46,117 nt of DNA from positions 1-46,117 of IMG/VR virus record IMGVR_UViG_3300008448_000163; one strand, given 5' to 3'. The DNA is from a virus. Positions 1-46,117 of this stretch are shown here, piece after piece. Under the pieces are notes generated by a model. The model had not been told where the DNA came from, ran no database searches, and saw only the letters and a list, made by a program, of their open reading frames with translations. Each line of letters opens with the position of its first letter. Within the stretch, counting starts at the first letter, position 1. Both the position numbers and the translations under genes were made by a program.

Positions 1-430
1 CGCCCGCTCCAGCCGGGCCGCCCGCGCCGCCGCCCCCGCCGCCCGGCGCGCCCGTACCGGACCCGGCGGGCGTGCCTCCCGTGCCGCCCGACGCGACGAC
101 GTCGCCGATGCAGCTCGCCGACGATCCGCCCGCCCCGCCGCCCGCCGACGTTCCGTTAAGGCCCGCTTTGGCGAGAACGGTTGACGAGGAGCTAAACCAG
201 GTATCCGCCTGCGAATCCGCCGCGCCGATTTGAATCGCGAGGGTCGCCCCCGGCGTGACGGTCAGCGCGTTTTTCTTGGCGTAAGCCCCGCCCCCGCCGC
301 CGGATTTGAAAGGGCCGGTCGTTTGCGCGCCAAAGCCCCGCCCGCCCGGACCCAAGCATTCGACCTGGACGGACGTAACGCCGGCCGGGACGACCCAAGC
401 CGTGCCTGCGGTCAGGTAGTCGACGGCCAT
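1..430 (-). CDS. Glycine-rich tail/adhesin protein, N-terminal part (runs off window start)
   Basis: The ATG at 430 opens a frame that stays open to base 1. The first ~55 residues form a beta-type segment (MAVDYLTAGTAWVVPAGV) of the kind that begins glycine-rich phage tail proteins, followed by GGGGGAYAKK and long Gly/Ala/Ser runs. Such domains often form receptor-binding tips or adhesins; that role is inferred from composition. The rest of the protein is almost certainly the partial gene at the other window end (45206-46117), which has the same strand and composition. The leftover single base at position 1 does not match the frame there, so the join misses or gains bases. The gene follows the 434-898 gene by 3 bases in the late operon. 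Confidence 0.75.
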   Translation of the reverse strand, partial: MAVDYLTAGTAWVVPAGVTSVQVECLGPGGRGFGAQTTGPFKSGGGGGAYAKKNALTVTPGATLAIQIGAADSQADTWFSSSSTVLAKAGLNGTSAGGGAGGSSASCIGDVVASGGTGGTPAGSGTGAPGGGGGGAGGPAGAG

Positions 431-433
431 GGC

Positions 434-898
434 CTAGACGACGTTCGGGACTTGCCGCAGGCCGATCGTGAAGGCGATTCCGTCGCCCGACACGACGTTG
501 ATGGCCGAAAAGTTGCCGCGAATCAGCATGTTGCCCGCCGTCGCCGCATCGAACAGGCCGGCCTCTACGATCGTCAGCGTGGAAACGGCGGTCACGGTGC
601 CGACGACTTGGTATGTGTCGTTGGCGACCGTCGTCGTGACGCCGCTTTCCGTGCCGAGCGTACGCCCGCCGCCGGTCGTTGGCGCGGCTTCGGCTACCAA
701 AGTCGTTTGCGACACGGTCGGGGCGGTCGCGCTTGTGCCCCATCCGATGTACCGCGGGGCCGTGCCCGTCTGGAGGATGCGGTTGACGACGATTGACGCG
801 CCCGCGTTTGTGAACGCGACGGCGAGGTTGACGAGGCCGCGGCGAATCAGGTCGCGAAGGCGATCGTCGGCGGGCCGGGGGAGGGCAATGGCGTTCAT
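434..898 (-). CDS. Putative tail-fibre-associated structural protein, 154 aa
   Basis: The chosen start is the ATG at 898 (MNAIALPRPADDRLRDLIRRG), which overlaps the stop of the upstream gene by 4 bases (ATGA). The product looks beta-rich and Thr/Ala/Val-rich (SQTTLVAEAAPTTGGG, TVTAVSTLTIVEAGLFDAA) and has a pattern seen in small phage proteins next to fibres, where an 'AGLFD' segment is common. There is no signal peptide or membrane segment. It lies just before the glycine-rich protein, so a structural or adaptor role in the same appendage is likely. I do not recognise a named family with certainty. Confidence 0.6.
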   Translation of the reverse strand: MNAIALPRPADDRLRDLIRRGLVNLAVAFTNAGASIVVNRILQTGTAPRYIGWGTSATAPTVSQTTLVAEAAPTTGGGRTLGTESGVTTTVANDTYQVVGTVTAVSTLTIVEAGLFDAATAGNMLIRGNFSAINVVSGDGIAFTIGLRQVPNVV

Positions 899-1131
899 TC
901 GGCTTCGCTCGCGGGGGTCAGGGTCAGGGTGACGACGGTGCCGGCCGGATACTGCGCCTCGACGGCGACGATATCCGACACGGGTTGACGCAGCATGATC
1001 GATCCGCGCCCGCTCACGAGCTCCAGGCACACGCCCATGACGGGCGCGACGACGGTCGACCCGTCCGAACGGGTCAGGGTCTCGTCGATCGCCAGGCGGC
1101 TACAGCTCCGGACGGTGTATTGCAGTTCCAT
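895..1131 (-). CDS. Small putative structural protein, 78 aa
   Basis: A short protein starting MELQYTVRSCSRLAIDETL and ending in a Val/Thr-rich beta segment (AGTVVTLTLTPASEAE). Its stop overlaps the next gene's ATG (ATGA), and its start lies 3 bases after the preceding stop, so it is clearly within the late operon. I see no recognisable domain and no membrane segment. It is probably a tail or appendage accessory protein judging by position only. Confidence 0.55.
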   Translation of the reverse strand: MELQYTVRSCSRLAIDETLTRSDGSTVVAPVMGVCLELVSGRGSIMLRQPVSDIVAVEAQYPAGTVVTLTLTPASEAE

Positions 1132-1134
1132 AGG

Positions 1135-1332
1135 TCAGACTTTCCGCGAGAGGGCGAGGAGCGCGCGAGCGATGGCGGCGCACGCGTTGGCCAACGCCAG
1201 CCAGGCGTTGCCGGCGAAAGGAAGCGACGCGTTGACGTCGACGACCGGACCAAGCGACCCGTCAGCATGGACCTTGCGGGCCGTCATGAACGGCTCGAGC
1301 CGTGTTTCGCCCGCCTGCACTTGTCCCATCAT
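1135..1332 (-). CDS. Small hypothetical protein, 65 aa
   Basis: The ATG at 1332 overlaps the stop of the 1329-2129 gene (ATGA); a second ATG follows directly. The product begins MMGQVQAGETRLEPFM, has a central polar part (KVHADGSLGPVVDVNASL) and ends in an Ala/Leu-rich helix (LALANACAAIARALLALSRKV), which is amphipathic rather than a convincing membrane span. No family recognised. Tight overlap with the neighbours supports it as real. Confidence 0.5.
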   Translation of the reverse strand: MMGQVQAGETRLEPFMTARKVHADGSLGPVVDVNASLPFAGNAWLALANACAAIARALLALSRKV

Positions 1333-2129
1333 GCCCCCGAACGTGTTCCGCCGACCGTCAGCGCGAAATTGCCTAAAGTCGCATCTTGCACGATCGGCAA
1401 CGCTATGGCCAGTACCCCGGCGGGTTGCTCCGGCTCGACGATCGTAAAGACCGGCTCCGTCGCGCCGGCCGCGAAGCTGGCGGTCCAGATGATAGACGCG
1501 CCGACGCTCGCCGTGACCGTCTGCGCGACGCTGGCGGGATTGCGCACGCTGCCCCCAAAATAGTCGGCGTCGAGCGTCAGCGGCACGGGAAAGAACAGTT
1601 CGACCACCTCGCCGGCCGCCGGCTTGTCGCCGAACCACATAGGCGCAATGACGATGGCGCGCGCGGCCGGACCTGGCGGCCCTTCGTACGACACGATCAC
1701 GACGGGGTCGCCGGAGCCGATGCCCTCGACGGTCACGGTTGCCCCCGCGACGTCGGCCGACACGCCCGGATCATACGCCGCGCCGGGCGGCTGGCCGCGG
1801 AAGCCCCACGCCTGAATCTGCCCGGCCCAAATGACGCGCGGGTCAACGGGCGTCTCGTCGCGCATTGCGAACGGGAGGTTCTGCGTCAACGCGAGCTCTT
1901 GGACCAGGTCGACGGGCAGGACCAGGCGGCGCGTGTAGAAATCATCGCCGGCCAGAAGCTCGATGCGGTACGCGCCGCTCACCTCGAAAAACAGCGCCCA
2001 CTCGGAGATATCGACGAAGGTGCCGGGCGTTGCGCCCTCGACCTTGAACAGAATGACCGCCGCCGCGCGACCGTGAACCGTAATGTTCCCGGTGCGACTA
2101 TCGACGACGACGCGTTGACGAGCGGCCAT
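1329..2129 (-). CDS. Putative tail/appendage structural protein, 266 aa
   Basis: This is the first gene of the minus-strand block that runs on into the adhesin and the head genes. ATG at 2129 is preceded by a purine-rich AGGGGGC ribosome-binding sequence. The protein looks all-beta, with several Val/Thr/Ala-rich strands (GATVTVEGIGSGDPVVIVSY, AQTVTASVGASIIWTASFAAG), as in phage fibre or baseplate-associated proteins. I do not recognise a specific family. A TATAGT hexamer about 25 bases upstream of the start could be a -10 element, but no good -35 is visible. Confidence 0.6.
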   Translation of the reverse strand: MAARQRVVVDSRTGNITVHGRAAAVILFKVEGATPGTFVDISEWALFFEVSGAYRIELLAGDDFYTRRLVLPVDLVQELALTQNLPFAMRDETPVDPRVIWAGQIQAWGFRGQPPGAAYDPGVSADVAGATVTVEGIGSGDPVVIVSYEGPPGPAARAIVIAPMWFGDKPAAGEVVELFFPVPLTLDADYFGGSVRNPASVAQTVTASVGASIIWTASFAAGATEPVFTIVEPEQPAGVLAIALPIVQDATLGNFALTVGGTRSGA

Positions 2130-2196
2130 GCTGCCCCCTGATTTGCGCGGGACTATAGGCGAGCGACGCCGCGCGCGCTAGGCGGAAGAAAGATAG

Positions 2197-2225
2197 TTGA
2201 CGGCTCCGTCCACTTTGCGTAATGT
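2197..2225 (+). promoter_or_regulatory. Promoter with palindromic operator, copy 1
   Basis: TTGACG (2197-2202), a 17-base spacer and TAATGT (2220-2225) form a good sigma70-type promoter. The -35 box is the first arm of the inverted repeat TTGACGGCTCCGTCCA (2197-2212), shared with six other gene-start regions here. A bound repressor would block polymerase. The promoter fires into the small plus-strand operon starting at 2278. Confidence 0.75.
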
Positions 2226-2277
2226 TCCTCTTGTCAGCGCGGCAATCCCGCACGCGCTTTCTTTCGGGGGTCTCCCT

Positions 2278-2436
2278 ATGACCGTTCGCTTCGTGATCTT
2301 CGCCCGCAACGCTGACGGCGCGGTCTTTGAATGCTTCCGCTGGACGCGTGACGAAACGTCGGGCATTGCCCGCGCCTGGTCGGACGCGGCGCGCTTCGGC
2401 GTCGTCATCACCGACGCTTGGGCGGTGCCGGCGTGA
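2278..2436 (+). CDS. Small hypothetical protein, 52 aa, first gene of plus-strand cluster
   Basis: The ATG at 2278 (MTVRFVIFARNADGAVFECF) follows a GGGGGT purine stretch. The product looks like a compact alpha/beta fold ending DAARFGVVITDAWAVPA; no family recognised. It is first in a run of five overlapping short genes behind the promoter at 2197. The cluster sits on the strand opposite to the surrounding late genes, which suggests an acquired or early-expressed accessory cassette. Confidence 0.6.
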   Translation: MTVRFVIFARNADGAVFECFRWTRDETSGIARAWSDAARFGVVITDAWAVPA

Positions 2437-2693
2437 CGGCCGCGACCTGGACGCGGGACGGCGCGGGTTGGCGGGCCATCGTGGACGCCAACGTCACGCT
2501 TTTCGCCGTGCCGGATCGCACGCGTCGAGATCAGCCGGCGCGCGGCACGAAATGGCGCGCGGGCGCGACGCATTGGGATGAAGACACGCGGACGGCCTCG
2601 CGCTTCGGACGAGACGTCTACGGCGAGCTCTGCCCGGACGCCAAAGCGGCCAAGGCGCTCGCGGAAGCGGTGTACGCAGAGGCGACGGCATGA
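2433..2693 (+). CDS. Small hypothetical protein, 86 aa
   Basis: The best start is GTG at 2433, which overlaps the previous stop (GTGA). The product starts VTAATWTRDGAGWRAIVDAN and carries many charged residues (RTRRDQPARGTKWRAG), ending in an Ala-rich helix (DAKAAKALAEAVYAEATA). No family recognised. Its stop overlaps the next ATG, so the gene is translationally coupled on both sides. Confidence 0.6.
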   Translation: MTAATWTRDGAGWRAIVDANVTLFAVPDRTRRDQPARGTKWRAGATHWDEDTRTASRFGRDVYGELCPDAKAAKALAEAVYAEATA

Positions 2694-2878
2694 CCTACGC
2701 CACCCGCCGAATCATCCGCAACCGCCCGGAAGGCATGATCCGGGCCGCCGATCTGGACGCGGCGCTAGAACGCGCGCGGCGCATCGTTCGGGGCCAACCG
2801 GACGTGCGCGGCGTCGACGTGCTGCGTCGGCCGGACGGACGCAGCCATTGGGACGTCGTCGCTACGGTGACGGCATGA
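2690..2878 (+). CDS. Small basic hypothetical protein, 62 aa
   Basis: Begins MTYATRRIIRNRPEGMIRAA and ends DGRSHWDVVATVTA. It is rich in Arg (ALERARRIVRG), so nucleic-acid binding is possible but unproven. ATGA overlaps at both ends keep it in the plus-strand cluster. Its opening TRRI resembles that of the next gene (MNATRRIETV), so the two might be distantly related duplicates. Confidence 0.55.
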   Translation: MTYATRRIIRNRPEGMIRAADLDAALERARRIVRGQPDVRGVDVLRRPDGRSHWDVVATVTA

Positions 2879-3048
2879 ACGCGACCCGCCGTATCGAGAC
2901 CGTGACCGCGCAGCGCCGCCCCGTTTGGGAATGGGCGGTCTTCGCTTACGTCGGGTCGCGCGAGGTATTCCACGAGGAGCAGCTTTACACGCCTCGCGCC
3001 GTCGAGGCGGCCCGGCGGCGCGCGCAGGAGGCGCTAGACCGTGTTTAG
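2875..3048 (+). CDS. Small hypothetical protein, 57 aa
   Basis: The ATG at 2875 overlaps the preceding stop (ATGA). The product, MNATRRIETVTAQRRPVWEW then AVFAYVGSREVFHEEQ, ends in an Arg/Ala helix (AVEAARRRAQEALDRV). No domain recognised. The Trp- and Arg-rich segment would suit a small protein-binding inhibitor, but that is only a guess from composition. Confidence 0.5.
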   Translation: MNATRRIETVTAQRRPVWEWAVFAYVGSREVFHEEQLYTPRAVEAARRRAQEALDRV

Positions 3049-3112
3049 CATCGCCCTCGCCTTGGTCGTGGCCGCCGGTGCGGTCGTGGCGATCCTGCGG
3101 CTCGTCAGGTGA
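3041..3112 (+). CDS. Candidate 23-residue single-span membrane peptide
   Basis: A GTG at 3041 overlaps the previous stop by 8 bases and opens a 23-codon frame that is almost wholly one hydrophobic helix (VFSIALALVVAAGAVVAILR), ending LVR before a TGA. Its length and composition suit one membrane span with a positive C-terminal end. It overlaps the 3' end of the opposing MuF-like gene by 8 bases. It could be a chance frame, so confidence is low; the overlap style matches the cluster. Confidence 0.35.
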   Translation: MFSIALALVVAAGAVVAILRLVR

Positions 3113-3896
3113 AGCCCGGCACCACCGGCCGGGCGATGCAGCCGCAGTTGATTTCAAAGCCCGGCCACGTCCATTTGCCTTCCAGGAACATGCCCTTCTC
3201 GACGTCGTAGGTCTTGCCCGACGCCGCGACGTGCTCCGGCCGCGGCTCTTTCGCCCCGCCGCTATGCACCCAAATCGCTTTCGTGATGCCGAGTTCACGG
3301 TGGCGGGCGCGCTGGAGCATCGCCGTCGCCTTGTTGTTCTGGTCGCGGGCGATGAGGGCGGCCCGGCGCGTAGAGACGCCGTGCGCGGCCTGTAGGTCGC
3401 GCGTGAGGGCTCCGATATCCCGGCCAGCCTGGACGCTGCGCATGACCGCCCCTTGGACGCTGGCGGCGTACTTCTCCGGAATGCTGCGGATGAGCGCGAC
3501 GTTCTCCGCGACGGTGGCGCTCACCACGTCCTGTTGCGCGGCGCTCATTCGGAATTCGACCGTAAAGCCGGCCTTGCGAAGCGACGCCCGCAACGCCGCG
3601 TCGCTGCGGCGGTTGACGTCCTGCGCGAACCACCTCGCCAGCTCCGGCGCGAGCGCATCGAATTTGCGTTGCCACCGGCGCGCCCAATCCTTCACCGCCG
3701 CGTTGAGCTCGACGGCCGGCGACGCGTCCATGGCGACAGGCGGCGTCGCCCGGTACGCGGCCGGAATCCAATAGGCGGCGCTCTTGGCCATGCCGTCGAC
3801 CAGGCGGTCGAGGCGGCGCTGATATTCGGCGCGGATGCCCTGGTTTGGCCGGACGGGGGCGAAGGTCTTAGGCTTCCTCGCCATCGTCTTCGTCAT
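3105..3896 (-). CDS. MuF-like head morphogenesis protein, 263 aa
   Basis: Residues ~185-263 match the C-terminal domain of phage Mu F-like minor head proteins: a RDQNNKATAMLQRARHRELG helix, IWVHSGGAKEPRPEHVAASG, then a Gly-Lys-Trp-Trp-Pro region and a Cys pair (EINCGCIARPVVP). These proteins attach near the portal and help head assembly or DNA delivery. The gene stands next to the portal, as usual for the family. Two starts are possible, the ATG at 3896 or the ATG four codons later; both overlap the end of the small acidic gene upstream. Its 3' end overlaps the opposing plus-strand cluster by 8 bases. Confidence 0.85.
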   Translation of the reverse strand: MTKTMARKPKTFAPVRPNQGIRAEYQRRLDRLVDGMAKSAAYWIPAAYRATPPVAMDASPAVELNAAVKDWARRWQRKFDALAPELARWFAQDVNRRSDAALRASLRKAGFTVEFRMSAAQQDVVSATVAENVALIRSIPEKYAASVQGAVMRSVQAGRDIGALTRDLQAAHGVSTRRAALIARDQNNKATAMLQRARHRELGITKAIWVHSGGAKEPRPEHVAASGKTYDVEKGMFLEGKWTWPGFEINCGCIARPVVPGFT

Positions 3897-4035
3897 CCCA
3901 AATCCCGGTTGCCAGAAGACGCGCGTCCTCGTCGTCGCCGGGGTTGTAAAACTCCTCCTCCGTAGGCTCCGGAATGTCGACGTCGGGAGCCGGCGGGGGC
4001 AGGAGAGGGCTAGGCTTTCCGTTTAAATAGCGCAT
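3868..4035 (-). CDS. Small acidic protein between portal and MuF-like gene, 55 aa
   Basis: A short frame begins ATG at 4035 inside the 3' end of the portal gene, with a strong GGAGG 9 bases upstream. It encodes [20 protein letters not shown] followed by a very acidic tail (EPTEEEFYNPGDDEDARLL, then WDDEDDGEEA) and stops inside the MuF-like gene at 3868. It fills the ~113-base gap between those two genes, and its extreme acidity and good Shine-Dalgarno argue that it is translated. The function is unknown; an acidic head-assembly cofactor or DNA mimic are both possible. Confidence 0.65.
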   Translation of the reverse strand: MRYLNGKPSPLLPPPAPDVDIPEPTEEEFYNPGDDEDARLLATGIWDDEDDGEEA

Positions 4036-7000
4036 CGACGTGATCCTCCAGGGCTTTAGGCAAGGTGCCGCGCACGTAGTCTTCTGACGTCACAAGGGCG
4101 GCAAGCTCCGCGTCCGTCTCGTACATATTCGTGGCCGCATATTCGCTGATGTTTTTCGCGATCCACTCCCGGCGACCCTTAAGGTCGCGGGGGATTTCCG
4201 GAACCGTGTCGAGCGTGTAGCGCAGCCGGGCCGGCGAGTTTATGTGCGCCTGCATACCCAACGCGTGAGCGAGCTCATGGATCGCCGTTGCGCGGATCGA
4301 GGTTGCGGGGTCTTCGCCACCAACCGTCCAACGCCCTTTGCCGGCCGCCGCGCGCGCCTGATGGTGCGCGGCTTGGTCCGCCAGGGCCGCAAGGCCGCTC
4401 TTGGACGCAGAGACGGCAAAGTACCCCCGGCCGCCAAGCTGCCAGGAAAGACCGAGCGCCTTGCCCGTCGACGCCGGCACATACTGGATATCCGCGCCGG
4501 CCATGGCCGCCTTGAGGTCGTATCCCTGCGCGGTCAGATAGTCGAGCGCCCCGGCGACTTGACCGGCCGTCTTGCGCGCGGCTTTGGCCCCGGCGCTGTT
4601 GTCGTTCGCGTCGTAGGACTTGGCCCCCCGAACACGAGCGGCCGGGTCGATACCGATACGCTTCCGCAGCTCGCGGATTTTGTCTTCGACCGCCGCCCGC
4701 GCCTCCGGCGTTAGGGTCCGGTAATCGCGCTGGAGGTCGGCGTAAACCTTCTCATATTCAGCTTTCGCGCTCGAATCGACATTCCAGAACGATATTCCGT
4801 AAGCGTCCTCGAAATGCTTTGAAATGTCCGCGGCCGGCGTCGCAGAAAACCGCGCTTCCATTTCTTTGACGGCCTTGCCCGCTTCCGACGCGCCTAGCGC
4901 CGCGCCCTGCGCTTTACGCTTTTCGGCCTTTTCTCGCTTCTCCGCTTTGGCGCGTTGGTTCCACGCGTCGTAATACGCCGTTATATGTTCGCCGGCCAAT
5001 TCGTCATCACCGGCTTTCTTGGCCCAATTGGCGGCCTCCCGATGCTTCGTTATGGCGGTGTTCCACTCGACGAACGTCTTTGCGGATTCCGACGCCGCAC
5101 GCGCTTCGGCGCTTGCCGTCTTGGCCACCTCTGCGGCGTGGCGCTTCTTCTCCTCCGGATCGGTCGCGTTTTCGTACGCCTCGCGCGGGTCGACGGGGTC
5201 CGGCTCCGGTTCCGGCGCGCTCCCGCCGCCGCCCTGGCCGCCGGCCGTCTGGTCGGTCTCGCCCTTCGGCTCCTCCGCAGAGCCCCCACCGCCGCGCGTC
5301 TTGCCCTTGGTCTTCGCCGTGAACGTCCGGCCGTTGAGCTTGCCGCCAGCGCCGCCCTTGACGGTCACGGTGCCGCCCGCGCCCTCCTCGACCTTGACCG
5401 GCGTGCCCTTGTGTTCCTTGCCGTTGGGATGGACCGTAATCCAGCCTTCGGCGTCAGCGGCCATGCTGCGCGCCGGGCGGATCATCGTTTCGCTGACGGC
5501 ATAGTCTTTGTTACGGCCCTTGTTCTCGACGAAGCCGAAACGCTTGTAGAATTCGACCAGGCGGGACTTGGACCCGCCGAACGCCGAATCTGGCGTGAGC
5601 GCGAGCGTCTTGCCGTGCTTGTCCGCATACTCGACCAGCGAACGCATGGCCTGCGACCCGGCTCCGGTGCCCCGCGCCTCTTTCGGCACGACGATCTTGG
5701 AAACCGTGACCACGCCGCCGCGGCTCTCGTGCATGAAATGGTCGATGCCGGCGGCGTCCCATTCACGTTCAACGCTGGCCAGGTCGTCATGCGTGCCCCC
5801 GCCGCCTTCGCCAAACTTGCCGCTCGCGTCGCGCGGGTGATCGGCCTCCGACCAAGCGTCAGCGGCTAAAGGGTCGGCTTCCTCGCCCCCGTCGTCGGGT
5901 AGATTGCCCTCGCCGCCGTCCTCCGGTTGCTCCGGCACGTCGGCGACCGGGATGCCCTGGTACGGGCCGCCCTGTTGGCGCGAAATGCGCTCGCGCACCT
6001 CCTGCGTATGGATCACGCCGCCGTCGACATAGACCATGTCGGTGTCGGCCTCCGTCTTGCGGATGGTCGCCAACTCCGCTTCGCTAGGTTGCCAGAGCGG
6101 GACAAACGAGAAGCTGATTTCCGGATCGATCGCCCCGAACAGGTGCAGTTGCAAGAGCTCCAGCACGACCGTCAGCGGCTCGCGGAAAATGTCTTCCTGT
6201 TGCGAGTTGATCCACGCGTAGAAGGTTTTTATCTCGCCGTCGCTCGAGGCGTTGAGCCCCGACGGCGTGACGCCCAACAGCACGACCAGGGGAATGCCGG
6301 CGACGCTGGCCATTTGCTCCTGCGCTTGCGCCTGGAGCTTGTCGAGCGACGACAGGGGCGTTGCGACGTTGGCGAATTCCTCCCGGTCGAAATCGATCAT
6401 CTGAAGGCCGCGGTTGTCCCGCGTCGCGTTGAACAGCTCCGCGCGCCCGATGATCGATTCGGCCCCGCCGCCCTGAAGAATGGCGCTCATGTCCGTCTTG
6501 AGAACGGCGACAGAGAAGGTATGCACGAGGTCGCCGACGCTGTCCCGCGTGCGAATCCAGTTGTCGACGTAGGGCTTCGCCATCTGCGACATGGACAGGC
6601 CGCCGAACGAATAGGTCGGCTTAAGCAGGTCCGGCACCTCCCGGCTTACGACCGTCAAGAGGCGAGACGAGTCGACCAGGTTGCCCATGACAAACCAGTT
6701 GCGCGGGCGGTAGTAGGACGAGAGGAGCGGGTTGTTCGTGTCGTAGTCGTTGGGATAGACCCACATCGGTTCCACGGTGCGGAAGCCGCGGAGCTGGCCT
6801 TTCGCGGTCGTGCCGTCGCCCTTGGGAATCTTGCGCGGATCGCGGACCAGAGGCGTGTCGAGCTCGCGCGGGTCTTCGCTGTAGCCCGTATCGATATAGA
6901 TATGGCCGCGGCCAAAGAACCCGTCGAGCTCTGCGGCCCGCCGGAACACGTCTTGCACGTTGAACGTCCGCAGCGCCGTCGTCAGCGCCTCGACCTTGTC

Positions 7001-7366
7001 GCTCTTGGTCTCGTCGCCGCCGGCCGTGACTTCGATCCAACGCCGGGTCATTTCCTTGGCGATGATTTCGCTGATGCGGCGGTACTCCGGCCGTTGCGTG
7101 AGCTCCGCAAGGTACGGGTAGCCCATGAACGTCAGGCCCTCTTGCCAGAGGCCCCCGTACACCGTCGACGCCCACTGATAGGACGCGACCACGGCGCTCT
7201 CATCGCACGCCAGCGCGACGCCCTCCGGCACGACGCCGGGGGGCGGGCGCACGGCGGCCCAAGGCGAGGGCACCGGGCCGGAGCCGCGCACCGCCTGGAC
7301 GGTCTCGCGCGAGATTGCCTTGATCCGGTGGCGCGGCTTGGCCGCCTGGTCGGGAATATCGCTCAT
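4010..7366 (-). CDS. Portal protein fused to GNAT and metallopeptidase domains, 1118 aa
   Basis: Residues ~1-480 are a DUF1073-type phage portal ([39 protein letters not shown]), the dodecameric ring through which DNA enters the head. A Gly-rich linker with [12 protein letters not shown] (~510) leads to a GNAT-like acetyltransferase segment at ~540-630: an acetyl-CoA loop [14 protein letters not shown], then [15 protein letters not shown]. After a charged, helical Ala/Glu/Lys-rich stretch, the C-terminal ~200 residues hold a zinc-peptidase motif [12 protein letters not shown] (~1030-1041) with a downstream [14 protein letters not shown]. This resembles MPTase domains of phage polyvalent proteins that are injected with the DNA. 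A usual portal has about 450-550 residues, so this one is doubled in length. ATG at 7366 overlaps the terminase stop (ATGA). Confidence 0.85.
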
Positions 7367-8982
7367 ATCGCGGCCAACGCCCCTCGATTGATCTGCATCG
7401 GTTCAAAGCCGGTGCGACTGTATGCGATCATCACGGCGTCGGCTAGGTTGGGACTCTTGGACCCTTCCGGCGTCTTGTCGATCACGATCTTCCCGGCGTT
7501 GTTGAGCGAGAAGGTCGGTTGCGACAACTCGCCGGTGAGCTTCGTCAGAAGCGGCAAGTCGGCGCGGATCGATATGATATCGGCCGGGTCGTACGGGTCG
7601 CCCTGGACGGCGCGGTAGGTGGCCCGGAAGCGCTGACGCAGCCGCCACCAGGATTGCGCCTTCTGATTCGAGAAGAAATCCGCGTTCTGGCGGCCCTTCT
7701 CGTCTTCGGCCTCCGGTCGGAAAATCTCGCCCGACCCCCGGAACGCCAGGACGTCCAGCACCGGCCGCGACGCCGCCCGGCGCGCTTCGTTGATGACGCG
7801 GGCGTCCCCGCGCACGCCGGCACCCAAGCCGTCGCCGTCGTACTTGAGCCGCGGGACGTTGTGCGTGTCGCAATGGCCGAAGGCGCGCAGGACGGAGCCA
7901 TAGATATCGTCGCCCTTGCCGTACCACTCCTCGAGCGCAAACAGCTCTTGCCCGTGACGGCCCGCCCATGCGAGCGCGTCGCGCCCCTCGTCGGCCACGT
8001 CAAAGCCGGACTCCCGCACGCCGGCCGGGGCGATGCCGAGCCGCGCGCACGCGCCGACGGCGGCTTGCACCCATGCGGACGGGATAAGCACGCCCTCCGC
8101 GCTGGCCGCATAGTTGCGGTCGATTTCCTGCGCAACGGTCACGGGGTCGAGCTCCGCGCATTGCTTCTCGTACCACTCTTGGGACTTGCGCGGGTCGTCG
8201 CGCCAATCGAAGACGAACACCGGAATGCGTCCGCTATGGCGCTTGACCTGGAACGGGTTCCCCATGCCGTTAACTGACGAGACGTCGATGCGGCAATTCG
8301 TCGTGGCGCTCAACGACGCCTCGACGAGCTGCGGCCGCTCCAGAAAGGCCGACTCGTCGACGAAGTAGATCGTTTGGCGGTCGCCCCGCCCGATGCCGTC
8401 GCCGGCCTCGCCGGTGATGTTGCTTTCCGTCGCCGGGAATTTGATCCGCATATGCGGCGCGTCGGTGCGGCGGTTCCAACCGTTCGTAAATTCCGGGGGC
8501 AAATACTCGATGAATTTCCGGGCCTTGTAGAAAAGGCTCTTGGGCGCGTCGAGCTTGTCGACGTACTCCTCTTTCCGCGACCCGAACCCGATGTTCATGC
8601 CGCGATTGAACAGACAGAGCGTCGCGCCAAGACCGACCGCCAGCCACGAAATGCCGCAGTCCCGGCTCTTTTCGGTCAAGCCCGGCTCGCGGCCTTTCCA
8701 GCGCTCCATGACCCACTCGACCCATTCGCGTTGCTTGGGGAACAACAGGAAGGGCACGAGCGCCGGCCGGTCGACGTCGAGGTTGCGGGGGTCGAACGTA
8801 ACGCCCCAATCGTTGATGAAGTCGGCCGGGTTGTGTCGGTAGTGCGCGCGCAGCGGCGGGAGCCTGGCCGCCGGGTCCTCGCGTATCCAGGCGAGCCGCT
8901 GCATACGCTCGACGAAGACGGGCCGGTAGTCCGGGTGTTGCCAGTCAAAGCCGTCCAACGGGTCAGGCGCTCCCCGCCGCAC
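7363..8982 (-). CDS. terL: Terminase large subunit, 539 aa
   Basis: The ATPase-nuclease motor that packages DNA into the prohead. The N-terminal half has an adenine-binding/Walker A-like region ([18 protein letters not shown], ~102-115) and a Walker B motif with catalytic Glu ([14 protein letters not shown], ~202-215). The C-terminal half carries RNase H-like nuclease acidic residues ([14 protein letters not shown] ~325, [14 protein letters not shown] ~380, [12 protein letters not shown] ~510). The length is normal. The start is a GTG at 8982 directly after the upstream stop; the end overlaps the portal ATG. The small subunit is not adjacent but lies 3.6 kb upstream beyond the lysis genes. 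Confidence 0.92.
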
Positions 8983-9336
8983 TCATAGCAGGCCCGCCGC
9001 TTCCAAGAGGGGCCGCAGCGGATCGCCGGCCGGAAGGGTCACGGGGTTGGGGCCGACTTCCTGCGTTGCGCAGTAATCGCGCAGGGCCGCCCGGATCGCA
9101 TCGTTCTCGCCCTCCGCTTCGTCCCGCTCGCGCTGCGCTGCGGCGTATCCATCGCGTACGTCGCTCGCCAATCCCTCCAGCTCGTCGAGGAGCTCGTCGA
9201 GCGACTTAGGCGCGGTGAGCGCTTCGATCGTCCGGTCTCGCTTCTGCATTTCCGACGGCGTGCAGCACGTACACGGGCCGAAGTCGGGCACGTCGTTGAG
9301 GTAGTGGGTGCCGGTGCAGTTGTCGCACTTGGCCAT
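8983..9336 (-). CDS. Zinc-binding coiled-coil protein upstream of terL, 117 aa
   Basis: The N-terminus has a Cys cluster that suits a zinc site (MAKCDNCTGTHYLNDV, then GPCTCCTPSEMQ). The middle is a long charged helix (DELLDELEGLASDVRDGYAA, QRERDEAEGENDAIRAALRD), likely a coiled coil. It is the first gene of the packaging operon, behind the operator-promoter at 9367-9396, and stops immediately before the terL GTG. A packaging or regulatory role fits the position. It is not the small terminase, which is recognised elsewhere (12547-13098). Specific function unknown. Confidence 0.65.
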   Translation of the reverse strand: MAKCDNCTGTHYLNDVPDFGPCTCCTPSEMQKRDRTIEALTAPKSLDELLDELEGLASDVRDGYAAAQRERDEAEGENDAIRAALRDYCATQEVGPNPVTLPAGDPLRPLLEAAGLL

Positions 9337-9366
9337 TGTCTCGCCTTCCCCTGTTGTCGTGCGTCA

Positions 9367-9396
9367 GGCGTAGCCGAGAGTTGACGAGCCCGTCAA
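9367..9396 (-). promoter_or_regulatory. Promoter with perfect palindromic operator, copy 2 (packaging operon)
   Basis: The 16-base palindrome TTGACGAGCCCGTCAA at 9381-9396 has perfect 6-base arms and is the most symmetrical of the seven copies. On the minus strand its first arm is a TTGACG -35 box, followed after 18 bases by a weak TACGCC -10. It fires toward the gene at 9336, terL and the portal. It begins right where the lysis terminator ends. Confidence 0.65.
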
Positions 9397-9429
9397 GAGA
9401 AACCCCGCCGCGCAGGGGACGCGGCGGGG
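9397..9429 (-). terminator. Intrinsic terminator of the lysis operon
   Basis: Read on the minus strand, arms of 10 bases (CCCCGCCGCG at + 9403-9412 and its exact complement at 9420-9429) enclose a 7-base loop, and the stem is followed by a T-rich run TTTCTCTT. This ends transcription after the o-spanin gene (stop at 9472) and insulates the operator-promoter of the packaging operon that starts in the T-run. Confidence 0.8.
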
Positions 9430-9471
9430 TCAGGTAGTGCGCGACAGATGCCAGGAGAGGCGACGGGGACG

Positions 9472-9834
9472 CTACGCCCGGCGCAACAGGCGGTCAAGCC
9501 ATGACGGCGGGGGCTTGGCGGCTTCGATCATGGCCCTGCGGATCGCCTCGCACCGCTCCCCGGCCGCAATGACGTCGGCGGTGCGCCCGTTGGCGGTCTC
9601 GAGGCGTCCCGTCTGGCCGTCGAGCGCCTGGCCGACGTCCGCCAACGTGGCGTCAGGGGGTATCAGCGGCACGCCCGGAACCGGCGTCCGGTAGGACTCC
9701 GGCGTCATCTTTGAACAGTCCAGCGCAAGCACGATCGTCTCGATACGTGGGGCGCTCGCACAAGCCACGGCGAAGGGCAGCGACAAAGCGAGGATCAAGA
9801 GGCACGTCAGCCCCCGGCGCGGCGCGAAGTGCAT
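9472..9834 (-). CDS. Outer-membrane spanin subunit (Rz1-like lipoprotein), 120 aa
   Basis: A short signal peptide (MHFAPRRGLTCLLILALSL) ends at a probable lipobox Cys (PFAVAC, Cys ~25). After it come Pro-rich stretches (YRTPVPGVPLIPPD) and a conserved-looking segment (ALDGQTGRLETANGRTADV) seen in Rz1-like lysis proteins. With the i-spanin it would fuse inner and outer membranes at the last step of lysis. I chose the ATG at 9834, preceded by GGAG, over an upstream TTG. The gene overlaps the i-spanin frame by 182 bases, the classic Rz/Rz1 arrangement. The lipobox has Ala instead of Leu at -3. Confidence 0.75.
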   Translation of the reverse strand: MHFAPRRGLTCLLILALSLPFAVACASAPRIETIVLALDCSKMTPESYRTPVPGVPLIPPDATLADVGQALDGQTGRLETANGRTADVIAAGERCEAIRRAMIEAAKPPPSWLDRLLRRA

Positions 9835-10102
9835 CGGCGTTTCTCCGGTCTTGGTCGGCAATCGAGCGTTCTCGCTCCGCGCCGCGTTGGTAGATGCGCC
9901 CGGCGTCCTCGCCGTACTGCGCTTGGGCGGTCGCCCCCGTGGCCGCGGCGGTCGCCGTGGCGGTGTCGGCCGCCGCCTGGTCCGCTGCGCGCCGCGACAG
10001 GCCGAACGGGTCGCCGATGGCGCGCAGGATCGGCGGGACGTAGATAATCGCCAGGATCGCCACGACGCAGGCGGCCAGGACGTAGAGCCCGGCGCGCAGC
10101 AT
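9653..10102 (-). CDS. Inner-membrane spanin subunit (Rz-like), 149 aa
   Basis: The ATG at 10102 overlaps the endolysin stop (ATGA). Residues ~3-25 are one N-terminal membrane span (LRAGLYVLAACVVAILAIIY). The following Ala/Thr/Gln-rich region and QRGAERERSIADQDRRNAD are helical and would form the periplasmic coiled coil expected of an i-spanin. Its 3' half contains the start of the overlapping o-spanin gene. Role: with the o-spanin, it destroys the outer membrane barrier after the endolysin has acted. Confidence 0.75.
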   Translation of the reverse strand: MLRAGLYVLAACVVAILAIIYVPPILRAIGDPFGLSRRAADQAAADTATATAAATGATAQAQYGEDAGRIYQRGAERERSIADQDRRNADALRAAPGADVPLDPRFVAALRRGLCERPTYRDDRACAGLFKDDAGVLPDAGSGRAADTP

Positions 10103-10749
10103 CACGCCGGGCCCCAATCGCCGCCGGTGAGTGCGGCCAGGTACAGGCCGGCCTCGTGCGCGATCTGTTCGGCGCAATCCAGCCCGTTGATGACCTTGCG
10201 CGCCTTGACGAAGTTGTAGGCGTTGGACGTGATGAAATCGCCGAGCTTCACGCCGGTAAACCAGCCGTGTTGCATGCCGTTGACCATGACGAAGGCCGCG
10301 ACGTCCGGGCGCATGGCCAGGTCGGGGTTTTCGACCAGGTCGACGTTGATGCCGGCTTTGCGCAGCTCGCGCGTCGCGACCTCGTAGTTGGCCCGCCAGG
10401 TCAACTGCACGTAGCCCCGGCCGCAGTAGCGCACGCCGTCGCCCGCCCGCGTGTTGCCGTAGCGACGGGCCCGCGCCGGGTCGCGGCCGGCGATATCGTA
10501 CAGTCGCGTCAGGTACTCCCGGCTCCCGCGCTCGCGAATCGGCTGCATCGTGCCGGCCGTCTCGTGATCTGCGGTCGCCAGCGCGTAGGCGGTGAAGCGC
10601 TTCCCCCATCCCGCGCCGCCGCAGGCGTGCAGGATCGCGTTAAGGCCGTCGACTTCGCCCTGGTCGAGCGAGGAGCCGAGAAGGCCGGCGGCGCGCACGT
10701 CCGCGAAGAAACGGGCCGGGGTGCGAAGGGTCGTTCGGGTAACGGTCAC
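10102..10749 (-). CDS. GH19-type endolysin, 215 aa
   Basis: A chitinase-like glycosyl hydrolase 19 lysozyme that cuts peptidoglycan. ATADHETAGTMQPIRERG (~57-74) holds the first catalytic Glu, and YCGRGYVQLTWRANYE (~103-118) is the conserved substrate-groove motif. The N-terminus has the usual EVDGLNAILHACGG helix. There is no signal peptide or SAR anchor, so release depends on the holin. I chose the GTG at 10749, which overlaps the holin stop (GTGA) and has AGAGGA upstream. The length is typical of single-domain phage GH19 endolysins. Confidence 0.9.
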   Translation of the reverse strand: MTVTRTTLRTPARFFADVRAAGLLGSSLDQGEVDGLNAILHACGGAGWGKRFTAYALATADHETAGTMQPIRERGSREYLTRLYDIAGRDPARARRYGNTRAGDGVRYCGRGYVQLTWRANYEVATRELRKAGINVDLVENPDLAMRPDVAAFVMVNGMQHGWFTGVKLGDFITSNAYNFVKARKVINGLDCAEQIAHEAGLYLAALTGGDWGPA

Positions 10750-11036
10750 GGGGTTGGGTCCTCTTTCGGTTCCGTTGCGGACGTGCCGCGGACCATGGCC
10801 CATACCGCACCGGCGACAAGGCCGAAGTAGGAGCCGAGCCCGCCCAAATACATGCCCCACTCGCCAAGGTCCGGGTGCCCTTCGGCGCGCAGCGTAGCGA
10901 CGCCGGCCGCGACGGTGATGCCGATGGCCAGGACCATAGCGACCAGGAATAGCACGACGGCCAGGCCCCGGCCGATGGCGAAGGTCTCGCCGTCGCGGGC
11001 CGTCAGCCAATCGTTGAGAATGGATATGGGTCTCAT
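10746..11036 (-). CDS. Putative holin, 96 aa, two membrane spans
   Basis: The ATG at 11036 (MRPISILNDWLTARDGETFA) overlaps the upstream stop. Two hydrophobic segments are visible: ~28-52 (GLAVVLFLVAMVLAIGITVA) and ~63-85 (WGMYLGGLGSYFGLVAGAVW), with a charged C-tail (SATEPKEDPTP). Size, topology and its place directly before the endolysin support a holin that forms the inner-membrane lesion. The two neighbouring membrane proteins upstream could share or regulate this role. Confidence 0.75.
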   Translation of the reverse strand: MRPISILNDWLTARDGETFAIGRGLAVVLFLVAMVLAIGITVAAGVATLRAEGHPDLGEWGMYLGGLGSYFGLVAGAVWAMVRGTSATEPKEDPTP

Positions 11037-11194
11037 CCGCCAAGCCCCGCGAGCCATTTCAGGAGGCCCGACTTCATGACGACAATCGTGCCGGTGACGC
11101 CGGCCGCGCCGCCCGTCACCCACGCAATCGCCTTCTCAATCGCGCCTATCCGCTTCTCCAGCGTCTCGACGCGTTCCGCCAGCTCGTCGATCAT
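11033..11194 (-). CDS. XhlA-like small holin-associated protein, 53 aa
   Basis: The ATG at 11194 opens a frame with an N-terminal heptad-like helix (MIDELAERVETLEKRIGAIE) followed by one membrane span (VTGGAAGVTGTIVVMKSGLL). This layout is that of XhlA/hemolysin-type phage proteins that sit next to holins and hold the membrane complex at the envelope. It overlaps both neighbours by 4 bases (ATGA). Confidence 0.65.
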   Translation of the reverse strand: MIDELAERVETLEKRIGAIEKAIAWVTGGAAGVTGTIVVMKSGLLKWLAGLGG

Positions 11195-11727
11195 CGCCGG
11201 GGCCTTTCGCCGTGCGGCACAGTAGCAGCAACGCCGCGATGAAGCAGAGCGAAGCGAGCCCGAACATAGCGACCCACATAGAAGCCCCCGGCCACGCCTA
11301 GAATCGCCAGCTCGATAAGGAATAGGGTGTTTATCGGCCACGGATAGACACGCACGAGAACGTCGACGCCGGCCCCGTTCGCGAACAGATGCGACGCCGC
11401 CAGAAGGCCCCAATACAGCACGTGGATTCCGCATTGCGCCGTGAAGGCGATGGCCAGCCATCGGGGCCACCACCCGCTCGACGCTCTGCGCGACGACCAC
11501 CAGGCCACCGTTGCGCATATCAGGTCTTGCGGCGGCATGTGCGCCGACGACCAAGGCGGCTCATTCGCCTCAACGATGAGCGCGCTGACGACGGTGAAAG
11601 CGAAGACGACCACGGCCGCGGCGAACAGGTCGAGCGCGGCGCGGTTGACGACATAGGCCAGGATGCAGACGACGACCATGGCGACGGTCGCGAGCTGATA
11701 CAGCGTCGTCACGTCCTGCCACGTCAC
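11191..11727 (-). CDS. Four-span membrane protein in the lysis cassette, 178 aa
   Basis: The start is a GTG at 11727 overlapping the upstream stop (GTGA). Hydrophobic segments lie at about 12-30 (ATVAMVVVCILAYVV), 33-52 (LDLFAAAVVVFAFTVVSALI), 91-115 (WLAIAFTAQCGIHVLYWGLL) and 135-158 (TLFLIELAILGVAGGFYVG). The C-tail is Arg-rich, so it would be cytoplasmic. It may be an unusual holin partner or antiholin, but no family is recognised. Position in the lysis operon is the only functional clue. Confidence 0.55.
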   Translation of the reverse strand: MTWQDVTTLYQLATVAMVVVCILAYVVNRAALDLFAAAVVVFAFTVVSALIVEANEPPWSSAHMPPQDLICATVAWWSSRRASSGWWPRWLAIAFTAQCGIHVLYWGLLAASHLFANGAGVDVLVRVYPWPINTLFLIELAILGVAGGFYVGRYVRARFALLHRGVAATVPHGERPRR

Positions 11728-12011
11728 GGGGCGGGGTCCGGCGGCGGGGGCGGGGGTTTGTCGTCGGCCGACCCGCCGCTTTCGGACATGACGGACGGGC
11801 CGTCCAGGAAGGCCGTTACGTCGCGGGCGGTCTCGTCTGCCAGGGCGTGCGCCCGGCGCGAGAGGCGCAACACGCGCTGGAGCTTGGCGGCCTGGTCGTG
11901 CGCCCCTTGCGCCTGCGCGAAGGTGATCGCCTGCGATAGCTTGGCTTCCGCCGTCAGCATCGAATGTTGAATCACCGCCGCGAGCGCCACTGATTCGGTC
12001 CTGACGTCCAT
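11724..12011 (-). CDS. Small helical protein with Pro-rich tail, 95 aa
   Basis: The start chosen is the ATG at 12011 (MDVRTESVALAAVIQHSMLT) with a G-rich sequence just upstream. The body is helical and Ala/Gln-rich (LSQAITFAQAQGAHDQAAKL), and the end is a polyproline tail (KPPPPPPDPAP). No membrane span or known domain. It sits between the zinc-finger peptide and the membrane proteins of the lysis operon. Function unknown. Confidence 0.5.
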   Translation of the reverse strand: MDVRTESVALAAVIQHSMLTAEAKLSQAITFAQAQGAHDQAAKLQRVLRLSRRAHALADETARDVTAFLDGPSVMSESGGSADDKPPPPPPDPAP

Positions 12012-12043
12012 GCGCGCCCCCGCGAAACCTGCCCTCGTGTAAC

Positions 12044-12220
12044 CTATCCTCGCACCGGGGCGCAACACTCCCCGCACCAGAAGCCGCCAGGGCGGCCGTG
12101 CGCCGGCTCGTGGCACCTTGGGCAGTCCGGCACGATCGCGGGCGCTGGCGGGGCTCCTGCGCGGCGGGACGGCCGGTCGGCGACGAGAAGCGCCTGTTCG
12201 CGGACGTCGGCGCGGGTCAT
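12044..12220 (-). CDS. Zinc-finger-like peptide, 58 aa
   Basis: The ATG at 12220 overlaps the stop of the TetR-type gene (ATGA). The first half is Arg/Ala-rich (MTRADVREQALLVADRPSRR), and the second has two Cys pairs typical of a zinc ribbon (VPDCPRCHEPAHGRPGG, then FWCGECCAPVRG). Small zinc ribbons often bind nucleic acid or act as adaptors. The overlap and the clear metal site support a real gene. It may act with the adjacent DNA-binding protein. Confidence 0.6.
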   Translation of the reverse strand: MTRADVREQALLVADRPSRRAGAPPAPAIVPDCPRCHEPAHGRPGGFWCGECCAPVRG

Positions 12221-12504
12221 AGGGTGCCCACGACCGCAGCAATCGACTCCCCGCCCGTTGCGACGACCAGGCGCGCGGCAAGCAAGCGGCCTTGCTCCGG
12301 CGTCAGCGGCCCGTGACCATGAACGGCCGCGTAGACGGCGGCCTTGTCGGGGTAGTGCGCGAAGATAGCCCCGGTCGACAGGCCCGCGGCGGTCGCCAGC
12401 TCGCGAATGGTCGTGCGCTCGTAGCCCTGCACGGCGAATAGCGCGGCGGCCGTCTGGCGGATCAAGGCGTTGGTCTTCGTCTTCTGGTCGGCTCGTTTGG
12501 TCAC
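12217..12504 (-). CDS. Truncated TetR-type DNA-binding protein, 95 aa
   Basis: Residues ~12-60 fit a TetR N-terminal helix-turn-helix (ALFAVQGYERTTIRELATAA followed by GLSTGAIFAHYPDKAAVYAA). TetR proteins normally run to about 200 residues with a ligand-binding, dimerising C-terminal domain; here only ~35 residues follow the HTH region. The start is GTG at 12504 with AGGAG upstream. It is the second gene after the small terminase and heads the lysis genes, so it may time lysis. It is one of two short TetR-like proteins in this genome, and either could recognise the shared operator. Confidence 0.8.
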   Translation of the reverse strand: MTKRADQKTKTNALIRQTAAALFAVQGYERTTIRELATAAGLSTGAIFAHYPDKAAVYAAVHGHGPLTPEQGRLLAARLVVATGGESIAAVVGTL

Positions 12505-12546
12505 GGTGTCGTCTCCTGTTGAGAGACCCCGGATAACCGAACGGCG

Positions 12547-13098
12547 TTAGTGTGTCGAGCCCTTGGCTCCGGCCGCGTTGCGCATCATGAGTTCGTAACG
12601 CCGGGCCGCCTCGTGTTGGTCGATATCGAGCCCCATGCCGTCAAGCGGGTTTTCCGCGTCGCCGGTGATGAGGCGATCGTTGAAGCCGCCCAACATGCGG
12701 ATGGCGTCGCGAAGCGCCGCGTCCTGGTCGGCCATGATGAGCTCGAGGCCCTGGCGGGTTTGCTTGACGCCCCGGTAGAGCAGGAGGGCGGAATCGGACA
12801 GGGCGTCCGTATCCTTGAACACCGCCACCGGGACGCCAGCGCCCCCGCATTCCTTGCAATCGACGTTGAGGGGCCCGAACCGTTGGAAGCCGAAGCCGCC
12901 GGCAATGTCGGGCACCGGCTGCGGCGGCCGGGCGGTCGTGGCCTCCTGGAGCGCCGCTAGATACTCCTCCTCGCGCCACTGATACCGCCCGCCCTCGCCG
13001 TTGCAATGGCGGCAACAGCCGCGCCGCAGCTCGACAAGCTCACGGGGGTCCGCCGTCGCGATGGCGACCAGGCGCGCGAATGCGGTCTTCGTATCCAT
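12547..13098 (-). CDS. terS: Terminase small subunit (zinc-finger type), 183 aa
   Basis: The start MDTKTAFARLVAIATADPRE, the motif CCRHCNGEGGRYQWREEEY (~28-46) and a second Cys pair (CKECGGAGVPVAVF, ~80-93) match a family of phage small terminases that carry a DnaJ-like CxxCxGxG zinc module. LLYRGVKQTRQGLELIMADQ is also typical. The protein recognises phage DNA and loads the large subunit. It lies next to the repeat region at 13.1-13.7 kb, and small terminases often bind near their own gene, so a packaging (pac) role for that region is possible. The predicted transcript starts at or near the ATG, with no Shine-Dalgarno visible. Confidence 0.8.
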   Translation of the reverse strand: MDTKTAFARLVAIATADPRELVELRRGCCRHCNGEGGRYQWREEEYLAALQEATTARPPQPVPDIAGGFGFQRFGPLNVDCKECGGAGVPVAVFKDTDALSDSALLLYRGVKQTRQGLELIMADQDAALRDAIRMLGGFNDRLITGDAENPLDGMGLDIDQHEAARRYELMMRNAAGAKGSTH

Positions 13099-13104
13099 GG
13101 CCAG

Positions 13105-13133
13105 AACGTAGCGTTACGACGGTGTTCACGCAA
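13105..13133 (-). promoter_or_regulatory. Probable terS promoter with a GTAACG box in the spacer
   Basis: On the minus strand TTGCGT (+ 13128-13133), a 17-base spacer and TACGTT (+ 13105-13110) form a plausible promoter. The predicted start falls at the terS ATG (13098), implying a leaderless message. The spacer holds GTAACG (+ 13112-13117), the same hexamer that is repeated inside the nearby double-HTH gene, so that protein may control terS. Confidence 0.45.
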
Positions 13134-13292
13134 TGCCGGGGCCGGCCGGGCATACCGGAACGGCGCAAACCCTTGTGGCGTAAGGCTTTGCGGAGATTGT
13201 GGCGAGTTTCATTCCGGGACGCCACAATTGATACCGGACCAAGCGCAAACCCTTGTGACGTAAGGCTTTGCGGAGATATAACAGCGTTATCA

Positions 13293-13310
13293 TTCCGGTA
13301 TATACCGGAA
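13293..13310. repeat. Perfect 18-bp palindrome, copy A
   Basis: TTCCGGTATATACCGGAA reads the same on both strands. Single half-sites (ATACCGGA or TTCCGGTA forms) occur at about 13152, 13231, 13361, 13588, 13668 and 13687. It lies at the edge of the AT-rich core. It is probably a dimer-binding operator or iteron. Confidence 0.8.
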
Positions 13311-13516
13311 CAACTTAAGTTATTGAAATCGTTAGAGAATATAGGTGTTTTTTAGACCCATTCCGGTACAAACGTCAAATCGCCTTACGTGTGCGCGCTT
13401 GCGCAGGCCCGCCCGCTACGTACGCAGGCGCGCACGGATTTTGGGCTCCTGGTCGAAAAGCGCCCTCCGCACCGCTCCGACCCCCATTTTCCCTAACGAA
13501 TTCAGCGCGTTGTCCG

Positions 13517-13534
13517 TTCCGGTATATACCGGAA
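13517..13534. repeat. Perfect 18-bp palindrome, copy B
   Basis: An identical copy of TTCCGGTATATACCGGAA on the other side of the AT-rich core, 22 bases before the third 27-bp palindrome. The matched flanking arrangement suggests a protein-binding array rather than chance. Confidence 0.8.
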
Positions 13535-13721
13535 TGATACCGACGTTATATCGCCGCAAACCCTTGTGGCGTAAGGCTTTGCTCTTGGTCCGGTATCAAT
13601 TAAGGCGTCCCGGCCAAATCCCGGCCGCAGATCGCCGCAAACCCTTGTGGCATAAGGGCTTGAGCCTAGTCCGGTATCAAATCGGCATACCGGAATGGCC
13701 CTAGTGAGCAAATTCAATCAC

Positions 13722-13985
13722 TTAGCCGTACAGCGCGCGCTTGACGGCATGTAACGGCACTTCCAGGCGTAACGCTATTTGCTCCAGCTTGTGCCCGCTA
13801 CGCCGTAACGCCCGCACCTCATCGCTACGTAACGCGTAACGCGGAGCCTTGCGTAACGCTACGCCCTCCCGCTCCCGGCGTAACGCGCCCGCTACGGCGT
13901 TACGGGAGATACGTAACGCGAGCGCTATTTGCCCATACGTCTTTCCAGCGTTGCGCAACTCAACGATGCGGGCGCGGCTCATCAT
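13722..13985 (-). CDS. Double helix-turn-helix DNA-binding protein, 87 aa
   Basis: The ATG at 13985 overlaps the stop of the upstream gene. Two similar HTH units fill the protein: RIVELRNAGKTYGQIALALR with SRNAVAGALRRE, and VRALRRSGHKLEQIALRLEV with PLHAVKRALYG. The form recalls GcrA- or resolvase-type HTH motifs, possibly from duplication. The triplet ALR recurs and is mostly encoded GCG-TTA-CG; TTA is a Leu codon otherwise rare by eye in this GC-rich genome. The gene borders the repeat region, so it may bind there, at its own coding sequence, or at the terS promoter. A replication initiator or regulator role is inference. Confidence 0.75.
   Translation of the reverse strand: MMSRARIVELRNAGKTYGQIALALRISRNAVAGALRREREGVALRKAPRYALRSDEVRALRRSGHKLEQIALRLEVPLHAVKRALYG
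13751..13918. repeat. Nine GTAACG/CGTTAC hexamers inside the double-HTH gene
   Basis: Hexamers start at 13751, 13769, 13805, 13829, 13836, 13853, 13880, 13898 and 13913 (all GTAACG on + except CGTTAC at 13898). Most are extended to GCGTAACGC. Seven place a TTA Leu codon in the gene. Further copies lie at 13112 (terS promoter) and 14342 (upstream gene). They may be binding sites layered on coding sequence, comparable with iterons inside the lambda O gene. Confidence 0.7.
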
Positions 13986-14365
13986 CGCAGCGCCTCCCGC
14001 ACCGCCTCGACCATGGCCGTGACCACCTCGCGCGCCGGCCGGTTGGCGTCCGTGAAGCCCGTCGAGGGCAGTCCTGACGCCATGGTCACGGGGAGGGCGT
14101 CGAAAGCGCTCCAGTCGACCGCCAGGGCGTCCAGGGCCGCCACGCACGCGAGGGCTTGCACGAGCGACAGGGTCGGCCGGCCGGTGAGCGAGTCGATCCG
14201 CGCGCCGCTGCGGCGGTGGAACAGGGACCACGTCTTGCTGGACTCGTACTCGCGCACCGCGGCCCATCTGGAGCCCTCGTGCGTCGTCCAGGCCCGGTGC
14301 GCTCGAAAGACGGTGCGCTGGCGGACATTGCCGCAGAGCTGCGTTACGGCGAGGCGTTTGGTCAT
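13982..14365 (-). CDS. Hypothetical protein, 127 aa
   Basis: The ATG at 14365 (MTKRLAVTQLCGNVRQRTVF) is 4 bases after the methylase-like gene. A middle segment (SSKTWSLFHRRSGARIDSLT) and a helical end (EVVTAMVEAVREALR) are visible, but no known domain. It overlaps the start of the double-HTH gene, so it belongs to the same early operon. Function unknown. Confidence 0.5.
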   Translation of the reverse strand: MTKRLAVTQLCGNVRQRTVFRAHRAWTTHEGSRWAAVREYESSKTWSLFHRRSGARIDSLTGRPTLSLVQALACVAALDALAVDWSAFDALPVTMASGLPSTGFTDANRPAREVVTAMVEAVREALR

Positions 14366-14369
14366 TTGG

Positions 14370-15092
14370 TCAGCTCCAGTTGAGCGCGAAGGCGCGCGCG
14401 ATGCCGGGATACGTGGCGCTGCGCTCTTTCCAGCGGTCAGCGGATGGGGCGAGGCGGTTCTGTCCGCTGTCCGTCTGGTTGGCCCAACGGGGCAGGCTGC
14501 GCGCGCCGCAGAGGCCGCACGCTTCGGCGCGCCACGGTGCGTCCTTGGGCCGGCCGGCCACGGTGTCGCCGCAGCCGCCGCAGACGAGCCGGGGAGGCGT
14601 GAACCGGGCCGGCTCGATACGCAGGGGCGGCAGGCCGCGCAGCCATAGGCACGTCGACTTGCTGGCGTCGTCGCCAAACATCCAAGGGTGAATGATCTGG
14701 TCCGGCTTGCGGATCGCGGTGTTGACTGCCCCCACCGGGTTTTCGATGGCGACCCGCGGAATCGGTGCGTCGAGGAGCGCGCCGAAGAACAGGAGCGCCG
14801 CGTTCCGCGCCTCGCGTCGAGCCTCGCCGGTAAGCGTGCCGGGCTTGACCTTGCGCCCGACGTCGTCACGAAACGCCCATTCGGCCGCCCCGGTCAGGTA
14901 GGTGCACGGCGGGTGCGCAATCATCATGTCCCATCCGCCGGAATACGCCGCCACGATCGCGTCGCCTTGGATATGGAAGGGAGAGCCGTCATCGGCCGGC
15001 AACAGGTCGCAGGACCACGCATCCCAGCCGGCGGCGCGCAGCGCTTCCCGCGTGCGTCCAGAGCTCTCGCAGTTGACGAGCGCGCGCATCAC
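14370..15092 (-). CDS. Phage cytosine-methylase-like protein, 240 aa
   Basis: The N-terminus resembles the SAM-binding start of C5-type methylases (MRALVNCESSGRTREALRAA). MIAHPPCTYLTGAAEWAF (~57-74) holds the Pro-Cys pair of a catalytic loop, and RVAIENPVGAVN (~110-121) resembles the ENV/ENP motif. IIHPWMFGDDASKSTCLWLR is highly typical of this phage family. A zinc-ribbon insertion (CGGCGD, CGLCGA) lies at ~170-197. The family is often annotated as DNA cytosine methylase, though canonical motifs are only partly present, so activity is uncertain. It could protect phage DNA from restriction. Confidence 0.7.
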   Translation of the reverse strand: MMRALVNCESSGRTREALRAAGWDAWSCDLLPADDGSPFHIQGDAIVAAYSGGWDMMIAHPPCTYLTGAAEWAFRDDVGRKVKPGTLTGEARREARNAALLFFGALLDAPIPRVAIENPVGAVNTAIRKPDQIIHPWMFGDDASKSTCLWLRGLPPLRIEPARFTPPRLVCGGCGDTVAGRPKDAPWRAEACGLCGARSLPRWANQTDSGQNRLAPSADRWKERSATYPGIARAFALNWS

Positions 15093-15289
15093 GCCGCACG
15101 CGCCGCCCGGCGGTCCCGGCGCTCCATTTCGTCGTAAGCAGCCGACCCGAGCGCGTCGGGCACTCCGTCCAGCGGGTCGGCGGCAAACTCGCCGTAGGCC
15201 AGCCGCACGATCACGGTGTCGGCGGCCTTGCGCAGCGTGGCGCGGGCGGTGGCGGGGTCGAAAGCGGCTACGATCTGTTCGGCGGTCAT
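15089..15289 (-). CDS. Small hypothetical protein, 66 aa, first gene after operator copy 3
   Basis: ATG at 15289 has GAGGAG about 10 bases upstream and is the first start after the promoter at 15318-15345. The product is helical (MTAEQIVAAFDPATARATLR) with a charged end (EMERRDRRAARAA). Its stop overlaps the methylase-like gene start (ATGA). No family recognised. Confidence 0.6.
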   Translation of the reverse strand: MTAEQIVAAFDPATARATLRKAADTVIVRLAYGEFAADPLDGVPDALGSAAYDEMERRDRRAARAA

Positions 15290-15317
15290 GGCGGTGCGTC
15301 TCCTCGTGTCTGGAGAC

Positions 15318-15345
15318 ACACTAGCAAAGTGGACGGAGCCGTCAA
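15318..15345 (-). promoter_or_regulatory. Promoter with palindromic operator, copy 3
   Basis: On the minus strand TTGACG (+ 15340-15345), a 16-base spacer and TAGTGT (+ 15318-15323). The operator TTGACGGCTCCGTCCA is identical to copy 1 over all 16 bases. It drives the operon 15289 to 13722, which includes the cytosine-methylase-like and double-HTH genes. Confidence 0.75.
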
Positions 15346-15348
15346 CTA

Positions 15349-15651
15349 TTATTCGGGAGCGTACAGCGCGCGGACCTGGCGGCATTGCTTCACCCATGCC
15401 GGCGCGGGCGGCTCTGCGGAGTAGGACCATGCGCCTTGCGGTGCGTGTCCGTGCAGGAAGCGCCACGCCACCGGCTCCCCCAACACCGCGGCGATGCCTT
15501 CCGCCAGGGTCGGCGCGAGCTCCGCCAGGTCTTCGTCTTCGGAGTCAAACGGCAAGCCCGCATGCTCCGGCACGGCGGCCCATAGCGTCGCGGCGAAGCG
15601 CTCGACCATGGCGACGGTCACGCCGGGCGGGAGGTTGGTTTTCCAGGTCAT
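15349..15651 (-). CDS. Acidic hypothetical protein, 100 aa
   Basis: Starts MTWKTNLPPGVTVAMVERFA and has an acidic stretch (DSEDEDLAELAPTLAEGIAA) and a Trp/Pro-rich C-terminal part (APQGAWSYSAEPPAPAW). It overlaps its upstream neighbour by 4 bases and ends 3 bases before operator copy 3. It is the last gene of the operon from 16751. No family recognised. Confidence 0.55.
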   Translation of the reverse strand: MTWKTNLPPGVTVAMVERFAATLWAAVPEHAGLPFDSEDEDLAELAPTLAEGIAAVLGEPVAWRFLHGHAPQGAWSYSAEPPAPAWVKQCRQVRALYAPE

Positions 15652-15860
15652 GACATGAGTCCCATGAGCCGTAGCGACGCGGTGAGCCGGTCGACCAAGG
15701 CGTATGCTTCGGCGACCCTGCGCAACGCGGGGCCGTCCAGGTTGATGAGCCGGCGACCTGGTAGGGTCGCCAGCATGGCGCGCGAGGCGTCAGCGTCACG
15801 GAATGCGTCGGGCGCGGCCTCGCGCGCCAACGCCTCGCGTATCGGGTCGGGGAGGGTCAC
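15648..15860 (-). CDS. Small helical hypothetical protein, 70 aa
   Basis: MTLPDPIREALAREAAPDAF opens an all-helical protein ending LVDRLTASLRLMGLMS. Starts and stops overlap both neighbours (ATGA), so it is co-translated with the GapR-like gene before it. Function unknown. Confidence 0.55.
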   Translation of the reverse strand: MTLPDPIREALAREAAPDAFRDADASRAMLATLPGRRLINLDGPALRRVAEAYALVDRLTASLRLMGLMS

Positions 15861-16141
15861 GCCTCGCCGATGGCCGTCATGTAGAGGTCGATAAGCGCTT
15901 CCTCCTCCTGACGCTTGGCCCGGTCGGTCTTGCGCAGCCGGACCACCTTGCGGATGATCTTGACGTCAAAGCCGTTGCCCTTGGCTTCGGCGTACACTTC
16001 CTTGAGGTCGGCCATGACGCCGGCCTTGTCCTCCTCGAGCCGTTCGATCCGCTCCAGGATCGCCTTGAGCTGGCCTTGCGCGGTCGTGTTGAGGACTTCG
16101 ATCGAGTTGTGCCCAATGGGCGGGGCGGCGGGGCTCGTCAT
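15857..16141 (-). CDS. DUF2312/GapR-like nucleoid-associated protein, 94 aa
   Basis: After a short leader (MTSPAAPPIGHNS), the protein has the DUF2312 pattern: LKAILERIERLEEDKAGVMA, DLKEVYAEAKGNGFDVKIIR, KVVRLRKTDRAKRQEEEALI and DLYMTAIGE. In Caulobacter and relatives this family (GapR) binds overtwisted AT-rich DNA ahead of forks and helps topoisomerases. A phage copy may aid its own replication or compete with the host protein. I chose the ATG at 16141, which overlaps the upstream stop. It is the best clue to an alphaproteobacterial host. Confidence 0.85.
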   Translation of the reverse strand: MTSPAAPPIGHNSIEVLNTTAQGQLKAILERIERLEEDKAGVMADLKEVYAEAKGNGFDVKIIRKVVRLRKTDRAKRQEEEALIDLYMTAIGEA

Positions 16142-16497
16142 GTCGTGGTTTCCTTGGGGGTCCAATCTCGCCCGCCGCATACCTTGCGGGCCTGGTTAAG
16201 CGTGCTGGCCAGCGTGAACCGGGCACACGGGGAGCCGTCGTGCGGCTGGCGGTGAGACGGGCGCGAGCGAAAGGCGCACGTCCGGCAAAGGAACACGTCG
16301 GGCGGCCGGGCGGCCGGGCGGTACACCTCGACCGACGTCTCGACAACCGTGACCCTGCGGACGTGCAGCCCGTCGTGGACCGGCACGAGGCGATCCGCTT
16401 CGGCAATCGCGGCCTCCCGATGGTCGTACGCGCCGCCGGGCAGGTTGACGCCCCGGCCGTTGGTCAGGACGTATTGCGTCCGGGCGACTATGTGCAT
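16138..16497 (-). CDS. Cys-containing hypothetical protein, 119 aa
   Basis: The ATG at 16497 (MHIVARTQYVLTNGRGVNLP) lies within the end of the preceding gene. An N-terminal alpha/beta part (AAIAEADRLVPVHDGLHVRR) leads to a C-terminal half with spaced Cys residues (PPDVFLCRTCAFRSRPSHRQ, then SPCARFTL and KVCGG) that could bind zinc. No family recognised. It is coupled to the GapR-like gene by an ATGA overlap. Confidence 0.55.
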   Translation of the reverse strand: MHIVARTQYVLTNGRGVNLPGGAYDHREAAIAEADRLVPVHDGLHVRRVTVVETSVEVYRPAARPPDVFLCRTCAFRSRPSHRQPHDGSPCARFTLASTLNQARKVCGGRDWTPKETTT

Positions 16498-16751
16498 GGC
16501 TTGGCGCTCCTGCGCACATGCACGTCGACGGCGCGCATGGCGGCTTCCGCCGTCGCGAAGCGCTTGCGGAAATGACGGGTCGACGAGAAGCCGACGCCGG
16601 GCCGCGGGCGGTTCATGACGTAGAACGGCCGGGCGGTGCCCCGAGTTGCCCAGCTTTCGCCGACCCGCCAGGCCCCGCACGGGCTCACGTACTCGTCGAG
16701 CGGGCGGGGCGCGCATGGCGTCTCCCGCGGCGTATGCGTCCAGGCGGTCAT
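16488..16751 (-). CDS. Hypothetical protein, 87 aa, first gene after operator copy 4
   Basis: The ATG at 16751 follows GAGGAG by ~8 bases, about 20 bases downstream of the predicted transcription start. The product is Arg/Pro-rich (MTAWTHTPRETPCAPRPLDE, HFRKRFATAEAAMRAVDVHV). No family recognised. Its start is well supported by the strong ribosome-binding site and promoter. Confidence 0.6.
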   Translation of the reverse strand: MTAWTHTPRETPCAPRPLDEYVSPCGAWRVGESWATRGTARPFYVMNRPRPGVGFSSTRHFRKRFATAEAAMRAVDVHVRRSAKPCT

Positions 16752-16777
16752 TGCGTCGTCTCCTCTTGCGTCCGGCG

Positions 16778-16806
16778 ATCTAACGCTAAGTGGACGGACC
16801 CGTCAA
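16778..16806 (-). promoter_or_regulatory. Promoter with palindromic operator, copy 4
   Basis: Minus strand TTGACG (+ 16801-16806), 17 bases, TTAGAT (+ 16778-16783). Operator TTGACGGGTCCGTCCA. It drives the operon 16751 to 15349 with the GapR-like gene. The operator's distal end overlaps the stop of the primase-helicase gene. Confidence 0.75.
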
Positions 16807-19208
16807 CTATTAAAAGCCTTGGCCGCTGCGGCGGTGCTTTGCGCCCGGCTGTAGGCGGCGGCGATATCGGCCGACGTCGTCAGGCTCAACGCCAGGTGCC
16901 CGTTGCGAAGGTAGAGGATGGGCTTGCCGGCGTCAGGCGTGACCACGGTGCCGAGCCGGCCGCCGTCAAGTGCCGGGTGCCAATCGTAGCCGAGCGCTTG
17001 CATCATGCCGCGCCGCTTGTTCCGGGGTACGTTGAACCGATGTTCGGCCAGGAGCGCGTCGAGGTATTTGCTCGAGACGAAGCCGCCAAGGAATCCGATT
17101 CGCCCTTCTGCGATGGCCTCCATAACCTCTTGTTCGGCCCGGCCAAGACTGGCGTAGATCGCCGCTTTCGTGCTTGTCGTCTGCGGAGCCCGAGAAGGCA
17201 TTTCCGCCGGCAACGGGAGCGTCTTGAGGTAGTGCGCGACGATCGCCCGGCCCGGACCATGCACCCATGCCCGATAGGTCTCGAAATACGTCTCCGTCAG
17301 GCCGTCGGTCGCCAGGTCGGCCTTGAGTTGCTGCGCGGTGTAGAAGATGGCGTATCGCCGCTCCTCGTCGTCGATCGGCACGCCGTCTTTGTGGTTCGTC
17401 AGGATCACGCCGTTCGCGGCGTTGTCCCCCGTGACTTGGTCGACGCCCTTGCCTTCGATCGGCACCCGGCTTTCGGTCACGATGGGTTTGAATTCCTCCA
17501 GAAAGTCCCGCTTGTGCGATAGCGACACTTCGTCAAGCACAACGAAGGTTTTACGGAGGAGCCACTTGTTAAATTTCATGCCGTCTTTAGCAAGCGCGGC
17601 GGCGTTAGGCTTGTGCGTGTATTGTTCGCCGAAAATATACGTGAGCAACGTCGCCAAGAGACTCTTGCCGTTGCCCTTAACGCCTTGAATGACCGGCCAC
17701 CACGGCACTTTTACGCCGGGATTCTGGACGATGCGGGCGAAATATTGCAACAGGCTCGCCCGGTCGCCGGGGTCCGGCAACAGCCGCGCCAAGTGGTCGA
17801 GGAACGGCGCGGGGTCTCCTGGCGTCGCCTCGCACTCGTAGGGGGCGTAAGTGTTGACGAGCGTGTAGTTGCCTTCGCGCACGATCGCCCCGGTCGGGTG
17901 CTGCGGCCGAAAGCACAGATCGTCGACGATGGCCGGTTTGTTCACGCGGGACCGGGTGAGGGCCATGTAGGCGCTATCGACGGTCTTCTGCCCCATGGCG
18001 TCCAGCACGAAGACGTGCCCGCCATACTCGACGTCAAACGCCTCCCGCTTCATGAGCTTGTTCCGAGCGGCGCTGTATATGCGCTCCAGGTCGCTGATGT
18101 AGGTGCATCCGGCGAAGTGCGTCAGTTGCTCACGGGGGCCTAGAAACTCCCGGCCGGGGTCTCGCGTCCCCCACTGGCCGGAAGCGGCGTCCTGCGCCAC
18201 CGCTGCGGCCGGGGCGGGTGCCGCAGCGCCCTCGCGGGCCACCGCCTGTTGCGCAGGCGTGACCGGCGCGCCCGTCTCCCGCGGAGTGGCGACCTTGCCG
18301 ACGAAGGCGCACGCCTTGAGAATGGTCGTGCGCAGATAGTTGACGTGGCCGGGGGCGTCCCACTTCTCGCGGACCAGGCCCGACGCGCGCATAAGGCGTT
18401 CGATCCGCTCGCAATCCTTGCCGGTCCAGTATGCCAGATGGTTTGCAAGCGCTTGGTCCGCCTCGCTTCGGCCGTCGTGCGGCACGTCGCCCGCCCATAG
18501 GTCGGCGAAGGTCAGGCCCCCGCCGAAGGCCGCTTTTGCGCTCCTGGCGGCTCCGGCCAGCGCCCGGCGAATCAGCTCGTCGTCGTCCGCCGGCCCGCCC
18601 CACTCCGCGACCGGGGCAACGGTCCATTCCCCGACCTGGCCGGCTCCGACCGCCGTCGGCGGGAAGTAGAGGGCCGCCACGGTCGCCAGCTCGCCCGTCG
18701 CGTCGCGCCCGGCGTCGCCCTGCGCATGAATGCCCGTCAGCGCGGCGAAGCGGTTGCGCGTGTAGAGCTCCAGATGATTGTCGAGATTGCGGGTCCCGTG
18801 CGTCGGGGCCGCGCCCTGGTAGGTGCCGAAGATATGCAGCCCCCGGCCGCTATGGCTCACCTCGACGGCGCACCCGGCAAAGCGCCGGCAAAGGTCTTGG
18901 GCGGCGGGGCTCCATTGGCCGTCCGGCCCTAGCGCGCCGTCAGCGTCGACGAAGAAAAACGGGTCGGCCTCCGTGAAAACAAAGCCGATGCCGGAACCAT
19001 GTCCGCGATCGTACGCTTTGGACATGGCAAGCGCCGCTTGCGCGTCTGTCCAGTTAGCCGGGTCCAGCGGGTTGCAAGGCGCGCCCGTCGACCAATGGCA
19101 AGGGATTTTGTCGTACTTGCCCGGATGCTCCGGACGCGGCACGGCAAACCACGCGACAAATTGTCCCCTCGCGACCATAGCCGCGAAGGCTCCCGTTAGG
19201 GCGTCCAT
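16803..19208 (-). CDS. Primase-helicase (prim-pol-like plus SF3/D5-type helicase), 801 aa
   Basis: The N-terminal ~200 residues have a prim-pol-like pattern: GIGFVFTEADPFFFVDADG (~73-91) with an acidic metal site, and EVSHSGRGLHIFG (~112-124). A linker rich in Ala/Pro (~300-330) leads to a helicase with Walker A (IQGVKGNGKSLLATLL, ~508-523) and Walker B (KTFVVLDEVSL, ~552-562). The VILTNHKDGVPIDDEERRYA motif is typical of phage D5/DUF5906 primase-helicases. It would unwind and prime phage DNA. ATG at 19208. It lies between the TetR-type gene and operator copy 4. Confidence 0.85.
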   Translation of the reverse strand: MDALTGAFAAMVARGQFVAWFAVPRPEHPGKYDKIPCHWSTGAPCNPLDPANWTDAQAALAMSKAYDRGHGSGIGFVFTEADPFFFVDADGALGPDGQWSPAAQDLCRRFAGCAVEVSHSGRGLHIFGTYQGAAPTHGTRNLDNHLELYTRNRFAALTGIHAQGDAGRDATGELATVAALYFPPTAVGAGQVGEWTVAPVAEWGGPADDDELIRRALAGAARSAKAAFGGGLTFADLWAGDVPHDGRSEADQALANHLAYWTGKDCERIERLMRASGLVREKWDAPGHVNYLRTTILKACAFVGKVATPRETGAPVTPAQQAVAREGAAAPAPAAAVAQDAASGQWGTRDPGREFLGPREQLTHFAGCTYISDLERIYSAARNKLMKREAFDVEYGGHVFVLDAMGQKTVDSAYMALTRSRVNKPAIVDDLCFRPQHPTGAIVREGNYTLVNTYAPYECEATPGDPAPFLDHLARLLPDPGDRASLLQYFARIVQNPGVKVPWWPVIQGVKGNGKSLLATLLTYIFGEQYTHKPNAAALAKDGMKFNKWLLRKTFVVLDEVSLSHKRDFLEEFKPIVTESRVPIEGKGVDQVTGDNAANGVILTNHKDGVPIDDEERRYAIFYTAQQLKADLATDGLTETYFETYRAWVHGPGRAIVAHYLKTLPLPAEMPSRAPQTTSTKAAIYASLGRAEQEVMEAIAEGRIGFLGGFVSSKYLDALLAEHRFNVPRNKRRGMMQALGYDWHPALDGGRLGTVVTPDAGKPILYLRNGHLALSLTTSADIAAAYSRAQSTAAAAKAFNS

Positions 19209-19223
19209 ATGGGTGCCCTTGGG

Positions 19224-19571
19224 TTAGTGGGCGACGGAGGCGAGGGCGGCGGCGCGCAGATCGTCGGGCGCATCGCGGGCGGTACTGTCCCCCGCAACGA
19301 TCGCCTCCGCAAGTACCGAAAGCATCGGCCGCGCGATGGCCTCCAGGATCACGGCGCGACGCAGGCCCGCCATATCTCCGAAAGACCTCGTGACGCTCCC
19401 GGCCGACACGCCCGCGCGCCTGGCCACACCGTCACGGGTGACAAGCGCAAGGCCCATGTCGAGCGCGTCGCTACAGGCGGCGTCCAGCACGACGCGATTC
19501 CGCCGCTCCTGTCGCTCTAGTCCCCGTTCTCGTCGATCCATTCTAAACCCCTGTTTGGACGGCTTCGTCAT
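19224..19571 (-). CDS. Short TetR-family protein, candidate repressor of the shared operator, 115 aa
   Basis: A TetR-type DNA-binding domain: RNRVVLDAACSDALDMGLAL leads into the HTH VTRDGVARRAGVSAGSVTRS, then FGDMAGLRRAVILEAIA. Only ~45 residues follow, so the usual effector domain is missing. The ATG at 19571 begins 3 bases after the VRR nuclease stop, suggesting coupling. The operator palindrome at 19556-19571 covers the first six codons, which suggests autoregulation. Alternative downstream starts (ATG at 19541 or a later GTG) would apply if transcription began from that operator's promoter-like boxes. Confidence 0.75.
   Translation of the reverse strand: MTKPSKQGFRMDRRERGLERQERRNRVVLDAACSDALDMGLALVTRDGVARRAGVSAGSVTRSFGDMAGLRRAVILEAIARPMLSVLAEAIVAGDSTARDAPDDLRAAALASVAH
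19541..19571 (-). promoter_or_regulatory. Palindromic operator, copy 5, over the start of the TetR-type gene
   Basis: Minus strand ATGACGAAGCCGTCCA (+ 19556-19571) matches the operator arms TGACG and CGTCCA with a different 4-base centre. The gene's ATG is part of the site. A TTAGAA lies 19 bases further, so it may be a weak promoter, but it could equally be an operator acting on read-through transcription. Confidence 0.55.
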
Positions 19572-19573
19572 AT

Positions 19574-19945
19574 CTACAGCGTTCCGGGCCCGGACGCAAA
19601 TGCCGCGTCACCGCCGGCCCCCGCGACCAGGTCGATCCATGCCTTCTGCGCGGTCTCGCGCGCGTCGCCCCGGTAGGTCCAGCCGGCGGCCTTTACCTCC
19701 CGCGACACGAAGACGGCGAGTTGGCGGCCGACCATGTCCGGCGTCACCGTGACCGTCCGCCAGCCGATCAAATCCGACGACTTGAGCGCGGCGTTCATGG
19801 CGGGCGATTCGTTGGCCAGGCCGTACCGCACCGGCCGGCCGGTGGCGTCCAGGAGAACCCCGACGTTGTTGCGCCAAAGGGTCACGGTGCCGAGTCGCCC
19901 GGCCTCTAAGCGGACCAGGCTTTGCGCGTGTGCTTCCGGGGTCAT
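19574..19945 (-). CDS. VRR-NUC domain nuclease, 123 aa
   Basis: The pattern TVTLWRNNVGVLLDATGRPV, RYGLANESPAMNAALKSSDL, IGWRTVTVTPD and LAVFVSREVKAAGW is that of phage VRR-NUC (PD-(D/E)XK fold) nucleases, with the SSDLIGW acidic residue, the second-strand segment and EVK as the likely active site. Such stand-alone domains act as structure-specific or restriction-like nucleases in DNA processing. The ATG at 19945 overlaps the stop of the PP-loop gene. Confidence 0.8.
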   Translation of the reverse strand: MTPEAHAQSLVRLEAGRLGTVTLWRNNVGVLLDATGRPVRYGLANESPAMNAALKSSDLIGWRTVTVTPDMVGRQLAVFVSREVKAAGWTYRGDARETAQKAWIDLVAGAGGDAAFASGPGTL

Positions 19946-20808
19946 TGGGTGAAAACCTCGCAACTGTCCCCGCATCCGCCAGGCTCGTCTAAGTCGGTCT
20001 CGAAACGCTCGTTTCCGTCAACGAAGGGGGTGAACCCAAGCGCGACCTCCGCGCGCAGATCGGCCACCGTCTTGTGCCCGCGAAAGAACCGCCGCGGCTC
20101 CCCCGTCTGCCCCGGCCCGGCAAAGGGAAATTCCCGCTCCATGGCCTCCGGAAACGCGTAGGCTTCCGGCGTTTCCGAAAGCAACGTCAGGTGCTTCCGA
20201 AGGCTTTTCTTCCAACACCAAACGCAGTTGCCGCGATGTTCCGGAAGGAACAAATCGAACGGCTGTTGCCTCCAGAAGTCTAGGACGTCCGTCTTCGTCG
20301 TACCCCATTTAATCAACGGGTAGATTAGCTTTCGAGATTCTGCGGATGCAGATATTCGGTCCATTTCATCCGCGCGAATACCGATCGCCGTGTAAAAGGT
20401 GCCGGCTTTCCATCCGATTGTGCGAAGGAACGCTAGCATCGGGCGCTCTTTTAGCTCGCGCGTGCAATGCGGAAACGCCTTGTTCGGTATGCCGTGTTTG
20501 GAAATGACGTCTCGAAAGGGCTCGCCGTTGCGGCTGGCGGTCTCGTAGGTGACGACCCGCCAGCCGGTGCCTTTACCCCGCACGGGATTCGGGACGGCTT
20601 CGATCCACAAAACGTCCCGGCCGAACCAGGTTTCGCATGCCTTAACAAAGCGCAAGGTCCGCTCGTCTTCGGCCCCCGTGTTCGCGAAAAGTATCAGAAC
20701 GTCCCATTCCTCGAAATCGAGCGTTTCCAAAAGACGTTTGGTCATGAAACCAGACGTGCGCCCGCCGCTGAAACTGATGAAAAGCCGTTTCTTCTCTACG
20801 GACGTCAT
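19942..20808 (-). CDS. PAPS-reductase-like PP-loop ATPase, 288 aa
   Basis: FISFSGGRTSGFMTKRLLE (~10-28) is the PP-loop of the adenine-nucleotide alpha-hydrolase superfamily; VLILFANTGAEDERTLRFV follows as in PAPS reductase and DndC-like proteins. GNCVWCWKKSLRKHLTLL (~205-222) and CGDSCEVF near the end provide Cys residues for an Fe-S or zinc site. The domain activates a substrate by adenylation. In phages its true reaction is generally unknown; the adjacent adenine methylase and VRR nuclease suggest nucleic-acid modification. The ATG at 20808 overlaps the methylase stop; another ATG lies two codons upstream. Confidence 0.8.
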   Translation of the reverse strand: MTSVEKKRLFISFSGGRTSGFMTKRLLETLDFEEWDVLILFANTGAEDERTLRFVKACETWFGRDVLWIEAVPNPVRGKGTGWRVVTYETASRNGEPFRDVISKHGIPNKAFPHCTRELKERPMLAFLRTIGWKAGTFYTAIGIRADEMDRISASAESRKLIYPLIKWGTTKTDVLDFWRQQPFDLFLPEHRGNCVWCWKKSLRKHLTLLSETPEAYAFPEAMEREFPFAGPGQTGEPRRFFRGHKTVADLRAEVALGFTPFVDGNERFETDLDEPGGCGDSCEVFTQ

Positions 20809-21446
20809 ATCCATCCCACTTCCGACCGCTCGCCAGCGCCCTTGCGCAGTACGATGCCGTCCCAAACCAGCCATGCGAAAGAATGTTGCCCGCCGCCGGG
20901 CTCGTCGCCGGTCTCCGCAAGGTGCGCCTCATAGACCGCGCCGGGCGGGCACGACGGACGGCGCGAGAGGAGCCAAACGCGCGACGGCGGACAATCGTGA
21001 TAGAGGCCGCGCGCCCGGCGGCCGGAGAACAGAAAACGCGCGTCGACGAAGGCGGCGACCTTGCCATATGTGCCCATGAGGGCGGCGCGGATGCACGCTT
21101 CCGCGCCCTTGGCGTTGTAGTATGGCGGGTTCGTCACGAGGTTTTTGGCGTCGCGCGGCACCGGCGAAAAATGGGCCGATCGCCAGCCCGCTGCGGTCGG
21201 CACAATGAACGGTGCGACGCCGGTAAACCAGGGCGCGGCGGTGCGCTGCACGACGTCCGACCCGGTCGCGGGGATGCCTGCCGCTAGCAGCGTCTCAACG
21301 ATGTTGCCCCGGCCGCAACAGGGGTCATGCGTCCAGCCGTTGAATTGCTCGACGCTCAACAGGTCTTGCGTCGCCGTCACCGGCTCAACGTACCAATCGT
21401 GAAGGTCGCGCGCCCATAGATGGGCGTTCTTTGCCGTCTTGGTCAC
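20805..21446 (-). CDS. N6-adenine-type DNA methyltransferase, 213 aa
   Basis: THDPCCGRGNIVETLLAAGI (~38-57) is the SAM-binding motif I, and NLVTNPPYYNAKGAE (~101-115) is the NPPY catalytic motif of amino-methyltransferases, usually adenine-N6. No target-recognition domain of typical size is seen, so the target may be short or set by other residues. GTG at 21446 overlaps the helicase stop (GTGA). It sits between the helicase and the PP-loop gene, so methylation may be coupled to replication. Confidence 0.85.
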   Translation of the reverse strand: MTKTAKNAHLWARDLHDWYVEPVTATQDLLSVEQFNGWTHDPCCGRGNIVETLLAAGIPATGSDVVQRTAAPWFTGVAPFIVPTAAGWRSAHFSPVPRDAKNLVTNPPYYNAKGAEACIRAALMGTYGKVAAFVDARFLFSGRRARGLYHDCPPSRVWLLSRRPSCPPGAVYEAHLAETGDEPGGGQHSFAWLVWDGIVLRKGAGERSEVGWI

Positions 21447-23080
21447 GGGGTCCACTCCCTCAATCGCTGCGTCAGCGCCGTTGCTTCGTCCGTGCCGAGC
21501 GTCTGCGCGGTCAACACGTCGACGCCGAACGTCAGGTAGAACGCGGCTTGCATTTCGCCGTCGTCAAGCCCGCGTGACCGCCAGACGCCGCCCGGCCGGC
21601 CCATGGCTTCGCGCAACTCGCGTTGCGCCGCCTGGCGGGCGACGTGGCGCTTGACGTTGGCGAGCTGGCCGACGACGGGCATGTTCTTTGCGGCAAGCTG
21701 TTGACGGTAGGCTTCCGGCTCCATGTCGACCGCGTCCAGATCGCCGCGCAGCTTGGCCAGGAGCTCCGGAGACAGGAGATTCATGACGCCGTCGACCATG
21801 GCCGGCGAGTCGCGGCCGATCGGCGGGGGCGCGGCTTGGCCGCAGAACGGGCACGCCTTGCGGAACCGCTCATAGGGCCGCCAACAGCCGAGACAAACGC
21901 GGTGCATCTGCGGCCCGCTCGAGCCTTTGCGGCCCTCCCGCTTAGACAGGGACCACTCGCGCGGTCGGTCGGGCGGCCCGTGCCGGATGAAGTTGCCGAC
22001 GTGGTCGATGATGAGGGCGCGCGGCTTGCCCGGCATGGGCCGGAGCGTGCGGCCGAATTGTTGCATGTAGGTCGCGAGCGACGCGGTCTTGCGCGCGAAG
22101 CTGCACCCCTCGACGGCGGGAAGGTCAAAGCCCTCGCTCACCACGTCGACGACGACGAGCTGGAGAATTTGCCGGTGCTCAAATTGCCGGAGCAACTGGC
22201 GGCGCACGCCGTCGTGCGTCTTGCCCGTCAGGAGGCCGGCCGGAATGCCCGCGTCGTTGTACGCCTGCGTTATTTCCGCGGCGGTCTCCGTGTCGGGACA
22301 GAAGGTAATCCAGAGTTTGCCGAGCGCCCACCGGCGATAGGACGACACGACGTCCCCGACGATATGCGACGCCTTGGCGGCGGCGCGCAGCTTGGCGGTC
22401 GACCAATCGCCCCCGGCGCTTATCTCGGACTCGAGAAGTTGCATGTCCGACTCGGGACAGACAATGTCGTAGTCGCAGAGATACCCTTGCTCGATAAGCC
22501 AACGCATCGGCGGGCCCTGGACCATGACGTCAGCGACGCCGCCCTGGCCGCGACCCAAACCTTTGCCGTCGGCCCGCTGCGGCGTGGCGGTCGGCTCCAG
22601 CCCGACGCAGGCCGGATGCGTGAACATGCCGACCGCCGTGTGCCATTTGTTGTCGACGACCAGGTGATGCCCTTCGTCCACAATCCAGAGCGTCACGCCG
22701 GCCGCCCAATGCGCGAGCCTGTCGCGGCGCGCGGCGAGCGTGTCGACGCTGACGACGGCGGTGCGCGCGTTCGGATCGAACCACGACGTCCCGACCCGGT
22801 CGACGTGTTCGGCGACGATCGCGCGCTTGACGGCGGTCGGGGCGATGATGTTGTGGCGCACGCCGTTACGGGCGAGCGCGAGCGAGAGTTGAGACACGAG
22901 CTCTTGCCTGTGCGCTATGACCGCGCTCGCCCCGGCGTGTTCCGACACGAGCGCCGACAAGATCACGGTTTTGCCGCCGCCGGTGTCCAACCGCATAAGA
23001 ACGACCTTCGCGCGGGCCGCCCATTGCGCTTCTACAGCGGTCTTTAGATCGGCTTGATATGGGCGTAGGGCGGTCGACAC
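21443..23080 (-). CDS. SF2 DEAD/DEAH-like helicase with zinc ribbon, 545 aa
   Basis: Walker A MRLDTGGGKTVILSALV (~29-45), Walker B/motif II WIVDEGHHLVV (~129-139), and motif VI YMQQFGRTLRPMPGKP (~346-361) define an SF2 helicase of the RecQ/UvrB-like phage type. A four-Cys ribbon (CLGCWRPYERFRKACPFCGQ, ~394-413) follows. It probably remodels DNA at forks or recombination structures. The GTG at 23080 is the first gene left of the divergent region with operator copy 6; no strong ribosome-binding site is seen. Confidence 0.88.
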   Translation of the reverse strand: MSTALRPYQADLKTAVEAQWAARAKVVLMRLDTGGGKTVILSALVSEHAGASAVIAHRQELVSQLSLALARNGVRHNIIAPTAVKRAIVAEHVDRVGTSWFDPNARTAVVSVDTLAARRDRLAHWAAGVTLWIVDEGHHLVVDNKWHTAVGMFTHPACVGLEPTATPQRADGKGLGRGQGGVADVMVQGPPMRWLIEQGYLCDYDIVCPESDMQLLESEISAGGDWSTAKLRAAAKASHIVGDVVSSYRRWALGKLWITFCPDTETAAEITQAYNDAGIPAGLLTGKTHDGVRRQLLRQFEHRQILQLVVVDVVSEGFDLPAVEGCSFARKTASLATYMQQFGRTLRPMPGKPRALIIDHVGNFIRHGPPDRPREWSLSKREGRKGSSGPQMHRVCLGCWRPYERFRKACPFCGQAAPPPIGRDSPAMVDGVMNLLSPELLAKLRGDLDAVDMEPEAYRQQLAAKNMPVVGQLANVKRHVARQAAQRELREAMGRPGGVWRSRGLDDGEMQAAFYLTFGVDVLTAQTLGTDEATALTQRLREWTP

Positions 23081-23098
23081 GGCGTCTCGCTAAATAAG

Positions 23099-23127
23099 TT
23101 GACGGCCTCGTCATATGACGGTACGGC
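23099..23127 (+). promoter_or_regulatory. Promoter with palindromic operator, copy 6 (divergent early region)
   Basis: TTGACGGCCTCGTCAT (23099-23114) has TTGACG as a -35 box, with TACGGC 17 bases further at 23122-23127. It lies between the divergent helicase (GTG 23080) and the plus-strand replication genes (ATG 23162), so one bound repressor could affect both arms. A separate leftward promoter was not clearly identified. Confidence 0.65.
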
Positions 23128-23161
23128 TCACGTCGTCAATCACTCAAACGGGCAAAACCCA

Positions 23162-23914
23162 ATGAACCTCAACGTCCAATTCTTGACGACGGTCGACACG
23201 GCCGAAAGCGCGACGGCGCTCGCCCGCGTCCTCCTGACGCTCTTTCCGGACTGTCTCGACGAGCTCATGACGCAAGGCCCGTCGTGCTTCGATGGCCCGG
23301 CCCCGGCTCCCGTCGCTACGGTCGTGACGGACCCGTCCGTTGCGTTCCCTCCCCTGGCGGCGTCTGGTGCGCCCTCTGCGACGCCCCCCGTGCCGGCTGC
23401 TACGCCTGCGGCGGCCCCGACTCCGGTCCCGCCGGGCGGCCAGACGCATGACGCGCGCGGCGTCGCCTATGACACCCGCATTCACTCCACGCCGCAGAGC
23501 GTCGGCAAGGATGGCGTCTTCCGCAAGAAACGCGGCGTGACGCCGGAGGAGACCGCCGCCGTCGAGGCCGAGCTTCTGGCCGCTGGCCGGAGCATCGCGC
23601 TCACGCCCGCCCCGGTCGTCGAGACCCCGGCGACCGTCATCAATCCCGGCGTTATCCCCCCGCCGCCGCCGCCGCCGCCGCCGCCGCCCCCGCCGCCAGC
23701 CCCGGCCGCCGACGCCATGACCTTCCCGCAACTCATGGGGTACATCGGCCCGATGCAGACGGCCGGTCAGCTCACGGCGATGGACGTCACCAACGCATGC
23801 ACCGCGTTGGGGATCGCGAATATCGCCGTCCTGGCCAGCCGCGCCGACCTGATTCCGGCGTTCAAAGCGCAGATCGACGCGTTCCTGGCGAGCCGCGTTG
23901 GGGCCCCGGCCTAG
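23162..23914 (+). CDS. Proline-rich replication-operon protein, 250 aa
   Basis: Starts MNLNVQFLTTVDTAESATAL and has a ~40-residue Ala/Pro-rich linker, then a conserved-looking core (RGVAYDTRIHSTPQSVGKDG, VFRKKRGVTPEETAAVEAEL). A run of about 15 prolines precedes a helical C-terminal domain (MTFPQLMGYIGPMQTAGQLT). The core resembles phage proteins found next to Cas4-like nucleases and ssDNA-binding proteins, so a recombination or replication role is likely. No strong ribosome-binding site lies before ATG 23162; the start is set by the promoter and the protein pattern. Confidence 0.65.
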   Translation: MNLNVQFLTTVDTAESATALARVLLTLFPDCLDELMTQGPSCFDGPAPAPVATVVTDPSVAFPPLAASGAPSATPPVPAATPAAAPTPVPPGGQTHDARGVAYDTRIHSTPQSVGKDGVFRKKRGVTPEETAAVEAELLAAGRSIALTPAPVVETPATVINPGVIPPPPPPPPPPPPPPAPAADAMTFPQLMGYIGPMQTAGQLTAMDVTNACTALGIANIAVLASRADLIPAFKAQIDAFLASRVGAPA

Positions 23915-25012
23915 ATGGCCGCGCGTCTTCGCCCCTCGAATGCTCACCGCTGGAGCCGATGCGCCGGGTCCGTCGCCATGGAAGCGGCGTATCCGGAGCC
24001 GGAGAGCGAGGACGCGCGGGCCGGTAACGCCGTGCATTGGGTCGCGAGCGAATTGCTCGCCGGCCGCCCGGCGTGGCCTGGCGTCATTGCGCCCAACGGC
24101 GTGCCGATCGACGACGACATGATGGACGCGGCGAGCATCTTCGTCGCGTACGTGTCGGCGCTGCCCGGCGTCGGCTCGAGCGAGACCCCCGTGACCATGC
24201 ACCGCCTTGTGCATCCGGACTGCGAAGGGACCGCCGACTTCATCGCCGTCGACGACGCGGCGCATACGGTCGAAATCGTCGACCTGAAATATGGGCACCG
24301 CTACGTCGACCCGTTCCGCAACGACCAGCTCGTTTGCTACCTGGCCGGCGCGCTCGAGTCGCAAGGCTTGACGCGCGACACGCTCAAAGGCTGGCGGGTC
24401 AAGCTCACGATCGTCCAGCCGCGCAATTACGACCAGCGCGACCCGGTGCGGACGTGGGAGACGTTGGGTCACGGGGCGTGGAAGGAAATCGAGCGGCTAC
24501 AGGAGGCCGCGCACCGCGCCGCCGACCCGGACGCCGATACGGTCACGGGGCCGCAATGCCGTGACTGTAGTGCGCGCCATGCCTGCCCGGCGCTACGCCA
24601 GACGGGCGGGCATATCCTCGACACCGCGGGTGCGTCGATTCCGCAAGAGCTCGACCCGGCGCAAGTCGGCCGACTCCTGACGCATATCGCCAAGGCCGCC
24701 GACCGCCTCGACGCTCTGCGCACGGGCCTTGAGGCGCAAGCCGAAGCGGCCATTCGCGCCGGCAAGCCTGTCCCCGGTTGGGGCATGGTGCCGGCCTATA
24801 GCCGCGAGACTTGGACCGTGGACCCCGCGACCGTGGCGGCGACGGGGGCGGCTATGGGCGTCGACCTGGTCAAGCCCGCGGTCATCACGCCGAACCAGGC
24901 GCGCAAGGCGGGCCTTGCGCCCGACGTCGTCGCGAGCCTGGCGCACACTCCGCAAGCCGGAAGCAAACTCAAACCGGTGGACGCATCCGCAGCCGCCAAA
25001 GCCTTCTCATAA
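23915..25012 (+). CDS. DUF2800/Cas4-like exonuclease, 365 aa
   Basis: A PD-(D/E)XK nuclease: GNAVHWVASELLAG (~38-51), DCEGTADFIAVDD and EIVDLKYGHRYVDPF (~122-136, E-x-K type active site), then QLVCYLAGALE. A Cys cluster (QCRDCSARHACPA, ~213-225) matches the Fe-S site of Cas4-like exonucleases. It likely makes ssDNA ends for recombination with the adjacent ssDNA-binding protein. ATG at 23915 comes directly after the preceding stop. The C-terminal end (SAAAKAFS) is typical of DUF2800 proteins. Confidence 0.85.
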   Translation: MAARLRPSNAHRWSRCAGSVAMEAAYPEPESEDARAGNAVHWVASELLAGRPAWPGVIAPNGVPIDDDMMDAASIFVAYVSALPGVGSSETPVTMHRLVHPDCEGTADFIAVDDAAHTVEIVDLKYGHRYVDPFRNDQLVCYLAGALESQGLTRDTLKGWRVKLTIVQPRNYDQRDPVRTWETLGHGAWKEIERLQEAAHRAADPDADTVTGPQCRDCSARHACPALRQTGGHILDTAGASIPQELDPAQVGRLLTHIAKAADRLDALRTGLEAQAEAAIRAGKPVPGWGMVPAYSRETWTVDPATVAATGAAMGVDLVKPAVITPNQARKAGLAPDVVASLAHTPQAGSKLKPVDASAAAKAFS

Positions 25013-25025
25013 GGAACCGCACGAC

Positions 25026-25940
25026 ATGCCTCGCAACTTCACTTCCCCCGTTGGCCGCTTGGTCCAAGGCGACGCCTTCGTTCCGCAGACGACGGACCAA
25101 CAGGGCCGCCCCCGCGTGATCCAATCCGGCCCCAACGCCGGCCAGCCCGCGCCGCAATTCTTCGTCGGCGTCGCCTTCGCCAAGGGCGACCCGGCATGGC
25201 AGGCGTTCAAGGCTGAGATTCTGGCCGAAGCGGCGTTGAGCTGGCCGCAGCTCTTTCCGCAGGGCGCGCACGGGCCGTGCGTGCTGCCCACCTTCGCCAG
25301 CAAGATCATTGACGGCGACGGCTTCGATACGACCGGCAAGCCGAACAGCGGCAAGGAAGGTTTCGCCGGCCACGAAATCGTGCGCTTCACGTCCGGATTC
25401 GCCCCGAACGTGTTCCGCGTCGAGGGCGGGGCGCACGTCAAGACGGAGAACCCGGCCGACCTGAAACGCGGCTACTTCGTGCGGATCGCCGGCAACGTGA
25501 CGGGCAACGGCAACGCGCAGAAGCCCGGCCTCTACGTCAATTTCAACCTGGTCGAGATTACGGCGTACGGCCCGGAAATCGTCTCCGGCCCGTCGGCGTC
25601 CGAAGCGTTCGGCGCACCCCCGGCGGCCCTCCCGCCCGGCGCGTCCATGATGCCGACCGCCCCCGCCGCTCCGATGCCTCCCGGCGCTGCGGTCCCCGCC
25701 TACGTCGCCCCGCCCGTCCCGGTGCCGGTCGTGCCCGTCGCCCCCGCCGCTGCGGTCGCGCCGCCCTACACCGGATACGTCACGCCCCCGCCGGCTCCGG
25801 CCGCTCCCGTGCCGCCCCCGCCGCCGGCCGCTCCCGTGCGCGTCATGCTGCCCGCTGCGCAGGGCGCGAGTTATGAGGCGATGATTGCGAACGGCTGGAC
25901 CGACGCGACCCTGATCGCCAACGGAATGATGGCCTCGTAA
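25026..25940 (+). CDS. DUF2815-like ssDNA-binding protein with Pro-rich tail, 304 aa
   Basis: Residues ~1-200 match the OB-fold ssDNA-binding proteins that pair with DUF2800 nucleases: FTSPVGRLVQGDAF, QFFVGVAFAKGDPAW, IIDGDGFDTTGKP, YFVRIAGNVTGNG and PGLYVNFNLVEITAYGPEI. Most of these end in an acidic tail for partner binding; here ~100 residues of Ala/Pro/Val repeats are followed by a folded-looking end (SYEAMIANGWTDATLIANGM). ATG at 25026 is 13 bases after the nuclease stop with AAGGA upstream. It protects ssDNA in replication and annealing. Confidence 0.8.
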   Translation: MPRNFTSPVGRLVQGDAFVPQTTDQQGRPRVIQSGPNAGQPAPQFFVGVAFAKGDPAWQAFKAEILAEAALSWPQLFPQGAHGPCVLPTFASKIIDGDGFDTTGKPNSGKEGFAGHEIVRFTSGFAPNVFRVEGGAHVKTENPADLKRGYFVRIAGNVTGNGNAQKPGLYVNFNLVEITAYGPEIVSGPSASEAFGAPPAALPPGASMMPTAPAAPMPPGAAVPAYVAPPVPVPVVPVAPAAAVAPPYTGYVTPPPAPAAPVPPPPPAAPVRVMLPAAQGASYEAMIANGWTDATLIANGMMAS

Positions 25941-25943
25941 CGG

Positions 25944-25973
25944 TTGACGGGCCCGTCCACTTTCCGCTAGTGT
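25944..25973 (+). promoter_or_regulatory. Promoter with palindromic operator, copy 7 (polymerase operon)
   Basis: TTGACGGGCCCGTCCA (25944-25959) has TTGACG as the -35 box, then 18 bases, then TAGTGT (25968-25973), the same -10 hexamer as copy 3. Predicted start is near 25980, inside the left arm of the terminator-like hairpin that follows. It drives the polymerase genes. Confidence 0.75.
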
Positions 25974-25975
25974 AG

Positions 25976-26005
25976 CCCCGTCGCCATCCCGGCGGCGGGG
26001 TTTTT
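25976..26005 (+). terminator. Intrinsic terminator of the nuclease/SSB operon
   Basis: Arms CCCCGTCGCC (25976-25985) and GGCGGCGGGG (25991-26000) pair with one G-U wobble around a 5-base loop and are followed by TTTTT. This would stop transcripts from operator copy 6. Transcripts from copy 7 would start inside the left arm and so could lack a full stem. Confidence 0.8.
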
Positions 26006-26007
26006 CC

Positions 26008-26088
26008 ATGCGCAAAATTCACCCGGCCTTTTGGCTCGCCCTGGCGTTCGCGCCGCTCGCCCTGTTCACGGTGGCTTTCTATGGCTGA
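26008..26088 (+). CDS. 26-residue single-span membrane peptide
   Basis: ATG at 26008 opens a short frame, MRKIHPAFWLALAFAPLALF then TVAFYG, with a basic start and one hydrophobic helix, ending in an overlap with the next gene (8 bases). No Shine-Dalgarno is seen; the U-run of the terminator lies just before it. Gene-like composition and position at the head of the polymerase operon support it moderately. Confidence 0.4.
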   Translation: MRKIHPAFWLALAFAPLALFTVAFYG

Positions 26089-26260
26089 CGCCCGGCAACA
26101 CATCGGCCAGCTCAAGGCCGTCCTCTTTCAAGAGGAGTTCACGCGGGACCGCATCGGCGAGCCCGGCTGTCGCATCCGGCGCATCGCCGCCGACAATGCC
26201 GAGTCGCTGCGATGGGCGATCGAACGGCTGGAGGCGCAAGAGCGCCGCACGCCTCTGTGA
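26081..26260 (+). CDS. Small helical protein upstream of DNA polymerase, 59 aa
   Basis: MADARQHIGQLKAVLFQEEF, followed by an Arg-rich helix (CRIRRIAADNAESLRWAIER). Its stop overlaps the polymerase GTG (GTGA), so translation is coupled. No family recognised; a small nucleic-acid-binding or polymerase-accessory role would fit the position. Confidence 0.6.
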   Translation: MADARQHIGQLKAVLFQEEFTRDRIGEPGCRIRRIAADNAESLRWAIERLEAQERRTPL

Positions 26261-28527
26261 CCCACGCGACGCTCGACCTGGAGACCTATAGCGAGGCCGG
26301 GTACGTCTGGAATCCGGCCGTCAGCAAGTGGGAAGCGCCGGCCGGAGCCAAGCGCAAGGGGCTCGCGGTCGTCGGGAGCGCCGTTTATGCGGAACACCCG
26401 ACGACGGACGTCCTGACGCTGTCGTACCGCCTGCCCGGCGACCCGTGGCCCTCGCGCTGGCGGCCCGGCGAAGCGCCCCCGGCGCGGCTCCTGGCGTGGA
26501 TCGCGGCCGGGGGCCTGGTCGAGTCGCATAACGCCATGTTTGAATGGCTCATCTGGACGCACGTCCTCGTCGCCCGCTACGGCTTCCCGCCGCTTCCGCC
26601 CTTCCAACAGCGGTGCAGCATGGCCACCGCCCGCGTGAACACGTATCCCGGCGCGCTTGGCGACCTGTCCGACGTCCTCGCGCTCCCGGTGCCCAAAGAC
26701 AAAGAGGGGAAGCGGCTCCTCGACAAGTTTTCCGTTCCGCGCAATCCGACCAAGACGGACTCGCGCCGCCGGGTGTTTCCGCCGCATCTGCGCGGACCCG
26801 CGCCGCCCGCAAACCCTAAGCTGCACGCGACCTTTGCCGCCGACGATGCCGACTTTGAACGCCTTTGCGCCTACTGCGACACGGACGTTGTCGCCGAAGA
26901 CGGCGCGTCGGAACGTATGCCGCCGATGAGCGACGCGGAGACGCTCTTTTGGCTCGTCGACCAGGAAATAAACCGTCGCGGCATGGGCGTCGACCGCGCC
27001 GCGGTGCGTGACTGCATCGCCATTATGGACCAGGTGCTAGAGCGCTACGGCGAGCGCTACCGCCAGATCACGGGGTTGAATCCGACGCAGCTCGAGGCGT
27101 CGCGCGGATGGCTGGCGGCGCGAGGTTGCCACCTCTACAGCATGGACCAGGACGCCGTCGAGGAAGCGCTGTCGCGCCCCGGACTGGACGCGGTCGCGCG
27201 GGAAGTGCTGACAATCCGCCAGCGCACCGGCTCCGCGAGCGTCAAGAAACTGTATGCGCTCGAGAACCAGACGTGCGCGGATGACCGGGTGCGCAACTTG
27301 ATCGTTCACCACGGGGCGCGCACTGGCCGCCCGACCGGCGAAGGTCCGCAGCCGCTCAATCTGCCCAAGGCGGGCCCGGCGCTCGTCTCGTGCGCCGCCT
27401 GCGCAAAGCCATTCCGGCCGACGCTGGAGGCGTGCCCGTGGTGCGGCGGTGCGGCCAAGCCGGGCAAAGCCAAGTGGTCGGCCGCCTACGTCGACGACGT
27501 CCTGGCCGTCCTCGCGCACCGCAGTCTCGACCTTGTGGAATGGTACTTTGGCGACGCGATGCTTTGCCTGTCCGGCGTGCTGCGCGGCCTGTTCATCGCC
27601 GCGCCCGGCCACGAGCTCATTGCGTCGGATTACACCGCGATCGAGGCCGTCGTGATCGCGATGCTGGCCGGCGAGGAATGGCGGATCGATGCGTTCCGCC
27701 GCGGCCTGCCCATTTACCTCTTGAGCGCCGCAAAGGTCACGGGTCGGACGCTCGAGGAATACGAAGCGTACGCCGCCGCGAACGGCGAGCATCACCCCGA
27801 CCGCCAGAACATCGGCAAGGTCGCGGAGCTTGGTCTAGGCTTCGGCGGATGGGTCAACGCGTGGCGGGCGTTCGATGATTCGGGCACCTACAGCGACGAC
27901 GAGATAAAGCGGCTCATCTTGGCCTGGCGGGACGCGTCGCCCGCGATCGTCGAGTTTTGGGGCGGCCAGCATCGCGGGCGGCCTTGGGACCGTGACCGCC
28001 GGCAAGAATACTTTGGCGTCGAGGGGCATGCGATCCTTGCGCTCCTCTGCCCCGGCCAGGCGTTCGTCTATCGCGGGATCACTTTTCAGACGCGGACCAT
28101 GCCGACCGGCGACATGGCGCTGATTATCCGCCTCCCGTCCGGCCGCGAGCTGACCTATCACCGGGCGTGTCTGTCGCCCTCGCCGCGCGATCCGTCGGAA
28201 TACGCAATCACCTATTGGACGTGGAACAGCAATCCGAAATACGGTTCGCTAGGATGGGGGCCGATGGCCACGTTTGGCGGTCGCTTGGTCGAGAACATCG
28301 TGCAAGCGACCGCTCACGACATTCTGCGGCATGCGATTTTGCAGCTCCGCATGGCCGGCTATCCGACGATCTTGCACGTCTATGACGAAATCATTTGCGA
28401 GATTCCGGAGGGCTCCGGATCGCTGGAGCATTTCGAGCAGATCATGAGCGACGTACCGCCTTGGGCGCAGGGATGGCCGGTGACGGCTTCCGGCGGCTGG
28501 CGGGGGCGTCGGTATCGGAAAGGATGA
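26257..28527 (+). CDS. Family A DNA polymerase with 3'-5' exonuclease domain, 756 aa
   Basis: The start is the GTG at 26257 (VTHATLDLETYSEAGY). The exonuclease domain shows LDLET (~6-10), SHNAMFEWLIW (~90-100) and YCDTDVVAE (~205-213). The polymerase domain has motif A SDYTAIEAVVIAML (~456-469), motif B RQNIGKVAELGLGFGG (~514-529) and motif C VYDEI (~707-711), where Tyr replaces the usual His before Asp-Glu. A four-Cys ribbon (CAACAKPF, CPWCGG, ~378-395) is inserted before the palm. It is a phage-type Pol I that replicates the genome. Its stop overlaps the next gene. Confidence 0.92.
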   Translation: MTHATLDLETYSEAGYVWNPAVSKWEAPAGAKRKGLAVVGSAVYAEHPTTDVLTLSYRLPGDPWPSRWRPGEAPPARLLAWIAAGGLVESHNAMFEWLIWTHVLVARYGFPPLPPFQQRCSMATARVNTYPGALGDLSDVLALPVPKDKEGKRLLDKFSVPRNPTKTDSRRRVFPPHLRGPAPPANPKLHATFAADDADFERLCAYCDTDVVAEDGASERMPPMSDAETLFWLVDQEINRRGMGVDRAAVRDCIAIMDQVLERYGERYRQITGLNPTQLEASRGWLAARGCHLYSMDQDAVEEALSRPGLDAVAREVLTIRQRTGSASVKKLYALENQTCADDRVRNLIVHHGARTGRPTGEGPQPLNLPKAGPALVSCAACAKPFRPTLEACPWCGGAAKPGKAKWSAAYVDDVLAVLAHRSLDLVEWYFGDAMLCLSGVLRGLFIAAPGHELIASDYTAIEAVVIAMLAGEEWRIDAFRRGLPIYLLSAAKVTGRTLEEYEAYAAANGEHHPDRQNIGKVAELGLGFGGWVNAWRAFDDSGTYSDDEIKRLILAWRDASPAIVEFWGGQHRGRPWDRDRRQEYFGVEGHAILALLCPGQAFVYRGITFQTRTMPTGDMALIIRLPSGRELTYHRACLSPSPRDPSEYAITYWTWNSNPKYGSLGWGPMATFGGRLVENIVQATAHDILRHAILQLRMAGYPTILHVYDEIICEIPEGSGSLEHFEQIMSDVPPWAQGWPVTASGGWRGRRYRKG

Positions 28528-28937
28528 CAATGCCCGCCCTGCGCCAAATCCTCGCCCTCGTCGGCGTCGTTGCTGCGGCCTTCCTGTTGGCCGCCGCTCT
28601 CTCGCTCGCCGCGTTCGTCACGCGGGCACGAGCCGAGCCATACCGGCCGCATTGCACGGACCCCGGATATTGCGTCGAGCGGCCGGGCCTGGTGATCGAT
28701 GGGTTCCCGGCGTCGACCGACGACACCCGCCCCAACACCGTGACCAGCGGCGGAACGGTCACGGTGGCGTTTGACGTCATGGCGACGCCCGCCCGCGTCG
28801 TAGCGGTCGGGCGAGGCGTCGCGGTTGTTGTGATCCGGGGGCGCGCCCTGGTCGTACCGCAAGAGGCGGTCCTCGTGGACTGCCCGACGGGCCGCCTATG
28901 GCTTGGCGGGCGGCCCGTGCCGTTCAGGTGCCCTTAG
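28524..28937 (+). CDS. Exported hypothetical protein at the end of the polymerase operon, 137 aa
   Basis: ATG at 28524 overlaps the polymerase stop (ATGA). An N-terminal signal segment (LRQILALVGVVAAAFLLAAA, then LSLAAFVTRARAEPY) suggests export with cleavage near ARA-EP. The mature part has paired Cys residues (RPHCTDPGYCVERPG, VLVDCPTG, PFRCP) that could form disulfides, and beta-rich repeats (AVGRGVAVVVIRGRALVVPQ). An envelope-located early protein might block superinfection, but no family is recognised. It ends the plus-strand operon, facing the fibre gene. Confidence 0.6.
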   Translation: MTMPALRQILALVGVVAAAFLLAAALSLAAFVTRARAEPYRPHCTDPGYCVERPGLVIDGFPASTDDTRPNTVTSGGTVTVAFDVMATPARVVAVGRGVAVVVIRGRALVVPQEAVLVDCPTGRLWLGGRPVPFRCP

Positions 28938-28989
28938 CGCCCCACGTCCACATGCGACCAGAGGGCCGCCCGCGACCCGCGCGAGGGGC

Positions 28990-30036
28990 CTACACCGTGA
29001 CGGAGAGGCCGAAGACGAAGGGATCGACCGCGCCGGAGCCCTGCGTTGCGTTGCCTTGCTGGAATCGAACGGTGAAGCCGTTGATCGTCTGACTCGTGAC
29101 GTTGTGGACCAGGTTGGGCGAGACCGCATCGGAGTTCATAAAAGCGACCACGAAGGACGCGTTCGGCAACGCCGTCGTGAACGTGACGGAGTAGGTGCCC
29201 GGCGTGCCCGTGCGCGAAATGCTGGCGATGTTCCGGCTGTTGGACACCGTGCAAGCCCCGGCCGTCGCGCGGCCTTGGGCGACCACGAACGGCGGACGCA
29301 GGCCGGCGGCGTCGAGGAAGTCCGTCAGCGCCACGTCGGCCGCATTGGCGAGCCCCGTGACGTTCATGCTGACGGAGCCGACCGTTTGCGAGACGGAGAC
29401 GGTGTACGTGCCCGTCCCGCCGGTGCCGGTGAGAAACGCGGTGATTCGGGTGCCCGCGGTCACGCCGACCCCCGACACGGTGCCCCCGACCGCCAGGCGA
29501 CCCGACGACACGGCCGACACGGTCATGGTCGCGCCCGAAATGCTGGCGGTGACGACGGCGTCAGAGCCGATGTTGGCTTTGACCGTCTGGCCGGCCATTT
29601 GCGCGAGTTGCGAGTTTTCGATGCTGTTCGGCGCGTTGAGGCGTTGCCAGTTGGCGGACGGGCCGGCGTCGGGGTCGACCGTGTTGTTGTCGACCATGGA
29701 CACCCACCACCGCCCGAGCGTGGTCGACCGCAGGACCGCGCCGGCCGGATAGCCGCCGACCGCCGTCGAGAAGGTGCCATCGAACGTCGCGGTCCCGCCG
29801 GCCGCCTGCCAGCGCGCCCAACTCGTCGCCTGGTAAAGAATCCCGTTCATGTCCTGGCCGAAAGGCGGGATGCCGCCGGAGCCGATGGGCGTAAAGGTGA
29901 GCGGCGGGAAGCCGAGCGTCATGCTCGCCGCGCCGGGCGTGGCCGTCGTCAGCGGGACTTGCCGGCGATAGGTCGGGTCGGTCGCGCCGTTCGCGAAGGG
30001 CGTCGAGAATTTGGTGGGGATGCTGGAGGCGAGCAT
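28990..30036 (-). CDS. Tail fibre/collar-type protein with inserted beta module, 348 aa
   Basis: The N-terminal part ([57 protein letters not shown]) is typical of myophage tail fibres or tail pins. Residues ~157-224 are a module ([37 protein letters not shown]) that also occurs in the sheath and decoration proteins. The C-terminal part looks beta-sandwich-like ([20 protein letters not shown]). It is the last gene of the late structural operon. It probably contacts the receptor or forms the fibre base. Confidence 0.75.
29365..29565 (-). repeat. Shared beta module, fibre copy
   Basis: One ~65-residue copy of the module M-T-V-(S/T)-A-V..G.L.VG..VSG.GVT.GT.I....TGTGG.GTY.VS..QTV, inserted in the tail fibre. 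It is the most diverged of the copies at DNA level. Confidence 0.75.
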
Positions 30037-30045
30037 GGGCGGACC

Positions 30046-30609
30046 TTACGTCACGATGGAGGAGACGACGCACGCCGGTTTGGCGAGAACGCCCGATTGC
30101 GAGACGATAGCGAGCTCAACGGCGGTCAGTGCGAAAGCGAACGTGTACGTCATCGTCATGTTCGCGCCGTCCGTGCAATAGCAGTTGCCGCGGCCGGGAA
30201 AGAGCAAGAGAAGAATGCGGTTGATAGCGGCCATGCCGCCGTCGCAAATGTTGCTCAACGCCTTGGCGTAGATCAGGCCCCGAAACGCCGCGTCGGACAG
30301 GGCGAAATTCTGCGTCGCGCCGGTGCCGCCGTAGAAAGTCCCTTGGTTAAACGGCGCGATATCGGGCAACGCCTGTTGAAACCCAAAATAGGGCTCGTCG
30401 GTCGGCACCTGGATCACGCGGGACACGCCCACGATGCGGCCCCATACGTCGAGCCCCCACCCCGTCGCCGTCTCGACGTTCCACACAAGATCATAGAACG
30501 CGTCGAGGTCGGCCGCCGCGCTCACGCTTTCGGACCACGCGTCGGCGATAGCCCGGATGATCGGCGAGGCCGCGTATTGGCTGATGATCGTTTGCGAGAC
30601 GTCCAGCAT
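30046..30609 (-). CDS. DUF2612-type baseplate protein, 187 aa
   Basis: ATG at 30609 shares one base with the baseplate J stop. IIRAIADAWSESVSAAADLD, FYDLVWNVETATGWGLDVWG, RIVGVSRVIQVP and FRGLIYAKALSNICDGGMAA match DUF2612, a wedge-associated baseplate family following gpJ-like proteins. It ends with a hydrophobic, beta-like part. It probably links the wedge to the fibre encoded next. Confidence 0.8.
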   Translation of the reverse strand: MLDVSQTIISQYAASPIIRAIADAWSESVSAAADLDAFYDLVWNVETATGWGLDVWGRIVGVSRVIQVPTDEPYFGFQQALPDIAPFNQGTFYGGTGATQNFALSDAAFRGLIYAKALSNICDGGMAAINRILLLLFPGRGNCYCTDGANMTMTYTFAFALTAVELAIVSQSGVLAKPACVVSSIVT

Positions 30610-31826
30610 TAGACCAGCGTCACCGCAATATCGCCGGTCGCCAGCGTCGGCATTTGATTGATTCCGACCGTCACGGTGTCGGCGTTCGGCGTGGCGGTGC
30701 CGATCTGGAGCGAAATCACCTCTTGCGCCCATGTGCCAAGGGCGGCGACGGCGCTCACGAATTGCGAGGCGTAGAGCGTAGCGCCGATTCGCGCCCGGCG
30801 CGGGCCGCTGACGCCGTTGAACGCGTCGAGAATGGCGTTGCGCACTTGGTCGACCGCGTCGGACGGCACGGCGGTCCCATCCGTAATGCTCACCGCGAAC
30901 AGGATCGGAAGGTTCGTCGGGCGCACGAAGCGGACAGAGTAGGACGGGTAGGGCGGGGAATAGCCGTCGCTCGTGTCCTCGACGGTGTACGCGGTCGAGC
31001 CCGCGCCGGCATAGTAGGGCACGCCGGGCGGTTTCTTGGACCAGATGGCCTGCGCGATGGCCTGCGCGTTGCCTCCGACCGCCGCGACGTAGAGGTTGTA
31101 GGCGGCCAGCGTGACGCCGCCGACGGTCACGCTTCCGGCGGTGCTGTTGTCGGTCACATACGCGTCGGTCACGTCCGGCACGTTGAGAACCGCGCCGCGG
31201 ATGCTGATGAGCTGATTTACGCTGTTCGCCGCGACGCTCAACGACCGCCGCAGCTCGAAATCGGCGCGCCCCTCGACGTCGCGGCCGGGCACGCCGTCCA
31301 CCAGGTTCTCGATGCTGTCCCAGCCGGGGACGGCCCGGTAGATGGTCACGAGGGAGCTAATCGGGCAGGCGATCGGCCCGGTCTCCGTGCATGCAAAAGG
31401 CACGGTGACGGTCCCGCCCCCGCCAATGGTCGCCGCGGCGGTCGACTCGTAGATCAAGCCGTCGGTCGCCACCGCCAGGGAGCCGAGCGGGATGGACGTG
31501 CCGGCCGCTCCGCTGCACACGGCGTTGACCGTCGTCGGCGTGGCCGGGTTGCGCGACAGGAAGTAGATTCGGGCGATGGCGTCTTGCATCCGCCCTTCGG
31601 CAAACGCCGGATCGACGCCGTTGACGTACGCAAGAAACTCGTCGTTTTTGTCGCCGATGATGGCGGCCAGGGACGTTGCGAGCTGGCCTTGCGGCGTCTC
31701 GAGCGCCGGGTTGAGGTTGCCCCCGAAAGCCGTATTCAGGTCGGATTGCACGCCGGCCAGGATTTCCGGCTCCGTCGGCGTGATGAAGCCGTTCGGGCCG
31801 AAGGTCGGCGAGGGGACGGCGGTCAT
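30609..31826 (-). CDS. Baseplate J-like wedge protein, 405 aa
   Basis: The start (PTFGPNGFITPTEPEILAGV) and TSLAAIIGDKNDEFLAYVNG, FLSRNPATPTTVNAVCSGAA, VDGVPGRDVEGRADFELRRS and LNVPDVTDAYVTDN are hallmark segments of the baseplate_J family. It forms the wedge around the baseplate hub. ATG at 31826 overlaps the gp25-like gene stop; its own stop overlaps the DUF2612 gene. The length is normal. Confidence 0.9.
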   Translation of the reverse strand: MTAVPSPTFGPNGFITPTEPEILAGVQSDLNTAFGGNLNPALETPQGQLATSLAAIIGDKNDEFLAYVNGVDPAFAEGRMQDAIARIYFLSRNPATPTTVNAVCSGAAGTSIPLGSLAVATDGLIYESTAAATIGGGGTVTVPFACTETGPIACPISSLVTIYRAVPGWDSIENLVDGVPGRDVEGRADFELRRSLSVAANSVNQLISIRGAVLNVPDVTDAYVTDNSTAGSVTVGGVTLAAYNLYVAAVGGNAQAIAQAIWSKKPPGVPYYAGAGSTAYTVEDTSDGYSPPYPSYSVRFVRPTNLPILFAVSITDGTAVPSDAVDQVRNAILDAFNGVSGPRRARIGATLYASQFVSAVAALGTWAQEVISLQIGTATPNADTVTVGINQMPTLATGDIAVTLV

Positions 31827-32227
31827 TGCGCAGGCACTCCAATCGTCGTGAACGACAGGCCGCCCTCGCCGCCGATGAAGGCGATTTGCGACCCGGCCCC
31901 GCTCCCAAGGTAGCTCACATAGACCACGCCCGCCAGTTCCCGGTTGACCAGGGGCGCGAGCTCGACTTGCGCGCCGGTGACGCCCGGAACCGTCAGCGCG
32001 GCGCGGATCATCTGCGTCCGCATGACGGCCGGCGGGACGGCCTTGCCGAGAATGGTCGAGAAGTAGGGCACGCCCTTGGTCGTATCGTACCAGAGCTCGC
32101 CGGAGAACAGGCGGATCGCGGACGCGACGTCCTGCGCGGGCGCGTAGGGGTCTGACGCCATGGCGATATTGCCGTTGACGTCAAGGCAAAGGTCCCACTC
32201 GTCGCGGTCGAGAAGCAAGGTGTCCAT
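31823..32227 (-). CDS. gp25/GpW-like baseplate wedge protein, 134 aa
   Basis: RDEWDLCLDVNGNIAMASDP, YAPAQDVASAIRLFSGELWY and KGVPYFSTILGKAVPPAVMR match phage gp25-like wedge proteins, which start sheath polymerisation on the baseplate. It lies between the spike and the J-like gene, the usual order in myophages. Its ATG at 32227 joins the spike stop by one base. Confidence 0.85.
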   Translation of the reverse strand: MDTLLLDRDEWDLCLDVNGNIAMASDPYAPAQDVASAIRLFSGELWYDTTKGVPYFSTILGKAVPPAVMRTQMIRAALTVPGVTGAQVELAPLVNRELAGVVYVSYLGSGAGSQIAFIGGEGGLSFTTIGVPAQ

Positions 32228-32877
32228 TAGACCGGCACTCCGGTTTGTCCGCCGCCGGTCGTAACGCCGCCGTGGCGGTGCGTCGAGAGGGACTTGCTCG
32301 CGCCGGTGACGTCGCCGGTAAAGGCGGCCGTCGACGTGCCCGTTACGGGCCCCTTGAGCTCGATAGCGGGGGCCTCGATCGTGACCTTCGTCGGCGACTT
32401 GATCGTGATGCCGGCCGCGGCGAATTGCACGAATTGGGTCGGCACGCCGTTGAGTACGCCCCCGATATACAGGCCGTCAGCGTAATCGAACGTCCGGGCC
32501 GAACCGGGCAGGGCTTCGGCCTTGGTCGCCTTGACGCTGGAAATGTCGCGCGACGCGAACACCGCGATTCCGATATCGCCGACTTGCGGGTCAAGGATCA
32601 CGGCGTTTGCGCCGCCCTGCATCCGCATATAGGGCAAGCCGAAAACCGTCCCGTGAGGCACGCCGTCGCCGTCCGGCGTGACCTGACGGACCAGAGGCAG
32701 GACGTCGACGGAGCCGACCGGCTCGACGCCGCCGGCATTCGTGACCGCGACGACTTGCACGACGGTCGCCGTCGCCAGCTCGCCCAAGACCATACGGACC
32801 ATGAAGCTCACGGCGGACCAAGGGTCGCTCGCCGTCTGTAGCTGTTGAAAGCCGGGATAACCGGTATCAGCGGGCAA
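32227..32877 (-). CDS. Baseplate spike (Gp138/GpV-like membrane-piercing tip), 216 aa
   Basis: An OB-like N-terminal domain (ATATVVQVVAVTNAGGVEPV, GSVDVLPLVRQVTPDGDGVP, LPYMRMQGGANAVILDPQVG) is followed by a repetitive beta-helix stem (ITIKSPTKVTIEAPAIELKG). The C-terminus has STHRHGGV (~196-203), the His-x-His that binds iron at the tip in P2-type spikes. It would pierce the outer membrane during sheath contraction. Confidence 0.88.
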   Translation of the reverse strand: MPADTGYPGFQQLQTASDPWSAVSFMVRMVLGELATATVVQVVAVTNAGGVEPVGSVDVLPLVRQVTPDGDGVPHGTVFGLPYMRMQGGANAVILDPQVGDIGIAVFASRDISSVKATKAEALPGSARTFDYADGLYIGGVLNGVPTQFVQFAAAGITIKSPTKVTIEAPAIELKGPVTGTSTAAFTGDVTGASKSLSTHRHGGVTTGGGQTGVPV

Positions 32878-33745
32878 TGGGTGTTGCTCCCAAGAGGCTG
32901 CACGTCGCCTGCGTAAACCACTTGCCGCCGGGCGTCTCGCTCTCGAGCTCGTGCGCGAGTTGGAACACCGTCCAGGTCCCTTGCGCGGGCGTCAGGATGC
33001 TCTCGACCTGGACGTTGCGACCGAACGAAATGTTCGGGTTGAACAGCGTCGTCACGGCCATCCCGTTTTGCGTGATCCGGGGGTATCCGACCATTCCCGT
33101 CCTCGCCGTGATGAGCGGGATTGCGCCGCCCCGGCTCCCGTCGCGCGGCCAGATGGCGAGCGTGTTGGTCGTGTCGTCGAGGTAGGCGTTGAAATTTCCG
33201 GCGCGCGCGACCGCGTCGAGCTGTTGCCGTCCGGTCCCGGCAAAATACGGATTCGATAGGGTGACGTCGACGCCCGCGTTCTCGAAATTGTAGCCCATTT
33301 GCGCCGCCAGGCCGGACACGATCACGGCGGCGGTCGCGTTGCCGGGGAAGCTCGTAGGCGCGAGCGGCCGGAGCTTGTCCAGAATCGCCGCGTACGATTC
33401 GATGAGAAACACCCCGTCGGGCGGCGCGCTTAAGTCGGTCCATGCGCGCGTCATGTTGCCGACGAATACCGTCGCCATGCCGGACTCGTCGTCGCCGGCC
33501 GACACGGTCACGGTGTTCTGGCGGCCCTGCATTAGCGGTTTGCCGAGCGTGGATAGCCGGTTCATGACGGAGAGGGACAGGCCATAAACCCGGATTTGCG
33601 CGGCCGACAAGCTGACGTCGCCGTTGCGCTGGATCGACGCGGAGACGCGCAGGCCGGACACCGCCAGGACGTCGTCGCCCGACTCGCCGAAAGACCCCTC
33701 GCCCATCTGAAACTTCAGGTCGATGCGTCGCCGGGCGTACGTCAT
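32867..33745 (-). CDS. Baseplate hub protein, 292 aa
   Basis: FQMGEGSFGESGDDVLAVSG, LSLSVMNRLSTLGKPLMQGR, VTVSAGDDESGMATVFVGNM and AWTDLSAPPDGVFLIESYAA are typical of the phage hub (gp27/gpD-like) family, with IWPRDGSRGGAIPLITARTG further on. The hub caps the tail tube and holds the spike encoded next; the two genes overlap by 11 bases. Its start overlaps the upstream gene. Confidence 0.82.
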   Translation of the reverse strand: MTYARRRIDLKFQMGEGSFGESGDDVLAVSGLRVSASIQRNGDVSLSAAQIRVYGLSLSVMNRLSTLGKPLMQGRQNTVTVSAGDDESGMATVFVGNMTRAWTDLSAPPDGVFLIESYAAILDKLRPLAPTSFPGNATAAVIVSGLAAQMGYNFENAGVDVTLSNPYFAGTGRQQLDAVARAGNFNAYLDDTTNTLAIWPRDGSRGGAIPLITARTGMVGYPRITQNGMAVTTLFNPNISFGRNVQVESILTPAQGTWTVFQLAHELESETPGGKWFTQATCSLLGATPIAR

Positions 33746-34041
33746 GCCGCCGTCTCGTCATAGACCAGGAGCCAACGCGAGCCGAGCCCGGTCGATTGCG
33801 GGTCGTCGCGACCTTGGGTGTCCGCAAACAGAAGATCGCCGACGAAGCCTAGATAGGCGTCGCGCACGATGCGGTCGCCGTAGCGACAGGCGACCCCGCC
33901 GATGATGAGCGCATCGTTGACGTAGAGGTCCAGATACAGGCCGGTCGACCGCTGATAAATGCGGATGCGGCACGGCTGGCCGGCAAGCGTGACCGTCAGG
34001 ACTTGCGTCGGCACGGCGATGGTTGGGATGACGAGGGCCAT
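33742..34041 (-). CDS. Small baseplate-associated protein (DUF6983-like), 99 aa
   Basis: VLTVTLAGQPCRIRIYQRST, GLYLDLYVNDALIIGGVACR and VRDAYLGFVGDLLFADTQGR, DDPQSTGLGSRWLLVYDE follow a pattern common in small phage baseplate proteins encoded next to the hub. It is beta-rich without membrane spans. It shares one base with the upstream stop. Confidence 0.75.
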   Translation of the reverse strand: MALVIPTIAVPTQVLTVTLAGQPCRIRIYQRSTGLYLDLYVNDALIIGGVACRYGDRIVRDAYLGFVGDLLFADTQGRDDPQSTGLGSRWLLVYDETAA

Positions 34042-35000
34042 TAGAATGCGGGCTCCGGCTCGCCCGCCAGGGCTTCGTCGATCGGGGGCACTTGCGCGGG
34101 CGTCGGCGCGACGGCCTGCACCGCGCCCGTTTGCGTCGTGTCGGAGCCGCTGACGGCCTTCGTGTTGCTAAACGCCGCCGTCGCCGTCGTGCGGACCTTC
34201 TGCACCCCCACCTCGACCGTCAGGAGCGTTGCGCCCTCGACATTGGTCCGGCGATACCCGACGCGCACGACGTTGACGCCGGTGTATGTCACCTCCGGCG
34301 TCGCGACGTCGTAGAGCGCCAAACTCTCGAGCGCGGATTCGCACGCGGCCAGGAAGGCGTCGCGCGACGCGACGTCGCCGCCCTTGGTAAAGATCACGAG
34401 GACGTCGAAAGGCGTCTCGACTTTGTTGTAGGACTGGAACCCGCCTTCCTCGACAGGGTATGTCGAAATGGTGAATTCCCGGCCGTATTCGACCGCCTTG
34501 ACGCTGTCCCCGGTGATGCCGCCCGTGCGCACGGGCGGCCCGCTGTTGCGCTGTCCGGAATGGGTTTGCGCAGGCGTGGCGGCAGGGAAAAGCCCCCACT
34601 CGAAAGGCTCCGCGACCGGCAACAGGACCCCGATATCCTCGAGAAACGACAGGACGCCGGAAACCTGCGTCAAGACGCTGGAAAGCGTGCCGTTGACGAG
34701 GCCCGTCGCCTGGTCGACCGTGCCGACGATCTGCCCGACCAGGCGGCCGGAGAACCCGCCGCTCAAGTTGGTTATCTGGCCGGTGAAGTTGTTCACGCTG
34801 TCCACGACGCCGCGCACCGTGCCGAGCAACGGCAAGACGGAGCCGGAGACGTCCGTAACGGTCCCGCGGACAGAGCCGGCGAGCGTGGTGCCGGAGACGT
34901 TGCCCTTGATGACGCCGGTGAAGCTGTTGACCTGGTCGACGAGGCGGTTGACCGCCGGGACGCCGGGCACGTTCGGCACGTTGGGGAATGTGGCGCTCAT
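34041..35000 (-). CDS. Baseplate/tail-tip protein, 319 aa
   Basis: The first ~130 residues repeat Val/Gly/Ser/Thr-rich units (VKGNVSGT-like, LGTVRGVVDSVNNFTG, ITNLSGGFSGRLVGQIVGTV), giving an extended repetitive region. The C-terminal ~170 residues are folded (EYGREFTISTYPVEEGGFQS, VLVIFTKGGDVASRDAFLAA, VTYTGVNVVRVGYRRTN) and resemble a myophage baseplate protein found between tape measure and hub. Exact role unknown. Confidence 0.65.
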   Translation of the reverse strand: MSATFPNVPNVPGVPAVNRLVDQVNSFTGVIKGNVSGTTLAGSVRGTVTDVSGSVLPLLGTVRGVVDSVNNFTGQITNLSGGFSGRLVGQIVGTVDQATGLVNGTLSSVLTQVSGVLSFLEDIGVLLPVAEPFEWGLFPAATPAQTHSGQRNSGPPVRTGGITGDSVKAVEYGREFTISTYPVEEGGFQSYNKVETPFDVLVIFTKGGDVASRDAFLAACESALESLALYDVATPEVTYTGVNVVRVGYRRTNVEGATLLTVEVGVQKVRTTATAAFSNTKAVSGSDTTQTGAVQAVAPTPAQVPPIDEALAGEPEPAF

Positions 35001-36701
35001 CTAGCGAAGCCCCGTGTTCGCCTGCGGCACGGCGCGGCCCAACGCGTCGGGGAAGTCCCGCGCGAGCGACTGCGCATCCGTGGCCTGCGTCGTGACCGTC
35101 ATGGTGCCGATCGTGTAGCTCGTGCTTTGGTCGACCGGCGCGGTCCCGGTGCCGCCCGTCCGACCGCCCTCGCGCCACGCCAGGGCGTTGTGTCCGCGCT
35201 CAAGGTCGCTCGTCGTCTCGTAGCCTTTCTTCGGCCGCATGAAATCGACGATGTAGGACCGCAGCGCATCGGGCGCGGTCTTGGTCTCGCGGATTTTATC
35301 GCCGGCGCGGGTCCGCTCCGTGTTCTCGAGCTCCCATTGCAGAAACCGAAGTTGCTCGTCGAAAGTCGACTCCATGACCGGCTTGCCGATCACGCGTTCA
35401 AAGTCCTTTTGCCGCGGCGTAAGCCACTGACCAAGGCCGCGCGCGGAGCTCTCCGGATTGGCCGCGCGCGGGTCAAGGCGACTCTCCGCGTAGATGCCCG
35501 CCGCCATGCCGCGCGCCTGCGGCAACGTCCAGCCTTGGCGGGTGAAGAATTGCACCGTGTAATCGAAACGCTCGCGGGTGCCCTGCGGCACGGCGGTCGC
35601 GGCGGCACGGGGGCGCGCAGGCGGCGACCGCCGCGGGGCCGGCGCGCGCATCGGCGGGAGCCATTCGGGGCGCTCCGGTGCCCAAGCGCGCCAACCGCCC
35701 TCGCGAGGTTCGGGCACACGACGGCCACGCCCGCCCCCTCCGCGCGCCGTGGGGCCCCGTCCGGCGGCCGGTGGCGTGTAGGTGCCCCCGCGCGCTTCCG
35801 TGGCCTCACGCGCCCGTTTCTCGTCTCGCTCGCGTCGTACGGCAACCGCCTTGGCTTCCGCCGTCGCCAGGCGCTCGCCAGGTTCGGCGCGCACCTCTTT
35901 ACCGGCGGCGATCACGGCGTTGATGGCGTCGACCGCACCCGTGAGCGGGCCGACGACTTCGCTCATGATCGACCGGCCAAGGTCTTTCGCGGACGTGCCA
36001 AGGTTGGCCCATTCGCGTTGCAACTTCTCTGCGGCCTCCGTGTTCTCTTTGGTCACGGTGGTGAGCTTGCGTTGCTCGTCATAGAGCGATGCGGTTGCGG
36101 CGCGCCCTTTGATGAGCGTCGAGACCATGGCCGGCGAGAAACCCATGTCGCGGGCGATGCCCGACGCAATGACCGGGTCCATGGCCGCCAGCTTGTCGGC
36201 GATCTTTAGCAGCGCCTCCGAAGGGTTGCGCAAGTCCTCGAGGCCGAGCCCGAGAAGGTTCATGTAGGGGATGAGCGACGACGTGCCGACCGTCCGGATA
36301 TCCTTGTACGCGTTGACCAGAACGCCAAGGTCGTTCGCCGCGTCTTCGGCGGTGCCGCCGGCCCCCTTTAGGACGCCCTGCCATTGCGCGATTTCCTGCG
36401 CGCTGACGCCGAATTGGCGGGAGATACGACCAAGCGCCGCGTCCCCTTTGGTCAGGCTGGAGACAAAACCCGTGACCCCGGCGACGCCGCCGAAGACGCC
36501 GATGAGCCCGACGAGCTGCCCCTTAAGGCCGCCCATCGCCTGACCTTGCGTCTTGGCCGACCGCTCGAGCTCCTTGCCGCGCCTAAGCGCAAGGTTCTTG
36601 TCGCGATCGAGCTTCGCGTTGAAAGCGTCGGATTCTTTCTCAAAATCCGCCGGGTCGAGACCCAGCGTGATGATGAATTCGTCAATGACGGTCGTCGCCA
36701 T
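35001..36701 (-). CDS. Tape measure protein with tail-lysozyme domain, 566 aa
   Basis: Residues ~1-280 are helical (ITLGLDPADFEKESDAFNAK, hydrophobic LVGLIGVFGGVAGVTGFVSS) as in tape measure proteins that set tail length. An Arg/Pro-rich linker (~300-370) leads to a C-terminal domain (~375-515) typical of phage tail lysozyme: FFTRQGWTLPQARGMAAGIY, AESRLDPRAANPESSARGLG, QWLTPRQKDFERVIG. It would cut peptidoglycan during entry. The protein is short, so the tail is probably short for a myovirus. ATG at 36701 overlaps the chaperone extension frame. Confidence 0.85.
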   Translation of the reverse strand: MATTVIDEFIITLGLDPADFEKESDAFNAKLDRDKNLALRRGKELERSAKTQGQAMGGLKGQLVGLIGVFGGVAGVTGFVSSLTKGDAALGRISRQFGVSAQEIAQWQGVLKGAGGTAEDAANDLGVLVNAYKDIRTVGTSSLIPYMNLLGLGLEDLRNPSEALLKIADKLAAMDPVIASGIARDMGFSPAMVSTLIKGRAATASLYDEQRKLTTVTKENTEAAEKLQREWANLGTSAKDLGRSIMSEVVGPLTGAVDAINAVIAAGKEVRAEPGERLATAEAKAVAVRRERDEKRAREATEARGGTYTPPAAGRGPTARGGGGRGRRVPEPREGGWRAWAPERPEWLPPMRAPAPRRSPPARPRAAATAVPQGTRERFDYTVQFFTRQGWTLPQARGMAAGIYAESRLDPRAANPESSARGLGQWLTPRQKDFERVIGKPVMESTFDEQLRFLQWELENTERTRAGDKIRETKTAPDALRSYIVDFMRPKKGYETTSDLERGHNALAWREGGRTGGTGTAPVDQSTSYTIGTMTVTTQATDAQSLARDFPDALGRAVPQANTGLR

Positions 36702-36816
36702 TCGCCACCCGCGCGTTATGGGCGTTCACAACTGCTATCTCGAGCAAGTCGTAAGCGTCTTCCACGCCATACACTGTATCGAGTTCCGCCAGCGTCGCAA
36801 GGCGAGTGCTGACCAC
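36682..36816 (-). CDS. Tail assembly chaperone extension in the -1 frame
   Basis: After the chaperone gene stops at 36825, the -1 frame, which is open from 36927 to 36682, encodes a protein-like segment: VPALIALVVSTRLATLAELD, then TVYGVEDAYDLLEIAVVNAH. Segments like this follow gpG/gpE-type genes and are made by programmed frameshifting. The coordinates given start at a GTG (36816) that could allow re-initiation, but no ribosome-binding site precedes it. A clear slippery heptamer was not found; a run of five T's near 36911-36915 is one option. The stop lies inside the tape measure start. Confidence 0.55.
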   Translation of the reverse strand: MVSTRLATLAELDTVYGVEDAYDLLEIAVVNAHNARVANGDDRH

Positions 36817-36824
36817 GAGGGCTA

Positions 36825-37295
36825 TCAGAGCGGGGACGTTGGGATACCCGACCCGCCGCCCTTGTCTCCCGTCGCCGCCAGCCGGGATTTCAGCGCGGCG
36901 GCGACCGTGGAAAAATCCACATGAAGCTCAAACACCTCTCGCCGAAGCTGGAGGATGGTTTCGACTTCCTCGACGTCGTCGTCGACCAGGGCGCGGCCGA
37001 AGTCCGAAAGGTTCGGGTCGGGGATGATCTGGACGCAGGTCAGCATTTCGTCGAGGAGCGGAGACAAGTCCTCGAAAAACACTTCCGACAAGGCGCGGAG
37101 CCCCAAGACGGCGAGCCCTTGCAAGCCCTGGTCGGCGATATCGTCCGGCACGTCGACGCCGGATCGCGCGAGGGCCACGAGGGCGCGCATCGCCCACCGC
37201 TCCGCACGAACGGCCGGCATTTCCGTGATGCGAAACACCTTGCCGCCGTCGCGGCCGGGGCCTGCGATCGTGAGCGTCTTGACCTTCCGCGGCAT
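36825..37295 (-). CDS. Tail assembly chaperone, 156 aa
   Basis: ITEMPAVRAERWAMRALVAL, LGLRALSEVFFEDLSPLLDE and ETILQLRREVFELHVDFSTV match the tail assembly chaperones encoded between tube and tape measure in tailed phages. They bind the tape measure and tube monomers. ATG at 37295 is 1 base after the tube stop. The -1 frame after its end encodes a likely extended form. Confidence 0.75.
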   Translation of the reverse strand: MPRKVKTLTIAGPGRDGGKVFRITEMPAVRAERWAMRALVALARSGVDVPDDIADQGLQGLAVLGLRALSEVFFEDLSPLLDEMLTCVQIIPDPNLSDFGRALVDDDVEEVETILQLRREVFELHVDFSTVAAALKSRLAATGDKGGGSGIPTSPL

Positions 37296-37296
37296 G

Positions 37297-37728
37297 CTAG
37301 AACGGCGCTTCGGAAATGAGTTCCCAGGTCACGACGTACGGCCGGGCGCGCAGGATTTTCTCGACCGGCGAGAACGGCACGTAGCTCGTCAGGATGCCGC
37401 GGGTGAGCGCGTACTTCTGGCGGGTGCCGGGGATGCTGATGGTCGCCGTAGCGATCAAGATTTCTTTCGCGGCTTCCTGCGCGGCGATCCAGTTGGCGAA
37501 GACCGCGTGCGACGGGGAATCCGCCTGGAGCATGATCGTCACCGGCTTGGGGACCGGCGTGAAGCCGCCCGAAAGCCGGCCGTCGACGCCCATCACCACT
37601 TCGGCCGATTGGACGGCTTCGGCGGCGAACGCGTTATCGGTCGCGTAGCCCTGGAGGAGCTGCGGCGCGGCGTAGAGCCCGGCGACGCCGAGCGCAAAGG
37701 TGCTGTTTGCAGCGGTCAGCGTGGCCAT
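37297..37728 (-). CDS. Tail tube protein, 143 aa
   Basis: MATLTAANSTFALGVAGLYA, then VVMGVDGRLSGGFTPVPKPV, TIMLQADSPSHAVFANWIAA and AATISIPGTRQK-type beta segments match myophage tail tube subunits, directly downstream of the sheath gene as usual. The tube conducts DNA and is surrounded by the sheath. ATG at 37728 directly follows the sheath stop. Confidence 0.85.
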   Translation of the reverse strand: MATLTAANSTFALGVAGLYAAPQLLQGYATDNAFAAEAVQSAEVVMGVDGRLSGGFTPVPKPVTIMLQADSPSHAVFANWIAAQEAAKEILIATATISIPGTRQKYALTRGILTSYVPFSPVEKILRARPYVVTWELISEAPF

Positions 37729-39660
37729 TTATTGAACCTCAAGGCTCGCGAGCGAGATGCGTTGGACGGATTGCCCATCCGTGTACCAGAAAGTGCACGG
37801 GGGCGATTGGCGGGCGGCGCGAACGGCCGGCGACGCGTCGCTGATTTGGAGATACCAGCCGCGCGTCTGGAGCGTCGGGGCGATTTCGATGCCCGCCGCG
37901 CCGTTGACTTCCGAAATCTGCGCGGCCGAAAGGGTCACGCCGGGCCGGATCGCGCCGAAGTTCAGCGCGTCGTTGATCGGGTCCGCCAGGGCGGCGGCGA
38001 TCATCGTATATCCCGCGTCATTGTAGGGGATGGATCGCGACTGCGTCAGGAGGGTCATGAGCGCGTCTTGGAACGCGCTGTTGAGCCAAATTTGGTTGAC
38101 GTAGGAGTCGGCCCAAAGATACGGGCCGGTCACGCTGCCCGGATACAGGAAGCCAAATTGATCGGCCGACGTGGCGTAGAGGCCGTAGAAGTTGAGCCCG
38201 TTCGCCTCGAGCTGCGCGGCGATCGTCCCATCGGTCACGTCGGGGGTCAGGCCGCTTTGCGAGCGGAACGCGAGGGTCGTGCGCCCGTTGAGGCGCTCGA
38301 AATCGATCGCCGCGACCGCGCCCATGACGAACGCCGACTTATAGGTATTGATCGGCTCGTAGAGCAGGAACGTGCCGGAGTAGCCGGCGGCGATGATGCG
38401 GGCCGCAGCCGTGGCGGCGTTGTTGGGCGGGGCGAGCGTGTTGGCGATCGCGGTCGTCCACATGACGTACATGAACCGCTCGTCTTCGCCGTCGGCCCAG
38501 GCGGCAAAAGCCACCTTGTCGTCGGTGATCGGGTCGAAAGTCGTCGTGAAGCTGGCGAAGTTCTGCGTCTGTTGGATCACGGCGGCCATGTTGGTAGCCG
38601 GGACGCCTTGGGCCGCGCCTTGCGACGTGACCGCGCCGGTGGCCTGCGTCAGCTTGAGCGACGTCGCCATGGCTCCGGACGCGAAACCGATCGTCGACGC
38701 CGGGCCGGACGTGCCGCCGGTGATGACGAACGCCGCGGCGGTGCTGTCGTAGGTCACGAGCTCCGGGCCGCAGCTCAACGTGGTGCTGGAGGCGGTTTGC
38801 GACGGCGTGACGAAGTAGGTCCCCACCCCGCCGGTGCCGGTGCCGAATTGCGTGATCGTGGTGCCGACGGTGACGCCGGTGCCGCTCACGACTTGGCCGA
38901 TGCCGAGCACGCCCGACGAGACGGCGCTGACGGTCATGACGCCGTAAGAACCCGTGATAGCCGTGCTTGCGACCGACTGCGCGACGCTGACCAGGTAGGT
39001 GCCGACCCCGCCGGTGGTGCCGGAGAGTTGCTTTTGGACCATGGTGCCGGCGGTGACGCCGGTGCCGGCGATGATCGCGCCGTTGACGATCGTGCCCCCG
39101 CCGACGGCGGTCACGGTCATGATGGTGTCGGTGATGCTGGCGGTGACGGCCATCGTCGTGTTGGTCGCGATCGCGCCGGTCACGACGGCGTCGAAAGCGG
39201 CCAGGGCCGTTTGGATCGCGGTCGCGGCGGCGGAGAACGAAGCGACGGCCGAGAGGTTGATGGTCCCCGACGTCTTGACCGACCCGTTGATGGTGACGGA
39301 AATCGTGCCGTTGGGGATGGCCTGGAGCTGCGCGAGCGTCATGCTCGCGAGCGATCCGCCGCGCAGGTACGCCGGGACGCCGCGGGCGTTGGTCGGGTAC
39401 TGCGCGAACAGCATCGCGCCCGGCTTGGTCAGCGAGTTGGCGAAGCCGCCGAAGTAGATCACGGCTTCGGCATACTCGACGCTCGAGAGGCCGAAATACG
39501 CGCCGACGGCGGCGGCGGTCGGGAAGCTGAGAACCTGGCCGATCGGGACGCGCGTGCTGTCCGTCAGGAGGAGGCCGGACAGGTCGAGCCCGGTGCCTCC
39601 CGCCGAAATGACACCGGGATTGACGTTGACGATTTGCGAGGCGGGGATGGCGGCGACCAT
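37729..39660 (-). CDS. Tail sheath protein with inserted beta modules, 643 aa
   Basis: The contractile sheath: N-terminal MVAAIPASQIVNVNPGVISA and GLLLTDSTRVPIGQVLSFPT, and the C-terminal core DPINDALNFGAIRPGVTLSA, AQISEVNGAAGIEIAPTLQT, ARQSPPCTFWYTDGQSVQRI. Between them, residues ~166-298 hold two copies of the beta module also seen in the decoration and fibre proteins. This makes the protein ~130 residues longer than many related sheaths. The modules would lie on the outer face of the sheath; that placement is inference. Confidence 0.9.
   Translation of the reverse strand: MVAAIPASQIVNVNPGVISAGGTGLDLSGLLLTDSTRVPIGQVLSFPTAAAVGAYFGLSSVEYAEAVIYFGGFANSLTKPGAMLFAQYPTNARGVPAYLRGGSLASMTLAQLQAIPNGTISVTINGSVKTSGTINLSAVASFSAAATAIQTALAAFDAVVTGAIATNTTMAVTASITDTIMTVTAVGGGTIVNGAIIAGTGVTAGTMVQKQLSGTTGGVGTYLVSVAQSVASTAITGSYGVMTVSAVSSGVLGIGQVVSGTGVTVGTTITQFGTGTGGVGTYFVTPSQTASSTTLSCGPELVTYDSTAAAFVITGGTSGPASTIGFASGAMATSLKLTQATGAVTSQGAAQGVPATNMAAVIQQTQNFASFTTTFDPITDDKVAFAAWADGEDERFMYVMWTTAIANTLAPPNNAATAAARIIAAGYSGTFLLYEPINTYKSAFVMGAVAAIDFERLNGRTTLAFRSQSGLTPDVTDGTIAAQLEANGLNFYGLYATSADQFGFLYPGSVTGPYLWADSYVNQIWLNSAFQDALMTLLTQSRSIPYNDAGYTMIAAALADPINDALNFGAIRPGVTLSAAQISEVNGAAGIEIAPTLQTRGWYLQISDASPAVRAARQSPPCTFWYTDGQSVQRISLASLEVQ
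38770..39165 (-). repeat. Shared beta modules, sheath copies (two)
   Basis: Two tandem copies in the sheath gene. The + strand shares short exact runs with the decoration gene, for example GACGGCGGTCACGGTCATGA near 39103 and near 43153 and 43333, showing DNA-level relatedness rather than only protein similarity. Confidence 0.8.
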
Positions 39661-40185
39661 TTAGGCGGCTCCGGTGTCGGCGGGCGTTTGGATATCGACC
39701 GCGAGGCTATCCGCAAAGTCGGCGGGTGTCGAGACGGTCGGGTTGATCTGCGCGCGAAGGTCGACGGACCAACGCGCCTCATAGTTCTTTTCGGCGTTGA
39801 CGAGGACCCGTTGCGCCGGATCGCTGGCGTCGAGCGGGGCCACGGCGGCGGGCAGACGGTCGGCCGCATAGAACGACCGCCAGAGCATCGCGAGAACCTG
39901 CGCGTTGTCCTCGCTTTCGGGGCCGTACACGTCGAATGCCACATGCACGGCGGTCGGCGTCGTGAAGGTCAGCGCGTCCGGCTCCGGCGCGGACGTGTCC
40001 CACCCAAGGCGCGTGTCGACCGTCAGCCGCTCGCGGCGCATGGCGGTCATCATGATGAAGTCGGCCGCGTTCGGCTCCGCGACCTGGTTAACCTGCGTCT
40101 CATAGACGGTGACGCCCGTAAGCGCGCCCTCGACCCATGCCTTGAGCGCCGTTTTGACGTCGGCGGCGGTGACGGATGGCGTCAT
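39661..40185 (-). CDS. Tail completion/terminator-type protein, 174 aa
   Basis: MTPSVTAADVKTALKAWVEG, VTVYETQVNQVAEPNAADFI, MMTAMRRERLTVDTRLGWD and FDVYGPESEDNAQVLAMLWR match the neck/tail-terminator family found just before the sheath in myophages. It caps the tail for joining to the head. ATG at 40185 overlaps the upstream stop; its stop is followed directly by the sheath gene. Confidence 0.75.
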   Translation of the reverse strand: MTPSVTAADVKTALKAWVEGALTGVTVYETQVNQVAEPNAADFIMMTAMRRERLTVDTRLGWDTSAPEPDALTFTTPTAVHVAFDVYGPESEDNAQVLAMLWRSFYAADRLPAAVAPLDASDPAQRVLVNAEKNYEARWSVDLRAQINPTVSTPADFADSLAVDIQTPADTGAA

Positions 40186-40568
40186 GCGGGCGGCCCCTCG
40201 AGCTGGAGCGTCAAGCCGACCTTGCACCAACCGGCCGTTTCCCAATACTCAAACACGACCGTCACCTTGTAGGTCGTATCGCCGACCGCCAGGAGCGCCG
40301 CGCCGGTGCCGTCTTTGCGGTTGATCCCGCGCACGTCCCCGAACAGGTAGGCGGCCTTCTCGATGCCCTGGAGGTTGAGACCGTCGACGTGGGCAATGTC
40401 GCCCGTCGATAGCGGCTGGACGTCCGCCGTGACGGTCACGGGGTTTGCGTACGTCGGCTCGCGCCGGCCGGTCGCGGTGACGACAGAGCCGGTGCATTCG
40501 TACAGGTCGGCGGCGATGGCCGGCGTGACTGCGCGGGTGCAGGGGGCGACGATGGCGTGCAGGTTCAT
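40182..40568 (-). CDS. Head-tail joining protein, 128 aa
   Basis: LYECTGSVVTATGRREPTYA, NPVTVTADVQPLSTGDIAHV and VFEYWETAGWCKVGLTLQLE are typical of small phage head-tail proteins encoded between the HK97-gp10-like and terminator genes. It is beta-rich with no membrane span. Overlaps both neighbours by 4 bases. Exact role unassigned. Confidence 0.65.
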   Translation of the reverse strand: MNLHAIVAPCTRAVTPAIAADLYECTGSVVTATGRREPTYANPVTVTADVQPLSTGDIAHVDGLNLQGIEKAAYLFGDVRGINRKDGTGAALLAVGDTTYKVTVVFEYWETAGWCKVGLTLQLEGPPA

Positions 40569-41014
40569 CGCGGCACCACGACGGCGGCCGGGCTATTGAT
40601 GAGCACGCGCGTCTCGACCAAGGGCTTGTCGTGGCCCTTGCGAGCGATCGTTGATTCGGCCAGCGGCGGGGCGTTCGTGTCCACGATCGATTGTTTGAGC
40701 TGCCCGACGATGGCTTCCCCCGCGATGGCCAGGGCGGCGTCGACGTTGCCGCCGTTCGCCTCGAGAAGTCCCGCGATCGCGGGCCCCCATTCGTCTTGCT
40801 TGTTCGCGACCATGTCCGAAAAGAACGGTCGGGCCGGGATGCCCTGCGACGGCGCGCCGAAGTTCTGCACCGCGGCGACCATGGCGACGCTCGTGCCGTC
40901 CGGGTAGGTCGCGCCCTCGAGAAAGCCGACCTTGAGCGTGCCGGACGCGCGGAAGCGGCGGGCAGTCTCCCGCAAGGCCGCCCGCAACTTCTCGCCGCCC
41001 CGAATGGTCGCCAT
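40565..41014 (-). CDS. HK97 gp10-like head-tail component, 149 aa
   Basis: FLEGATYPDGTSVAMVAAVQ, NFGAPSQGIPARPFFSDMVA and LKQSIVDTNAPPLAESTIAR are a common signature of this tail-completion family. The N-terminal part is helical and basic. It probably acts in head-tail joining. The ATG at 41014 lies 3 bases after the upstream stop. Confidence 0.8.
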   Translation of the reverse strand: MATIRGGEKLRAALRETARRFRASGTLKVGFLEGATYPDGTSVAMVAAVQNFGAPSQGIPARPFFSDMVANKQDEWGPAIAGLLEANGGNVDAALAIAGEAIVGQLKQSIVDTNAPPLAESTIARKGHDKPLVETRVLINSPAAVVVPR

Positions 41015-41016
41015 GG

Positions 41017-41463
41017 TCAGAACCGCCGGTGATAGGCGGGGAGCGGGAGGACCGGGCGCGGCGCGGCGGCGACGTAGCGGAAGCCGCGATACCGGGCCGT
41101 CGCTTGCCAGAAGCTCGCGCCGTACGGGGTTTGCATGAACCAGGCTTGCGAGCCGGTCACGGGGCCGGCGTCGACGCTGACGCTCACGCTACCCTGCGTC
41201 GCACTCGTGATGCGGCCGACGAGCGGCGAGCCGCCGTCTGATTCGGGCAGGTTGAGCTTGGCCAAGTGCGCGACCAGCATGCCGAGCAACGACAGGCGCG
41301 GCTCGTAGGTCACGGGGTCGGCGGGAACGATGCTGTCCGCGTCATTGGACAGATAAAGCCCGGCCTCCCCGAAATACGAGGAGGCCAGGATATCGTCGAC
41401 TTTGCCGGCGAGAGCCGGATACCGCGCGCGCCATGCCGGGTATGAGAACACGGCGATTGTCAC
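41017..41463 (-). CDS. Head-tail connector (DUF4054-like), 148 aa
   Basis: [60 protein letters not shown] and [20 protein letters not shown] give a clear DUF4054-type connector pattern, a ring protein under the portal. The start is GTG at 41463. The C-tail ([14 protein letters not shown]) is basic and Pro-rich. Confidence 0.82.
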
Positions 41464-41468
41464 GGGGC

Positions 41469-41849
41469 CTAGCCTTTGTCGTCGGCCTTCGTCACGCCCG
41501 GCGCGGGCTTGTCGGGGTCCATCCCCTCGAGGCCGGTGCGGAGCGTCACGGAGGCGTCGGCTTGCGCCTCGACGTTGTCGCGGGCGACGTGCGCGAAGAT
41601 CAGGCCGTTACGGACGGGCGGATAGTGCGCGTTCGCCTTGGACCAGGCGTCCCACCACTCGCGCGACACGCCCGGCGTCAGGCCGAAGTCGCCGAAGACG
41701 ACGTGCGTGCGCTTCTCGCGACCCTTCTCGTCGACGGGCAGACGCGCGCCGTTGAGGTTGACCCGGTGGCGCGAGCCGTCCGGGGCGTACAGGTCCGCGG
41801 CGAGCCCGTTGGGGAGCTTGCAAGCGACGGTGACGGTCTCGAGGCTCAT
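41469..41849 (-). CDS. Head-associated protein, 126 aa
   Basis: [34 protein letters not shown] and [20 protein letters not shown] match a small family found next to phage capsid genes. The C-terminal part is acidic ([20 protein letters not shown]). It might be a capsid accessory or connector protein. The ATG at 41849 is 3 bases after the capsid stop. Confidence 0.65.
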
Positions 41850-41852
41850 GGC

Positions 41853-42908
41853 CTAGACGCCCAGCATTTGCGCGATGGCGAACGGCTGGCGGATGATCGC
41901 CCCCCAGGTGCCTTGCGACTTCTTCTGTTGGTAGGCGCTGGCCAGGACGATCACCGGATGCGCGCGCATCTTCTCCGTGAACGCGCAGTAGCCGGTATCT
42001 TGCCCCTCGACCTGGTCGGCGATGAGCTGGACCAGGTTGCCGGCGGCGGTCGCGTACTCCGGAGCCGACACGATGCGAATGTTCGGGAAGTTCTTCGCGA
42101 GCAGGTCCGAAACATTGACGTTGAAGCTGTTCGTCGCCGTCAGCGCGAGGGCCGACGTCGGCGACAGGGCGAGCGTCATCTTCGTGTTCTGGTCGATCAG
42201 GCCGTTGGACTGATTCACGAGCCGCACGAACAGCGATTGGATATCCGTATAGACTTCGTTCGCGGTCGCCGTGATGACGCCCGCCGTGATCCACGGGCCG
42301 TTGGCCACGGGGCCGAACGCCTTCGGACCCGGCTGAATCGGGGCCGTCAGGTTCGGGTCGTTGAGGATGCCGTAGTTCTGGAGACCCGACACGCCAAAGA
42401 AATAGGTGAGGTTCTGAAACTTGTTCAGCGTCAGAGCCGAAGCCATGTTTTGCTGCGCGGCCCAACCGATCTTGGCGAGGCCCATCCGCTCCAGCTCCTT
42501 TTCGCCCCATTGGGTGAAGGTCTGGTAATGGTAGGACTGGCGTTGCGGGAAATTGACGTTCGCGCCGGCCGAGCCGTTGTTGCTGTAGTCGCCGTAGGAC
42601 GACACTTCGCCGGTGCGCTCGACGACCGGGAAGGTGGCCGTCTCGGTGAGCCAATCGCCCTTCTTGACTTCGCCCAGCACTTCGGCGGCGCGCATCGGGG
42701 CCACGAGGACCTCGACAAAGTCCGGATCGGTCCACATGGTCAGCCAAGCCGGAATGCCGGCGTTGCTGGCGGTCACGAGGGCCGGTTGCGCATCGAACGC
42801 CAGGTTCGCGTTGCGCGCGAATTCCGGCGGGAGGAAATCCATCGCGCCGTGCAGCACGATGCCGAAGTTCTCCGCGAGAACGTCGAGTTGCGGATTGCGA
42901 GCGTGCAT
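41853..42908 (-). CDS. Major capsid protein (DUF2184-like), 351 aa
   Basis: I chose ATG at 42908 (MHARNPQLDVLAENFGIVLH). VEVLVAPMRAAEVLGEVKKG, DWLTETATFPVVERTGEVSS, YGDYSNNGSAGANVNFPQRQ and GEKELERMGLAKIGWAAQQN match the DUF2184 family of HK97-fold capsids. It is between a protease/scaffold gene with a decoration protein and the connectors. The N-terminus is not long, so scaffolding comes from the separate upstream gene. Confidence 0.85.
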   Translation of the reverse strand: MHARNPQLDVLAENFGIVLHGAMDFLPPEFARNANLAFDAQPALVTASNAGIPAWLTMWTDPDFVEVLVAPMRAAEVLGEVKKGDWLTETATFPVVERTGEVSSYGDYSNNGSAGANVNFPQRQSYHYQTFTQWGEKELERMGLAKIGWAAQQNMASALTLNKFQNLTYFFGVSGLQNYGILNDPNLTAPIQPGPKAFGPVANGPWITAGVITATANEVYTDIQSLFVRLVNQSNGLIDQNTKMTLALSPTSALALTATNSFNVNVSDLLAKNFPNIRIVSAPEYATAAGNLVQLIADQVEGQDTGYCAFTEKMRAHPVIVLASAYQQKKSQGTWGAIIRQPFAIAQMLGV

Positions 42909-42915
42909 GATGCGG

Positions 42916-43836
42916 CTATCCCAGGGGTTGCGAGGAAGTCTTGATGAGCTCGCCGGCACCGCCGATGCTTTGGGCGACCCACTTGGTTTCAACCGCGCCG
43001 GTGGCGGTGATCGTGGTCGACGCGGCGGTTTGCGTCGGCGAGACGTAGTACGTCCCCGTCCCGCCGGTGCCGGTGCCGAGCTGGCCGATGAAGGTGCCGG
43101 CGGTGACGCCGGAGCCCGACAGGACGTTGCCGACGGCCAGGACGCCGGAACCGACGGCGGTCACGGTCATGAGGCCGAAGGTGCCGCTTACGGTGGTGCT
43201 GGCGACGGTTTGCTGGACGCTGACGGCGTAGGTGCCGACGCCGCCCGGCGTGCCGGTAAGCTGGCGGACGACGCGGGTGCCGCTGACGACGTTGGTGCCG
43301 CTGATGATGGCCGCGGCGTTGACGACACCGGAGCCGACGGCGGTCACGGTCATGACCGTTTCGGCGATGCTGGCGGTGATCGAGAAGGTGCCCGCCGCGA
43401 TGCTGGCGGTGACGCTGCCCCCGGTCGGCGGCGCGCCGGTCGCGGCGAACGTGATCGCGCCGTTGGCGTAGTTGGCGTAAGCCTTCATCCCGCGGGTGAC
43501 GGCGTTCGTGCCGGTGTTCTTCATCCAGAAGTCGCCGCCGCCGTGCAGCGTGACGGCGAAGCCGGTCGGGATGGTCATGCCTTCTTCGGCCAGGTACGCG
43601 GTGATGAGCGCCTGTTGGTCGCGATGCACGAAGCCGTCGGGCGCGCCGGTGCCGCTGTTGCTGGCCAGGGTGCCGGTCGCGTCGTCCAGCCAAGCGAAGC
43701 GGCCGACGATGCAGCCGAGCGCGGAGGCGACGATTTGGCCCTCACCGGCCACGACGGAGAAGCGCGGGTTGGCGGAGCAGAAATCGCCCTCGACCGCCGG
43801 CGCTTGCTGGATATTGACTTGCGATTGGAAGGACAT
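42916..43836 (-). CDS. Capsid decoration-type protein with beta modules, 306 aa
   Basis: The N-terminal ~145 residues ([46 protein letters not shown]-type small beta repeats) resemble structural 'cement' or decoration proteins that precede the capsid gene. Residues ~146-282 are two copies of the shared beta module, followed by a short tail ([15 protein letters not shown]). It probably coats the capsid and displays the modules. It lies 7 bases before the capsid ATG. Confidence 0.75.
42990..43400 (-). repeat. Shared beta modules, decoration copies (two)
   Basis: Two tandem copies within the decoration gene, with exact short DNA matches to the sheath copies. The + strand unit runs from TGCTGGCGGTGA-like sequence through GGTCACGGTCATGA to CCGCCGGTGCCGGTGCCG. 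Together with the sheath and fibre copies this makes five modules in three virion genes. Confidence 0.8.
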
Positions 43837-43848
43837 GGGTCCGGGTCC

Positions 43849-45189
43849 TTAGATAGCGAGGCGGAGGCGGTTGACGTTGTCGCCGAACCGCTTGGACAGG
43901 CCGTCGCCGGCCTTGGCGTCCATGGCGATCGGGCGGCGCGTGTCGGACTTCTCGCCGGGCTTCGGCAGGAGGGCGACCATAGCGCGCAAGGCGGCGGTCT
44001 CACGCACGGCGGCGTGATCGACGCCCGCGTGATCCAGCGCCATACGGTAGATGGCGGCGGCGCTGTCCATGGCCACGGTGATTTCGCCGACGAAGGGCGC
44101 AACGTCCCGTTCCGCCTGGCGGATGGCGTGGAAGTCGGCCGTCAGGTTGCGGCGGATGGTGGCGGCGTCCATGGCGGGCTTGTCCTGTTCGGCGACCGGC
44201 TCCGCGCCGGGCGGCTGGAGGGTCGGGGCGTCTTCGTCTTCGGCGGCCGGCGCGTCGCCCATCGCGGCGATCTGCGCGAGAACGTCAGCGTCCACCTTGC
44301 CCTCGAGCATCGCGCAGATGCGGGAAACCAGGTCGCCGTCGCCGTCGACGGCCGGGGCCGATTCGGGGATGACGTCGGCGTCGGCGTCGGGGGCGGTGCC
44401 TTCGATGGCGTGAATGACCTTGACCACGTCGTCGACGTCGATCCCTTCGTCAGCGGCCAGGAGCGGCGTCGCCGCGCGCACGATGCGGGCCGGAAGGTCG
44501 GCGGTCGTGCGCCGGTAGCTCGCCCGGTTGACGTCGCGGACCAGCGGCCCGACGTCCAGCGCCTTGTCCGCGGCCAGGCGCGGGGCGATGAGCGCGTGAA
44601 GCGCTCCGGTGAGCATAAGAGCGGTGCGTGACGTCTTCGCCATGGTGTCTTGGTCCCCAACTACCACGTCACGCCCGGCGCGCCCTTGCTGGACCAACGC
44701 GACGTGATTTCCCACGATGCTACGCATGACGCCGTCGTAGTGCAAGCCCTTGTATGTGCCCGGCGTCATGTCCGCTACATATCGATACGCGGAGCTCAAT
44801 TCGCGTTGCACTTCCTGTTCGATGCCGGCGATTGCCGCTCCGGCCCAAATCACGAGGGAGTTGCGGAGATATTGGCCGTCAAACGCCGCATCGGTCCCGG
44901 TGCTGCCAACGACCAGGTCCGGTTGGTGGGTGTCGCTACCCGTCGCCGATACCGGGACGTGGCGCGACAGAATCGGGAGGTTGTTGAACGTCGGCGCGGC
45001 CTTCTCCAGCTCGTCAGGATCGCGCAACAGGTGATAGACGCGGTCGAGATTGAGCCCCAAGCCTTCCGCGCCGGGAATCTCGCGGCCATAGTAGGGGTTA
45101 ACGGCGGCCTTGCTGATATTACTGGCGGCAACGTGCAGCCGACCGTCGGCGTCGTAGTGTCGTGCGGAACGGTCCATTGCAAGGCGCAT
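43849..45189 (-). CDS. DUF2213-type prohead protease and scaffold, 446 aa
   Basis: Residues ~1-180 match DUF2213: LHVAASNISKAAVNPYYGRE, IPGAEGLGLNLDRVYHLLRD, FNNLPILSRHVPVSATGSDT, YRYVADMTPGTYKGLHYDGV and MRSIVGNHVALVQQGRAG. The rest is acidic and helical (DADADVIPESAPAVDGDGDL), as expected of a scaffold. The protein would shape the prohead and then cleave itself and partners. I chose ATG at 45189. An in-frame ATG at 44643 (MAKTSRTALM) with GGGGA upstream could make a separate scaffold of 264 residues. Confidence 0.82.
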   Translation of the reverse strand: MRLAMDRSARHYDADGRLHVAASNISKAAVNPYYGREIPGAEGLGLNLDRVYHLLRDPDELEKAAPTFNNLPILSRHVPVSATGSDTHQPDLVVGSTGTDAAFDGQYLRNSLVIWAGAAIAGIEQEVQRELSSAYRYVADMTPGTYKGLHYDGVMRSIVGNHVALVQQGRAGRDVVVGDQDTMAKTSRTALMLTGALHALIAPRLAADKALDVGPLVRDVNRASYRRTTADLPARIVRAATPLLAADEGIDVDDVVKVIHAIEGTAPDADADVIPESAPAVDGDGDLVSRICAMLEGKVDADVLAQIAAMGDAPAAEDEDAPTLQPPGAEPVAEQDKPAMDAATIRRNLTADFHAIRQAERDVAPFVGEITVAMDSAAAIYRMALDHAGVDHAAVRETAALRAMVALLPKPGEKSDTRRPIAMDAKAGDGLSKRFGDNVNRLRLAI

Positions 45190-45205
45190 GTCCGTGCGTA
45201 CCCCG

Positions 45206-46117
45206 CTAGTTGAGCCAAAGCAAGATGCGCCGCCGCACGGCCGTAGCCGCCGCAAACGCTGCGGTCAGCACGGGAGCCGACACCGTTGCGATGGCAAGGA
45301 TCACGGTGGCCAGGAGCGACACGGACGGCGCGGGCGCGGTGTCGACGTCGAGACGCTTGCTCACGCCCGCTTGCGTCGTCGCGACGGGGGCCGTGGTGAC
45401 GGGCAGGGGCTTGTCCGCCAGGCGCGACATTCGCGGCGACGTGTTGGCCCGGCCTAGCACGGTGCGCGAGACGGCGCGAGACAGGTCGGCGACTGCACTC
45501 GCCGCGCCTAGCAACGTCTCAAAATATATCGTCGTCGTTGCGATCGTGCCGAGCGAGGACGACAGGCCGGCGACGGCCTTGGACGCCAGCTTTTGGATAG
45601 CTCCCCGCGACGTTGAGCGGCCCGCGATCCGCGACGCCGTGTTGCGGACGGTCAAGAGGGCGGGCGTGTTCTCTGCGACGAAAGACACCGGCGTCACTGA
45701 CGAGGCGGTATAGGTCAGGACGATCAGGCCGCTCCCGCCCGGTCCGCCCTGCCCATTGCCGTATGCGCCGCCACCGCCGCCCCCATATGCGCCGCCCGCG
45801 CCGCCGGGAATGGCCGTGCCGCCCGAACGTCCGCCCGCGCCGCCACCGCCGGAACCGACACCGTACCCGCCGCCAAACTCGCCGTTATGGGAGCCCGCGC
45901 CGCCGACATTGGCCCCGCTACCATTGGAGCCGCCCGCGCCGCCGCCGGAACCCGACGCGCCCGCCGCGCCCGCCGTATTCGTCGCGCCGCCCGCGCCGCC
46001 CGGCGCGCCAAGCGGCCCGGTTCCGCCCGCGCCGCCCGTCGTCGTGACGTGGTCTTGGCCCGCGCCGCCGCCGTTTGCCCCGCCGCCGCCTCCGCCGCCC
46101 GTCGAGGCGCTTATCCC
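45206..46117 (-). CDS. Glycine-rich tail/adhesin protein, C-terminal part (runs off window end)
   Basis: The frame is open from base 46117 to the stop at 45206. The first ~130 codons are Gly-rich with Ala/Ser/Asn/Tyr (GAYGGGGGGAYGNGQGGPGG) and end in SGLIVLTYTAS, a common closing strand of such domains. About 160 residues follow: Ser/Arg/Ala repeats (VRNTASRIAGRSTSRG, LSRAVSRTVLGRANTS), and near the end a hydrophobic span (VSLLATVILAIATVSAPVLT) and a basic end. This is unusual for a tail protein. It continues from the part at 1-430. It precedes the protease gene by 16 bases. Confidence 0.7.
   Translation of the reverse strand, partial: GISASTGGGGGGGANGGGAGQDHVTTTGGAGGTGPLGAPGGAGGATNTAGAAGASGSGGGAGGSNGSGANVGGAGSHNGEFGGGYGVGSGGGGAGGRSGGTAIPGGAGGAYGGGGGGAYGNGQGGPGGSGLIVLTYTASSVTPVSFVAENTPALLTVRNTASRIAGRSTSRGAIQKLASKAVAGLSSSLGTIATTTIYFETLLGAASAVADLSRAVSRTVLGRANTSPRMSRLADKPLPVTTAPVATTQAGVSKRLDVDTAPAPSVSLLATVILAIATVSAPVLTAAFAAATAVRRRILLWLN

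What the first reader, a model, noticed from the sequence alone, without database searches (positions are those of the whole stretch)
4010..7366. Portal fused to acetyltransferase and metallopeptidase domains
A DUF1073-type portal core is followed in one unbroken frame by a GNAT-like domain (~540-630) and a C-terminal HELAHALG zinc-peptidase domain. Portals normally end near 500 residues. Twelve copies of each enzyme would surround the DNA channel. They could be cut free and injected as host-acting effectors, or modify or process head proteins. Polyvalent phage proteins with such domains are known, but their fusion to a portal appears unusual.
Basis: partly seen in the sequence, partly recalled or inferred. 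Interest (0 to 1): 0.85.

Follow-up and report, generated by a model that had tools for sequence, protein, structure and literature searches.

The report
Phage portal carrying two fused enzymes
A virus protein that forms the DNA gateway of a phage head carries an acetyltransferase-like and a zinc-protease-like unit in the same chain; it is a new example of a known habit, in which phages hang swappable enzymes on proteins that face the inside of the head, probably to deliver them into the bacterium.

Summary
Window 7366-4010 (minus strand) is one intact 1118-aa frame: a PF06381/DUF1073 portal, a GNAT-like domain (about 540-631) and a C-terminal zincin-like module (HELAH 1030, [12 protein letters not shown] 1076).

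In a survey of 160 related portal loci, 29 carry more than 100 extra C-terminal residues, variously ADP-ribosyltransferase, zeta-toxin, NUDIX, InPase, PBECR, LPD3, topoisomerase IB, GNAT or zincin. The same GNAT family (53-61% identity) sits on two other portal lineages (a third is weak), on a prohead protease, and in giant polyvalent proteins. Residues 637-1118 align end to end (about 40%) with stand-alone genes lying between terminase and portal in other phages. The closest relative (portal 63%, TerL 72%) has no extension.

So the enzymes are accessory cargo added at the portal C-terminus, which in solved relatives points into the head. Most likely they ride inside the head, are released by proteolysis and act in the host; packaging, cleavage and injection are inferred. 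Published work already describes portal fusions with other effectors. The GNAT plus zincin combination was not found elsewhere. The zincin fold rests on motifs and a sequence profile; structure prediction was inconclusive.

The parts
4010..7366 (-). Single 1118-aa ORF: portal - hinge - GNAT - WIT module - zincin module
   Evidence: coding score positive in this frame over the whole length
6038..7117 (-). Portal core, PF06381 (DUF1073), residues 84-443
   Evidence: Pfam E 3e-80, profile positions 2-355 of 357; E217 and Pa193-type portals in the PDB
5813..5854 (-). Hinge motif [14 protein letters not shown], residues 505-518
   Evidence: recurs before C-terminal modules of other portals and head genes: 53 matches in 13,639 ORFs of the fetched loci, 0 in shuffled ORFs; the only copy in the window
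5474..5749 (-). GNAT-like acetyltransferase domain, residues about 540-631 (acetyl-CoA motif RGTGAG)
5330..5443 (-). WITVHPNG...GGAGGKLNG adaptor, residues 642-679
   Evidence: same motif near the N-terminus of stand-alone head-cluster genes and on another portal, L033
4019..4999 (-). Zincin-like module, residues about 790-1116 (helical part plus peptidase core)
   Evidence: 41% identity, E 1.6e-52 to G297; end-to-end alignments A3 and A5
4265..4279 (-). HELAH (residues 1030-1034), predicted Zn ligands and general base
   Evidence: invariant in A3/A5
4106..4141 (-). [12 protein letters not shown] (residues 1076-1087), carries the predicted third Zn ligand (E1083 or E1087)
   Evidence: pattern hallmark of a broad phage zincin family: 114 of 117 ORF occurrences have HExxH within 130 aa upstream, 0.55 expected in shuffles
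7363..8982 (-). Terminase large subunit; its end overlaps the portal start
   Evidence: PHROG 2 terminase, E 9e-22; 72% to L014 TerL
3105..3896 (-). MuF-type head morphogenesis protein
   Evidence: PF04233 E 5e-10; PHROG 324 E 5e-79
43849..45255 (-). Separate head maturation protease of this phage
   Evidence: PHROG 2229, E 2e-115

Best explanation
A normal dodecameric portal to which a two-enzyme, polyvalent-type cargo has been added at the C-terminus. In solved relatives the portal C-terminus points into the head, so up to twelve copies of the GNAT and of the zincin would lie in the head interior, tethered by flexible Gly/Pro-rich linkers. The most likely use: the cargo is cut from the portal (by its own zincin or by the prohead protease), leaves with the DNA and acts early in the host, the GNAT acetylating a host protein and the zincin processing the cargo or cutting a host target. 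Shown: one intact frame, domain identities by sequence, accessory nature, modular exchange with other head proteins. Inferred: position inside this head, cleavage, ejection, enzymatic activity, targets.
For: Portal core complete. The closest relative (TerL 72%, portal 63%, MuF 59%, protease 74%) has no extension, so the enzymes are not needed for portal function or assembly in that relative. The same GNAT sits on other portals (L310; the L071/L316/L317/L318 family; weakly L061), on a DUF2213 prohead protease (L309) and in giant polyvalent proteins. The zincin module exists as a separate gene between TerL and portal (L375, L379) or in the head cluster (L384). 29 of 160 related portals carry swapped extensions, many with conflict-type enzymes. 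Of 43 diverse zincins with the same motif, 19 are fused to MuF, 1 to a portal family and 1 to DUF2213. E217 and Pa193 portals (765 aa): C-terminal barrel projects into the head, residues after 528 not modelled (PMC10329688, PMC11042391). Separate maturation protease in the window.
Against: No virion data. No site of cleavage is known. The zincin fold has no significant structural match and no Pfam peptidase family reaches its cut-off. The GNAT piece is short (about 95-105 aa). The missing density in E217/Pa193 may be disorder rather than cleavage, and those tails were not shown to be enzymes.
Confidence: 0.6

Rival explanations
1. Morphogenesis enzyme: the zincin (and perhaps the GNAT) processes or modifies portal, scaffold or other head proteins during assembly and is not delivered to the host.
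For: The stand-alone zincin gene lies between terminase and portal in L375/L379; GNAT and zincin are also found on prohead proteases and MuF.
Against: The phage has its own maturation protease. The closest relative keeps TerL, portal, MuF and protease but lacks GNAT and zincin. Portal tails are exchanged among unrelated enzymes such as ART, zeta toxin and NUDIX, which fits cargo better than a fixed assembly step.
Confidence: 0.2
2. Anti-defence guard at the entry site: the domains stay attached to the portal and act on host defence proteins that attack incoming DNA or the packaging machine.
For: Published authors raise this option for portal- and terminase-linked ARTs (PMC9503650). The GNAT is shared with proteins annotated 'DarB-like antirestriction'.
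Against: The portal stays with the empty particle outside the cell after ejection (general knowledge of tailed phages), so attached domains would only act late in infection. No defence target is identified.
Confidence: 0.1
3. Nested or separate product: the zincin part is also made as its own protein from the internal ATG (residue 635, nt 5464), like the stand-alone genes of relatives.
For: An in-frame ATG lies just before the WIT module, where stand-alone homologues begin.
Against: The bases before this ATG (GCCCGGCGCGCAGC) show no evident ribosome-binding site, and the whole frame is coding.
Confidence: 0.07
4. Assembly artefact joining separate genes.
For: The contig is an IMG/VR virus record without reads at hand; lower third-position GC in the zincin part (0.66-0.81 against 0.85-0.91 in most of the portal) shows a different origin.
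Against: Continuous coding signal. The hinge plus GNAT unit continues in frame from a portal in independent contigs L310 and L071/L317/L318.
Confidence: 0.03

Closest known systems
Portal-effector fusions of Iyer et al. 2017 (PMC5512222) and the 2022 NAD+/ADPr survey (PMC9503650): portal with PBECR, 2H, InPase, NUDIX or ART
   Same: Head structural protein with C-terminal enzyme domains, gene in the terminase-portal-MuF cluster, proposed to be packaged and injected
   Different: Here GNAT and zincin are both on one portal; neither is named as a portal fusion in the passages read
Polyvalent proteins with GNAT (DarB-like/PLxRFG, e.g. Serratia phage Parlo CPT_Parlo_081, Klebsiella phage vB_KpnP_ZX1)
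   Same: Same GNAT family, 60-63% identity; in related giant proteins an HExxH site often follows the GNAT
   Different: Those are 2000-4000 aa proteins without a detected portal domain; here the carrier is the portal itself
Burkholderia phage BcepNY3 gp16 (portal + NUDIX) and Pseudomonas phage Orisa03 portal (portal + ART)
   Same: PF06381 portal plus C-terminal enzyme; Orisa03 also has the HPR..GKFG hinge
   Different: One enzyme only, of another fold
L375/L379 stand-alone zincin gene between TerL and portal
   Same: Aligns with residues 637-1118 end to end, about 40% identity
   Different: Separate gene, next to a portal of low similarity (24-28% in the sister loci L376 and G297)
E217 and Pa193 portal gp19 (PDB 8fvh, 9b41)
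   Same: Related portal (phmmer E about 1e-30) with an extension beyond residue 528
   Different: Extension about 237 aa, not modelled; its nature was not examined here

Membership tests
PF06381 phage portal | Full-length profile match above the gathering score | tested here: met
   270 bits against 33.8; profile 2-355 of 357
PF06381 phage portal | Gene order terminase - portal - MuF | tested here: met
   TerL 8982-7363, portal 7366-4010, MuF 3896-3105
GNAT superfamily | Profile match above a curated cut-off | tested here: met
   Acetyltransf_1 22.5 against 20.7 bits; Acetyltransf_7 23.8 is below its 27
GNAT superfamily | Acetyl-CoA motif (Q/R)xxGx(G/A) | tested here: met
   RGTGAG; R30, G33 and G35 invariant in A2
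GNAT superfamily | GNAT fold | not tested
Zincin-like metallopeptidase | HExxH plus a downstream Glu ligand | tested here: met
   HELAH 1030 and E1083/E1087, conserved in all homologues
Zincin-like metallopeptidase | Match to a curated peptidase family | tested here: not met
   best M10, 14.6 against 24 bits; an own profile of 97 phage zincins matches at E 1.4e-12, partly motif-selected; without the second motif E 0.014
Zincin-like metallopeptidase | Fold: three-stranded sheet flanked by helices | tested here: inconclusive
   element order fits, but confidence is low and no Foldseek hit has E below 0.001
Polyvalent proteins (Iyer 2017) | Unrelated enzyme domains linked in one polypeptide of an invasive element | tested here: met
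   GNAT plus zincin-like module
Polyvalent proteins (Iyer 2017) | Encoded with virion or late structural genes | tested here: met
Polyvalent proteins (Iyer 2017) | Packaged in the virion and injected | not testable with these tools
   needs virion proteomics and delivery assays

The most novel reading that the evidence does not exclude
The portal C-terminus in this family is a general docking site for exchangeable enzyme cargo, and two short motifs that no Pfam family covered in these scans, the hinge [WF].E.DHPR...GKFG and the adaptor WITVHPNG...GGxGGKLNG, are its working parts: processing sites or encapsidation tags that let the same enzymes be carried on portals, on prohead proteases or as separate head-cluster genes.
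Probability: 0.25. Interest if true: 0.7.

Novelty: new member of a known kind. Interest (0 to 1): 0.45.

Why it matters
It shows an acetyltransferase-like and a zinc-peptidase-like unit placed on the one head protein that surrounds the DNA exit, and gives the comparative set needed to test delivery: the same enzymes fused, unfused and absent in related phages. If head-facing portal tails are delivered, the portal becomes a further loading site for host-takeover enzymes besides MuF and free internal proteins, and the recurrent hinge and adaptor motifs offer handles for studying cargo loading.

Tried and rejected
Zincin module against annotated phages and plasmids: no match. First viral scans with the whole protein or its C-terminus found one GNAT relative and nothing for the zincin; a degenerate DNA pattern for YA.TN..E..AE then found the family. 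P0003 in 8 genomes or records behind loci: none. P0001 in 289 genomes of one class: portals and two weak GNAT matches only, no zincin. Single-sequence AlphaFold model: pLDDT 56; 7-sequence alignment: 61.5; Foldseek PDB and viral: nothing below E 0.001. A combined GNAT plus zincin alignment misaligned and was not used. Frameshift or artefact rejected. No paper found naming a portal-GNAT-zincin fusion, but the library lacks most subscription journals.

Full report
What is there. The finding is real and correctly placed, but the gene is on the minus strand: ATG at 7366, stop at 4010. The window is a 46,117-base IMG/VR virus record of a contractile-tailed phage with sheath, baseplate, MuF, a separate head-maturation protease and a large terminase. 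The 1118-aa product starts with a complete PF06381/DUF1073 portal (84-443, E 3e-80). After a hinge, [15 protein letters not shown] (from 505), follows a GNAT-like domain (about 540-631), then a conserved piece WITVHPNG...GGAGGKLNG (642-679), a low-complexity linker, a helical stretch and a zincin-like core with HELAH (1030) and [12 protein letters not shown] (1076-1087). Codon statistics favour this frame over the entire length; third-position GC drops from 0.85-0.91 in most of the portal to 0.66-0.81 in the zincin part, which suggests a later acquisition.

GNAT. Acetyltransf_1 passes its Pfam cut-off and the other GNAT models are below theirs. The domain is 60-63% identical to part of DarB-like/PLxRFG polyvalent proteins of Serratia phage Parlo and Klebsiella phage vB_KpnP_ZX1 and 64% to a plasmid protein annotated as GNAT. 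A scan of viral contigs gave 61 loci. Most lie in proteins of about 2000-4000 aa, often with an HExxH site shortly after; but L310 (portal-GNAT with a second hinge) and L071/L316/L317/L318 (portal-GNAT-NUDIX) are portals, L061 is a weak third case, and L309 is the hinge plus GNAT fused to a DUF2213 prohead protease.

Zincin. No annotated phage or plasmid in the collections matches it. A DNA pattern for YA.TN..E..AE found a broad family: 114 of 117 in-frame occurrences have HExxH within 130 residues upstream, against 0.55 expected after shuffling; the selection was on the second motif only, so the HExxH enrichment is independent. One member, on record G297, matches residues 790-1116 at 41% (E 1.6e-52). 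Its relatives L375 and L379 carry it as a stand-alone gene of 507-511 aa lying exactly between terminase and portal, aligned with residues 637-1118 from the WIT piece to the end. In L384, a phage with a PF06381-type portal, it is a separate ORF beside two other ORFs with the WIT motif. Of 43 diverse motif-bearing zincins, 19 are fused to MuF, one to DUF2213 and one to another portal family. Structure prediction is compatible in element order but not confident, and Foldseek gave nothing significant, so the fold is supported by sequence only.

How common is the arrangement. Among 160 loci with related portals (80 viral contigs, 80 genome contigs) 29 have more than 100 residues beyond the portal end (24 viral, 5 genomic; some are near-duplicates). 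Pfam finds ART, zeta toxin, NUDIX, InPase, LPD3, PBECR3, topoisomerase IB and GNAT there; L070 and L093 carry HExxH motifs that look zincin-like but reach no Pfam family. The sample is the most similar portals, so the fraction is not a population estimate. The closest relative of the window, L014, shares TerL 72%, portal 63%, MuF 59% and protease 74%, and has no extension.

Mechanism. Cryo-EM of E217 and Pa193, whose portals are related, shows the C-terminal barrel pointing into the head, with residues after 528 not modelled. By analogy the extra 600 residues of this portal would lie in the head. Because the module is exchanged among portal, protease, MuF and free head-cluster genes, all of which end up in or at the head interior, cargo for delivery is the best reading; Iyer et al. 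proposed this for portal-PBECR, -2H and -InPase fusions and a zincin role in autoprocessing, and a later survey added NUDIX and ART. A phage GNAT that triggers cleavage of host RNA polymerase alpha is known (Rac, PMC7552054), which makes an acetylate-and-cut pairing thinkable but is not evidence for it. Packaging, cleavage, ejection, activity and targets are all inferred.

Verdict. Real, well supported at sequence level, a new member of a known kind. The exact portal-GNAT-zincin combination was not seen elsewhere in the collections searched. The more novel reading, that the hinge and WIT motifs are working parts of a cargo system, is open.

Noticed in passing
window 37729-39660 (sheath) and 42916-43836 (minor head protein), minus strand: Tail sheath and a minor head protein both match the same domain families (PHROG 21413 and 38233, the latter a tail-fibre family), suggesting a shared inserted domain.
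   Followed up: no
L372 (G299) 7386-8747: Hinge motif plus GNAT fused to the N-terminus of a DUF2213 prohead protease.
   Followed up: partly
L384 6582-7478, 7704-9425, 9337-13044: Three consecutive head-cluster ORFs each carry the WIT...GGKxxG motif near the N-terminus.
   Followed up: partly
L064 2663-3766: Portal with a C-terminal topoisomerase IB domain (Pfam E 8e-18).
   Followed up: no
L061, L015, L017, L019: Portals with a C-terminal zeta-toxin-like kinase domain.
   Followed up: no
window 4010-7366 and 43849-45255: PHROG 30637 (1119 positions) matches both the window portal (227-522) and the window maturation protease, so some phages may fuse portal and protease.
   Followed up: no
window 16803-19208 minus; 26212-28527 plus: NrS-1-like primase-polymerase/helicase and a DNA polymerase.
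   Followed up: no
window 1-8982 and 43849-46117: Head genes continue across the contig ends (protease at 45255, portal at 7366), which suggests a near-complete permuted genome, though no terminal repeat of 20-200 bases was found.
   Followed up: partly
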